DNA of 64,000 nucleotides from Dacryopinax spathularia (Eukaryota; Basidiomycota; Dacrymycetes; Dacrymycetales; Dacrymycetaceae), in the NCBI GenBank assembly GCA_037974965.1, contig JBBPFI010000008.1, positions 992,001-1,056,000 on the forward strand, given 5' to 3'. A program made the translations under genes and the position numbers. How positions within the stretch are numbered: position 1 is the first letter of the stretch; each line of letters opens with the position of its first letter. Under the pieces are notes generated by a model. The model worked only from the letters and a program-made list of their open reading frames with translations. It was not told where the DNA came from and did no database searches. This document shows, piece by piece, positions 1-64,000 of the stretch.

Positions 1-3000
1 CGCTGATGGAAGCCCTCAACTGCCCGATAATCTCATCTCGGATGGCCAGAAAGCTGTGCAAGCTCTTAAGGCATTGATACTTTCCGTCTGCTACACACCT
101 GTGGCTCTGCTCTCGAAAACCAATATCAATAACGATAGCTTGCCCTTGCACCTGGTTGCTCAGGTGAGTGAATGTATCACACATCATAACGACCGTGGTC
201 CTCAGATGCTTGTGATAGGTCATGCAGGAGCGGTGCGATCACATCCCTTTTCACCCTGATGCCGTCACAACATTGGGCTTCCAGCTCATTCACAAACTCC
301 TCATTCGAATGGTGATCAGGCTAGCAACAGACGATGAATGGACCAAACCGGCGGACTATATAGCGGAGAATCCTGGCGGATTTTATGTTCTTTCCACCTG
401 GTTCACTGCTTGGAGTGAAGAGTACACCAATATTTGCAAGCTCTTTCAAAAACCGGTTCAAGCATCAACTTCTGCGCAACTCCCTTCTACGTCGATACCT
501 AGACCCAATACCATTGTGTATATAACCCAAGGCAAGGAAACGGACTCCAGGGGTCAGCACCGAGATGTCAGCAGCATCATCGACGATGGGGATGATGAAG
601 CCAACAACAATGACAGCGATGAGGCCGATGACGAAATGGATCAGGATGAGAATCAAGAGGAAGATGGCGATGAGGCTGAAGAAGGACATGCAACACGGCT
701 CCCCCATTCCCCGCCAGAATCAGAGGTCAACATGGATGCAGCAACCTCTGCTCGTGGTGCAGCAGCAGCAGAAGAAGAAGAAGACCAGCCACGTCCTGCA
801 AATGCGCAACCACCCTCCGATCACTCTGTTCAAGAGAAACAGCGCAAGTCAACAAGGCAGTCAAATAAGCCTGAACGCTATGGGGATGCATCTCAGGGGA
901 CAGAGTCTGCTCAGATGGAAGGGAAAGGCGGGAAGGGCGGGAAGGGCGGGAAGGGCGGGAAGGGCGGGAAGGGCGGGAAGGGCGGGAAGGGTGGTAAAGG
1001 CGGGAAGGGAGGATTGGGTGGCAAGGGAGGCAAGGCCGGGAAGGGAGGGGAGGGTGCTGGATCAAAACCAACAACCGACGACGACGATGATTACCCGGAA
1101 CAGGTTGTGCATGGTCCAGATGGCCCCATCAAGCTAGTGAAGCCAGCGGCCGACTTCAGCCCTGAGGAGCTTGTTGAGTTTAGGAAGTTGCGAAAACTGA
1201 AGGAGAGGGATGCTTTAGAGGGCACAGAGAATGCCAAGTACCGTGCTTATATGGCTCGGTTCCCCCCATTTTCCAGAGACGTCAGTGCCTCCTCTTCTCT
1301 TCTGGTAATCTGTCCTGATGCAGAAGATCAATGCAGGCAAGCTTCCGCCAGCGTTATGCAAAATATGCTCAAAGAGTGCATGAAGAGCCTCTCCCCACCC
1401 TCATTCAGAAGTGTCAAGCTCAAGTGGGGGACCAACCTCGGGAAGAGGTGAGCATGTTTCACTCGCTGATAATCACAAATCTCATGAGATCTTACAAGTG
1501 CTACGAGCGCTTTGTATTTGACTATGATGCTACTCCCCAAAAAAAAGAAAAGCCCGGCTCGCAATATATCTTGGAACTTCCAATTCGACCGGGAGTCAGC
1601 AATGTAAGGAGGCAATTTGTTGCATGGCTCCTTCTCATGTGCTTTGCAGGAACTTAGCCGTTCTCATGCGCGCGACCTGGTCGACATGACTGTAATGGTG
1701 CGAAGGCCCCAAGCTGGTGCCGAATGGTCACCAGACTGGCCGGCTAAGCCATACTTCCATCCTGGATCCTTCATCGTCTTTGTGTCCGAAGACTACGCCC
1801 GTCAAATGACCCCAGGAGAGCTGTTGGAGTTGTTTCAAGACCACACAATAGTGATACCTGGGCCAGAAGATACTCCTGAACTGAGTTTCCGAGAGGCTGT
1901 AGAGAGCAATGGGAGGGATCTGCATGTTCTTCGACGTGTTCAGGGTATGCAACCACATCATCTGTTTAGGCCACCATTGACATATCGCCAGTTCAACAGA
2001 CCCCGCCTGATGGCATGCACATAGACTGCACTGTTGACAATCCCGCCAACCCAGTCTCATACATGGACGTCTCCCTCAATACCCTAGTCAGTCTAGCTGA
2101 GGCATGCCCGGATTCCCATCCGGTCCTCACATCTCTTGATAATCCTGTACCCTTGAGGAGGGTGCAGGATGATCTCCTCTCGTGGGATAATTCAGCATTT
2201 TCCTGCTAAACAAATAGCTTACCACCTGGTTCAGGAAAGTCGAGTCTGATGCATGTGCCTGGAATAACATGGGCTATTTGCCGAACAACATCCAGGATGC
2301 CGACCCCCCAACATCCATAGGAGCTTGGGAGATGTTCCAGACAAAGGGCTGTTTCCACGTTTGGCATGAGGACACAGCTGGGCTAGCCACGTTTATCCAC
2401 CTCATTCGTGGTGCAAAGCTCTGGATCCAGTATGACGAGGAGGACACCAACCGACAGCTGCGGTTCACCAGCAGTCATGCCAACCCCATCTTTACCACCG
2501 GGTATGGGATCCCTTTGCAGCAGGGTGATCGAATGTGAGTTGTGCATTACATTGGTTTGGTGCTGCATGAATGCTGACTTGAAGCCAGGCTACAACCAAG
2601 TGGGTGTTTGCATACGGTCTTCACTGCAGAACACTGTGTGGTCTGGGGTGCCAACTTCTATCCGGCCTCCCAGATGGGCCGTGTTCACCGATCCAGAAAG
2701 CGCCAGTCAAGACTCAGCCATTTGATCACCAATGTACATTCCCCTCGAGCACCCATGAGGATCTTCGCCCTGGCCATCTCAACTGCCAACTATCTCTCTA
2801 GGCATCCCGAGATGCATAGTGTCGATTGGGAGGGCTGGGAAAAGAGAATGACAATCATGCAGAATGCCCCAGGTATGTGTGCCTCACTGAGCACTCTGAC
2901 AAAGGGCTGATGGTATGCAGCTGCTCATGTTCCTTGCCGACTGGCAGAGCTATATCACCTGGTTGCCCAAGTCATCGCCGATGTGGACCTCGCTCCTGGC

Positions 3001-3294
3001 CAGCTGAGTGCAGAAGAGCTAGTGGAGCTCCAGGAGGTGTGGTCCTCAACCGCGTACACTCAGCTCAAGACGTCCGCCGAGCAGGCAGCCTTCCAGATCA
3101 TTTGCTGGGTCTGGAGGGGCATGGATGCTTTCCGAAAGTGGGGTAGTGACATTGAGAAGGAGCTCATCTGGATGGATTTGGACCTGGAGTTCGACAGAAA
3201 AGAGGCCAAGGGGGAGATCGACACAGACCTAAATATGGAGGATTACGCGAACATTACAAGTACCCCACCGCGAAAAAGGCGGAAGGTGGATTAG
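1..3294 (+). CDS. JmjC-domain protein, 5' end outside the window
   Basis: Multi-exon gene already open at base 2. Clear introns include 164-227, 1281-1336 and 1448-1649. The fifth exon onward holds a JmjC-like core: HVWHED, with the HxD-type iron ligands at 2365-2373, and LHTVFTAEHC, whose histidine at 2611 fits the distal iron ligand. The middle is disordered: an acidic Asp/Asn run, a Lys-Gly-Gly repeat, then a charged stretch. The protein ends in PPRKRRKVD, a compact basic cluster resembling a monopartite nuclear localisation signal. JmjC enzymes use Fe(II) and 2-oxoglutarate to demethylate histones or hydroxylate proteins; substrate cannot be told here, and this expanded basidiomycete group is poorly characterised. 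The next gene is another 2-oxoglutarate oxygenase on the same strand. The family call is fairly secure; exact exon borders are less so. Confidence 0.72.
916..1047. repeat. 9-bp in-frame minisatellite (GGGAAGGGC)
   Basis: About eight near-perfect GGGAAGGGC units followed by decayed ones, inside the JmjC gene. They are translated as repeated Lys-Gly-Gly. The 9-nt period keeps the frame, so copy number can vary without breaking the gene. Confidence 0.9.
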
Positions 3295-3370
3295 TTAGCG
3301 ACGAAGAACAAGTCTAGTTAGTATATGCTAGGGGTCTTCTTCTGAATGGGCATTAACACAGCCTTCATCA

Positions 3371-3398
3371 GCAAGTCGACGACGCGTCGTCGACTTGC
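3371..3398. repeat. Perfect 28-bp palindrome with six CpGs
   Basis: Each half reads GCAAGTCGACGACG, and the right half is its exact reverse complement with no spacer. Symmetry stops at the next base on both sides. It lies 77 bp after the stop of the JmjC gene and 2 bp before the likely start codon (3401) of the TET/JBP-like gene. It could be a dimeric protein-binding site or a cruciform; no function is shown. Confidence 0.9.
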
Positions 3399-3400
3399 AG

Positions 3401-6379
3401 ATGGTGGCTGTGCCAATTGAACTAGCCCCTCAATCTGCAGATGTTCCCCCCGATGCCCCTTGCCCGATAGATCACCCAATGGACTCAAAACTTGTCTTTA
3501 CAAAACACCATATATCTATAATTTCCCAACTTGTGGACTTCGCCCAAACCGCTGTAGGCTGCCCCGTATTACCAGAGGACCTCTTACTGCTCAGGAAAGT
3601 TCTCGGCAAGGAATCCGAATCCGAGCCGGAACTGGAAGTGTTGCAGCCGGCCAGCCATGATCTTTTCCCTTGCATGGCTGCCCCATCTGGGCTTGCTTCC
3701 TCCCTGTTGAGTGATGTATTTACTCCTGCATTGGGTCTGTTTATCAACACCCCTCCATTCTGTCGATGATGTTCACTGGAATTCAGCAGATGCTTTACCA
3801 CCGGATACCCCATGTCCAGTTGGGGATGGGGTGGCCAAGTCCCCTAATGCCTGCAAGGGGGGATTGAGTTCAGATGAACATACCTTGACCCCTTCTGTCG
3901 AGATGTCACCGGGGAGCGATACTACTCCAGATCCGCCAACTGCAAAGAAGAAGCGGGCTCCTGCAAGTGACTCAAACCCTGCCCCTTATAAGCGACCACA
4001 CAGGGCGAAAGCAACCCAGGATGCCGATTATTCCCCAAAACAGCCATCCAGCAATGTCAACCAGAAGCCCCACAAGCGAGGGTCAAAGAAGCCCGCGCAG
4101 ATCAAGCTTAGAGATCAACAACGTACTTCAATGCTGGAGCCGCTCAAGGCGGCCGACGAGATCTTGCTTCTCATAGCCGAATTGGGTGTTCAGGGGCAGC
4201 TGGCAAACATAGAAAATCTCTTGAGCAAGTCCAAAGACCTGGTGGAGACCTCGCTTTTTGGGCCACTTCCAGAAACCATGGGCGATGCAGCTGCAAGAGA
4301 TATTGTGATCTCTTACAACAGTCTGGACGTTTGTGAGGGGCTGGAAGCGACATTGATGTACCACAAGATTCTACTGTCTCTTCGATTGGCCAGCATGATC
4401 ACCTGGTGTGTATGTTAGGAACTGATAAGATCTCCTTGACTTACAACAATCGCAGGGAGATGAAACGGTGCCAGATTAGCACTATGGCCATGTTCTACGA
4501 CCAACGCCTTGCAAGCATGTTTGAGAACTCTCCTGGAGGTAATAGCCAAGAATATGCAAGGAAAAGAGTGAAGAAGCTGAACCATGCTGTGGCCATGGGG
4601 ACTAAGTATGCGCGGCTAGCTCAAGGAGGTCCGTCCTTTGACCCGTTTGTTCTTTTGTACGTGCTCATCAATTATCCTAGGAGGCATACACCTCCTTCTT
4701 GTCATTGCAGCCGAAAAGCTTGGCCGTCGCATATACCTCCTTCATGGGGCGGAGGTTGACTCCATGGCCATCAGCCTCAGGAGGCCCTCAGACCTACCAA
4801 AATCCGGTCAGCTCATCGATGGGCTCTACAGGTTTACCTTAACATTTTACAGGGAATTCAAGCATGGTTTTTGAAGCCATCAGGGGTCGCATCTATCCAA
4901 TGCTGTCGTGCTTGATGAAGAAATATCCGCTACAAGTGTTAGGTCATATCTTTGGGGAAGACATCGTTGAGTCAGATGCCTTTTTTGATCGGCAGTTCTG
5001 GTACCAGTAAGCGTGCACCCGACCGATGGAGAATACTTGAGCTCACAGTTACACAACCAGGGGACATATTATGCCACCAAGAGACAATACCTATCGACAA
5101 ATGCTAGAGGCACAGATAGATGCACCAAAGACCACTTTCCTCACATCCCTCTTCAAGCCTGCAGCTGGAAGGAACCTTCGATCTGTGATCATCCCCTTCA
5201 ACATCAACCATAGGAGCTATTCGTCAGAACCGTTCACGAAAAGTACGCACGATTTCTGGACTAGTAATGAGAGAAGGCGGGCTGCAAAGGCTCCAGTTTG
5301 GAAAGGACTTGAGGATGCTGCCGGACAGGTAAGTTCTGTTTGCTTTCTGAGTGATGTCTTGTTCTGACAGAAGTTCTAAGCTCAAGTTTGCTTTTGATCG
5401 AGCTGGATTAAGGAGAAACAGTGAGGCATATGTCCGCATTCGACCACTTTATGGGTAAGCCGGATGCATGCAGTTTGGATAGAGCCTTCCTTTAAGTGAC
5501 AGCTCTCAGGGAGGATCTGTGCATTAGCGCGACATGGGGCCCCCGAATGAGGAAGCAGACTGACCTGGTTTGTTATGTCTGGGGAAGTGGAAGCATTCCG
5601 AAGGACCTTGCAGATGGCTTATGGCCAAGAACAAGCTCCCTTCTCCAACGGCCAGATGTCCAGACGAATTCAGAGGAGAATTCGCTCTACACAATCCATC
5701 CTTTCGCAATGTGGAACAAATATTCTCAGAGGGTAAGTCCCTTTCAAGTTTCTGTCGATGATCCGCTCAGAAGATTGCTACAGGGACCTGGAGCTGAGCT
5801 AACAGACGTCAACCCTTTCCTTCTGGATGGGCATCTTCAAAACCGGCTTCCCCGACTCAGTAAGCAGGTTATTGACAACCGAGAAGTGTATGAACAGCTC
5901 CTGCAAGTCTGGGGGCCTTTTCTAGCTCATGCCATCGAAACAGTGACTGCCTTGTTGTTTCTCTTGGTGTCTAGCAGTCTAACAGTGCGCCATAGGTCGA
6001 AAGACGATGCCCAAAACAATACGAGGTCTTATCCGGATTGGTTAATGGTGTTCCCCTTCACCAGGAGTTGCCATGTTATCCATTTTCCTCCTTGGTCTTC
6101 AATCTCCATGCATGCACCGATGGACATCGAGATCTTGGGGATCCTGAAGGTGGAGTTTGCGTTGTACTGGTATTTGGGGATTTTAAGAAGGGGGAGCTGG
6201 TACTGTATGAGCCGGGCATTGTTGTGGAGCTGCAGGGAGGGGACATCATTGCCTTCAACTCTCGCCGGATCACCCACTTCAATCTGCACTATGAAGGGAG
6301 AAGAGGAAGTGTAGTCATGCATGGAGATGCAAGCTGGGCAGGCTGGCAGAAGGATGGGAACGGTTGGCCCCTCCAATAG
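3401..6379 (+). CDS. TET/JBP-like 2-oxoglutarate/Fe(II) oxygenase
   Basis: Multi-exon gene. Start chosen at ATG 3401 (MVAVPIELAP). The first third is disordered and basic with a KKKRAP cluster, then helical segments. The last exon (about 6038-6379) carries the catalytic double-stranded beta-helix. An HRD motif at 6125-6133 supplies the first two iron ligands. It is followed by GVCVVLVFGDFKKGELVLYE, a GDIIAFNS strand, a distal histidine (THFNLHY) and a basic GRR that could bind 2-oxoglutarate. This order matches the basidiomycete TET/JBP-related family, which oxidises methylated or other modified bases in DNA. Those genes are known to expand with KDZ transposons, but no KDZ transposase is visible here. 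DNA demethylation is inferred from family only; some members may act on RNA or protein. The middle exons are hard to join by eye. Confidence 0.62.
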
Positions 6380-6530
6380 TGTACTTAGCACTAACATGGT
6401 TGCATGTTCTATGTAGAGGGTGACATGGAGGTGAATGTATCATAGGGAGGCAGTCACTCACATATGACCCTGCCGTCTTTAGGTGGACAGTAGAGAAAAA
6501 ATGGACCATAGTCACTGTACTCAAATGACT

Positions 6531-6685
6531 CGCCACTTTTGGGTGTGGGCAATTACCCAAAAGGACCCTTGCAGCGCCACTTTTGGGTGTGAGCCATACC
6601 CAAAAGTGGCGCTGCAAGGGTCCCATACCCAAAAGTGCCCCTGCAAGGGTCCCTTTCGGTAATCGCCCACACCCAAAACTCCGCC
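6531..6685. mobile_element. MITE-like inverted-repeat element, about 155 bp
   Basis: The left end CGCCACTTTTGGGTGTGGGC and the reverse complement of the right end GGCGGAGTTTTGGGTGTGGG match over about 40 bp with few changes. Between them CCCTTGCAGCGCCACTTTTGGGT repeats again in both orientations, so the unit folds into a long hairpin. It carries no gene. A target duplication could not be fixed with confidence. Confidence 0.55.
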
Positions 6686-6848
6686 TTGTGCGCTTGTTCC
6701 TGTGGGCCACTATATGCAGTTGTATCTATGAGTACAAACAGTATGTTCTGGGGAACCAAAACGTTTCATTCATCGACTTTCAGTTGAGAGCTATTTAGAA
6801 ACAAGAAAAAAGAAATTCTAGCTTTTCCAACAGGTGTGTCTGGAAATA

Positions 6849-8065
6849 TTAGTTGGTGGGTGCACCCCTACCCTTGCCCCGACCCTTGCCTTGGCCTCTA
6901 CCCCTACCGCGGGCCCAACCACGAAGTCTCCCCCAAAGACCACGAGCACGGCCTGTCTGTCCTCTCTGCACCTGCTGTCCTCCCTGAGGACCCATGCTGT
7001 TCGAAGATGCCGATCCAGACACTGGCTGAGAGGCAGTCGGAGCCAGAGAAGCACTTGGGCGTGGGCGAGGCCCACTGGCAATGCTTGCATATCCAGCAGT
7101 CCCAGCTCCCACAGAAGGAGGGAGAGAGGACGCAGGGGGCACAGGGCCCACTCGCCTGCGCGATGCTCTGCCCGTAGGGTTTGTCGATGGTAGAGGACCT
7201 TGGGGTGTGCCTGTTGAAGCTTGCTGGCCGATTAAACTCGCCAGGGGAGGGGCATGGATCCGCTCGACCATAGTTCCAGTTGTTGTATAGAGCATGGGGG
7301 TGTAGTGATCTGGATGATGTACTGTGTGTTGCTTTCCGGACCGTGTAGTCCACGTCGTAGTTGAACTATGAAGCCCCGAGAAACTAGGCAAATGATAAAT
7401 GAATGTTTATCGGCTGCACTGAGAGACATACCCAATCCACAAGGTCCCAACTTGGCAGTAGCCGTTATTAAAGGATTGATAGTATCCGGGAGTGGGCAGA
7501 CAACAATACCAAACCCAAAGGGTGAGAATTTGTTGGGCAATGCCACTGGGGAGCTCACTGTCTCAGAAGTCAGTGGAGCGTTATAAGGATGATACATCGG
7601 GGCAGCTTACGGATTGATTTGAGATGTGTGTCGAATGGACAGCTGCACCTTCGGGTTGGAGTTAGAGACCAAGACCTCATAGATGAAGACATAGAGTGGC
7701 ATGTTGTTGGCGTCCACAGCAGGGGTATTTCCACTTGAACGCCGGAAATGGATAAATGCAAGCCGGTCAGCGATTGGGTCTGAGACTTCCGTGATATCCT
7801 GCTCGAGCTCGCGGATGTATGCAATGACACGAGTCTGGTATGCAGCGGGATCCACGCGAGCATCAGGATCAAGTCCAGACTGGTTTGATATTGGTGGGAC
7901 AGAAGTGGAAAGCTTGCGCGGCCCATTCACTATGGTCGCATTGGTCTCGAGGGCTATGGGCCACTGTTCAAGGATGTCGATAGGGTTGTCAGGCTTCATC
8001 CGTAAGCCAGGCACAGCAGGAGTGGTAACAACCATAGGAGTGGAGGAGGTGTTCTGTGCAGCCAT
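6849..8065 (-). CDS. Unknown protein, possibly with an RG-rich tail
   Basis: Not recognised. The likely start is 8065 (MAAQNTSSTPMVVTTPAVPG). The first exon (to about 7607) encodes about 150 residues, including IELEQDITEVSDPIADRLAFIHFRR-like helical sequence and a strand-rich end (MPLYVFIYEVLVSN). Good introns follow: a GTAAGC donor at about 7606 and a GTATGT donor near 7420. The next exon reads through a conserved-looking hydrophobic stretch (FGFGIVVCPLPD). Downstream (6849-7230) another frame encodes a GRGRGQGKGRG-type basic tail. Whether that tail belongs to this gene depends on one more intron I could not place; otherwise the protein ends near 7232. It is divergent from the kinase gene that starts about 480 bp away. 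Confidence 0.42.
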
Positions 8066-8546
8066 ACTGGAAAGAAAGAGCTGAGATGAACGACAGCGAG
8101 GGGGAGCTGGGGAGGATGGTAATGAGGGTGAAGGTGGGGGAGGGAACAAAGGGCGCAAGCAAAGCGGCCAAGAAGCCTCCACCTCTGGAAGATGGGGGAA
8201 GATGATCTTCAAATTGTGAGCCGACTGAGGATGAGTCTTTGTGCCCATGCCACTCGGCATCTATCAGCGGCAGATGTGCCTCAGAATATTACCAGATGTC
8301 AGGACGGCCTTCTGAAGATAGCGGGGACAAATCCCGCAATTCTGGCAAGTCCTGGCTTCCTAAATTGGGTAGGGAAATCCATTGCATCCGTGTGCATGGC
8401 TCAAGGGCCACCTGGCGCCCATTAGGGTTGTTGACAGCTCAACCTCAACCCATCACCACTCTCGAGCCAACTGACCACCTTGTACCAAGAAGAGCACAGT
8501 TTGGCTGCACGGAACTACCCTATATAAGACCTAGGCCTCCTCAACC

Positions 8547-10237
8547 ATGGACACCACCATTCACCCCCCCACCCCGCCTTCCCCCTCAACACCTGTCATT
8601 CTGGACAGCCCCTGGTATTCAACTCCAAACAACTCCATCCATCAGTTTGGTCGAGCCAGCAGTGGCCATGAAACGTCGCTGTCACACCTTGTCTCTGAAG
8701 TGGTCAAGGAATCCAGCCAGCTCCTCCTTGCCTTGCAGAACCTGGATAACCTCCCGTACGGACAGCCACCATTGAACGACAATTATGACGAAGGAGATGC
8801 AGCAGAGAGAAGCGGAGAGTTCACATTCTTCCCCATGGGCCGTGGCCAGAGTTTCATGTGGGGTCGGTTCATTGTGTGGAGGAAGGTGGGGATGGGAACA
8901 AGATCCTCCACATGGCTGGCTCAGGATATGCGGTGCGTGCCTCTCTCAGCATATTCCTCTCTTGCTAACGCAATGCAGTACGGAACAAGCAACCTATGTG
9001 GCGCTGAAGGTTCATGAGACCCGTGTTGCTGAAGAACCACATCACCGGGATATCATAGACTTTATTAGCACTCTTCGGGGAGGAGATCACAATCACGTCG
9101 GCTTCAAACACATCCTTCTCGAGGAGGAGTTCTTCTATGAGCGCAGCATCATCCCTGGCCTCCATTGGTGCAGCACGATGAAGTTAATGGCCAGATGCCT
9201 GGACGATAGATGGATGAGCTGTCTGCCAGTTTCTGTCACTCAAAGTGTCACCAAGCAGATACTGGAGGGGCTGGATTATCTGCATTCTCACGGCATCTTC
9301 CACACAGGTATGCTGCTACTTCCTATGTGTAAGATATACTGACAAAGGCTACAGACTTGAAGTTGGATAACATCCTCTGTGAACTCGATCCAAAATTCCG
9401 GATTGAGCGTCTCCTGGCCTACAACCCTGCGGAAATGAAGAGGGATATTGTCTTCACACTCCCCAATGGAGATGAATACGACCTTCTTCTCTTTAAGCAG
9501 CAGCCAGTAGCTCAGTATGTTGCATTCCCTCTCCGGATCAGAATCGCCGATCTGGGATCAGGTAAGGGTATATTGCTGCCAATATGGTCCAATTACAACT
9601 CACATCATCTTTAGCCCAATGGATAGCATCTCCTACGGCTCAAGAGATCATGCCAGAATCACTCAAAGCACCTGAGGTCATACTCCGGAAGAAGGGTCCC
9701 AAAGTAGGCGTGATGGGATGGAATGAAAAGGTAGATATATGGTGTGTGCCAAATTTGGTGAGCTCTCCAGTAGGAACGTGCTATCAGTCTTCCTGAGCCA
9801 TCACAGGTCTTCCAAATGCTCACAGGCTCCTATCTCATCCCTATCTCGGCCACGTTACGTTGGACGCACCTGGAATTTGCCCTGCAGTGCATGCAGAAAT
9901 GGTTTGGGCCCTTCCCGGCTCATCTTCTTGATGAATGTGAAGACAAGGAACTGTACTTCTCCCCTGACAGTAAGTGATGCAACCCCATAAATAAAGATGC
10001 ATTTTTAAACCCTTTCCTGCTCTAGACCAGCTCAAGAAAGATGTCCCTGTTCGCTTGAACGATATGAGAAACCGTATCGGGTTGATCCGTAGCAAAATGG
10101 ACGGGAACCAACTCGATGTTCTGGAAGCATTCCTTCGTAGCATGCTGCAACTCGATCCTGACGTACGACCCTCAGCAAGGAAGTGTCTGGAAGACAGATG
10201 GTTCCTGGAAGACTACACTGTTTCGGAGACCTCTTGA
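8547..10237 (+). CDS. SRPK-like serine/threonine protein kinase
   Basis: Six or more exons give a full kinase fold. Motifs in order: glycine-rich loop VGMGTRSSTW (about 8890), lysine in YVALKVH (about 9005), and catalytic loop HTDLKLDN, with its Asp codon split by the intron at 9308-9354. The DFG position reads IADLGS, as in SR-protein kinases (IADLGNA). APEVIL and VDIW then VFQMLTG follow across an intron with donor GTGAGC near 9760. HTD and DLG instead of HRD and DFG are SRPK hallmarks. All residues needed for phosphotransfer are present. SRPK-type enzymes phosphorylate Arg-Ser-rich splicing factors; Agaricomycetes carry many diverged copies of unknown substrate, and this looks like one of those. 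The N-terminal 80 residues are Pro/Ser-rich. The start at 8547 is the first in-frame ATG, about 25 bp after a TATATAA-like box at 8520. Confidence 0.8.
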
Positions 10238-10746
10238 GCCAATGGCTCAAGAAGGAACTCCTTGATCTGAATGCCCCTTAGTATGTTTATTTTTGTACCC
10301 CTTCTGCTTCTGTTGTTGTTTGGTATAGCGGAAGGAATGTATGTCTTTCATGGCCCCCTATATGCACCGGTCTTCTCACATTCCAAGCTCCATCACATAG
10401 GGGTACTACCTCTGTTGACTGCCAGCCCACATTTGAATCCCGCGGAGTCATGGGGATGTGTCACGGTATATGCGTCCCCGTGACTCTAGTCCTTCACCAT
10501 CAACCTTGTGACTCAAAGCCCTTCTCACCCCTTTACCATCCGAACTCCTATCCTGCTTGCTCTATATTAACCGTCGTCATAACCGACACACTCTGCACTG
10601 AAAAGTCCCACTCACCCTCCCGCTCCTCCTACTTGTCTCCTTCCTCCAAGCCTCCTTGCTCTCAGCCCTTTTCAAGGAAACATACAAGAATACCCGCATA
10701 CACGCATACACTCGTACACGCATACACGTAACTCTCCATCCCGAAC
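10238..10746. other. Intergenic, probable promoter of the next gene
   Basis: No gene seen. A TATATTAA-like box lies near 10562. A short array of CATACACG-like units (about 10680-10730) sits immediately before the ATG at 10747, probably in the 5' leader. Confidence 0.45.
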
Positions 10747-12394
10747 ATGCCTTCGACTCGAAGTCAGACCAATAGCAAAGCTGGCCCTTCCTCTTCCAAC
10801 CACCCTTTGAATGGGAAGAAATCCTTACCAAATCGCCTTACCAAATCCAACTCTCCTTCTTCCTCTCACTCAAGCATGCTGAACAGTTCAGAAGTTGCCA
10901 CTCAGGCGGAAGCAGGGCCCTCAACTGCTCTTGTATCCAACTCAGGCGCTTCAGCTTCAGCTTGCCTGGATTGCTCTTCGGAATCCTCTTCTTCGGAAGA
11001 TGAGTCAGAGAAGTCCTCTTCAGGGGATGAGTCAGAGGAGGAGAATCAAGCGATAGAAAGCGGTCTCCTGTACACCACGATGACCTCTGAATGTGACCCT
11101 ACCACTTGGCCAGTCATCAAGCGGTGGAAGGGTACTGCGCCAGCCCCCAAGTCCTTAGAGGACATCAAGTGTCACCATGACATCAAGGCTGGTCTTCATA
11201 GAATTGGTCATGAAGGGGTCCTGAACTCATATGGTATGTCCAAGTTCTACTCACTTATATCAAACTCCTCTGAAAGTCCCTTCACAGTGTGTCGATTCAC
11301 TGGGACGCTTTATGACTGCGGCTATGCTGGTGAGCAATGCCCGCTTTCTTCCCTTCCTGGCTGCTTAATGTACTTGCAGAATCTTTGGAACATGCGACTC
11401 GCCGGTGTGACCGAAAGAAAGGCTTGCCAAGACAACGTGTGGCTTTCCCACCCCATCAGGTTGCTCCTACTGTCCCACCCAAGAGGGATATTGAAGGTCC
11501 GGATGTCCAAGTACATCCTGATGATGTCTATGAAATATTGCGTGCAACCCCTCAGGAGGTGCAAGCGGCTTTAGCTGGTAAGCCCAACCCTTTTCATCCC
11601 CTCTATGCAACTCTCAGCTAGGGAACAGCAAACTATGATCCCCCTGAGCCCCCCAAGCAGTCCAAGAAAAAAGATCGGAAGGGAAAGGGGGTGAAGAAGT
11701 CCCGTCCCTCAAGTGACAAGAAACATAAGCAGACAAAACACAAACCGACATGCCCTCACTATGGCAAACAAGTCCAGGAAGGAACATCATCCCAAGAACC
11801 TCCCAATCAACAGTCACAAGGGACAGCTGGGTCCACAGAAGAACCAGTCCAACAAGAAACAGGGGAAGAGCGCCGTGTTCATTTTGAAGAAGAACAGACA
11901 AAGCAGGTGGAGTTGAGCAGTGCGGGCATGGAGCTTGCTGGGGAGCTGAGAGGAGTGAAGAGAAGTGCTGATGCCGCCAACCTGAGCCCTCGGAAGGCAA
12001 GTTGTTTCCTGCATCAAAGAGTGAATTCTGTCTAATGATGAACATTAAGAATTCCAAGAAATTGCCTGAGTTACAGAAGGAAGAAGACAAGAGCAAAAGC
12101 GGTGTATGTACTCTTGGTTTCAGGTTACTTAGGTGACTAATCTACCTACAGCTGGCTGCTGGCCCTTCACCAATGACTTCCTCCTCTATCAACTCAACAG
12201 CACTCGATGCCGCTCTTAAATGGCTTCGTCATCCCAAATGCACCTTGAAAGAGAAGCTGGAATTCCAGGCAGACATTTTCAATGATGTCCGTATCTTCCA
12301 AGGTAACTACAGAAAGATGGGAAAGTTAACCGTGGAAGCTGAGTTGGAGAAGGGTGTGGGAAAAAGCAAGGAGGATACTGATGCCTCAGAGTAA
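10747..12394 (+). CDS. Unknown low-complexity protein
   Basis: Not recognised. The start MPSTRSQTNSKAGPSSS is well placed. The N-terminus is Ser-rich and then acidic (SSSEDESEKSSSGDESEEENQ). A short ordered region (TTWPVIKRWKGTAPAPKSLEDIKCHHDIKAG) precedes the first intron, near 11330-11385. Later exons encode PHQVAPTVPPKRD, a lysine-rich stretch (KQSKKKDRKGKGVKK), acidic and Gln-rich linkers, and a final exon (12150-12394) with a helical segment ending KSKEDTDASE. Alternating acidic and basic disorder suggests a nuclear protein, but this is inference. Three or four introns are likely; their borders are provisional. Confidence 0.5.
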
Positions 12395-13527
12395 ACACTT
12401 TTTCATTAAGCTGGCTTTCACTTTTTCATGCGATGGGAAATTCCCATGAATTGTATTGGTATTGACTTTCTTAGTCTTGTCTTGTTTTGCGAAAAGGGTT
12501 TCTATTGCACTGTAACCTAACTCGGAATAAAATTACTGGATACCTTGAGGTTTTTCAGGTTTTGGAGGCTAACGGAGAACAGAAGCTAGAGTGGTGAAAA
12601 AGATTGGCTTGGGATTAGCCCACTGAGGGAGCAAATGAGGCAGCCGTATATTAGGCACCTTAACTGAAGCGAACTTGGTCAAAATGGTGCCTTAAAAGAA
12701 TGCCTTTACTATGTTAGGTCTTAGAGTTTTTTCCCCCCCAGTAAGTAGTCCTAAAAGTCCTTAATAAAATGTAAGTACATAATAAGATGCATAACGTTTC
12801 AACCATAGCAAAAGGCCCATTAAAGTACCTCCGTCTCTCCATTATGGGGTCCTAGTGCCCGGTGGCAGAGCCAAACCCTGTCCGGGAACAGCCACCCATG
12901 GGTAATACTTCCGTCCCTCGCGATTTGAACCTCGCTCTATCCGCTTTCCATAGTATTTCCGTGCACATAAGTCTGCCTTTATAAATTAAGTTTCTTTAAG
13001 AGCAATAATAGCAGCATGCTCAGCCAGAAGAACTCTGTCTTACCCAATGATGGGTGTTGAGGTAATCTGTACTCATTCAGCACTATGGCTTGTTGAGAAG
13101 AAATAAGTTATAGCTTGATTTGTCAGGCATTTTGCCGCTTAAAAGTAAGCATCATCACAGCCAGTTTAATATTGGTACAACTGTTAAGAAAATTGCAAGT
13201 GCAGCTCCTTGGTAGCTCTTAGCTCAGCAACTTTACTTTCAGAGCAGGGCACTCCGAAAATATCATTTAGTTGCTATTATAATTGTCTTGACTCTAACTT
13301 ATTGATGCTTGTGCGCATTTCTCAAGCCCCTTAACTGCGATGCAAGGGGCATTCTAGGCAAAAAGGCCCCGGGAGGGCATTCTAGGAATTGCGCTCCCGA
13401 GAGAGGGCATCGGAGGAATTACCTCCATTCTTGTTGGTCCACACGCGTCCCAAACATCTGTCTCGTTGTCCAAGCCTTTCTACTCTGTCCGACAGAAGCC
13501 TCGCTCTCTAATTACTTTTAGACAATA
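12395..13527. other. Gene-free stretch of 1.1 kb
   Basis: AT-rich after 12400 with no coding pattern on either strand. It holds the repeat copy at 12821-12952. The final 200 bp before 13528 become GC-richer and pyrimidine-rich, as expected for the promoter of the MOB gene. Confidence 0.5.
12821..12952 (-). repeat. Diverged end of the palindromic repeat family seen at 25.7 kb
   Basis: Read on the minus strand it begins TATGGAAAGCGGATAGAGCG, then AGGTTCAAATCGCGAGGGA, and later GGACCCCATAA. This follows the terminal repeat of the element at 25731-26736 in order, but is clearly more diverged. The GGTTCAAATC core resembles a tRNA gene B-box, though the T-stem does not pair well. The opposite end was not found. 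Confidence 0.5.
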
Positions 13528-15295
13528 ATGGCAGCAGCGACAATATCTACGCGCCTTTACCCGGGCACATCCTTGGCCCACGCTTTTCCAGCGCCGAGCA
13601 GCCCACCATCTCTGTCTTCGCTGGACAGCGCGTTCGAGCTGCAGGAATACCTAACCCTCCTGCTTCGGTACGACACCCATGCGGTGGACGAAGTGACTAG
13701 CCTTCCGAGGGGACAAGACGGGGAAGAGGTGGAACGTTGGGCGTGGGTTTATGAGCAGTTGCGGTGCGTGTATGCGCTTCTCGTTTCTTGGCAGGTGGCT
13801 GATATTGGATGTTGGGCGGTAGACGACTGGTCCAGGATATGAACCACCCACTTATCACGCGCCTGCAAGAAGAATGTACACGCTCAAGCTGTCCGGAGAT
13901 GAAAGCGCAAGAATGGACGTACGTGTGCACAGCCCACGGGGCGGGGCAGAGCACGATGGGTGTACGTTCCTTCCCACTCTCTACTTCTCCCCCTCTCGCC
14001 TTCCCTCGCTGCCGTCATGGACGCGGGCTGATGCGGGGTTCTAGCAATGTTGTGCAATAGACTATATACTGCACACGATGGACCATACCACCGCCCTCCT
14101 CAACTCGCCCAAGATGTTTCCCTCCAGGCTGTCGGTGCCACAGGCTTCGCAGCGTCATTTCCCAGCTATGGCAAAACGCCTCGCTAGGGTCTTCGCACAC
14201 GCCTACTTCCACCATCGGGAGGTATACGAGGAGTCCGAGGTGCGTAACCCGCTCATCCTCTTCTCTTGATTCGCTTGCATGAGAGGGACGGGAAGCTGAT
14301 AGCGTGAACAGGCAGAACACTCGGTATATGCGCGCTTTGCGGCCCTTGTGGGCAAATACGATCTCCTCGAGCCTGAAACCCTCCTCATCCCGACCCCATC
14401 CTCATCCGCCTCCGCCTCCAACTCCTCCGAACCCTCCTCTTCCACCACCAACAACACCGACAGCCCCGAGCTCACCAGAACGCGCACGGTCGAGCGGTTC
14501 ACCCAGCTGAACCTATCCGACGCGCCTCCTCCCTCATCCTCCTCTGACCCAACCGGCTCCAGTGCGCCGGATCAAGGATCACTAGCGAAGAGTATCGCCA
14601 GCCCCAGCCATGGAGCCGCTTTCGCGGTGGAAGAAGCGGCCTTTACGCCCTCGCCGGCAGTGTTGGCCGCTTCGCCTGGGTTGAGTCAGATTCCCCTGCC
14701 TGAGGTCTTGTCGGCGCCTATGCCTGCGGCAGGGACGGGACAGGGACAGCCGAGTCCAGGAAGACACCCGAATGCGTTGGTGATCTATCCTCCTGTTGCT
14801 GGATCACCCGCCCGCGCACGGGCGACAGAAGATGACAGCACAGACCCGTTTGCCGACTCACATGAGACCGAGCACGGGGCTGCAGACGAAGAAGGGGAGG
14901 CAGAGGCAGAGGGGGAAGAAGCGCAAGAAATGGACGTGGTCGATATGGAAGTTGACGAGGCCGAGTTCGTCCCTGCTCCTGCTCCGCATAGCGGGAAGTC
15001 AGCCGGGTTAACCGGGTCTGGGTTGAATGAGCCGGACGAGCCACGCGCTGCGGACGTTGCGGAGGCCGAGTTGCTTGGTAAAGAGGGGAAAGTAGAGGCG
15101 CATATGAGTGGGGAGACGGATGTTGCTCCGAAGAACGAGGGAGAGGGGGAAGAGGAGGTGCAGGAGATCGAGTTTGCTGAGCCCGCGGCTGAGGAGGGGA
15201 AGGGCAAGGAAGAAGGGAAGGGCAAAAATGGCGAGGAGGGGGTGAGCGAGGCGTTGAGGGAGGCTCAGGAGGAGAGCATTGCTGAAGGACAGTAG
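13528..15295 (+). CDS. MOB4/phocein-like MOB-family protein with acidic tail
   Basis: Four exons. The MOB core runs from LDSAFELQEYLTLLLRYDTH through the family landmarks: CPEMKAQEWTYVCTAHG (zinc ligands), QCCAIDYILHTMDHTTALLNS, MFPSRLSV, and ARVFAHAYFHHREVYEESE with two further histidine ligands. It ends at YDLLEPETLLIP. The pattern (L-R-Y-D start, HTMD, LLNS.KMFPSR) is closest to MOB4/phocein, a subunit of the STRIPAK phosphatase-kinase complex, rather than Mob1. After the core come about 290 residues absent from usual family members of about 220 residues. They are Ser/Pro-rich at first, then strongly Glu-rich to the stop. The introns at about 13762-13821, 13950-14046 and 14240-14311 join in frame. 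Confidence in the family is high; subfamily is an inference. Confidence 0.85.
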
Positions 15296-16306
15296 CTCAG
15301 CCGTGCGTGACTTTACCCAGGTATACAGTGGTTGCGGCGTAGACTAATTTCGGTAGTTGGAATAATGGATAGTTGGGTTGCAGGGCTGTCAACTGCCTGA
15401 GCATTCTGATCCCTGGTCAACGACCAGGTTTTCGGTGAGGGCCAAAAATACATCCGGATCGGCACAAGCGCCGGATTATCTTTCGGTTGCTCCTTTAGTC
15501 ACCTCGGTTGACTCATACAATCCTAGTCTTTTTGGCGTTACTTTACTGACATCCTTCTTGTAACGTTAGCTTTAGATGGATGACTATGTGAAATCTGTAC
15601 GGCATATAGAGTGAGCGAGCTGGGGCCGGCCCAGGTGGGTGGGTGGGGGGCTGGCCCTGGGCGAGCGACTGTTAACAGATGTATATGTACTGCTTAGATT
15701 GCACATGCCTGTTCTGGTACAACACGGGCTGCCACCGTTGACCAGGTGCTCCCGGAGGGGCTGGATATAATTACAGCTCAAGAGACCAGGTTGTTGCCCA
15801 CCGTCGGCGTCGGCGACCATTCGGCCCTAATAGACAGGCCTGTAACCCGTCCGCCCATTCGTCCACCGCGGAGCACATTTCGCCCGCTCCCCCTTCTCTT
15901 CCACACTTCCGCACACCGATGACGCAGATCCTTACAAAGCTGCGTAAGCCCCCTTCCACCTCAGCACATTCCTCCGAAATTGGTCGTGCGATCGCAAAGC
16001 GGATGGACAGAGACGAGCCGTGGGAACTGATCTCCCACCCTCTGCTAGTGCGGTGGTTGGTGAGCGCCGACAAATGCAGGGTTGCCGTGGATTGCGCGTC
16101 CGTTGGTAGGCTGAGGCGGATGGCCCGAGCCTGAGCTTGGCACCGACCTCTCGAGGAGGGTATATAGCTGCCTCCTTGTTCAGCACGATGCCCGCAATCG
16201 ACCAAGAAAGAACACACTCTCGTAACCACAAGCTGTCCTCTTAAACCGCTAACTTGTTAACTTAAACCTTGAAATTTAAAGTCTTAAACTACTAAGCTAA
16301 GCAAGA
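15296..16306. other. Intergenic, 1 kb, no gene seen
   Basis: No coding pattern with family resemblance or good splice sites on either strand. The last 80 bp contain repeated TTAAAC/CTTAAA words before the next start codon. Confidence 0.45.
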
Positions 16307-17595
16307 ATGCCGTCCTACGTCGTCACAGGCGCGTCGCGCGGTCTTGGCGTACGTCCCTCTCCCCCTCTCCCCCGCCCCGGTGCACGGCGCACGATGCTGA
16401 CGGGGTCGGTAGTTGGAATTCGTCAAGCAGCTCTTGGCGAAGGGGAATACTGTCATCGCTATTGCGCGCAGTCCTGAAAAGTCTAAGGGGTTGCAGGCGA
16501 TCAAGGGGGAGAAGGGGCTGTATATCCTCAAGGGCGACGTTACTCAGCCTGAGGAGATGAAGGTGCGCTGCGTTCTGTGCTTGGGGGAGAGTATATAGTG
16601 GCTGATGTGAAGGGTGCATAGGCTGCCGCGGAGGAGACGGCAAAGATCACGGGCGGGTCGCTGGACGTGTTGATCAATAATGCGGCGTATGTGAGCCACG
16701 AAGGCGAGTTTAACGCCATCGACGAGTTGTACGTCCATCGCGCCCATCCCTCCTTCTCCTTCTCCTCCTGCCCCCTCCCCTCCCTTTCACCAATACTGTT
16801 CCCCTACTAACACGCTCGCAGCGAATCCGTCGAAGCGCTCCAAGCCTCCTTCGCCAAATACTGGGAAACCAACGTCCTCGGGGTGATCTACACCACCAAC
16901 GCTTTCCTCCCCCTGCTCAAGAACGGCAAGCTGCACAAGGTCCTCACGCTCAGCTCTGGGCTGGGAGACCCGGCGTTCACCCTGGATATCGAGTATGATT
17001 GGGCGGTGGCGTATAGCGTGAGCAAGTCAGCGCTGGATATGGTTAATGTTAAGTATGCTGGTACGTCCCTTACATCCTTCTTCTCCTTCTCTCCTACTGC
17101 GGCTCTGGGCCACAGAGAGAGTGTGTGTTGTGCGGTGGTTGATGCATGAACAGCAAAGTATAAGAAAGAAGGCTGGGTCTTCCTGCTCATCTCCCCCGGG
17201 CTAGTCGACACGGCCGAAGAACCCCGTACGTCCCCCCCCCCTCTCTCTCCCCCTCTCCCGCCTCTCCCCATGCCGTCTTCTCTCCATCCCCCTCCTCTGC
17301 CTCTTCTTTCCGATCTTACGCTAACTCCGCCGAACAGCGGAGGAACGCTACCTACCCGGCATAGCCCAAATGGTCCAGAAATTCAAGCGTGCCGCCCCGC
17401 CCACATTCACGGGCCCGATCACGCCCACTGAGAGCGTGGGGAAGATGCTTGCGATCCTGGATGGGGCGGGTGTGGAGATGAGTGGGAAGTTTGTTAGCCA
17501 TAAGGTGAGCCCCTGTCCTTCCTTTACATCTCCCTGTTTGGTTCGAGTGGGGCAGGGTGCTGATTCTTGGGCAGGGGAATCGGGAGTGGCTTTGA
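16307..17595 (+). CDS. Short-chain dehydrogenase/reductase (classical SDR)
   Basis: Seven short exons assemble into about 255 residues, a usual SDR length. The cofactor-binding TGASRGLG is at the N-terminus, split by the first intron. GDVTQPEE supplies the adenine-pocket Asp, and VLINNAA is the NNAG-like motif. The catalytic serine lies in LTLSSG, and YSVSK gives the YxxxK dyad. The tail is VSHKGNREWL, where the last intron (from about 17503) joins to a 21-nt exon ending at TGA 17593-17595. The start MPSYVVTGASRG leaves no room for a targeting signal, so a cytosolic NAD(P)-dependent oxidoreductase is likely. It resembles the fungal norsolorinic-acid-ketoreductase/sniffer-like group; the substrate cannot be predicted. 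Confidence 0.88.
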
Positions 17596-19755
17596 ACAGC
17601 CTGTGAGCAGGAGGTGTCAGGAGGAGAAGCGCCTCAGCGAGTGAGATGATAAGGATGACAGTTAAAGAATTGCAGAATATGAGAAATATCTAACCCCACT
17701 CCGTCCATGTCATGTACCTTTCGTCAAAGAAACGAATTCGTACATCTACCCCAACAAATCAGGCAACGAGCTCCATGTATTTCCCGACTCACGCTTGGGA
17801 CGTGCCTTCCACTTGTTCCTCTCATTCCGCCTTGTAACGGTAACCTTCAAAAAGGAGGACGATGCCGACTTAGGTCCTACAAGGCTCGAGCGGAGTCCAG
17901 CTTGCATCCCGGTCGTCAGAGTACCTCTACAGAGGAGTCTGGTCACTCCGTTCCTGATGTTATTCCCGAGCAGGACCATTGTACCAACATCACGTCACCA
18001 ACGTATCAGCACCTCAAGCAGCTTCACCCGATCCTGGCAAGCGCAATATTTTCTCACAATACAATATAATCACGAACCGGAACAATCCCTTGAGTGCTAC
18101 TTGGTCACCACTCACAAGAGGTTAGACCAGCAGTTGATCAAGAACAGCAAGGGTGATAACTTGGGTTTTCAGTCCTCCGCTTGGTTGCTTGCTGCTCCTG
18201 TTTTTACTTTCGAGTGCGGGTGCGTGGCGCTTGGGCTCACGCTCTGGACGCTTGTTTTCCGGTATGGTTTTGGTGTGTGGGGGTTGGAATTGTTCTTGCC
18301 AGTCTGAGATCGGATGCGGCTTGCCCTTTACAGGTGCACAGTGCGGGTGAGCGGGGTAGTGTTGTGCGATGGCAAGGCAGATTGTGGCATTGTGGGCTAA
18401 GGTCTAACCCTGGCGCCCTTCACCCCGCCAGGCTGGGTGAACGGCATCGGGGCTGGCTTGCTGGTAGATTTGAAGCAACTCAGAGGATCCATCCGCAAGA
18501 GATGGCTACTTGTAGTCCGACGAGGAGCCAGCGTTACAGTACAGTTACGTTACAACCCGAAATGCCCGCAGTCTTCCATTCATGCTCCGCTTCGGGAAGG
18601 CAAGAAGAACAGGGTCCGTGCCTGACCACACGTATTTTACCCCAAGACCCCGGTCACCTCTTTCCACAGTCCCCCTTGAATACGCCGGGTACGGCCCGTC
18701 TGCCCGGTCTGCAGGTCACATGCTCTTTGAACGGTTTGCTGGCCCCGTCGGCTGTGAGGCATTTGGGGGCGTCGGAGTAACCCACACGGGGTCAACCTCC
18801 CCGCTCGGAGGCACTCCTACTCCAGGGGGGACCCCGGAAGGTCAACCCCATTCCGCGCGGTGGGTGCCGTGCGTGCCGGTGGGATATGGACCGTGTGGCA
18901 CGCCGTCTTCCGCCAGGGAGCAGTTTGGTGATGAGAACGGTTCGGTTCGGTGTGGGCCCGCTGGAGCTGAGCTGTTGAGTGGGTGAGAGTGAGAAGTAGG
19001 TGGGCGTTCTCTGTTCCTTACGGTTCCTGCCCTTCCCTTTTTTACCCAAGTCTCTCTGACTCCGTTTGGTCATCTCATCGCCCACTCATCTATTTGCTCA
19101 CTACTGGACGTGCAGTAGCTCATTGCATTTGGGAGCATATACTCGGGTCGGTCGGGCAAGAGGGAACCCCATCAGGCGTCAGCGCTCCGCACTCGCACGC
19201 GGACACGTAACCTTGGCCGAAGCTCACCCGACTCCCCGCCGTCACTTCACTTCCCTTCACTTCACTTCTCCACCTCCCCGCCCTCAGTACCCCAGCACAG
19301 GTGCCCTCCCTCAACACCGGAAGCGCCCGCCGCCACCGCCCGCTGACGACGAGGACGAGGACGCCTACGCCGACGAGGACGACGAGAAGTAGGAGGCTAA
19401 TTGGAGCCGCCGGGTTCGACCAGGGTCTGCTTTCCCCCCCTTGCTGCTGCTATTGCTGCTGCGGGGGTAGTGGTGAAGATATACATTGCCCTCCACTTGG
19501 GTTAGAGGCTGTCCCTCCTTCATCTTCTCCTTCTCCTTCTCCTTCCTCGACTCCCCCCTTCTTGGTCGTCCTTGGTATTATCGGTATTCGCTCTCGTCCG
19601 TGCGTTCGGTACACCACCTCGCCGTCGATCACCCTCTTCCGCAACCCGGTCCAGCTACCAACCTCGCCGATAATACCGCCACCCGACACCCCCGCCAACG
19701 GACCTCCGGTACAGCAAGACGAGCACGACAACTAGCCAAGTAGAGGATCAGCGCG
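17596..19755. other. Intergenic, 2.2 kb, no gene supported
   Basis: Open frames exist on both strands because the DNA is GC-rich. None shows a recognisable domain, consistent splice sites or a sensible start. The last 500 bp are pyrimidine-rich and include short acidic or proline-rich frames that may be 5' leader or upstream frames of the deubiquitinase gene. Confidence 0.45.
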
Positions 19756-22700
19756 ATGTCCCTCCTCAAATGGATGGGCGTCGGCCAAGCCGAGCCCGCT
19801 CCGCCTCCAGCGGTCGTCATACCCGGGAAGGAGCGTACGCCCGGTGATCCGGCAAGTAAGATGTTCGGTATGGAAAATGTGCGTCCCCCCCCCTCTCTCC
19901 TCCCTCTTCCCTCCGCTCTCTCCTCCTCCTCCTCCTCCTCCTCCTCCTCCTCCTCCTCCTCCTCCTCCTCCTCCTCCTCCTCTCTCTCTGCGTGACTGTA
20001 TGCTAACTATTTTCCTCTCGGGACGTGTAGTTTGGTAATACTTGGTACGTCCCCCCCGCGCGCATATATGCATATATATCAATGCTGATCGTGCCCGCAG
20101 CTACGCAAACTCCATCCTCCAAGCACTCTACTTCTGCCAGCCCTTCCGCGACCTCGTCTGCGTAACACCCGACGGCCGCCCCTTGCCCGAAATACCCATC
20201 GCAAGTCTCGTAGAACAAGTCGCCCTCCCCGCCCCTCCGCCCAAGGAGGCCGCAGGAGCGAACGGGAACGGCGGAGCAAGCACAGCGAGCGCGGGAGGAG
20301 GAGGGAAGGATAGTACGGGTCAGAGTGCGGCTGGGAATGGAGCGACGGGGCAGGGGAAGGATGCGAAGGTGCCTGGGACGCCGGGGTTGGGTGGGCCGAA
20401 GTTGAGCTTTAAGCGGCAGAACAGTGCTACTCCCGTCGCTGCCGCTGCCGCCGGTACAACCACCAGTAGTGCTCCGAGCACGGACGGCACACCGTCGCTA
20501 GCGGGGAGCGTCTCTGCCGCCTCCAGCACGACCGCAGCCGACGGCATTACCTCCAGCAACCCCGGCCCCACAACAACAACAACAACACCAGGCCCCGACG
20601 GCACCCCCAGCACCCCCACCCCCCTAACCCGCAGCATCACCTCCCTCCCCCCTCTCCCCCCCTCGATATTCTCCGCCCTCCGCGCTCTCTTCCTCCACAT
20701 CTCCCTAAACGTCGAGGAGAAGGGTCTCGTCTCGCCCAGCGCGTTCATCGCTGCTCTCAAGAAGGAAAATCCCGAGTTTCGGACGAGCCAGCATCAGGAT
20801 GCGCATGAGTTTTTGAATTATTTGTTGAATAGGGTCGCGGAGGATATTGACGAGAATCGGACGAAGTGGGAGGAGCGGGAGCGGGAGGGTGCGAACGGGG
20901 TCGACGGGGACAAGCACGAGCTCGCGAACGGGATAGCGAACGGCTCCGCCGCGCCTACCGACCCCGCCGCTGAGCCCGCATCCCAGTCCTCAGACCCACC
21001 CAAACCCCACCCGCGCCCGCTCCCCTCCTCCCGCCCCACGCTCATCCAGCACCTCTTCCAAGGTCAACTCACCAACGAGACCCGCTGCCTGAACTGCAAC
21101 ACCGTCTCGCACCGGGACGAGACGTTTCTGGACCTGTCGATCGACATTGAGCCTAATTCGAGCGTTACTGCTTGTCTGAGGGAGTTCTCCAAGGGCGAGA
21201 TGCTGAGGGAGGAGAATCGGTTTATGTGCGAGTGCTGTAATATGTATTGTGATGCTGAGAAGAGGTGCGTGCTTTTCCTCACTCGCTTTCCTTCTCCCTC
21301 TCGGCCGCTTCCTTCGCTCCTTCCCATCGCCCCATTCAAAGATTGTTGGCTAACTCCCACTCCCGCACACAGGATGAAAGTCAAATCCCTCCCCAACATC
21401 CTCGCCCTCCACCTAAAACGCTTCAAATACATCGAAGACGCCAACCGGAACATCCGCCCCACCAAGCTCACTTATCGCGTCGCGTTCCCGCTCGAGCTGC
21501 GCTTGTTTGACACGAGCGACGATGCGCTTAATCCGGATAGGCTGTATGAGCTGTTTGCTATTGTTGTGCATATTGGCGCGTGAGTGGCGTTTTGTTTGCT
21601 GTCTCTCTCCCTGCGTTCCGTCCCTCCGTCCGTTCTCTCCGTCCGTTCTCTCCCTGTGTCTGCCCTCGCAGCCTATTTCTCTCCCAGCCTCCCCCCTGCC
21701 TCCTCCTCAATATTCCCCCGTCCCCCGTCCCCCACCGCCATCGAAGCCAATGAATTGATGCTGATTCTGACTTGCAGCGGCCTCGCACACGGACATTACG
21801 TCACCGTTGTCCGCGCCCAAGGGAAATGGATCCTCTTCGACGACGACACGGTCGACGTAATAAAAGAATCCGACATAATGAAGTACTTTGGCGACGCACC
21901 CGGTGGGCAAGGCTACGTCCTGTTTTACCAAGCGGTCGACATTGACGTGCACGCGCTCGGGCTACCCGATAGGCAGCATAGCGACCTGCCGCGCACTACC
22001 ATCCCCCCTCCCGCTTTTCCGCCCGAGTGGTCCTCCGAAAAACAGTTCGCGGACAACGGCATCGTTTACACGCCCTACGCAGGGACGAGCCAAGCCGCCG
22101 CCGCTGCGTCGCTCGTCCCGCTCCCGCCGCCTACACCGGCTCCGCCCACCCCGACCCCAGCACAGCAGGGCAAAAAGGGCCTCAAACTCGATATACCCGC
22201 CACGCCGAAATTCGACCCTTCCGCAACGCTCAACTCGCTCCGCAGCCTCGCAGGGCCGCTTACGATGCCCACCCCCGGAAGCAGGGAGCAGAATGGAGGT
22301 TTCTTCAGTCGTACGCTTAGGCATTCGCAGAGCAAGATCGATAAGACCGCTGCTGTTGCTACGCCTACTGCTTCCACTGCTGCAGGGGGACTGGTCTCTC
22401 CGATCACCGCGCAGCCAGTCAGTGGAAGCTTGCCGAGCAGCATGACCCTTCCCCAGCTGAAACAGCGTCCCTCCTCGAGAGGCAAGGATGCCGCAGCGTG
22501 GTTCGCGGGCAAGATGGGTAAGGAGAAGCGCCGGGAGGGTGATGCGGCCACCACGACGGCGGACACGAATGCTAGTACCACGCCCAGCGCGACGCCTATG
22601 ATGAGGGACGACTCTGCCCCGCCTGTTCCGCCTCTCCCGCCTCTGCCTCCTTCTGCGTTGAGCGGGAACGGGAATGGCAATGGCAGTGGACCAGACAGCC

Positions 22701-23821
22701 CGCTCTTCGGACTGGGAATAACAGACCAGAGAAGACCATCCCTGCCGGGAAGCCTCGAGCGCGTACAGGAAGCCGTTTCCCCACCCCCGCATACACCTCC
22801 TGCACTCGTCGAGGAGCCCGCCTCCAATCCGCCCCAGCAGAGCCCCGGGTTTTTCTCCCCCGCTGGGCCGGGCATAGCGCATCGCTCCACTGGAGGTGGC
22901 GGCGGGATGCTCTCGCCTCCCATCTCGCCTGCGCCGCCTATCTCTCCCTCGTCCAGGACCTCTTCATCCTTGCAGGCGGCGGCTATTCCGGAGTCACCGA
23001 TCGAAGAAGCTGCCAGTGGCCGATCACAGAGCGTGGAAGCGCCGCAGCCAAGGCCCGTCATGCACCGCCAGCGTCCTTCAACCGCAAGCGGTCCAGTTCA
23101 GATGCCGAATGGCCCACTCAACGCTCGATCTCCCCCAGAAGAAGGGAAAGGTGGCGAGCGTGCACGTGGTCGGAGGATGTCGAGAGACGACTCGAACGAC
23201 AAGCCAGAGCGGAAGTGGTATCAGCGTATAGGGAAGAACAAGGACCGGCCGAGCACCGCGGGCGGGATGACGAACAGCTCTGGCAAATCAGAGGGTGAGG
23301 ATGATTATGCCATCCTTACTAGCCCGCCGCCGCCGCCTGTCGAGGTCATCGACCTGGCCACACCACCGGAAGGGCAGCATAGCTTCGTCCCGCCTGTTGG
23401 GAGACATCACTACGTTCCTCCGCGCACAGAAGGAACAGAGGCAGACACCTCGATCGACAATTCGTCGACTACCTCTTCGGACGAGAAAGCAGACCAGACT
23501 GGTCCGCTGCCTGTCCCGCCGACCATGTCCCCGTCGATGTCCCTCCCTCCCTCGGCTTTCCCGACCCTCAAATCTGCGCCTGCCAGCCCGAACAGAGCGG
23601 CAAACGACAGCAAGCCCGAGCCACCAAAGCCAAAGCGAAAATTGAGCATGAACAAGCCGTCGCTCCAGCTCAGCCGGCTGAGCTGGTTTGGGAGCAGCAA
23701 CAACCTGAAGGATGCGGCGGGCGGAACGTCTACATCTGAGAAGGATAACGGCGCGTCTGGCAATGCGCCCCTCACCCCTACCACAGAATCGAAGAAATCG
23801 CGGAATCCGCTCGGGCGATAG
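19756..23821 (+). CDS. Ubiquitin C-terminal hydrolase, USP12/46-CreB type
   Basis: Five exons: 19756-19878, a 14-nt microexon 20031-20044, 20101-21264, 21373-21579 and 21778-23821. All junctions keep frame. The Cys box [22 protein letters not shown] is assembled across the first three exons, and the catalytic Cys codon is split between the microexon and exon 3. The zinc-binding CLNCNTVSHRDE and CECCNMYC lie in exon 3. LALHLKRFKY follows, then the His box LAHGHYVTVVRAQGKW and YVLFYQ. The order matches USP12/USP46 and fungal CreB/Ubp9/Ubp13, which remove ubiquitin from transporters and regulators with WD40 cofactors. Two insertions are unusual: a Gly/Ala/Thr-rich block of about 150 residues after the Cys box, and a C-terminal disordered tail of about 600 residues rich in Pro/Ser. 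Confidence 0.9.
19921..19981. repeat. (TCC)n microsatellite in intron 1
   Basis: About 20 perfect trinucleotides on the plus strand, in the first intron of the deubiquitinase gene, upstream of the branch-point-like TGCTAAC at 20000. It could vary in length without touching protein sequence. Confidence 0.92.
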
Positions 23822-24312
23822 AGGATAAAAGCGACGCGCAAGAAGCCCGCGAAAGCATACCTGCTGATGCTGCGCCGCGTATGCCAACGGACGGAAAACA
23901 GGGAAGATCTAACAGGGGTTGGTTGAGGGAAATACCATGTTGCTGTCTTTGCATTTTCGTTCTTGAGACGGTATTTATCAGCGGGTGCCCGTTGGATGAG
24001 GGTTCTCTGCTTGCGAGCTCTGCAGCATCTCACGGTTGTCGTGCACACATGGAATGTAATATCTATCAGTACAGTATCGGAATACAATATGTACCTTCGT
24101 TATCCGCATGGACGAGGACTACGAAGGCCGCAACGATAAGTCTAGGCTTAGAGTGAGACAGGTCGTCATTGTAAATTTGTAGACGGAGCGGTAATCCTGG
24201 AGGAATTTGGTTCCAGGCGGTCATCCGAGACTCATCATATCTCGAAGGTTTAGAGAAGTGCCCACGCTCTTCGCTCTCTATCAGCGCTTGCTACCACCTA
24301 GTTGTTGTCTCT
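23822..24312. other. Intergenic, 490 bp
   Basis: The first 290 bp are the 3' flank of the deubiquitinase gene. They are duplicated, diverged, at about 26995-27240, which marks the edge of the duplication. The rest is the probable promoter of the HNH gene. No other feature seen. Confidence 0.5.
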
Positions 24313-25653
24313 ATGTCCGGCAAGCCGTTACCGCCCATTGCTCCGAATCCTTACAAGCAACTGCAAGGAGTATTGCAACATGCATACCGTCTCTGCCTGA
24401 CACTAGAGACTCACCCGAACGCTTCCCAACATGCACGCCCTGATTGCTTTCCGTCCCTCACAATCCAAATTTGCGCTCGTGTGCTGGGATATCTCCTTCT
24501 CCTCCTCCCATCTGGCAGCGACCAAGATCCGGCTCAGGAAATCCTGGGATGTGCAGATCAATCTGCGCTATTGGATATGGCCGTTTCGTACTTCGAAAGT
24601 TTCATTTTGTCTTGTACGCTCCCTCTCCCCCCTCTCTCTCTGCCCGGTTGCAAACTAATGTCTGAGTAGTTAAGAGGCAAACGCCAACGCCGAATCCGTC
24701 TGAGCATCCCTCTCGCCCGCCCTTCGAGGAGGAAGCTGAATCCTATGAGCTGCTCCTGAAAAGAGCCGAAGGTGATCCTGGGGCGCTGAAAGCACTTGTG
24801 AGTTGACCGGAAGGCTACATCTCATACAGTAGCATGCCCACGGCTGCCTGCAGGCGCTCAAACGCGACAATTATCGCTGTCTCCTGACAGGACGCGTAGA
24901 CAGTCCTTCTCTCCGCGCAGGCTACGTCCAAGAGGATCCACACTCCGGGGCTGGACTCGGAGGCACGAATCTCTGTCATATCATCCCCGAGGGCAGGCTG
25001 TTTGCGACTCTTTCCGGTGATCATGCTGCTCAGAACGAGGAAGAGGCGGAGGTGCAGGAAGAAGGGGGACAGGAAGCAAAACGAGTACGTAGTATCTGCA
25101 CACTGCGTTCTTGAGCAAGATGTCCTAACATCCCTAACCTGATGCAGAGAAGACTGACAGCGGGCGTGGCCGCTCTAGTGCCTCGTTTCTCAAACCCAGT
25201 GCTACCTATAGAACTCAGTGGCACCGGCATGAACAGCTTGAGAAGCGTCCTTACATTATCACCGGACGTCCACCACTCCTTCGACGGGCTTCTTCTCTGG
25301 CTCGAAGAAACGGTGCGAGCATTCGGACCATGCGTGGCCATATTGCTAAACTAATCCGAACCTAGAATATCCCTCATACGTACAACATCGGAAGATGGAG
25401 CGCTTCTGAACTGAAACACGTCGTCGGACCAGTCACGTTCACGACCACGGATGATCGGTACGAGCTGCCCGATCCGGAGTACATTCGGCTTCATGCGATT
25501 TGTGCACGCGTTGCGCACCTGTCGGGCGCGGGCGAACTGATCGATCGGGTTTTCTACGAATTTGAAGTCGTCTCCCCGCCGCGCAATGTCGTGCGTGGGG
25601 AGAACGAGTTGTCGTATCTGGACCTGCGGTTGTACGGGCTCGCGAACGGTTAG
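24313..25653 (+). CDS. HNH_2-type nuclease-domain protein, active-site motif complete
   Basis: Five exons. The N-terminal helical region (LPPIAPNPYKQLQGVLQHAYRLCLTLE) is shared with the paralogue at 28496-29874. The HNH core begins after the second intron: LKRDNYRCLLTGRVDS, then GLGGTNLCHIIPEGRL, then LRSVLTLSPDVHHSFDGLLLW. This is the C-x2-TG / HIIP / N-x-L...H-x2-FD pattern of the large fungal HNH_2 family. The C-terminal domain (PEYIRLHAICARVAHLSGAGELIDR) is also shared with the paralogue. The function of these fungal proteins is not established; DNA cleavage is inferred from the motif. It lies just downstream of the deubiquitinase gene and directly upstream of that gene's broken duplicate. 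Confidence 0.75.
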
Positions 25654-25667
25654 ACCTGGAAGGCTTC

Positions 25668-27240
25668 ACTCGCCATGCGTCGCTGCCGCCTCGCTCGTCC
25701 CGCTCTGCTCACCCTCACGGGCGCCGCCCCTATGGAAAGCGGATAGGGCGAGGTTCAATTCACGCGCGAGGGAAGGGACTTTGCCTCCTTTACTGATGGG
25801 GTCCCTTAAGGACCCCATATTAGAGAGCAAATAGCTGGGTCCCCAGACCCTAGGACTTTTTCTAGACCGGACTTTGCTTATCTAAGGCGTGGCTGTGCAG
25901 CAAAAAGCGAAGAACTCACTCAATTCTAAAGGTATCTTCTTTATTTAAATTACAGCTCAACAATAGGAGCATCTAGTTAATTACTAAAATAAGAATTCAA
26001 TTATTTAGAGTGATTGCTGACTTAAATATTAGACCCCAAACCAAAAAATGCGGCTGTGTAGGGTCTTTGGGCGAGACCCTTACGGGTCTGTCTGCCTCTA
26101 CAGGCCAGACCCATGCCCTCCAAACGTGGCTGTGCCGCTCCCCCCTACCCCATAACAAGTGTAATACAACTCAGTTTTATTATTAGTGCATTTTAGAAGA
26201 GCATAGAATCACAGAAGAAGTTGTCTCTAACTTAAATAAAAAAGATACCTGTAGAATTGAGTGAGTTCTTCGCTTTTTTGCTGCACAGCCACGCTTTAGG
26301 TAAGCAAATTCCGGTCTAATTAAATTCCTAGGGTCCGGGGACCTAGCAATTGCTCTATTAATATAGTAAACCGCTCCGCGCCCTCCCTGGGCAAGAAGTG
26401 AAGTAGAGTAAAGTGACATCGCAGAAACGCTCCCAGCGCCGGCCTCCCCGCCCAACCCCCCGGCCAGCGCTACTCGCACCCCGAGGAAGCAGGCAATCTG
26501 ATCAAGGACGCGGCATGCCACTTACAACAGCAAAGAAACACGACCAGCCATGGCCAACGGAACTATTCCCAATCGGGAAGGTCGCAGATCGGAGGCAAAA
26601 AGGTCGAATTTCCCCTGGTAAAAACCTGGTCAACTACGTTGCCCAGGGATGGGGTCCTTAAGGGACCCCATCACTAAAGGAGGCAAATCCCCTTCCTTCG
26701 CGCGTGAATTGAACCTCGCCCTATCCGCTTTCCATACGCCCCACCCGACCGCAGCCCAACTGGGCAAAAAGGGGCTCGAAGTCGATGTTCTCGCCACACC
26801 GATATTTGACCCCTCCGCAACGCTCAACTGGCCCGCAATCTCGCTGGACCGCCCGGAAGGAGGAACCAGAACGGCAAGGCGGGTTCTTCAGTCGCAAACC
26901 CAGGCATACCCAGAGCAAGATCGACAAGCCTACCGTCGTTGCGACTGCTCCTTCCGCCGCTGCCGCCGTCGAGCGACGTACAAGCTCCCGCGAAAGGATA
27001 CCCGTGGATGTCCGCGTATGCCAACGGATGGAAAACAGAAAGGTCTAGCAGGGGTTAGTTGAGGGGAATACTGTGTTACAGTCTTTGTGTTTATGAACAG
27101 GCTCGGGGACCATTGGAAGGCGATGCCCTGCTTGCGAGCTTTTGCAACGTCTCTGGTTGTCGGGCACACGTGGGATGTAATATCTATTAGGACAGTATCA
27201 AATACAATATGTGTTACCCCTACTCGCCATACGGCGAGGA
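25668..27240 (+). pseudogene. Truncated duplicate of the deubiquitinase gene, split by a repeat element
   Basis: Two pieces flank the element at 25731-26736. The left piece matches the Ala/Pro-rich stretch near 22095-22140. The right piece (from 26737) reads GKKGLEVDVLATPIFDPSATLN, against GKKGLKLDIPATPKFDPSATLN in the parent, then GGFFSRKPRHTQSKIDK. It then skips to a copy of the parent's last 30 bp and 3' flank (CGTATGCCAACGGA onward). Only a fragment of the disordered tail is present; the catalytic domain is missing and the frame is lost in places. It is dead as a deubiquitinase. The order implies a local duplication of the gene's 3' part together with an HNH gene. Confidence 0.8.
25731..26736. 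mobile_element. Palindromic non-coding element with 6-bp target duplication
   Basis: It is bounded by CGCCCC at 25725-25730 and 26737-26742. The outer inverted repeats begin TATGGAAAGCGGATAGGGCG and match for about 90 bp, down to GATGGGGTCCCTTAAGGACC, itself a small palindrome. An inner pair of inverted repeats (25860-25932 and 26244-26322) matches over about 70 bp, around GCGTGGCTGTGCAGCAAAAA. The centre is AT-rich, unlike the host, and has no gene. It sits inside the deubiquitinase pseudogene, whose two halves confirm the insertion point. It is a non-autonomous DNA element; the superfamily is not clear. Confidence 0.75.
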
Positions 27241-27596
27241 CGAACTTCATCGGGCGCCACTTGTAGGAGACGGACAATAGTGATGCGCCGCTGAATTGTC
27301 CATGAGATTGCCAAGAACGACATGCGGATTGGCAACCTGGGCGAAGGCGGATTCCCGCTCGCGTGGAGCGCGCCGTCTTCACATGAGCAATGCCATCGAC
27401 CGCAACGCAAGAGCTAGAGGATCGCGCCGAGCTGGGAGCTTGGCCGGTACACATGCTCTAACACTAGGTTCAGCAGCTTGAGGTACTCCGCAGAATAGGA
27501 GAAAACGTACGAGTACGCGTATGCGCACAGCACATTGAGAGAAAAGCAGCTCTTCACGCAGAGCAGACCTCAAGGAGGGCACCATCCCACCAACCA

Positions 27597-28233
27597 TCAA
27601 GGCTCATCTGCACGAGTCCCATCCCCTCCATCTCCCATCGCCATATCGGCAATATCCTCCCCAACCTCCTCATACTCCACCCAGACGACCTCCGAGCACC
27701 CCGCACACTCAAGCAGATGAACCTCATTCTCCATATCAGCCTCTCTAATCCTATACAACCCGCCGCACCTGCCCAACGATCAGCTGCACTGCAGGTCACA
27801 GCGAGCCCGTGGTGAGGACGCACCGACTCGGATAGGTCCACACGTCGCCTTTCTCGTCCGTCGTCAGACTGAACTCGTCGAGGGAGACGATCTCCGCCGG
27901 CCGTCTCGAGTTCGAGGCGGGCTCGGCTTCCTCCACCACCACTGATGCGGACTGGCTAGCATCGGATCGCAAGCGTTCGTCGTACTCTTTCCTCCTATCT
28001 GGTGAGGAGAGCGTCGCGTACGCCTGAGTGAGCAAGCCGATATCGACCACGCCACCGCTGTTGGCAGAGGCGCCGGAGGCTGGAGTTGACGAGCGTTGCT
28101 GTTTGTCCGGATGATGCAGCAGCACCAGACGGTGATAAGCCTGCTTTATCTGCTGGGTGGTCGCATCCTCCCGTATGCCAAGGATGGTATAGTAGGATGG
28201 GGTTGCTGAGGCAGACGTGGTCGGGGATGTCAT
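27597..28233 (-). CDS. DPH4: DPH4, J-protein of diphthamide synthesis
   Basis: Two exons; intron 27769-27823 (55 nt). The start is set at 28233 (MTSPTTSASATPSYYTILG) rather than an upstream in-frame ATG, because the J domain begins at once. J domain: YYTILGIREDATTQQIKQAYHRLVLLHHPDK with the HPD motif, then LLTQAYATLSSPDRRKEYDERL. The C-terminal CSL zinc finger reads YPSRCGGLYRI...LLECAGCSEVVWVEYE. DPH4 supports the radical enzyme Dph1-Dph2 that modifies the histidine of elongation factor 2. The usual C-R-C-G start of the zinc finger is S-R-C-G here: the codon at the first ligand is AGT. It is otherwise full length (about 190 residues). Confidence 0.85.
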
Positions 28234-28495
28234 CCCATTTGGCTTAGGTGAACTTTTGGCCGGAGCCGCCTTGGGACGACCCTGAAAAGGGAGGGGAGGG
28301 CACGTGATGCGCCTTAGCCGCCATGATTGCATGTGACTGTTTTTTGGCTTGACGACACGTTTCTCTGCTTAACCCACCGTTGTGTCTGAATGTATGGATG
28401 GATACCGTACATTGCAAGCAGTCATTCCATATCCTGATTATACAATATCCATTATGATCAATACTCCCCCACATAACCCCACAACCCTCCCAACT

Positions 28496-29874
28496 CTAAC
28501 CACCCCCAAGCCCACACAACCTCAAATCCAAATACGCCAACTCCCTCTCCCCCCCAACAACATCCCCCAAGATCGAGTCCAAGTCCCCAAAGTCGCCCAG
28601 CATACGCTCGACCAGCTCCCCAGCGCCCGATAAATGGGCGACACGGGCGCAGAGGGCGTGCAGTCGCAGGTAAGCTGGATCGGGTGGGTCGTACTGCGGA
28701 TTTGGGGTGGTGCTGGTGGTTGGGAATGTTATTGGCTCGACGAGGCCGCGGAGGAGGGAGGGCATGATACGTCCTATTTTGTACTGGTGAGGAATATCCT
28801 GTACCGTCAAGGACTGAGCGTCAGCAATGTAGACAGGTCAAGGTTGCAGCTCGAAGCAGGCTCACAGTCTCCTCGAACCAAAGGCAGAGGTTGGCAAACA
28901 AGGCGTGCACGTCAGAGCGGAGCGTGAGGACGTTCTTGAGGGTGTTTAGGTCGGATCTGGTCAGCTGGACCGGTAGTTTGGGGTCGGGAAATCGCGCCAG
29001 AATATTGGCTACGCTCGACAGGTCCTTCTCCTGGATGGGGCTCAGCTAAGGGCGTAAAGGAAGCCAGTATGAGGAGGGGTACATACTGGCTCGGGTTGTC
29101 GTCCCTGCAGATCTTCGGTTTTCCCATTAGCAGCAGCAGTGTCGGCATCGCTGAAAAGACTCGGAGTTATAATCGTAGCAAGTCGCTCAGGAACAATACG
29201 TCCAACATGCATAATCCCACTTGCGGACAGCCCGTCCTCCAAGACTTTACCTGCCCGAATAGATGGGCTATCCACGTATCCCGTAACAAGACAACGATAC
29301 CCGTCCCTTTTGAGGGCCTACACATCCGCGGAGGGCGTGAGCAGACTTCGGTCGCCCAGCGGGTGGCAAAGGAGTAGGACTTACGAGTGCTTTGAGAGCA
29401 CGATGACTCTCCGGCCCTTCTTTGAGGCCTTCTTCAAAGAGCTCATCATCCTCTTCAGGTAGGGGTAGCGGTTGGAGAAAGCATTCAAACGCATTTGGGG
29501 TGGGCGGGTCTCGTCTGACTAAGACGAAAAGAATCAGCCTGAGAGCCAGGAGCAGAAAGCCGACTATTGAGCCTACAAAGAAGGATCAACTCCCTAAAAT
29601 ACTCCGTAGCCAGGTCCAGCCGTGCACCTTCATCCGGAGATTGGACTATTTGGCGAGCGAGCTCCTCATCCGCGGGAGGAGGAAGGAAGAGAAGCAGATA
29701 TCCCAGGAGCCGGCCGGCTACCTCTGTTGAAGGGAGGGTGAAGTGTTCTGCGTCTGGAAGGGAAGAAGGATTCCAAGATTCTAGGTTTAGGCAGAGGCGA
29801 TATGCCTGTTCTAGTGCTCCTTGGAGGTGTTTGTAGGGGTTGGGAGTGGAGGGTGGGAGGGGCGTGCCTGGCAT
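28496..29874 (-). CDS. HNH_2-family paralogue with altered active site
   Basis: Inverted paralogue of the gene at 24313-25653. It begins MPGTPLPPSTPNPYKHLQGALEQAYRLCLNLE at 29874. The core reads LKRDGYRCLVTGYVDSPSIRAG, then GIMHVGRIVPERLATI, then LKNVLTLRSDVHALFANLCLW. Against the intact copy, the HIIPE histidine is Arg (RIVPE) and the HxxFD aspartate is Ala (HALFA). The C-terminal domain is well kept (PAYLRLHALCARVAHLSGAGELVERM). The frame is open across five exons, so a protein is probably made, but nuclease activity looks lost. It may be a decoy, a regulator or an early stage of decay. Confidence 0.7.
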
Positions 29875-30361
29875 GGTTAGGAGCTTGCTTCGGGGAAACG
29901 TTCCAACGTGCTTCGCGAAGCAAGGGGAAGAGGGTGGCTGTGCCCTGCCCCTGGGCAAAATCGGACTTAAGTAGTCTGTCCATTTTCGGGGTTAAGGCGC
30001 AGGCACGGGTAAAACGCAATTCAAGAATGGCGAAAAGCATACTAGTGCTTATGATCTCATGTGGTTAGCTTGCCCTCGAGACTAGAACTGCTTAAGCCTG
30101 AAAGGAAATGGTACGGAGGAGGAGGGCCCGGCTCCGCACCTCCGTGTGGCGCTCATTAGGCACGTCACAGCTCGCTCATCGGTGAGGTCACTTTGAACCC
30201 CTACCCCGCACTGTCGTCTCGAACCCCATCCACAACCCACAACGCACCATGTCCATGTCCATATTCGGAACTCGAACAACCAATCCCAGCGCCCGTACGG
30301 TGTCACGAGTCCCGTTCGAGTGGACAGATTGGACGATCTATGCTCGGCCACGACCAGGCAG

Positions 30362-30372
30362 TATATATATAC
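30362..30372 (+). promoter_or_regulatory. TATA box of the Gly-rich protein gene
   Basis: TATATATATAC lies 80-90 bp upstream of the start codon at 30454. It is followed by a leader ending in CAAGAATAACGAACTCATC. Its distance and sequence fit a TATA element with a leader of about 60 nt. Confidence 0.55.
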
Positions 30373-30453
30373 TCCACAAATTGACCAGCACCATCTCCTC
30401 GAACTACTTCCCCCTTGAACAACTAACTAACTGGCAAGAATAACGAACTCATC

Positions 30454-32262
30454 ATGTCCTACAACAACAATAACAACGACACCACCCAGCGATTGGACGT
30501 TCTGGACCCAGGTACGCCCGCTACCCAATGGGCACAGAACACAGAGTCCCTCCTCGGAGGAGGAGGGCCAACAGGCTCATCATCCCTCTCTTCTTCTTCT
30601 GGTACAGCCAACGCCAACACGAATACGACGGGGAACACGACCGCCGAAACCGCCGCACTGGCCAACTCGGCGGGATACCGCTCTGTCGGTCATCCGGTGG
30701 GCGAATCGGTCGACGCTGCCGCCGAGCGCATCTCCCACCAGCCGGGGGATAACGTTGCGGGCGACGCAGCGAGCGGACGCGCGGCGGTAGGCGTCCCGCC
30801 ACCCAGGAGCTCGGAGATGAACACCCAGCTCGGGTCGGGCGCTACTGGCTCCGGAGCGGGAGCGGGAGCGGGAGCGGGGGCAGCGAGCTATCTCGGTGCG
30901 CAGTCGTATGGCGGTAACCAGGGCTATGGGAGCGGGACTGGTGAGCAGCTTCTTGTCCTACCATACCCGGGAACTCATGTACGTTCAGGTACAGGCGACT
31001 TCAACAGCGAAGGCTTCCAGCGTCAAACATCCGGCGTGCTCGGCAGTGGCTCCGACACCACCAACGCCTCCAACACCGGCAACAGCGGGTACAACCCCAC
31101 CCCCGGTTCATACGACACCACCGCCGGCTCACCGGGCAACGTCAGCGGCCAGATGTCCGAAAAGACCCGCCGGGCCCTCCAAAAGGACCCGCAGGACGTA
31201 TCCCACGAAGAGGTCCTCTCTACCCAGCCCAAGAGTTCGGGGAAGGGGGAACCGATCGTCGATCCGATCAGTCACAGGCCCGAGAATAAGCAGGAGGGGG
31301 AGAAGGAGTTCTCCCGCACTGGAGGAGCAGGGAATGGTCAGTTCGGCCCCAACTCGGGTCAAGGTCAAGGCCAGGGTCAGGGGTTCCAGAGCACGGAGCG
31401 TGGCGGGACTTATGGAGGCGTGACGGGTGCGCAGGAACGCACTGCGACCAACACCGCCCAGGCCCAGGCGGGGGAGAGGTTCGGCACCGGCTCGGACCCG
31501 TTCGCCGATAACACGCGTTCTTCGGGCGGCGGGGCAGGCAATTTGGGGACGAGCGATATGAACGCCACGTCCGGCTCGGCAGCGCAGGGGAACACTTCTG
31601 GGTGGTCGGCCGGTGCTGGCGCCACCGGCGACAACAGCGGCAACTTCAGCTCGAGCGGCTACGGCTCCACCACCACCGGCCAGGGCGCGAGCACCCTCCC
31701 CGCCTCCCAACAACCCACCGCCTCCCTCATCGGCCCCGAGCCCAAGTGGAAGAACGCCTCCTCTTCCACCACCACCACTTCCGCACCAAACACGACCGAC
31801 ACCGGAGGCGGCCAACTCCCGCCAATGGGGATCGATACCCAGACCCCCTCAGGGACGATCTCGGACACCCCCTCCGCTCGGACTCGAGCGGCGCTGGACG
31901 CAGATCCGAGTAATGCCACTACGCATTCGGTGTTGGGGAGCGAGCCGAAGAGCGGGGGGAGGGGGGAGCCGATCGTTCCACCCACCAGTGAAAGAGATGA
32001 CGAGGCGAGGCGCGGGTTCTCTTCTGCCCAGGGCCAGGGGCAGCAGGGAGCGGGGCAGGGGACGGCCTATGCGCAGAGCTCTGGTCTAGGCGGTTCAGGC
32101 GGTCTAGGCGGTCTAGGCGGAGCGGGAGGAGCGGGAGGAGGGCAGGGAAGGTTTGAAGGAGGCAGCTCGGACCCGACTAGGCCTACTGGGGAGGGGTTTT
32201 CAAGCGGGGTGGGGAGTGAGCCGAGTGCTAGGACTAGGGCAGCGCTGGGGCAGAGGGATTAG
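30454..32262 (+). CDS. Gly/Ser/Asn-rich protein with repeated TRxAL...GEPI motif
   Basis: Not recognised by family. It starts MSYNNNNNDTTQRLDVLDPG. A probable intron at about 30940-30986 (GTGAGC...TTCAG) is in frame. Two related blocks stand out: TRRALQKDPQDVSHEEVLST followed by PKSSGKGEPIVDP, and TRAALDADPSNATTHSVLGS followed by PKSGGRGEPIVPP. A third partial TRAALGQRD ends the protein. Between them are Gly-Gln and Gly-Ala-Gly low-complexity runs. There is no signal peptide and no membrane segment. The composition (hydrophilic, no Cys or Trp-rich core) resembles stress-type hydrophilins, but that is only a guess. The clear TATA box suggests strong regulated expression. Confidence 0.65.
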   Translation: MSYNNNNNDTTQRLDVLDPGTPATQWAQNTESLLGGGGPTGSSSLSSSSGTANANTNTTGNTTAETAALANSAGYRSVGHPVGESVDAAAERISHQPGDNVAGDAASGRAAVGVPPPRSSEMNTQLGSGATGSGAGAGAGAGAASYLGAQSYGGNQGYGSGTGEQLLVLPYPGTHVRSGTGDFNSEGFQRQTSGVLGSGSDTTNASNTGNSGYNPTPGSYDTTAGSPGNVSGQMSEKTRRALQKDPQDVSHEEVLSTQPKSSGKGEPIVDPISHRPENKQEGEKEFSRTGGAGNGQFGPNSGQGQGQGQGFQSTERGGTYGGVTGAQERTATNTAQAQAGERFGTGSDPFADNTRSSGGGAGNLGTSDMNATSGSAAQGNTSGWSAGAGATGDNSGNFSSSGYGSTTTGQGASTLPASQQPTASLIGPEPKWKNASSSTTTTSAPNTTDTGGGQLPPMGIDTQTPSGTISDTPSARTRAALDADPSNATTHSVLGSEPKSGGRGEPIVPPTSERDDEARRGFSSAQGQGQQGAGQGTAYAQSSGLGGSGGLGGLGGAGGAGGGQGRFEGGSSDPTRPTGEGFSSGVGSEPSARTRAALGQRD

Positions 32263-32599
32263 GCGTGGCCCGAGTGGGAGTTGAAGCGCAGGTGGGCGGG
32301 TGACGTGGGGTGAAAGTGAATGCATGTTAAGTGAAGGAACTGGGCTTGTTTGTGTATGAATAGTAGGTCGGACTGCTTGCATGAAATGACAAAGTATGAT
32401 CCCCGCACTCACTGTCCGTATCATGCTCGCGCCCACATAATTAGGGCGGACAGTCAGGTACTAAATCGGCAACCTTGCGATGCCAGGCAGTGGGTTTACG
32501 TCGAGCCAAACCCCTCGACGGGCGTGACTTTTTCTTCCCCCACGCTAGATGAAAAAGGGGCGGTGCGAACTTGCGGGGCTGACGCAGGTAAACTGTAGA
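32263..32599. other. Intergenic, left flank of the large element
   Basis: 3' flank of the Gly-rich gene. No further feature was seen up to the target duplication at 32600. Confidence 0.45.
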
Positions 32600-32606
32600 A
32601 GCGAAG
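32600..32606. repeat. Left target-site duplication AGCGAAG
   Basis: Seven bases directly left of the terminal repeat. The identical copy is at 48064-48070, directly right of the other end. Confidence 0.85.
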
Positions 32607-32634
32607 TATGAGGTTACGTTTGGGTCAAAACCCT
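32607..32634 (+). repeat. Left terminal inverted repeat, 28 bp
   Basis: Begins TATGAGGTTAC and ends CAAAACCCT. It differs from the right copy at three internal positions. Confidence 0.85.
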
Positions 32635-32654
32635 GAGACGAGCGAGTAACACCG

Positions 32655-32825
32655 CCCATTCACCCTGTATTCACAGGTTTACGCGGAAAATCACAGCCGG
32701 CTCACCCCGCATTCACCGTTCACCGCTCTTTCACCGCATTCTCACCCTGTATTCACCCCCGGTTCACCCTTGCCTCTCACCCTCCTTTCACCCTCGCACG
32801 GTGATCGTCATTTTCACCTTGCTGA
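32655..32825 (+). repeat. Left subterminal TTCACC array
   Basis: About 14 TTCACC or CTCACC words spaced irregularly by 4-12 bp, including CATTCACC and GTTCACC. The matching array at the right end is in the opposite orientation. Such subterminal repeats are typical transposase-binding arrays in large DNA transposons. Confidence 0.8.
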
Positions 32826-33339
32826 GCTTCCCCCTGACGGTCAGCCAGCTCCCATTCCCAGCCCACCCAGCCCGCCTCGCGACACCCCACCCATCGAAAA
32901 TAGCCGAACGCCAGGTTCCACCCAAGTCGACAGAACAGGGGTCCTGGTCCAGAAGACACTCCCAGGCGTGCCGGACCTGAGCATGTGAATAGGTGGTCGG
33001 CCCGTTTGCCCCGAAACCCTTCGTAGCTCCTCGGTCAACTCAAATACTGGGTACCCCGGGACGCCCGGGGCTCCTACTAGTAGCATTGTGAACGTATATA
33101 CATGGATTTAATTTATTTAATTTATTTAAACATGTTTTTCAACGCGAGTAATTGTAAGCCCTGCAGTGTCACGTGCAAACTGCACCCAGCCTATGGCGAG
33201 CCGCGTGCAATTTGCTCCCGCTCCATTTGCTCCCGATCATCCGCGCATTGTCTGACCAGCTGTGGACGCCGTCCTGTCCTCCTCCCATCTCCTCCTCCTC
33301 TCACCTCGACTGCATCCATCCGCCATCCCCGTCTCGACT
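32826..33339. other. Left inner non-coding region with one CCCGGG tract
   Basis: No gene supported. It contains ACCCCGGGACGCCCGGGGCT at about 33054-33073, the motif also found inside each gene of the element. An AT-rich ATTTATTTAATTTATTTAAA run at 33110-33130 may belong to the promoter of the gene starting at 33340. Confidence 0.5.
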
Positions 33340-34235
33340 ATGTCCCGCCTTCTTCAAAGCATCTCGGATGCGGCGAAGAAAGCCGGGAAACCTTTCAACT
33401 GCGACTCGCTTGGCCAAGAACTCGCTCAACGTCAGTCGCTCCGCAGCCGTTCGACTGATCCGGCTGTCGCCAGCCTCGAAGAAGGTCTCCTGGCTCCTCG
33501 CAACTCGACGAACGATGGCGATGGATCCGAACACTCCGAATCCGAGCGCAGCAACTACGGCAGTGACGCCAACGAACAAGAGGAGATGCTGGATGCTGAG
33601 GAACGTGGCGTCACTGCACAGGTGCGCATCGTCCGCCCCTCCTCTTGAGCAGCCGACTGATTTTAAGCCCAGAACCCGGATAACGTTTACGATGTCCCAC
33701 CCCCTCCCGGAGAAGACATGGATCCCGGGCGTCCCGGGCGTTCCAGGCCTCCTGGACGTCCCGGGTCCACCAGGCGTAGGAGGGCTGGCTTGACGACCTC
33801 TGAACGTCGTGAGCTCGAGCGTCTCCGCCGCAAGGCAATCGACCAGGCCAGCAGGAAAGCGACATTCGATTGCCTCGATATATTTATGGCAATCGGTAAG
33901 TGCATGAGCGAGTGCGGATCGAAGCTCCACCAGTTGCTTCGTGACTGCATCTATGCCACTGCGGCCTGCCTGAACGCCTGCGGAGACCACTGCACGCAGG
34001 AGAATATCGGCGTCTGCATGTCCGGGACATTCTGGGCGATCATCTTCATCGCCGTCTTCATTGCCATCGGATTCGGTAAATCCTCTTTGCTGCTGGCTGG
34101 TGAGCCTTTGCTGACTTCGAATTAGGTATCAGCGCCCTGGTGAAACTTCATCAGGGCGTTCCTGCCCTTGGTAGCGTCCCCCCCACCATGTCCGCGACCC
34201 TCGCTGTCGCTAATGCTACCGGCCTCCCCCACTAG
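33340..34235 (+). CDS. Element gene 1: Cys-rich protein with collagen-like linker and one membrane segment
   Basis: Three exons with clean junctions (introns at about 33622-33671 and 34077-34125). N-terminus MSRLLQSISDAAKKAGKP, an amphipathic helix. Then an acidic linker, and a PPPPGEDMDPGRPGRSRPPG-type collagen-like run (33700-33780). Next a basic helix (RRELERLRRKAIDQASRK), then a segment with eight or more Cys (CLDIFMAIGKCMSECGSKL...CIYATAACLNACGDHC). It ends in one hydrophobic span, FWAIIFIAVFIAIGFG, and a short tail (VANATGLPH). The family is unknown. The layout suggests a small membrane-anchored protein, of uncertain orientation. It is the first gene from the left end. Confidence 0.6.
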
Positions 34236-34543
34236 TCAGATACTGTCTCCGTTATTCCCTTCATCGTGATTCCCGTGCCTCCATGTCTGTCGTCCTGTGG
34301 TACAGTTAATGAGTGATACATGCTTGTTGTTCTTGTACAATCAGCCCGCTCGTGGCTTAGTTACATCTGCAAAGCAACCACGTCTCCACTTGTCTGGGCT
34401 TTAGCACTCATCTTCAGTCTGCTCTTTGCTCAGAGCACGTAATTGTTCACTATGTTCAGGACATTTACTCGGCATACTGGCATACATTTCAGCCAAACTA
34501 TCTTTGAATATCGGGCATTGCGTCATTCCCCGATATTCCCGCT

Positions 34544-34650
34544 GATAACCCTGAGAACCCTGATAACACGGAGAACCCCGATAACCCTAACAACCCTAAT
34601 AACCCTAACAACCCTAATAACCCTAACTGCCCAGACAACCCTAACCCTGA
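34544..34650 (+). repeat. 9-bp telomere-like array (AACCCTAAY)
   Basis: The core at 34583-34627 is alternating AACCCTAAC and AACCCTAAT, flanked by decayed units (AACCCTGAG, AACCCCGAT). The words contain the fungal telomere unit CCCTAA, but the period is 9, not 6. It lies between element genes 1 and 2. One frame would read Asn-Pro-Asn repeats, but that frame has no start codon and an upstream stop. Confidence 0.7.
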
Positions 34651-34835
34651 CACGTGCCCATGCCCGGCAAGCTCTTTGTTTCAGGCAGTGTGGGCCGAGT
34701 CGGAAGCATTTCACCCCTTGCTCCACTACCACCACTTACCTCCTGAGATTGGTACGTTCGCACTACATTGCCATCCACCCCTTTGTAACCCTAATCTGAC
34801 CTAACCACACAGAAAACCCCTCGTGAACACATATC

Positions 34836-35564
34836 ATGGTGCTTGCAGATACCCACAACTCTCCGGGTAACCCCGTACTCCGCACCCATGCGTTGACAGA
34901 GGAAGGCGGAATGGCTTCACCCGCGCTTCCCTCGAACGGCTCCCCACCTTCATATCCTGTCTGCAATACAACCGGCACGGATATCGACAGGCCTGAGGTC
35001 ATACCGATTTCACACACTGCAGCCCAGTCCAAGACCGCTGCGGACGCCGTGTATCCCGTGCTTCCCGGGAATCCCGGGCATGCTGGGTTGACGGGGGCTG
35101 CAGATACGAAGCATCCCTCTCCTACTTGTTCCGAGAAGCAAGTATTCGTCAGCTCCAACCAGGAAGTGGCCCTCAGCGACACGCCCTGGTTTTATCTGGC
35201 CAGCATCAGCCCGTCCGGCAAGGCCAATAATACCGTCGATGAACACAAATTGCGCCTCTACGCCAGCTCATACACAACCACGGCCAACGCCATCGACGCC
35301 ACGCTTCACCTTCTACAAATCCCAACACGCTGCGCGGAGCAACTGTTCGGTTGCTCCGTGGGTCGGTCCGAAATGACAGGTCAGGACCCCTGTTTCAATA
35401 GGATCGAGTCAGACGAGGAGAGAGAGGCTCGGTTGGCAGCCTTCGCAAGAGGGGTGAAAATTGCCGACAATCTTGCTTATATCGTACAAGCGCCGGCCGC
35501 TGCCGTGAACGCCCTGTGGGCTCAGTTGGGGAAGTTGACACAATGCCTTCCGGCGCTCTCGTAG
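34836..35564 (+). CDS. Element gene 2: unknown protein, partly duplicated at 42.8-43.4 kb
   Basis: Single open exon from MVLADTHNSPGNPVLRTHAL. ATG 34836 is supported because the two partial copies at 42779-43391 begin a few bases upstream of the same codon. The N-terminal 90 residues are polar. A VLPGNPGHAGLTG collagen-like patch is encoded at 35057-35090 by CCCGGGAATCCCGGG. Downstream is an ordered-looking part (FYLASISPSG..., KLRLYASSYTTTANAIDATLHLL) and a helical end (EEREARLAAFARGVKIADNLAYIVQAPAAAVNALWAQLGK). No family recognised. The preceding intergenic region has good splice signals, so a short upstream exon cannot be excluded. Confidence 0.5.
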   Translation: MVLADTHNSPGNPVLRTHALTEEGGMASPALPSNGSPPSYPVCNTTGTDIDRPEVIPISHTAAQSKTAADAVYPVLPGNPGHAGLTGAADTKHPSPTCSEKQVFVSSNQEVALSDTPWFYLASISPSGKANNTVDEHKLRLYASSYTTTANAIDATLHLLQIPTRCAEQLFGCSVGRSEMTGQDPCFNRIESDEEREARLAAFARGVKIADNLAYIVQAPAAAVNALWAQLGKLTQCLPALS

Positions 35565-35845
35565 TTCTGAAGTGTACCGTGTCTTGAAGCCATCGCTTCT
35601 CCTCTTTCTTACTATTGTACACCGCATGCAACTCCTGTCCGTAGTCAGATGATACTCCCTGAAACTGTTCAATCAATATCCATTCAATTCACCTCCCTGG
35701 CTCCTTGGTGGAACAAGCAGTTCAACTTTACATGTTCCTCAGGGCCGCCACGCGAACGATGGCAAGCACGCCCTTGCCGTTATCAACGCACCCTTTTGGT
35801 GTATGCCTTTGCAGGTGGAGCTGCACCTGCGACTAGCTCACAGTC

Positions 35846-37594
35846 ATGGCTACATTCAACCCTGCTGCTCTTCGGCGTCATCCGGAGCTGGCTGGAACCA
35901 CGCTCGGGGTGCATTTCGATCGCCTTCAGCAGACGGTGATAGCTACTCTCCGAATGGACTCAGGGAACCGGGGTCGATTGGAGGGGACCAGGCTGTTGGT
36001 CACTCAGTTTTGGGAGGCGGCTAGGCAAGTGAGCACTCGTAGTCCATTCCCATGGCTCTGTGGTGCTAACCTATATGGTGTCTCTCAGCTATTCGACCTT
36101 TTCCGCACTGCCGATGTGGCAAGAATAGAGCACGATCTCGTTGACATGCTGTCTAAGCTCGACGAGGCGCGCGCTCGCAGCCTCGACGACTGTGTTGCAA
36201 GAGCGGCTCCCCAGATTGTTACTCGACCACCCGGGATGCCCGGGCGTCCCGGGCGTCCCAGGATCGAAATCAACAAGGTCTATCTTAGCCAAACAACGCA
36301 CTTGGCTTCTACGTCGGCAATCGCAAGACGACTGCAAGTGAGCAGGCGAACGGTCCGACGAAGACTCCTGGAAGAAGGTCTCGCACACGCCGGACTTCCC
36401 ATAGTCGAAGTAGTCAACCATGCAGACGGGGGTTCCCACCTCCATTGGCATGGTCGGCGCCGCGACCCGCTCCAGCTCACAGAAGACGAGCTAGACGCAC
36501 TGGTGAATGACTGGCGCAAGCGCTTCCCGACAAACGGCAGGCGCCTACTCAACGGCCACCTGGTTTCACTGGGTTACCGGGTACCTTTGTGGCAGCTGAG
36601 CGCCTCTCTCCGCCGCATCGATCCCGAGCCGCTGTCCTTCAATCGTCAGCAAATCCCCCGGCGGCCTTATTCGGTAGCTGGACCCAATTCTCTCTGGCAT
36701 CATGACGGCCAGCACGGGCTTGTACAATGGGGTTTATACATCCACGCCTTCGTCGACGGTTACTCTCGCTGCATCACCGCGATACGAGTGAACCCCACCA
36801 ATCGTTCCGAGGCGGTTTTGTCCGTCTTTCTAGAAGGAGTCTCCCTTTTCGGCACACCTTCAAGAGTGCGCGGGGATCATGGAGGGGAGAATGTGAAGGT
36901 AGCTGAGTGGATGTTAGAGCACCGGGGCAGGAATCGTGGCTCCTACATATGGGGCAGGTCTGTCCATAACACCCGTATCGAGAGGATGTGGGTGGACGTG
37001 ACAAATTCTTTTGGAAGAAAATGGTCGTCCTTCTTCCGCACTCTCGAAGCCTCTCATGGGCTCAACCCCCTCAACCAGGACCACCTCTGGCTGCTACATT
37101 GGCTCTTCCTCCGAGATATTACGCACGACGCCATCGCCTTCCAAAACCAATGGAATCACCATACTATGAGCCTGGTAGATGGCAATCAACGACCGGCCGA
37201 CCTCTTTCTGGATGGCTGCTTGGCTCTAGGCGCTCGAGGGATTCACATGCTACCTCCCGAGGATCCGCAATTCCAACGAAGTCCTCGTTTATATGGTTCA
37301 GAGGTGGCGGAGACCACTGAAGGCTCAGAGGGAGGTGAACTCGAAAATCTCACCCTTGCAGATTCGGTACCTCCGCCGGCAAGTGGGTTTGACACCAGCA
37401 CGGCCGATATGGATGCTGTCCCAGCGGAACTCTCAGATATCGATTCACCCGCCTTGGCCTGTCCACTCCCTCCTTCTCGTGTCCCCGAACTTGTCCAGAG
37501 CCTGTCCGAGCTCTCCCTGTCAAGTGACGTGATTACATTGACCGAGCGTTGGAGGCGCGGACTCCGGGCTTGCATCAATCTAGCACGAAGATGA
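35846..37594 (+). CDS. Element gene 3: DDE integrase (rve-like catalytic core)
   Basis: About 580 residues, with a probable 60-nt in-frame intron (36029-36088, GTGAGC...CTCAG). The N-terminus is helical. A collagen-like TRPPGMPGRPGRPR follows, encoded at 36226-36264. Next a helix-turn-helix, TSAIARRLQVSRRTVRRRLLEEG, of resolvase/IS3 type. Then the catalytic core: SLWHHDGQHGL (first Asp), IHAFVDGYSRCITAIRV, RVRGDHGGEN (second Asp) and SVHNTRIERMWVDV (Glu). The D..D(35)E order and the WHxDG and DGYSR motifs are those of the integrase-core family seen in many basidiomycetes and animals as host-annotated proteins. It should cut and join the element's ends, with the subterminal arrays as likely binding sites. 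The C-terminus is acidic. It appears complete. Confidence 0.85.
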   Translation: MATFNPAALRRHPELAGTTLGVHFDRLQQTVIATLRMDSGNRGRLEGTRLLVTQFWEAARQVSTRSPFPWLCGANLYGVSQLFDLFRTADVARIEHDLVDMLSKLDEARARSLDDCVARAAPQIVTRPPGMPGRPGRPRIEINKVYLSQTTHLASTSAIARRLQVSRRTVRRRLLEEGLAHAGLPIVEVVNHADGGSHLHWHGRRRDPLQLTEDELDALVNDWRKRFPTNGRRLLNGHLVSLGYRVPLWQLSASLRRIDPEPLSFNRQQIPRRPYSVAGPNSLWHHDGQHGLVQWGLYIHAFVDGYSRCITAIRVNPTNRSEAVLSVFLEGVSLFGTPSRVRGDHGGENVKVAEWMLEHRGRNRGSYIWGRSVHNTRIERMWVDVTNSFGRKWSSFFRTLEASHGLNPLNQDHLWLLHWLFLRDITHDAIAFQNQWNHHTMSLVDGNQRPADLFLDGCLALGARGIHMLPPEDPQFQRSPRLYGSEVAETTEGSEGGELENLTLADSVPPPASGFDTSTADMDAVPAELSDIDSPALACPLPPSRVPELVQSLSELSLSSDVITLTERWRRGLRACINLARR

Positions 37595-37771
37595 ATAATG
37601 ATTCGCACATGTATCTAGTCGCATACAATGAGAGTCCTAGTATTGTCCACGATTGTGCCTATTAAACTGCATCAACTGGCAGGACGCTCGGGAATCCCAG
37701 GTGAACACCGTCACGGTTGAGTGGAGACCCTGGACGCATCGCTCTCCCCTACCTACCCCATCTGTGTGCTC

Positions 37772-40187
37772 ATGCCTGCAGAACCTCACTATCTCACCCG
37801 ACATCAGCGCCGTATGCAACGTCAAAGCAGCGAAGCCGGCACTATCCGCCCTACAGCAGTGATTACCGCTCCCTCTACCTTGCCACCACCTCCCGATCGC
37901 CGCTCTCCGGACATGACCCCAACTGCCCGTCCCAGTGCAACAACCACGCTCGACCCGGCTGCCGCTTATCCCTCTGGAGAAGATCGCGTCCAGTCTGAGC
38001 AGGATGGAGAGAGGGACGAGGTCACTCCAGAGCTGACACGTCCTCTGGTGCTGGGAGCTGATTACGAACATATCAACTCGTACGCCCTCTCTTGGTCCCC
38101 ACCTGAAGGCCCGCATGCTGATGTTGATGCAGCCTGCTCGGTACTGTTGTGAGGGGTGCAAGAGAGCGTCTCGGTGCTCCCTTGATTCCCGGGGATCCAG
38201 TTATCCAAGGGTTTCATCCATCAAGCTCTAGTGTCCCGACCGACGACGATGTCGACGAGTCAAGTGAGAATGCGTCGACTGCCTCGGTCCGTGACCGCCC
38301 CGCAACCCGGGAGCGTCACATGGATGTCCGGCCTTTCGTTCGTGAGACATCTGTCACAGGAACAGGATCAGTCGGCCAACATGAAGGAACGGAGTCTGGT
38401 GAAGGCGTCTTCCCTGATGGCGAGGCTACACGAGTCGGAGTACAGCAGGATGTGCACCTTCGGGGTGGCTCAGGAGGTCAGAGAGCGGCAGATGAAGGTA
38501 TGTACTGCGTGCCCTCACATGATGCTCATCTCACGTGGAACCAGAAGGCAGGTTCTCTGTTGTCCTCATCGTGTTTGAGTCGGACCAAGCAAGAGGGGTA
38601 CCATACAGTCGGGCCAAAATGAAATCCAACCGCTCCCTTGATGCTTCAACTCTCCACCTTATCCGACGAATGTTTCGGACATCACCAGGCGTGCCATCTC
38701 ATGGATTGGCCCAATTTCTATCTCCTCGATACAGCCACTTCGCCCTCGCGACCTCCCGCATCCCCGCCACCGAGAGCACAGGATTTCATGGACATCAAGT
38801 CCTCGGCATTCTGGGCAGGATCCTCTCGGAAGAGCAGGACCTCCAGGACTCCCTGGGTTCCTTGTCGCCCCTGGAGCCCATGGATCAGCAGGATGGACGA
38901 ACGCAACGATTTATCGCGTCTCTGCCTCCAAATATACCCAGAAGCTGGTATGCAGGCAAGGTCTATGTCCTCTATTTAGTGGCCTTGTCCGCCCCTCGAA
39001 GGAGCATCATCGATATGATGCCTCGCACCCCCCCCCGCACGCCATCACCTCGCCTCTCATCGTCTCCGGAACGCAGTAGATCGTCGGGTACGATACGGAA
39101 TTCTAGACCGCTACACAACGATGCCTTCACTCAATCGATTCATCCGCCTTCTCCACCGGTTCCGGGTCGTCCGCGAAGCAGTTCGGCCGAGACCGGTCCA
39201 CAGCAGCTCACCACGCCCGCTCCCCTAGGATCTCTTCCAGTCCACCACGAGTCCGTCGGCGGCGATACAGCCCGACACCAGCGCATTGAAGAGCAATCCC
39301 GCAGCGCGAGGCTGGCTGCCTTTCAACCTCGTGCCGAGTATCTCAACGACAGATTCCCTTTCGCGCATCAATTTCTTTCGGAGGACCTGTACATCGATGG
39401 CGAACTCGTTCCCCGCACCTCCATCGTCTGCTGGGTGCGACGTATGGAGCTGTTCAACGAGCTTGCAACAGCTCTGGGTATGCCCTTTTTACGGGAAAAT
39501 GACGTCCACGTCGTTCCAGACCCGGTTGGCTGGGACGGTTCGATCACAGCTGACAATCTGGTCCACTGGTTTTCGTCGCACCCTCGGGGCAATGACAACT
39601 CCCGCCGAACCGTCGATAATTACCGGACGAAGTTGAAACGCCTCCGTGCCTTCTGGGAATTCCAGCGCGAGTGGTATTTCCAACAACAGAATCAATGGGA
39701 GCAAGGGTTGAATCTCACGGAGGCTGGCAGGAGGAAGCTGATCATTGCTGGGATTGTTGGCTATTGCTTCGCGCCTTCAGGAGCTGCTCGCTCAAGTATA
39801 TGCGAGGGCACACCGCCAGGGCTGATAGCGGCAACTGCAAGATTGACGAGACGACAGTCTCTGGAAACGGACATACGGAGGTTACACGACGCGTGGTGGC
39901 GGCGCCGACTAGCTCATTTTGGTCAGTAGTCATATTCGCGTTGTAATCCTAGTCACTTGAATACAGACCATTGCATTCCCGTCCCCGGCATGAACGGGCA
40001 TCCCGGGGATCCCGGGATGCCCGGGATCCCCGTAATGGCCTTGGCTGTATCCCTTTCCAACAGATGTAACGGTCTCGGCCATCCTCATCGCACAGCAAGC
40101 GGGCGAGCCAAACAAGCGGTTAGAAGTCTTATTGCTCTCTCGAATCATACACGCAGGCACAAGCGCGGTGATCCAAGAACGAGGTGA
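37772..40187 (+). CDS. Element gene 4: unknown protein ending in a collagen-like tail
   Basis: Assembled from exons starting MPAEPHYLTRHQRRMQRQSS (37772). A GTGAGG donor at 38149 pairs with an acceptor at 38231. A second intron lies at about 38493-38545. A long Pro/Ser-rich region follows (PRTPPRTPSPRLSSSPERSR). Then comes an ordered domain (YLNDRFPFAHQFLSEDLYIDGELVPRTSIVCWVRRMELF... and YRTKLKRLRAFWEFQREWYF) and a basic helix (RRLHDAWWRRRLAHF). A last intron leads to MNGHPGDPGMPGIPVMA and an Arg-rich end at TGA 40187. Around 38845-38900 another frame reads GPPGLPGF, so exon choice there is uncertain and two genes are possible. No domain recognised; the ordered part could bind nucleic acid, but that is a guess. 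Confidence 0.45.
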
Positions 40188-40493
40188 GTCATTGTGGCGA
40201 CTTGCGATGTAGTCACAGCTAACGGTGTCCGAACACTCCGCGTGGGTGAGCAACCCGGCATACATAAATGGCACTCATGCATACGTCCCGCATTTCATCT
40301 CTCTCCTTCTCTCCACCACCTGCTCGGCAATCCTGCATATTCTCCACTCGAAAGCATTGATCACACCACACTCTTAACTCAAACTTCTTCTTGAACTTCA
40401 CTATCCTCCTCCTCGCACACTCGAAGACATTGCCGCACCAAGCATATATCGCACTTCACCGACTTGAAGACGTTGGCGACGCACGCATATATC

Positions 40494-42400
40494 ATGCCAC
40501 GCAAGTCCTCTCGCATTCAAGCGCGCTCGCCCTCTCCTGTAATGCTTGACACCGAGCCCGAAGACGAGCCCGCTGTCACCCCCGGGAGCTCACAGGGGCA
40601 AGGTTCCTCTGCGTCAGACGGAGATTCTCAGGAGCGCAGCAACCAAGAGGAGTACGACGAACCCGATGACCCACAGCAGCCCGCGGAGAGCGACGATGGC
40701 AACGACTCGTCGGACGAGGAACCGCCCGACGATGGCATGCTCACCGTCTATCGTTTGCAGGGCGAGTTCTTCCTCACTAAGGCGCAAGGCTACCAGAAGG
40801 AGGTATGCAAGCACATCCGCATCGCCAAGGAGATCTTCACGAGGATGGGACGCACCTACTACGGTACGTCCTGCGCATGCGCGTTCGACTGGCTCCCGGA
40901 CTGAATGCTTATCAGGCTGTTGCTTTATCGACGACCCCGAGTGCAAATGCGGCCATTGGGGTGAGTCAAACCTAGCTTGCCGTCGGAGTGCATATACTTA
41001 CTGAGAACGCTTGTAGAGTCCGCGGAATCTGTGAAGGCGCGCCGTAAGGAGGGTATCGGCTTGGTTGTTACCGGCACGCATCGCTACCCCCGAGGCAAAG
41101 GCCCCCAATATGATCTCGGCGATCTGCTTCAAGAGTCGCCTGTCAAGGTCGCACGCATGGACATTTGCAAAGGCAAACGCAGCACGCAGGCGGCCGCCCA
41201 GCTGTCTGCTGAGCTCGATCGTCAGATGAGAGCGACTCAGAAGAAACGAGAGGTGGAGAAGACGCAAACGAAGACCAAGGGCAACGCCAAGCCGAATGCA
41301 CATGGGACCAGCTACCGCGGAAGGGGAGGAGGGGCAGGGGCCGGATCGTCCCGCCATACCGCTCCTGGGGGAGGAGCCGGTGCTTCAGCGCCTCCCGGGC
41401 GTCACGGGCAACCCAAACGTCCCGGGAATCCCGCGACCCACAGCAATCGAAGCAGCACCACAAATGCCCAACCATTCCTTAATCCCCCTCCTCGTCGTCC
41501 CGCCGTGCCGTCCAAGCCTACTCCCGCGCCTAAGAAGCCTGGGACATTCGGGAGTGGTAGGAACCAGAACGGGGGAGTTAAAAACGACAGTTGCAATGTA
41601 CGTACTGACGCTGCCAAGACTGGTGAGTAAGCCATTGACAGCACATATAGGGCAATGGCAAGCGTGATCGCAACCATGTCGATCTCAGTGAGGACGACGT
41701 CAGTCCATCTCCTCGTTGCATGCCGGACTATCGCGCTGATTTGCCTTCAACAGCTTGATCCTGATGCGATGTTCCGCCCGAAGAAGGTGCAGAGAAGCAA
41801 GCATCCCGCCGATTTACTGAAGGAAGCTATCGAGCGACTCTCCCGACCCGGCCTGCTATACCAAATCAAGCTAGACTTTGCCGAGACCTTATTCAAGGAC
41901 GACCACATATTCCCTCGCCATGTGAGACAGGAAGGGCAGGGTTTCGTGGATATGGCACAGACCATGGCGGACGCAGCCACGAAGATGGAACAAACGGCGA
42001 AGCTGTTGAGCGGAAGGGGCAAGGGGAAGGTGAGTGACTCTTACGGTCACATGTCGACGAGCTGACGCCTCTTGCAGGAACGTGAGCAGCCGGAGGATCC
42101 AAACGGCGATCCTGACAGGGACATCGAGGAGGTGTTGAAGGACGCCATTGGGGTGCTCAAACGACATGACGTGACGGTAGATGCCAAGATCGCCTTTGCT
42201 CTCAAGGTCTTCGGCAATGAGAAGATTTACGACTCTACTCTGCGGTCAGTGGCGACCCCTATGCTGGAAAATGCCGGTCGCACCATCCGAGTGGAAGAAG
42301 ACAATGCTCGAGAGAGGGCGGAGGGCGACGTGGTGAGCAAGCACGCGCAACTGGCGAGGCGTCATACTAATATTGCACACAGAATGATTACAACGAGTAA
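40494..42400 (+). CDS. Element gene 5: unknown acidic/basic protein with collagen-like segment
   Basis: Seven exons. MPRKSSRIQARSPSPVMLDT starts a basic then strongly acidic N-terminus. An ordered patch follows (MLTVYRLQGEFFLTKAQGYQKEVCKHIRIAKEIFTRMGRTYY), then a CCFIDDPECKCGHW mini-exon that could bind a metal. Next are helical sequence, an RGRGGGAGAGSSRH low-complexity block and APPGRHGQPKRPGNPATH (41392-41436). After an intron starting GTCAGT near 41698 it continues LDPDAMFRPKKVQRSKHPADLLKEAIERLSRPGLLYQIKLDF. It ends in two alpha-helical repeats (DPDRDIEEVLKDAIGVLKRH... and STLRSVATPMLENAGRTI) and NDYNE at 42400. The end of the protein resembles a coiled or armadillo-like helical domain by eye only. 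No family recognised. Confidence 0.5.
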
Positions 42401-42778
42401 AACCGGCTTAATGCTCTGAACGTCGTCTCCTCTCATTGCCGACTGGCTCCGGCTGTTTCTAACCCACCTGCTTTTCTTCAGATCCCCGTTATGCCCGTGC
42501 TACCATGTCTGTCATCGTTTCCCATTCCATTCTGCAACCCCTCTGCGAAATCCATTCCTGTCTTTTGGTGTCCACGTCTTCTTGTGTTCATAGCGAGTCC
42601 TGCTGTCTTTTTTTGCTATACAGTACTTGTCCTACTCAGTTTCAGTCTCGCACTGCTCCCTTGCATCCCGGATGAGTGACTAATATGAATTAAATGCGGT
42701 ACATATATACAGTCTGCACTTAAGTGTGCGCTTAAGAGGGTGACTACGAAAGACCTGAACCATGTTAGCGCGCCGAGG

Positions 42779-43031
42779 ATGCCCGGGATTCCCGGGAAGC
42801 ACGGGATACACGGCGTCCGCAGCGGTCTTGGACTGGGCTGCAGTGTGTGAAATCGGTATGACCTCAGGCCTGTCGATATCCGTGCCGGTTGTACTGCAGA
42901 CAGGATATGAAGGTGGGGAGCCGTTCGAGGGCAGCGCGGGTGAAGCCATCCCGCCTTCCTCTGTCAACGCATGGGTGCGGAGTACGGGGTTACCCGGAGA
43001 GTTGTGGGTATCTGCAAGCACCATGATATGA
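42779..43031 (-). pseudogene. Inverted partial copy A of element gene 2
   Basis: Nearly identical to the first part of gene 2 (34829-35080) in inverse orientation. Similarity stops exactly after the CCCGGGAATCCCGGGCAT tract. It is non-functional on its own because the rest of the gene is absent. Confidence 0.8.
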
Positions 43032-43045
43032 ACAAGTAGGAGAGA

Positions 43046-43391
43046 GGACCACTTCCTGGTTGGAGCTGACGAATACTTGCTTCTCGGAACAAGTAGGAGA
43101 GGGATGCTTCGTATCTGCAGCCCCCGTCAACCCAGCATGCCCGGGATTCCCGGGAAGCACGGGATACACGGCGTTCGCAGCGGTCTTGGACTGGGCTGCA
43201 GTGTGTGAAATCGGCATGACCTCAGGCCTGTCGATATCCGTGCCGGTTGTACTGCAGACAGGATATGAAGGTGGGGAGCCGTTCGAGGGCAGCGCGGGTG
43301 AAGCCATCCCGCCTTCCTCTGTCAACGCATGGGTGCGGAGTACGGGGTTACCCGGAGAGTTGCGGGTATCTGCAAGCACCATGATATGTAT
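43046..43391 (-). pseudogene. Inverted partial copy B of element gene 2
   Basis: Longer inverse copy, covering gene 2 from just before its ATG to AACCAGGAAGTGG (about 35171). It sits in tandem with copy A and shares its few base changes from gene 2. Duplication of this pair therefore probably followed one inverted transfer. Confidence 0.8.
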
Positions 43392-43688
43392 ATTCTGTAT
43401 GACTTCAGCCCATGGTCTTGTCGTTCATGCACGGATATGCAGGTCTGGGATCTGTATCGCCTTGATCGTCTTGATCTCCACAGACTGAGCTTCTATGCGT
43501 GGAGCATGGATGATCGCTAGCGTTTGCCAGCACATGCATTTCTATTGTTGTGGACAGTGATAGAAGGGGGACTAAAACGATCGCCTAGGCCAATGGCTGC
43601 CATTCGCAGACAGTGGCAATGGGTTGGTGGATCAAAGGCACGCCAATCAATATCATAAGCAATAATGTACCCTGAAACAGCAAGATAT

Positions 43689-46600
43689 CTACACGGTATT
43701 GAAGTTCTTGCCAGATGTCAGCAAAGTAGCTAGAAAGACGCGATCGAATTCTTCGCCCTCATCATCCGCAATAGCCAAGCAGTGCAGTTGCGTCCCATAT
43801 TCGACCCGCAACAAGGAAAAGCAAACTCTAGCGGTGAGTAGGGTCTCGGTACTGAGGCGACCATCAGGCGAACCGGGAATATCGACTATGTTTGGCAGGA
43901 ACTCGATCTGCACGCCTATATAAGCCAACCCAAGACTCTGGCAAGCATGAAACGGAACAACATACGCGGTAGCGCAGGGAGGACGGAGCCGCTCCACTCC
44001 AAGGACAGCAAGGTCAAGTAGCAGCCTTCGGATGTTTGGCCGCTGCATGGCGGGCGACTCTACAGCCGGCAAGTTTCCCTCCTGGCCCAGGGTGGCATAT
44101 ACTGCCCGAAGTCCCTCTGAACCCGGTGACGAGGTGAGCCCCGGGAGTCCCGGGCGCCTAATGAAGCGAGTCATTGCCTCTTTCAAGGCAATCCAGACAT
44201 CCCATGGCACAAGGGGTCCTGCCGACTGCCATCGCACTCGTTGTATGAGGTAGGTGTCGGGATCCAGTGAGATGTCGCGATACAAGACGGCCAGAAAAGT
44301 GGGAAAGTCGGAGAATGCGCGGTGTACATAGTACTGTACTGATGTCAGTGATATTCAGCGATTCAAAGTGGCTTGACGCCTTACATTCCTCAGCCGACCA
44401 AAATGGCGGAGACCGGCCTTGTAAGACACAATCTGAGAATCATTTGAGGTGACGTCAGGATGTCCGAACAAAAGGTGGTTGCGCAGTCGCCCTTGAATGC
44501 GTCGGTGTTCCGTCCGTGTCATCTTCCAGCTCGTGATGTCCACTGGGAAGTCCTTCAAAGGATAAGCGATTGAACCACAAGGAAACCGGAGTTAACCTAC
44601 CACATCGATCGCTGTCAGGCGATGGACGAAGTCCACCATTTTATACTTGCCTACTGCCATGCAGGCCTGCTGTGCGGAAGACGGGTCGATAACATGGTAC
44701 TTGGCGAGCCGTTCCCATGAGGTAAGCCAGTCAGCGGCCCTCGGTGCAAACGCCCGGATAAAGGCAACCTTCTCGCAAAGCTGCATAGCAGCGTCGAAAT
44801 CGTCCGAAGCCGCCACAAGGAAAAGAAAAGGGGAGATATTGAAGGGTCCCGTGTTGCAATGGAGTATCCAGATCAATGATAAGACCCCCATCCCCGTCCA
44901 GAATAAAGCGTCCGTATAGTGGTAGCCTGGCACTGAGAGGAGACCAACATAGTCATCCACAGTCGTAGTATAGGACTGGCTTTTGATGGCAAGATACCTT
45001 TCCATCGCTCGGTGAAAGGTGACTCGACTCGGTCCGACGCCCATGGTAACTAGACGTCGTGATCCTCCAGGAACGATCGCTCGAGCGAAGCTGATTAAGA
45101 GTTAGCGAGCTGCATTCCGAAAAGATTACGGGCTCACATCTCAACCTTGAAATGCGAGGGGCTTAGTGCAGCGCAGTAGTGTGTCAGAACACGCTTAGCC
45201 TCCTCTGTAGGCATGGGTGAGTGGGAACGCGGGCTAGGAAAGGCGCTTGCCAGTAGCCCCCAAAGCTCCGATGCTATCTGCCCTGCAAGCGCTTCAATAG
45301 CGGTCTCGGTGCAAGATTTGGGTTGCCCGGGGTAAGTGTAGACCTCGAACGGCCGGGCACTGTCCCCAGGAGGAGGGTCCAGGTAATCCAGGGCTTCGTT
45401 GGACCAGCGGGACGACTCAGCAGAGGAAAACGCGGACTGCAACTCGAGAGGACACCAGACTGAAGGAGGTTAGCATGCTAGACACGAGATCTGAGCGAAC
45501 TTGCGCACCCGGTGAGTTGGGCTCCGCCTCATCTTCCTCAGAGTCAGGATCCGCTGTAAACAGCCCAACATTGGAAGCCGTGGGGTAGTCATCGTCGCTC
45601 AGGATCACGTATGGCTGAATGGGTGAATGACGACGTGCTCGTACACGACGGGTCTGGGACGAGAGGGAGGACGGGGGAGAATGTGTAGGTGGAGACCATA
45701 CAGGTGAGGGTGAAGGGGATCCCGGGCGCCCCGGGGTGTCAACCATGCCTGGTTGTCCCGGGTATCCCGGGAGTCGGGGATGTGATGGTAGATGAGGAGA
45801 GAACGATCGACCAGCAGCCTGTTGTTGGGGTATGGCCCATGTATCCGCATTTTCTGCTTGCGCGACAGGTGGAGAAGGAGACGGCTGATGCTGTGGTCTT
45901 TCACCAGCGAGTGTTGCACGCGCAAGGGCCGAGGGAGAGGGCAAAGGCGTCGAGGAAGTTGAATGGGAGAGCAAACGAAGCTCCGCAGGCGCCGAGACTG
46001 GCACGGCGGAGTTTGGCGCACCCGTATTCGCATGTCCTGATAAACCAGTGGGCAGTCCAACCCTGGCGAAGGATCGTGGCTCCGCTACTGGAGGAGGTAC
46101 AACACATGCAGGACCAAGGCAGGAGTCATCGAGATGAGGGAGCTCGGGATGGCCGTGAGAGATAAGATGTAGAGCCCAACGAATGAAGCACAGGTGCCGG
46201 CCAGGGCTGCGTTGCACATGCTCGGGGAGATAGCCAGGTATGCCGCCATAACGGGGAGCTATGGGATGAGCCACGTCAGCAAACGGCGGAGCTCAGCTAT
46301 CGACGACGCATACCGATAAACACCAAGAATGACTTATAGCGCCTTCCAGGCTCCTTTGCTCGCCAGTTACGATAGACGCTTTTGAGGTGATCGTGGACGG
46401 TTGGGACCATACTGATATTCAGGATTTCGTACTGCCCTGGGGGAGTGTACCTTTGATCAGCTGGGCGTACAAAGTGAAACAGTTCCGGTGTGAAAAACGT
46501 GGTCCCATTAGCCTGAGCTGACGATAGGGGTGGATTGGTCGTGGGGTCCGTTTGATCGCCTTCAGGAGGTGGAGGGAAGTACAGGCCGTATTGCGCCATG

Positions 46601-47307
46601 TGGGCTAGTAGAGCGGCGGTCAGGTCTTCGAACCCCCGAATGCCTGGATCGACCTTAAAAGCGAGTCCCACTGACTTGAAGCGTTCGAGCATGGTATCCA
46701 GTCCATTTTCGTCGAGTCCTCCGTATGGGCGAGTTCCTTGTTCATCGGTGAGGGGAAAGACGTGTTCGATACCGCCAAGCTTGTGAAGGAATTAACGACT
46801 TCATGAAGATAGACTATATGCATGGAAACGCACCGGACAGGGCAGTATCATGATGTATACATGCGCTCGTGTACCGTTCCTGCCCACAGTCGCGAATCTG
46901 GCTTGCCCCCGACCTTCTACGCCACGCCCAGGATCCTCGGGAATGTCGAGATCCCCGGGACCCTCGGGATGCCCAACGCTTCCATGACCCCTCTCGTCGT
47001 CCGTGTTCCCATCAAACCCGTGCTGATTGCGGGGAGCCATTCTCCCACCTCCACCTGATGGTTGTCGACCCCTCCTACTACGACCTCGACCGTATGTGCG
47101 TGCAGGAGGGTGGCGAGCGGATGCGGAGAGTCGGTCGCTGTTGGCAGTTGGACCTTCTTGGCCATCAAGGCGCTGAAGAAAAGTTGTCGTGGCGATAGGG
47201 ATGCCGGGCATCTGCGCAAGAGCACGGGCGGGGGCAAAAACGGGTTGAAGGGGAGGAGGGCCTGGTAAAGCGGGTATCCTTGAAGGAGCTTGAGGGGGAG
47301 AGGCCAT
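43689..47307 (-). CDS. Element gene 6: large unknown protein transcribed inward from the right end
   Basis: At least seven exons read leftward. It starts MASPPQAPSRIPALPGPPPLQ (47307), then an Arg/Gly-rich part and GHPEGPGDLDIPEDPGRG. The next exon begins LGGIEHVFPLTDEQGTRPYGG and contains YFPPPPEGD and TPPGQYEILNISMVPTVHDHL. A long disordered exon (45480-46274) holds LPGYPGQPG and DTPGRPGSPSPSP. A structured region follows (DDYVGLLSVPGYHYTDALFWTGMGVLSL and TGPFNISPFLFLVAASDDFD). The last exon (43689-44285) includes IRRPGLPGLTSSPGS. The structured region weakly recalls the N-lobe of degenerate fungal HECT-like proteins, but no catalytic Cys context was seen at the C-terminus, so I give no function. 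Three collagen-like tracts in one gene is the most in this element. Confidence 0.5.
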
Positions 47308-47509
47308 GGCAGGTTAGGAAGGCAGCATATGCGGTGGAGTGTGGGACCGAGTTGCGGGTGGTGGCTCAGATCGACGAGCGGAGAGGAAGGAGGGACGGAA
47401 TGTCGTAGCAGCGGTGGAAATTGACACGTTGAGGTAAACAGACTTGGGGCGCGTAAACAGTGTGAACGTCAGGCGAGGTCACGGGGTAGCCATCTTTTCT
47501 AGCGGCAAG

Positions 47510-47734
47510 ATGCGGGCCGTAGTCTGGATTGATGGTCGCAATTACCGTAGTTGGGGAACGGCAACTAAATCAACGGAGTCGGTTAGAGAAGCCGGTCTTG
47601 AAAGGACCCCAAAGGAAAGCGCACGGATTCGAGGTGTCCCTGGACCTCCCGGGGCTCCCGGGAGCCCCGGCGTTGGCCAAGATGTATGGATGATCAAGGG
47701 GGACAGCGAGGCAGGGAGAGTGAACGTCGGATGA
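47510..47734 (+). CDS. Possible small gene with collagen-like segment
   Basis: Open frame of 74 residues (MRAVVWIDGRNYRSWGTATK...RGVPGPPGAPGSPGVGQ), divergent from gene 6. It is kept only because the (CCCGGG NNN)n tract at 47637-47668 falls in the same Pro-Gly-X frame as in the other genes. It may equally be non-coding DNA between gene 6 and the subterminal array. Confidence 0.22.
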   Translation: MRAVVWIDGRNYRSWGTATKSTESVREAGLERTPKESARIRGVPGPPGAPGSPGVGQDVWMIKGDSEAGRVNVG

Positions 47735-48000
47735 GCCAAGGGTGATTGCGCTGTGAAGCGAGGGTGAGGAGACAGTGATCCTAGGGTGAATGGAGAGATT
47801 TCATTGCGAACTTGTGAAGACACGGTGAACGGTTTAGATAGCTAACAAGGTGAACCAAGAGTGAGCAGAGGGTGAGAGGAGAGTGAAGAGAGAGTGAACG
47901 GTGAATGGAGGGTGAGTACGAGGTGAGGGAGCAGTGAACAGAGGGTGAATGGGGAGTGAGCGGTGAGTGGAGGGTGAACCGGCTGTGAACCGGCTGTGAA
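47735..48000 (-). repeat. Right subterminal GGTGAA array
   Basis: More than 20 GGTGAA, GGTGAG or AGTGAA words over 265 bp, opposite in orientation to the left array and longer. It ends in a direct repeat GAACCGGCTGT about 30 bp before the terminal repeat region. Confidence 0.8.
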
Positions 48001-48035
48001 CGGCCGATGATCCCGCTTGCTGGCCTAGCACGTGT

Positions 48036-48063
48036 AGGGTTTTGTCCCATATGTAACCTCATA
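48036..48063 (-). repeat. Right terminal inverted repeat, 28 bp
   Basis: Reads AGGGTTTTG at its inner edge and GTAACCTCATA at the outer edge, followed directly by AGCGAAG. Confidence 0.85.
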
Positions 48064-48370
48064 AGCGAAGCAATGTCCATTATGAGTGCTCTACACGCCC
48101 GACGGCGAACAGATTAGCTAAACGGCCTTGCCCCCTTCGGCAGCTGGACCTTGAACACCAGCGCCTCATTATCGAAATTAAACCCGCTCGCGTCCTTATA
48201 CTGAATCTTCCCAAAGTTCATGTACCCGTCCTGTGTCACAAAATCATTGTCGTTCGTCGCGAGCACATAGTACCATCCGTCCTTCGCCTCCTTCCCATCG
48301 GCAGGCAGAACCACCATCCCCTCCCACTTCTCGTTCAGCAGGTTGTCGTCGTCTGCGCCGCCGTTGTGTA

Positions 48371-50398
48371 CAGTCGAACCCGCGCTTTCGAATAGTGGTA
48401 ACAATGCATACCCCGTGATTCCGCATGAGCAAGGGATGTCACCACGGCCGTTCTTATGTATCCACTTAGGAGATATGCATGAACTCGTGAATTGGCATTT
48501 GCATAGGCTGTGCATCCCTGCATTCCACTAGTGTATGCCAGTTTGGGGGAGGAACTGTATAGGAAAATTGTGTGCCCTAGGGACGGCGACGCGCGTTGAC
48601 CGGGTGAAAAGTCTGCTTGTCCACCAACCACCAATCATGCCTCCAGTTCGTCAAGAGCGCATTCGTCAGCATCTCATGCTTGAGCAAAAGATTGCTATCC
48701 TTGACTACATCAAGAGCCATCCAGAGCATTCTCAGAACGATGTTGCAGCCCACTTCCGTTCCAATGGCCTCGAGACAATCACGCAGTCTTCTGTCTCCCG
48801 CATTCTCAAGGATGCCGCAAAGCTCTATGAGCTTGCCCTTGTCGCTCAGAATCTCTCTTTCAAGCGTCGTCGCATTGTTGAACATCCTGAGGTCGAGGCA
48901 GCCCTTGAAGCCTGGATCTTGCAAGCCCTCGGCAAGAAGATCTCCATATCAGGCGAGCTAATCCGAGTCAAGGCCCGCGAGTTTGCACGACAATTCAACA
49001 TTGCCCCTGAGGAATTCCTCTCGCTTTCAAATGGCTGGCTCGATAGCTTCAAGGCCCGGCACGGCCTGAAAGAGTACCGCTGGCATGGAGAAGCAGGATC
49101 CGTGGCACTTACAAGTGTTGATGTCGCAAGGGAGAGGCTTCGGAAGCTCACGAGCGAGTATCGACTTTGTGACATCTGGAATATGGATGAGACGGGGTTG
49201 TTTGGGAAGATGCCACCGGATCGTGGTTTGGCAACGCGTGCCATGGCTGGGCTGAAAGCTGAGAAGAGTCGTATCACCTACGCCTTTACCGTGAATGCTG
49301 ATGGCACGGAGCGACTCCCACCTTTTATCATTGGGCATGCCCGTCATCCCCGCTGTTTCAACCACCAAGATGGCGCCAGTCTCGGCTTCGACTACCACTG
49401 GAACTTGAAAGGATGGATGACCGGAATCCTATTTGCTGAGTATTTGCTCAGTTTCGATCGCTATCTCTCCCAAGAGAACCGTCACATCCTCCTGCTAGTC
49501 GATAACGCAGCCAGTCATCACACTATCGATTCCTCCCAGTATACCCATATCCGTATTGAATACTTCGAGCCAAACATGACGTCGCATATCCAACCGCTTG
49601 ACCAGGGCATCATTCGGTGCTGGAAGGCACAATACCGACGTCTCTTCTGTGAGCGGGCTGCTGAGAGGGAAAGAGATGGCGAACTCGATATCTACGGTAT
49701 CAATCAGCTCGAAATCATGCAACTTGCACACACAGCTTGGATGTACGTCACGGATTCCACCATCGCCAACTGTTGGCGTCATGCCAGAATCCTTGCCCCT
49801 CGTGCCCCCGATGGTACGGTTCTGCCTGATATCGAAGAGATCTTGCCGCATATGGCCAATGAGGATGAAGGCCTGCAGGATGCATGTGCCGGACTCGTGG
49901 ATGCGGTTGCGGAGTTGCAGGAGGTTGGAGCACTGGGTAGAAGCGTTGTGATGGACTTGGAGGAGCTGCTTGATGATGTTGAGGAAGGAATCACCGAGAG
50001 AGAATGGACTGATGCAGAGATTGTTGAGCAGGTCCGGACAGAGTTGCAAGGACTGGATTTGGTTCAAGGTACGGAAGAAGAGGAAGAAGAAGAGGACGAA
50101 CCTGTGCTTGCAGTAATGTCTGATGCGGTGGCATTGACGACAGTCCGTGCTCTTGGCCGGTATCTTGCCACCCAGACCGATCCTGCACTCCGTGATGGTG
50201 CAACCTGGTGCAGCAAGTTTTCTCGCCTTATCCGCCTCAAGCAAGTCCGGAGCATGAGCCAAAGCAGTATTCTAGACTACCTGATGTCGTAGGTAGCTGA
50301 ATGTCATCTTCTTAGGGGAGTCTGCAAGAACGCATGACCCCCCAATATGCATGGCCGGATGCGCGAACGGAAGCCATGCCATGTCAGGGGTTCGACTG
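48371..50398 (+). mobile_element. pogo/Tigger-type DNA transposon, 2.03 kb
   Basis: Begins CAGTCGAACCCGC and ends with the reverse complement CAGTCGAACCCC; the terminal repeats match for 11 bp. TA flanks both sides (48369-48370 and 50399-50400), the target duplication of this superfamily. One complete transposase gene lies inside. The clean excision reading of the host exon shows the insertion is precise. Confidence 0.9.
48637..50292 (+). CDS. pogo/Tigger transposase, apparently intact
   Basis: 551 residues from MPPVRQERIRQHL. Two N-terminal helix-turn-helix units of CENP-B type: LEQKIAILDYIKSHPEHSQNDVAAHF and ISGELIRVKAREFARQF...SNGWLDSFKARHGL. The DDE_1 core carries WNMDETGLF (first Asp), LLVDNAASHHT (second Asp) and PLDQGIIRCWK (third Asp), the DDD triad of pogo-like enzymes. 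The tail is acidic, with an EEEEEEEDE run. No stop or frame change was seen over the full length, so the element may be active or only recently silent. Upstream in-frame ATGs exist, but 48637 starts just before the conserved region. Confidence 0.9.
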   Translation: MPPVRQERIRQHLMLEQKIAILDYIKSHPEHSQNDVAAHFRSNGLETITQSSVSRILKDAAKLYELALVAQNLSFKRRRIVEHPEVEAALEAWILQALGKKISISGELIRVKAREFARQFNIAPEEFLSLSNGWLDSFKARHGLKEYRWHGEAGSVALTSVDVARERLRKLTSEYRLCDIWNMDETGLFGKMPPDRGLATRAMAGLKAEKSRITYAFTVNADGTERLPPFIIGHARHPRCFNHQDGASLGFDYHWNLKGWMTGILFAEYLLSFDRYLSQENRHILLLVDNAASHHTIDSSQYTHIRIEYFEPNMTSHIQPLDQGIIRCWKAQYRRLFCERAAERERDGELDIYGINQLEIMQLAHTAWMYVTDSTIANCWRHARILAPRAPDGTVLPDIEEILPHMANEDEGLQDACAGLVDAVAELQEVGALGRSVVMDLEELLDDVEEGITEREWTDAEIVEQVRTELQGLDLVQGTEEEEEEEDEPVLAVMSDAVALTTVRALGRYLATQTDPALRDGATWCSKFSRLIRLKQVRSMSQSSILDYLMS

Positions 50399-51725
50399 TA
50401 GGCCGAACTTGGCCAGTTGGGCATTATCGTTAAAGTCGATGAACGGGCAGTATTCGGCCGGGGTGATGCTCGGCAGCAAGGTCCCGTTCGGGGCGATGGT
50501 GCCGTTTACCCTGTCGAGCGTAGGCGTGTGGATGGACGAGGCGGAGGAGATGTCGTAGATGTCGATGTGCCGATACAACGAGAGCGAGGAGGGCATGCCG
50601 TGCCCCGCGCTCGAGTCGCGCGGGAGGACGAAGAACTGCGTGTCGAAGAGATAGTGCAGCTCGGACTGGGCGGCGATACGGGTCGCGTTCGCAGAGTTGA
50701 CGTAGGTCGGCAGACCGAGCGCCCAAGCGTCGGTGTATACGTACTTGCCGCCCTCGTTGGTGTACTTGAGCAGTCGCGTCCAGCGGCGCTTCGAGCTGTC
50801 CGTCCCGTCGTCCTGCACAGTCGCGGACTGGAGCAGCGTGTAGAGGTGTTTTCGGCTCGGGTCGGCAGAGAGGCCTTCCAGACCCTGGTTGTTCACTCGG
50901 CCGGTGTTTGGGTTGGCAGGGATAGGCACCGCATTTGGGTCGTAGGCGGGCGGGCTGTCGGCGGAGAAGGAGATCGAGCCGTTCCGGTGCGGGATGAGGG
51001 CGTCCATAGGAGTCAGAGCAGTGAGCATAGTACCATTGTGAGCGAAGTCTGGAAACATCGTCAAGCAAAGAAACGTAGGAACAAAGATGGCACGTACGGT
51101 AGACGAAAGGACCGTACTCGTCCGAGATCCAGAACGTGCCGTCGGGGTTGAGGACGAGTCCCTCGCAGTCGAGCGTCACGCGCGTATCGCCCTCCCCCGG
51201 TCCTCCCCATCCATCCCCAGCGTACTTTGCCGCCGGCACACCCGGCAGTCCATCAAAATACAGGATCGTGTTCGCGTCCAGTCCAGTCGTCGGGTGCCCA
51301 GTAGGGTCGTAAAGCAGTACAGTGTCCTTATACCCGAAGATGAGGTTCTGAGGAGCGGGCTCAGGCGCGCCATCCTCAAGCGGGGTGAACCAGATGTCGA
51401 ATATATGCACGCGGGCCTGGACGTTCACAGTTCCATTCGTGTTCCACCCCCGATCGGGGAGCATCCACAGCGTTCCGGTGAGCGTGCCGTTCGGGAGCAG
51501 CTTCCATGATTTGGGCTCGACCGCGGCGGAGGAACCGAAGGAGACGGTATCGCCGTACTTGTCGCGGAAGTTGGAGGCGACTTTGCCGAATCCGGAGAGG
51601 CCTTGGTAGACGTATTCTTTCCCGTTACAGGTCGTCGTCTTGACCGGAGGCCAGCGAGGCGCGAGGGCCGCGGGAGTTGCAAGCGCAACGGAAGCGGAGA
51701 TCAGCAGAGGGAGGAGAGCCACCAT

Positions 51726-52808
51726 CGTTGCTGATATTGCCAGCAGAGTAACGTGGATGAGCTGGCTCGCCAGGGATGAGGATGGCTGGCCACTAAGGAG
51801 CACCGGCACATACGCCCATGTCTTTATATCAGATTATGGGGCTTCCGAAAGTGGGGTTCAAGAATCCAAATGGAGCGCATGGACGCCTAGAGTGACCCAG
51901 ACTGATGGATGACGCCAGCGAAGTGAGCCACTTTTCGGCACGCACAACGTAGTCGTCCATTCAGTCAGAGTGCCCTGTCTCGCTCGGCTTCCGCCGTCCC
52001 GTTATCGGCAGCAGGCACACGGACAGACCGGCGTCCGACGGTGGTCGCATGCGTACGGTGGACGAAGAGCACGAAGAAGGGTGTAAAGACGAGAGCGAAC
52101 GAAGGACGAGAAAGGAGAAACGTGCTCGGCGACAGTCAGGGTCTTCTTCCCCACGTGTTCTGACGCATGGGCTTGGCAGGGGCAGTGACGAGAAGTCCCA
52201 GGTTAACTGGTTTCTTCTCCGTCCATCTCTCAAGTTAGATCTCGGCATAGATTTCTGTGAATTTCGCAGCGACTCAAGTCTGCCAGGCTTAGAAGACTGA
52301 TCCTTCCAGGCTCTGCATTACCATCTGGCTTAGTCTCATTAAGCCCGAAAGTAGCCGCATGTTAACACCGACGTTAGGCTCAACCCAGCGGGACTCATGC
52401 CAGCTCTCCCCAAAGCAGGGTTCAGTCTATGTACTACTAAATACGTTGAATGGAGAGCTGAGCTCGCAAGTCCGTGGAGGGCTGCCCGTCGTTCATGTAT
52501 ATACGCTCTTTGCCTGATGGGCCCGTCCCGCCTGCCATCGGACTTGGTGCTCATCCTTGCCCTAAATTAAGACCGACAACCCATAAGACCGATCCAGAAG
52601 TCGGCTAAGACCGACATCTAAGACCGACATTCTAAGTCCGACGCTGCCGCCATCAACCAGCGAGTTCAAGCCGCTGCAGGCAGAAAGCGTACGAAACGGG
52701 AAGCGAAGAAAACAGATCATCGTCCCATTATCAACGCGTCCCACAGGCTAAGGCTCGCACAAAACTCGCATATGCATATACGCAAGATCACAACATCTGA
52801 CAACGAGT
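51726..52808. other. Intergenic, 1.1 kb
   Basis: Promoter side of the phytase-like gene, then the 3' flank of the DHDPS-like gene. AAGACCGACA-like words occur five times at 52565-52640, a small degenerate tandem repeat. No gene seen. Confidence 0.5.
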
Positions 52809-54310
52809 TCAGTGATAATGATGCGTCCCATTCACGCCGTTCACCATCCCGTTCCCATTCCCGTTCCCATTTCCGTTCGCGTGCCCATGCCCGTTCGCGC
52901 AGTTCCGGCTAACAGTGAGGTCCTTCCCATTCCCCTCTTCCTCTTCCCCTTCGCCTTCCCCGTTAGCAGCGATAATACCGAGCGCCTTACATGCCCTCCC
53001 GACGTCTTGTTTCCCCTCCTCGTTCATCTCTAACATCGGCTGTCTGCCCTTCCCCCCCTGTACCGCCGCGACCGCGCCAGCAGAAACAGGAGGGCAAGCG
53101 GCGGCGAGCAGGTCAAGAGCGCGCCTAATCCCTCTCGCCCCCCACGCTTCAACCGCACCCGCACGAGCGAGAGTAAGCTGCTCCTCCCTCGCTTCCTCCA
53201 CCTTTCCATCCCTCCAGCTCTCCCACACCTTCTGTACCCTTTCCGGCACCACATTGGCGAGCGGCAGCACCCCGCCCCCAGCGCCCGCCACCAGCAGGCT
53301 GAGCAACTCGCCCGAGCTCGCACAGAGGGGCAAGAAGTACCTCGGCGGGAACGTAGACAGCAGGAGGGAGCACAGAGCCGAGCTAGACGGGGTCGAGTGG
53401 GGCGGAATGAGGAGGCCGACGATGTTGGGGTGTTGGGCTAGACGCTGGATGAGCGGGAGGGGGAGGCCTGGGGCGCCTGGTCCGGGGGTTTGGGCTGAGG
53501 TGGGGAAGGGGAGGGAATGCGGATGAGGGGCGAGGAGGAGCGGGAGGGGGGAGTTGTCCGCTACCTGTATGCGTGCGGGTTAGCACGCATATACTCTCTC
53601 TACTCTTACGTATCCGGACGAAGGCAAGGAGGCAAGACGAGGAGGAGGACGGTAAACAGTCGGGAGGAAGGACGACGAACGCACATTGAAGTAATACCCC
53701 TCCAGCGCTTTCTCCCCCAACCCTGCGCCCACCGGACACGGCGCACAAACCAAGCAAAAGTCCGCCCCCTCCCTCGCCGCTTCCTCACACAACTCCAGCG
53801 TCTCCCACGTGCTCGGCGCAGACGTACCGACGATAAGCGTGAGCTGGTCTGACGGGGGAGGGGAGGGGGAGGTCTGCGCTGTTTGACGTGTGCCTCTCTG
53901 TTGTGCTGGGCGATGTGGGGTGGGCGTGTTCGGCCTGAGGGAGGAGAGGACGTTCCGGGTGTGTTGGATGAGGAGGGTGCGTTCGGTGCGCGAGAGGAGC
54001 TGGGGTTCTCCTGCGCATACACGCTGGTCAGTCTTTGCTCGTATAGGACGGACGATGCGGAAGAGGATGAGGCGTGGTGGGGATGGAGACGCACCGATCG
54101 GATGATGCAGCACCACTCCCTTTATCCCCGACTGTGCGAGCCGCGTAAGATGCGCCGTATGAGCAGTGAGGTCGAGCTCCTGCTTAGGGAGAGGGCTGAA
54201 GAACGTGATGAGGGGGACGTATATCCCTGGCCTGCTGTCTCAGTACTTGCCAGTAGTCAGGTCACTACGAACGAAAGGAGCATACCAGGTTGAGGAGCAG
54301 AGGGAGGCAT
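52809..54310 (-). CDS. DHDPS/NAL-family (DapA-like) protein without the catalytic lysine
   Basis: Five exons from MPPSAPQP (54310). The second exon reads GIYVPLITFFSPLPKQELDLTAHTAHLTRLAQSGIKGVVLHHPI, and the next GEPQLLSRTERTLLIQHTRNVL, the family's G-x-x-GE...LS-x-x-E region. LIVGTSAPSTWETLELCEEAAREGADFCLVCAP follows the usual barrel order. In the family a Tyr (YNxP) and a Schiff-base Lys (IVGIK) do the chemistry. Here the corresponding positions read LLLAPHPHS and NIVGLLIPP, so both look absent. Downstream SGELLSLLVAGAGGGVLPLANVVPERVQKVW is well kept. The tail is Gly-Asn-His repeats encoded by a CCCATT-like hexamer array. Pyruvate aldolase activity is unlikely; a different or structural role is inferred. 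Confidence 0.7.
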
Positions 54311-56150
54311 CTTGTCTCGCAGGGTAGCAGGGTAAGATCGAGTATGCGGCGACAGCCCAACCCAACCCTTCCTTACTCGCGAGCCCAACTGGCAGGTCTA
54401 TAAACCCCCTCTCTCTCCCCTCAAGAAGTTGCACGAGTCTTTGCGCGTGCAAGCATACGCCATACCCCCCTCGCGTTACTCGATCAGACACGCGTCCACC
54501 TGCCCTTCCTGGTCAGGCATGCGTAAGGAAGGCGGCGAACCCCCAAGAAGGGCAGCAGGAAGGCGAAGAAAGGGGTGGAAGAAGGAGAAGGAGTGGTATA
54601 TCCCCTCCCTCATCCTCTTCCGTCCGCGGGCGTCTTCCCGTGCATTCGAGGGAAAGCGGGGATCGGCCAGACCATAGGTGGTGTGCTGGACTGACGTGGG
54701 TGCGTGCTGGCATGCGTGTGCTGGCGTAATGGGGTGAGAAGGAGGGGGGATCGGCTGGCCGATCGGGCGAAGCCCGTTTGACGCGTTGATGGGAAGAGTT
54801 CTCTGAAAGGGTTCTGGTTCTCCGCTCCCGCGCTTTTTTGACATTGCCAGCCTGAGAGGTGTTCTATCGCCGCAGTGCTGCTGATTTTGACTGGAAATCT
54901 GTTGCGACGCCGCACACTTCTCATATTGCTATCGTTTGCGTGACGACAACTTGCGCGAAGATTCATGCTATGACACCGGCGCCCGAGGGGAACAGTGACG
55001 ACCGAATAAGGGATGTCCAAAGCCAAGTCTGACAAGATCGCCAGACCAGCAATCCACATACGTATGGCATACGTCGCGCCCAGCCCGAACACACGCGAAC
55101 AAACCCTCCCAAGAACCCCAAGAACCCCACTCCCCACCCGAACGCACAAGAACCTCCCGGACGTCAGGATCGAGCTGGATCAAGCTGGATCGTCCATCGG
55201 CCTTCTCGTTGCATCATCGTGCTGCCAAGCCTTACGCCCCAGCGATCAAGGAGCCGGGATCGACACATCGTTTCGTTGGCACGTCGGCAGGTTGGCAGGT
55301 TAGCGGGAGGGCTGCATGATGCAGGTTGCAGACGAGGGATCGGCGCCCGTACGTCGGAAATTATCATCAGCTAACTGGATGAACGAGGAACGCGAAGAGT
55401 GGAAGTGCTGCGCCGAAGCAGAAGCAGAAGCAGAAAGCAGGATCCTCAAGTTCCCTTGGAAAGTGTTCATCAATACACATTGATTTATCGTTTCCTGCCT
55501 GCTTGCGTGCTGTGTGCGACGCTGTCATACAGAACAATATAGGGAGAAGACGTTCCCTGACCTTCCGCTTCAATCGAAACATGCGCAGAGAAGAGAGGGT
55601 CACCATCGGGCTCGATCTGGGCCGCGGGTGGCTGTGTCGATGTTTGTACATATGAGAGAAAATGAGCGAACGACTCGGATGCCCACGTTGGGCCCCGGAT
55701 GCGCTCGGATGCCCACACAGACTCGGATGCCCACAGAACGACGCGTCGTGCATCGTAAATTACTTTAAGTTCTCTTTACCTCCCATGAAAATTAGCGCAG
55801 GTCGAGTATGTTACCATCTGTAATTGAAAAAGATCCATTTTAGAGTTGAAGCTGATGGCCCAAATTCAGGCAGTCAGTTTTTTCTCCACATACCCAGAAT
55901 TTAGCATGTCAAGGGTAGGCACATTTTTCACCCAAAACCATGGCTGTGCTATTGTTATGCTGTCATTAAGTATTTTTAACGGGTCAAACATCTTGGTTAA
56001 TTTTTTGAAGACTTGTTAATTGGTAACTAAGGTTCTTATGTGGGCAAAGACATTTTTATTGGTGGTGGGCTTCGGAGCAACTTTAAGGGTCATGAGCATC
56101 CGGGCAATTACTCACATCAAATGGGGGCATCCGGGTCATTTGCTCAAGAG
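54311..56150. other. Gene-poor region, 1.8 kb
   Basis: 54311-55760 is GC-rich with no supported gene. A small repeat, CTCGGATGCCCAC, occurs three to four times at 55673-55737. After 55760 the DNA turns AT-rich, like the repeat elements to its right. Confidence 0.45.
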
Positions 56151-56154
56151 AAAA

Positions 56155-64000: not shown

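Follow-up and report, generated by a model that had tools for sequence, protein, structure and literature searches.

A 15.5-kb multi-gene integrase element with precise ends, related copies, and a dispersed CCCGGG motif in Dacryopinax spathularia

Boundaries and genes of the element

An element of 15,457 bp, here designated A, lies in a window of 64,000 nucleotides (the whole stretch of DNA analyzed) from the basidiomycete Dacryopinax spathularia (Table 1). Its terminal inverted repeats match at 25 of 28 positions (89%), and the same 7 bp adjoin them on both sides. A preliminary description of this DNA had placed the repeats and the 7-bp duplication exactly where they are found. It had also described inverted subterminal arrays, which stand out clearly from shuffled sequence: the first 260 bp contain 11 copies of TCACC, where 1.2 are expected (maximum of 3 in 100 shuffles), and the last 400 bp, read inward, contain 12, where 2.6 are expected (maximum of 6 in 100 shuffles). 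Shuffle comparisons of the insertions E, F, G, and M2 revealed no TCACC enrichment, and the arrays are thus not necessary for the whole family.

The integrase, described beforehand as a full DDE enzyme, has an open reading frame with a DD34E triad, the spacing between the second Asp and the Glu being 34. It matches the Pfam families PF24764 (rva_4; E value of 2.8e-60) and PF00665 (rve; E value of 1.1e-8), while the matches of its HTH-like region fall below the respective cutoffs; among PHROGs profiles, it matched only transposases. A protein search returned 364 proteins at an E value of ≤0.001 among 8,000 candidates scored, and the catalytic residues are retained in nearly all of the aligned sequences (D287 in 118/121, D344 in 121/121, and E379 in 116/121). 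Among the 120 matches listed, the best homologue is from Trametes sanguinea (43% identity), and the named source species are Agaricomycete fungi. A tree was built from 18 integrase cores of the genome and 60 of the 120 homologues listed; in it, 14 of the genome's own cores group in a single clade, separate from those homologues, with a support of 1.0.

Table 1. Features of element A (window positions) and coordinates of the related long copies (contig positions)
Feature	Position	Strand	Basis or remarks
Element A	32607-48063 (C8:1024607-1040063)		15,457 bp; exact ends
Left target duplication, AGCGAAG	32600..32606	.	read at border
Right target duplication, AGCGAAG	48064..48070	.	read at border
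Left 28-bp terminal inverted repeat, begins TATGAGGTTAC	32607..32634	+	read; end-pattern search
Right 28-bp terminal inverted repeat	48036..48063	-	read; end-pattern search
Left subterminal TCACC/TTCACC array	32649..32818	+	counted against shuffles
Right subterminal array, inverted relative to left	47739..48000	-	counted against shuffles
CCCGGGNNNCCCGGG sites, spread over A	33055..47671	.	counted; 13 sites in 10 clusters (32 single CCCGGG)
g1, small gene, probably two exons	33340..34125	+	conserved in B, C, D; no Pfam match
g2, tentative ORF	34836..35564	+	weakly conserved; no Pfam match
Integrase/transposase, 582 aa	35846..37594	+	HTH-like region; PF24764/PF00665 core; D287, D344, E379
g3, ORF	38523..39929	+	conserved in B-G and further integrase loci; dN/dS 0.16-0.25
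g4, spliced gene, provisional exon limits	40494..42419	+	conserved in C, D, weakly in E; dN/dS 0.11-0.22
g5, 1,104-aa model, 6 introns of 47-55 bp	43689..47307	-	conservation; dN/dS 0.08-0.21
Copy B	C8:686671-698987		end pair and integrase match
Copy C	C5:658770-673846		end pair and integrase match
Copy D	C2:1060897-1075854		end pair and integrase match
Copy E	C3:749859-766710		end pair and integrase match
Copy F	C3:2226096-2242329		end pair and integrase match
Copy G	C8:43967-60611		end pair and integrase match
Copy C4	C4:504769-543886		39 kb; end pair and integrase match
Copy C11	C11:390130-429073		39 kb; end pair and integrase match

The genes run inward from both ends, as had been noted, with the left-hand genes on the forward strand and g5, at the right, on the reverse strand. 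The earlier count of at least five other genes was near the mark: g3, g4, and g5 are borne out by conservation and dN/dS, g1 by conservation, and g2 weakly. The integrase, g3, g4, and g5 are maintained between copies, with dN/dS of 0.08 to 0.25 in the unsaturated comparisons; these figures are rough because dS exceeds 1 in many comparisons, and two saturated comparisons gave no ratio. Some gene limits are provisional: the true 5′ end of g3 may lie upstream of the ORF start, and g5 likely has a further intron near 44010-43905, where the frame differs between copies. The 5′ part of g2 is a 98% inverted copy of 43044-43389, and g1 has, by eye, a hydrophobic stretch near its C end. The preliminary description had recognized no family for these genes, and Pfam searches with g1 to g5 yielded no match. 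Two protein searches with g5 (8,000 candidates scored each time) found no homologue, and an Rfam search gave 0 matches.

Of the 14 clade members, 12 have both a g3 and a g5 match no more than 45 kb from the integrase; the exceptions are a locus at 2144 kb of C1 (g5 only) and one at 1518 kb of C7 (g3 only). No g3 or g5 match lies within that distance of the four integrases outside the clade, and on C13 there is a g3 match with no integrase match close by. As constant partners of the integrase clade that are under purifying selection, g3 and g5 seem to serve the element rather than to be chance cargo.

The g5 model contains a Cys/His-rich middle part and a conserved C-terminal region, in which a HECT-type ubiquitin ligase was suspected by eye. 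We regard it as improbable that g5 is a divergent ligase of this type that shields the transposition complex or breaks down a host defense factor. A Cys is invariant in 10/10 aligned tails (the tenth row, from C14, being a weak match with an E value of 1.5), a Phe stands four residues from the end in 9/9 complete tails, and distant copies read T-H-V-C-F-x-x-L-x-L-x-x-Y, which resembles the HECT active site. One hhalign run superposed the two Cys regions (P of 0.032); however, the hhalign probability was 0.04 to 1.6%, neither Pfam nor PDB profile searches produced a match, and 0 of the 13 matches of a genome search for HECT at E values up to 10 were in the elements. The HECT identity is thus unsupported by the profile tests. 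An AlphaFold prediction of one g5 exon, run with no alignment, had a pLDDT of 33 and gave a useless model.

Related copies in the genome

The ends of A were used to search this one genome (29.2 Mb in 24 contigs). At up to 3 mismatches, the end pattern was found at 12 places, compared with 0 for the reversed control, and the end sequence is therefore not a chance match; looser patterns gave 20 places (control, 1) and 46 places (control, 1). The preliminary description had proposed looking for other loci that pair these ends with the integrase. An end pair encloses an integrase match at nine loci including A, the other eight spanning 12 to 39 kb (Table 1), and the proposed element withstood this check. 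Where the two 39-kb copies were compared, their identity is 100% across 2 kb near one end and 94% across 1.3 kb near the other. In the part of the C4 copy that was examined, a PIF1-like helicase (PF05970; E value of 1.4e-12) is encoded at C4:511724-515764 and may be the element's own or that of a nested element. Two single ends, at C1:2500887 and C8:348076, have a common flank and look like a duplicated segment.

Every end examined has TATGA..TCATA, that is, TA..TA termini. Direct repeats of 6 to 8 bp adjoin the ends in 10/10 insertions for which both borders were examined: a perfect 7 bp in A, D, F, G, M1, and C4 (6/10), 7 bp with one mismatch in B, 8 bp in C, and 6 bp in E and M2. In addition, six further end pairs are 435 to 471 bp apart. 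The two of these short copies examined by sequence retain both ends and no element genes, so that they must move in trans. Stops interrupt the integrase of several copies, and much of the family may thus be inactive. Taken together, the precise ends, target duplications, related copies, ends-only short derivatives, and conserved genes (dN/dS of 0.08 to 0.25) indicate that A is very probably a copy of a multi-gene DNA-transposon family.

The possibility that A is an integrated virus or a Polinton-like element stripped of its capsid genes was also considered. Polintons have an rve integrase and terminal inverted repeats, and a size of 15 to 39 kb would suit them. Such an origin is nonetheless very improbable and was rejected: no capsid, protease, ATPase, or PolB match was present in the ORFs scanned (Pfam on the ORFs of A; the 39-kb copies were examined in part), and the single PolB match of the genome (PF03175) is on C19, outside the elements. 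The preliminary description had likewise seen no capsid, PolB, or packaging ATPase gene in A. Starships are likewise giant multi-gene fungal elements, but their captain is a tyrosine recombinase, whereas the present family has a DDE integrase; this candidate was rejected because the transposase is of the rve/DDE type and no tyrosine-recombinase Pfam match was found in the ORFs scanned.

A motif confined to one lineage

Element A is rich in CCCGGG, with 32 occurrences against 5.3 expected (maximum of 10 in 30 shuffles); the other 48.5 kb of the window has 8 against 18.5 expected. In the whole genome, CCCGGGNNNCCCGGG is found at 39 places, 37 of them within A to E, which make up 0.26% of the genome, and the reversed control at 2 places. 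The sites number 13 in A, 3 in B, 7 in C, 13 in D, and 1 in E, with 2 elsewhere. The binomial figure for this confinement, 8e-94, is overstated because the copies are related and the sites are tandem. The double CCCGGG motif was sought in the examined sequenced parts of F, G, and C4 and was not found, nor does CCCGGG occur in the two short copies examined. In G, TTCGANTCCTTCGA is present instead; 8 of its 11 places in the genome lie there (control, 1), 4 of the 8 in one tandem run. Besides this candidate in G, a search for other lineage motifs turned up a minisatellite in F and, in E, weak candidates.

We propose that the CCCGGG sites may be bound by a regulator or anti-silencing protein that the element itself encodes. 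Given the two short copies examined that lack CCCGGG, they would most simply be read as sites at which such a protein acts on chromatin or transcription. Their spread over coding and noncoding DNA, their confinement to one lineage, the motif of a sister lineage, and their absence from the short copies would fit a role in regulating or shielding a long element rather than in cutting its ends.

The chances are even, in our estimation, that the sites are instead a neutral by-product of slippage, gene conversion, or selection for Pro-Gly-rich linkers and bind nothing; neutral spread by slippage or conversion is as likely as the regulatory reading. The motif units are tandem with a 9-bp period, CCCGGGNNN encodes Pro-Gly-X in two of its three frames, and the sites within genes read Pro-Gly. 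However, 6 of the 13 CCCGGGNNNCCCGGG sites of A fall outside the gene models, the rest lying inside. Moreover, for 12 of the 16 clusters in A, a cluster in C lies no more than 100 columns away in the alignment, against a mean of 3.7 in circular shifts, 7/2,000 of which reach 12, although the motif itself may guide the alignment. Finally, one stretch of g5 has the sequence R-(D/E/Q)-G-L-P-x in D, E, F, G, and C4 and R-P-G-L-P-G in A and C, the pattern to be expected if a conserved protein had acquired the DNA motif within it.

A precedent for the regulatory reading is provided by the VANC proteins of Arabidopsis VANDAL transposons, which bind arrayed short motifs of the family to which they belong and undo silencing (PMC5735166). 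The parallel consists of a short tandem motif confined to one family, with other motifs in related families; the VANC21 motif, YAGTATTAY, lies mainly in noncoding DNA (PMC5735166), whereas the fungal sites are in both coding and noncoding DNA. By this analogy, the family might possess its own sequence-specific anti-silencing or chromatin system, in which an element-coded protein would bind sites of 9-bp period distributed along the entire element. Each lineage would have drifted to a site of its own, CCCGGGNNN in A to E and TTCGANTCC in G, in the way that VANC proteins co-evolve with their motifs. Such a system would be VANC-like, independently evolved, and able to reach coding DNA, a proposal that we offer tentatively and consider rather unlikely in this full form.

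Relation to known elements and a proposed model of transposition

Although A is precisely bounded, as had been claimed, its designation as unassigned was an overstatement, since TA..TA ends, an rve transposase, and a multi-gene content all correspond to published descriptions of IS3EU and Styx elements. IS3EU elements have TA..TA ends and usually a 6-bp target duplication (PMC10045372). Those of rust fungi have ends of TAYGG..CCRTA, and some carry extra genes, an alpha-kinase and TET/JBP genes, in an orientation opposite to that of the transposase (PMC12730594). Styx of Zymoseptoria is IS3EU-like, with 7.9 kb and four coding sequences (PMC10853768).

Whether the family belongs to the IS3EU superfamily as an ordinary member carrying long cargo, and is nothing new in kind, is in our judgment evenly balanced. 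The termini, TATGAGG..CCTCATA, are TA..TA, as are all ends examined; A shares with IS3EU an rve-type DDE transposase (no HHCC motif was noted in A), terminal inverted repeats, and presence in basidiomycetes, and extra genes are described for some published families (PMC10045372, PMC12730594), Styx included (PMC10853768). The target duplication, however, is 7 bp in 7/10 insertions (one mismatched), 8 bp in one, and 6 bp in two, compared with the usual 6 bp (PMC10045372). In addition, g3 to g5 lack a Pfam family and are not among the genes named for IS3EU (PMC10045372, PMC12730594), g5 has no protein match among the 8,000 candidates of each search, A has no TET/JBP or alpha-kinase match, and the repeats of the rust elements exceed 30 bp, compared with 28 bp in A (PMC12730594). 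Styx, compared by description, is likewise a multi-gene fungal element with an integrase, short inverted ends, and degenerate copies that intact ones mobilize in trans but differs in its size of ∼7.9 kb, four coding sequences, 6-bp duplication, and ascomycete host (PMC10853768). The family thus resembles IS3EU and Styx, by published description, and may be one of them. Because the usual duplication length differs and the likeness is one to published descriptions, we have not filed the family as an IS3EU member. In the open-licence literature, PF24764 was not found among the 10 papers listed out of 55, and the listings returned no description of the present family.

Within a multi-gene DNA-transposon family, the steps of transposition can be sketched from the rve/DDE class. 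The integrase would bind the terminal repeat, and the 11-bp-phased TCACC array beside it would supply further integrase binding sites. The two ends would be brought together, and the element would then be cut out or copied. Joining with a stagger of 7 bp (at times 6 or 8 bp), followed by its repair, would generate the target duplication, and the short copies would be moved in trans.

Integrases of this type had been characterized beforehand as usually isolated, host-annotated proteins; these, too, are likely parts of such elements. Many orphan "integrase core domain" proteins of mushrooms would thereby be linked to a concrete kind of mobile element, up to 39 kb long, that has partner genes, small derivatives, and defined ends, and the element-confined motif would offer a direct handle on how large fungal transposons escape or tune host silencing.

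Genes beside the element and elsewhere in the window

A Tigger/pogo-like transposase (PF03184, PF03221) adjoins the right end of element A, the integrase transposon, and the window also carries the ORF of a MULE-type transposase and a NACHT/NB-ARC ORF. A ubiquitin carboxyl-terminal hydrolase is divided between two adjoining ORFs, owing either to an intron or to a stop.

Relatives and the PolB match

Among the relatives of element A in the same genome, one of 39 kb on contig C4 contains a PIF1-like helicase gene, and two others each carry their own dispersed repeat: element G has TTCGANTCCTTCGA, and element F has a minisatellite of CGAACACCATCCCATCC. The sole PolB match (PF03175) of the whole genome has a TGA in frame and is perhaps located in mitochondrial or plasmid DNA.

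Repeats inside element A

Between genes g1 and g2 lies a tandem array of 9-bp units (CTAATAACC CTAACAACC...) that looks similar to telomere sequence. Element A also holds internal inverted copies of 346 bp and 258 bp. Because these are 98% alike, far closer than element A is to its relatives, they are recent copies that arose within the element.

Coordinates of the features described
Feature	Location
Ubiquitin hydrolase	window 20042-23818
Telomere-like repeats	window 34533-34645
Inverted copies	window 34829-35174, 42773-43030, 43044-43389
Tigger/pogo-like transposase	window 48535-50292
MULE-type transposase	window 58239-59354
NACHT/NB-ARC	window 61357-63144
Element F	C3:2226096-2242329
PIF1-like helicase	C4:511724-515764
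Element G	C8:43967-60611
PolB match	C19:27816-29084
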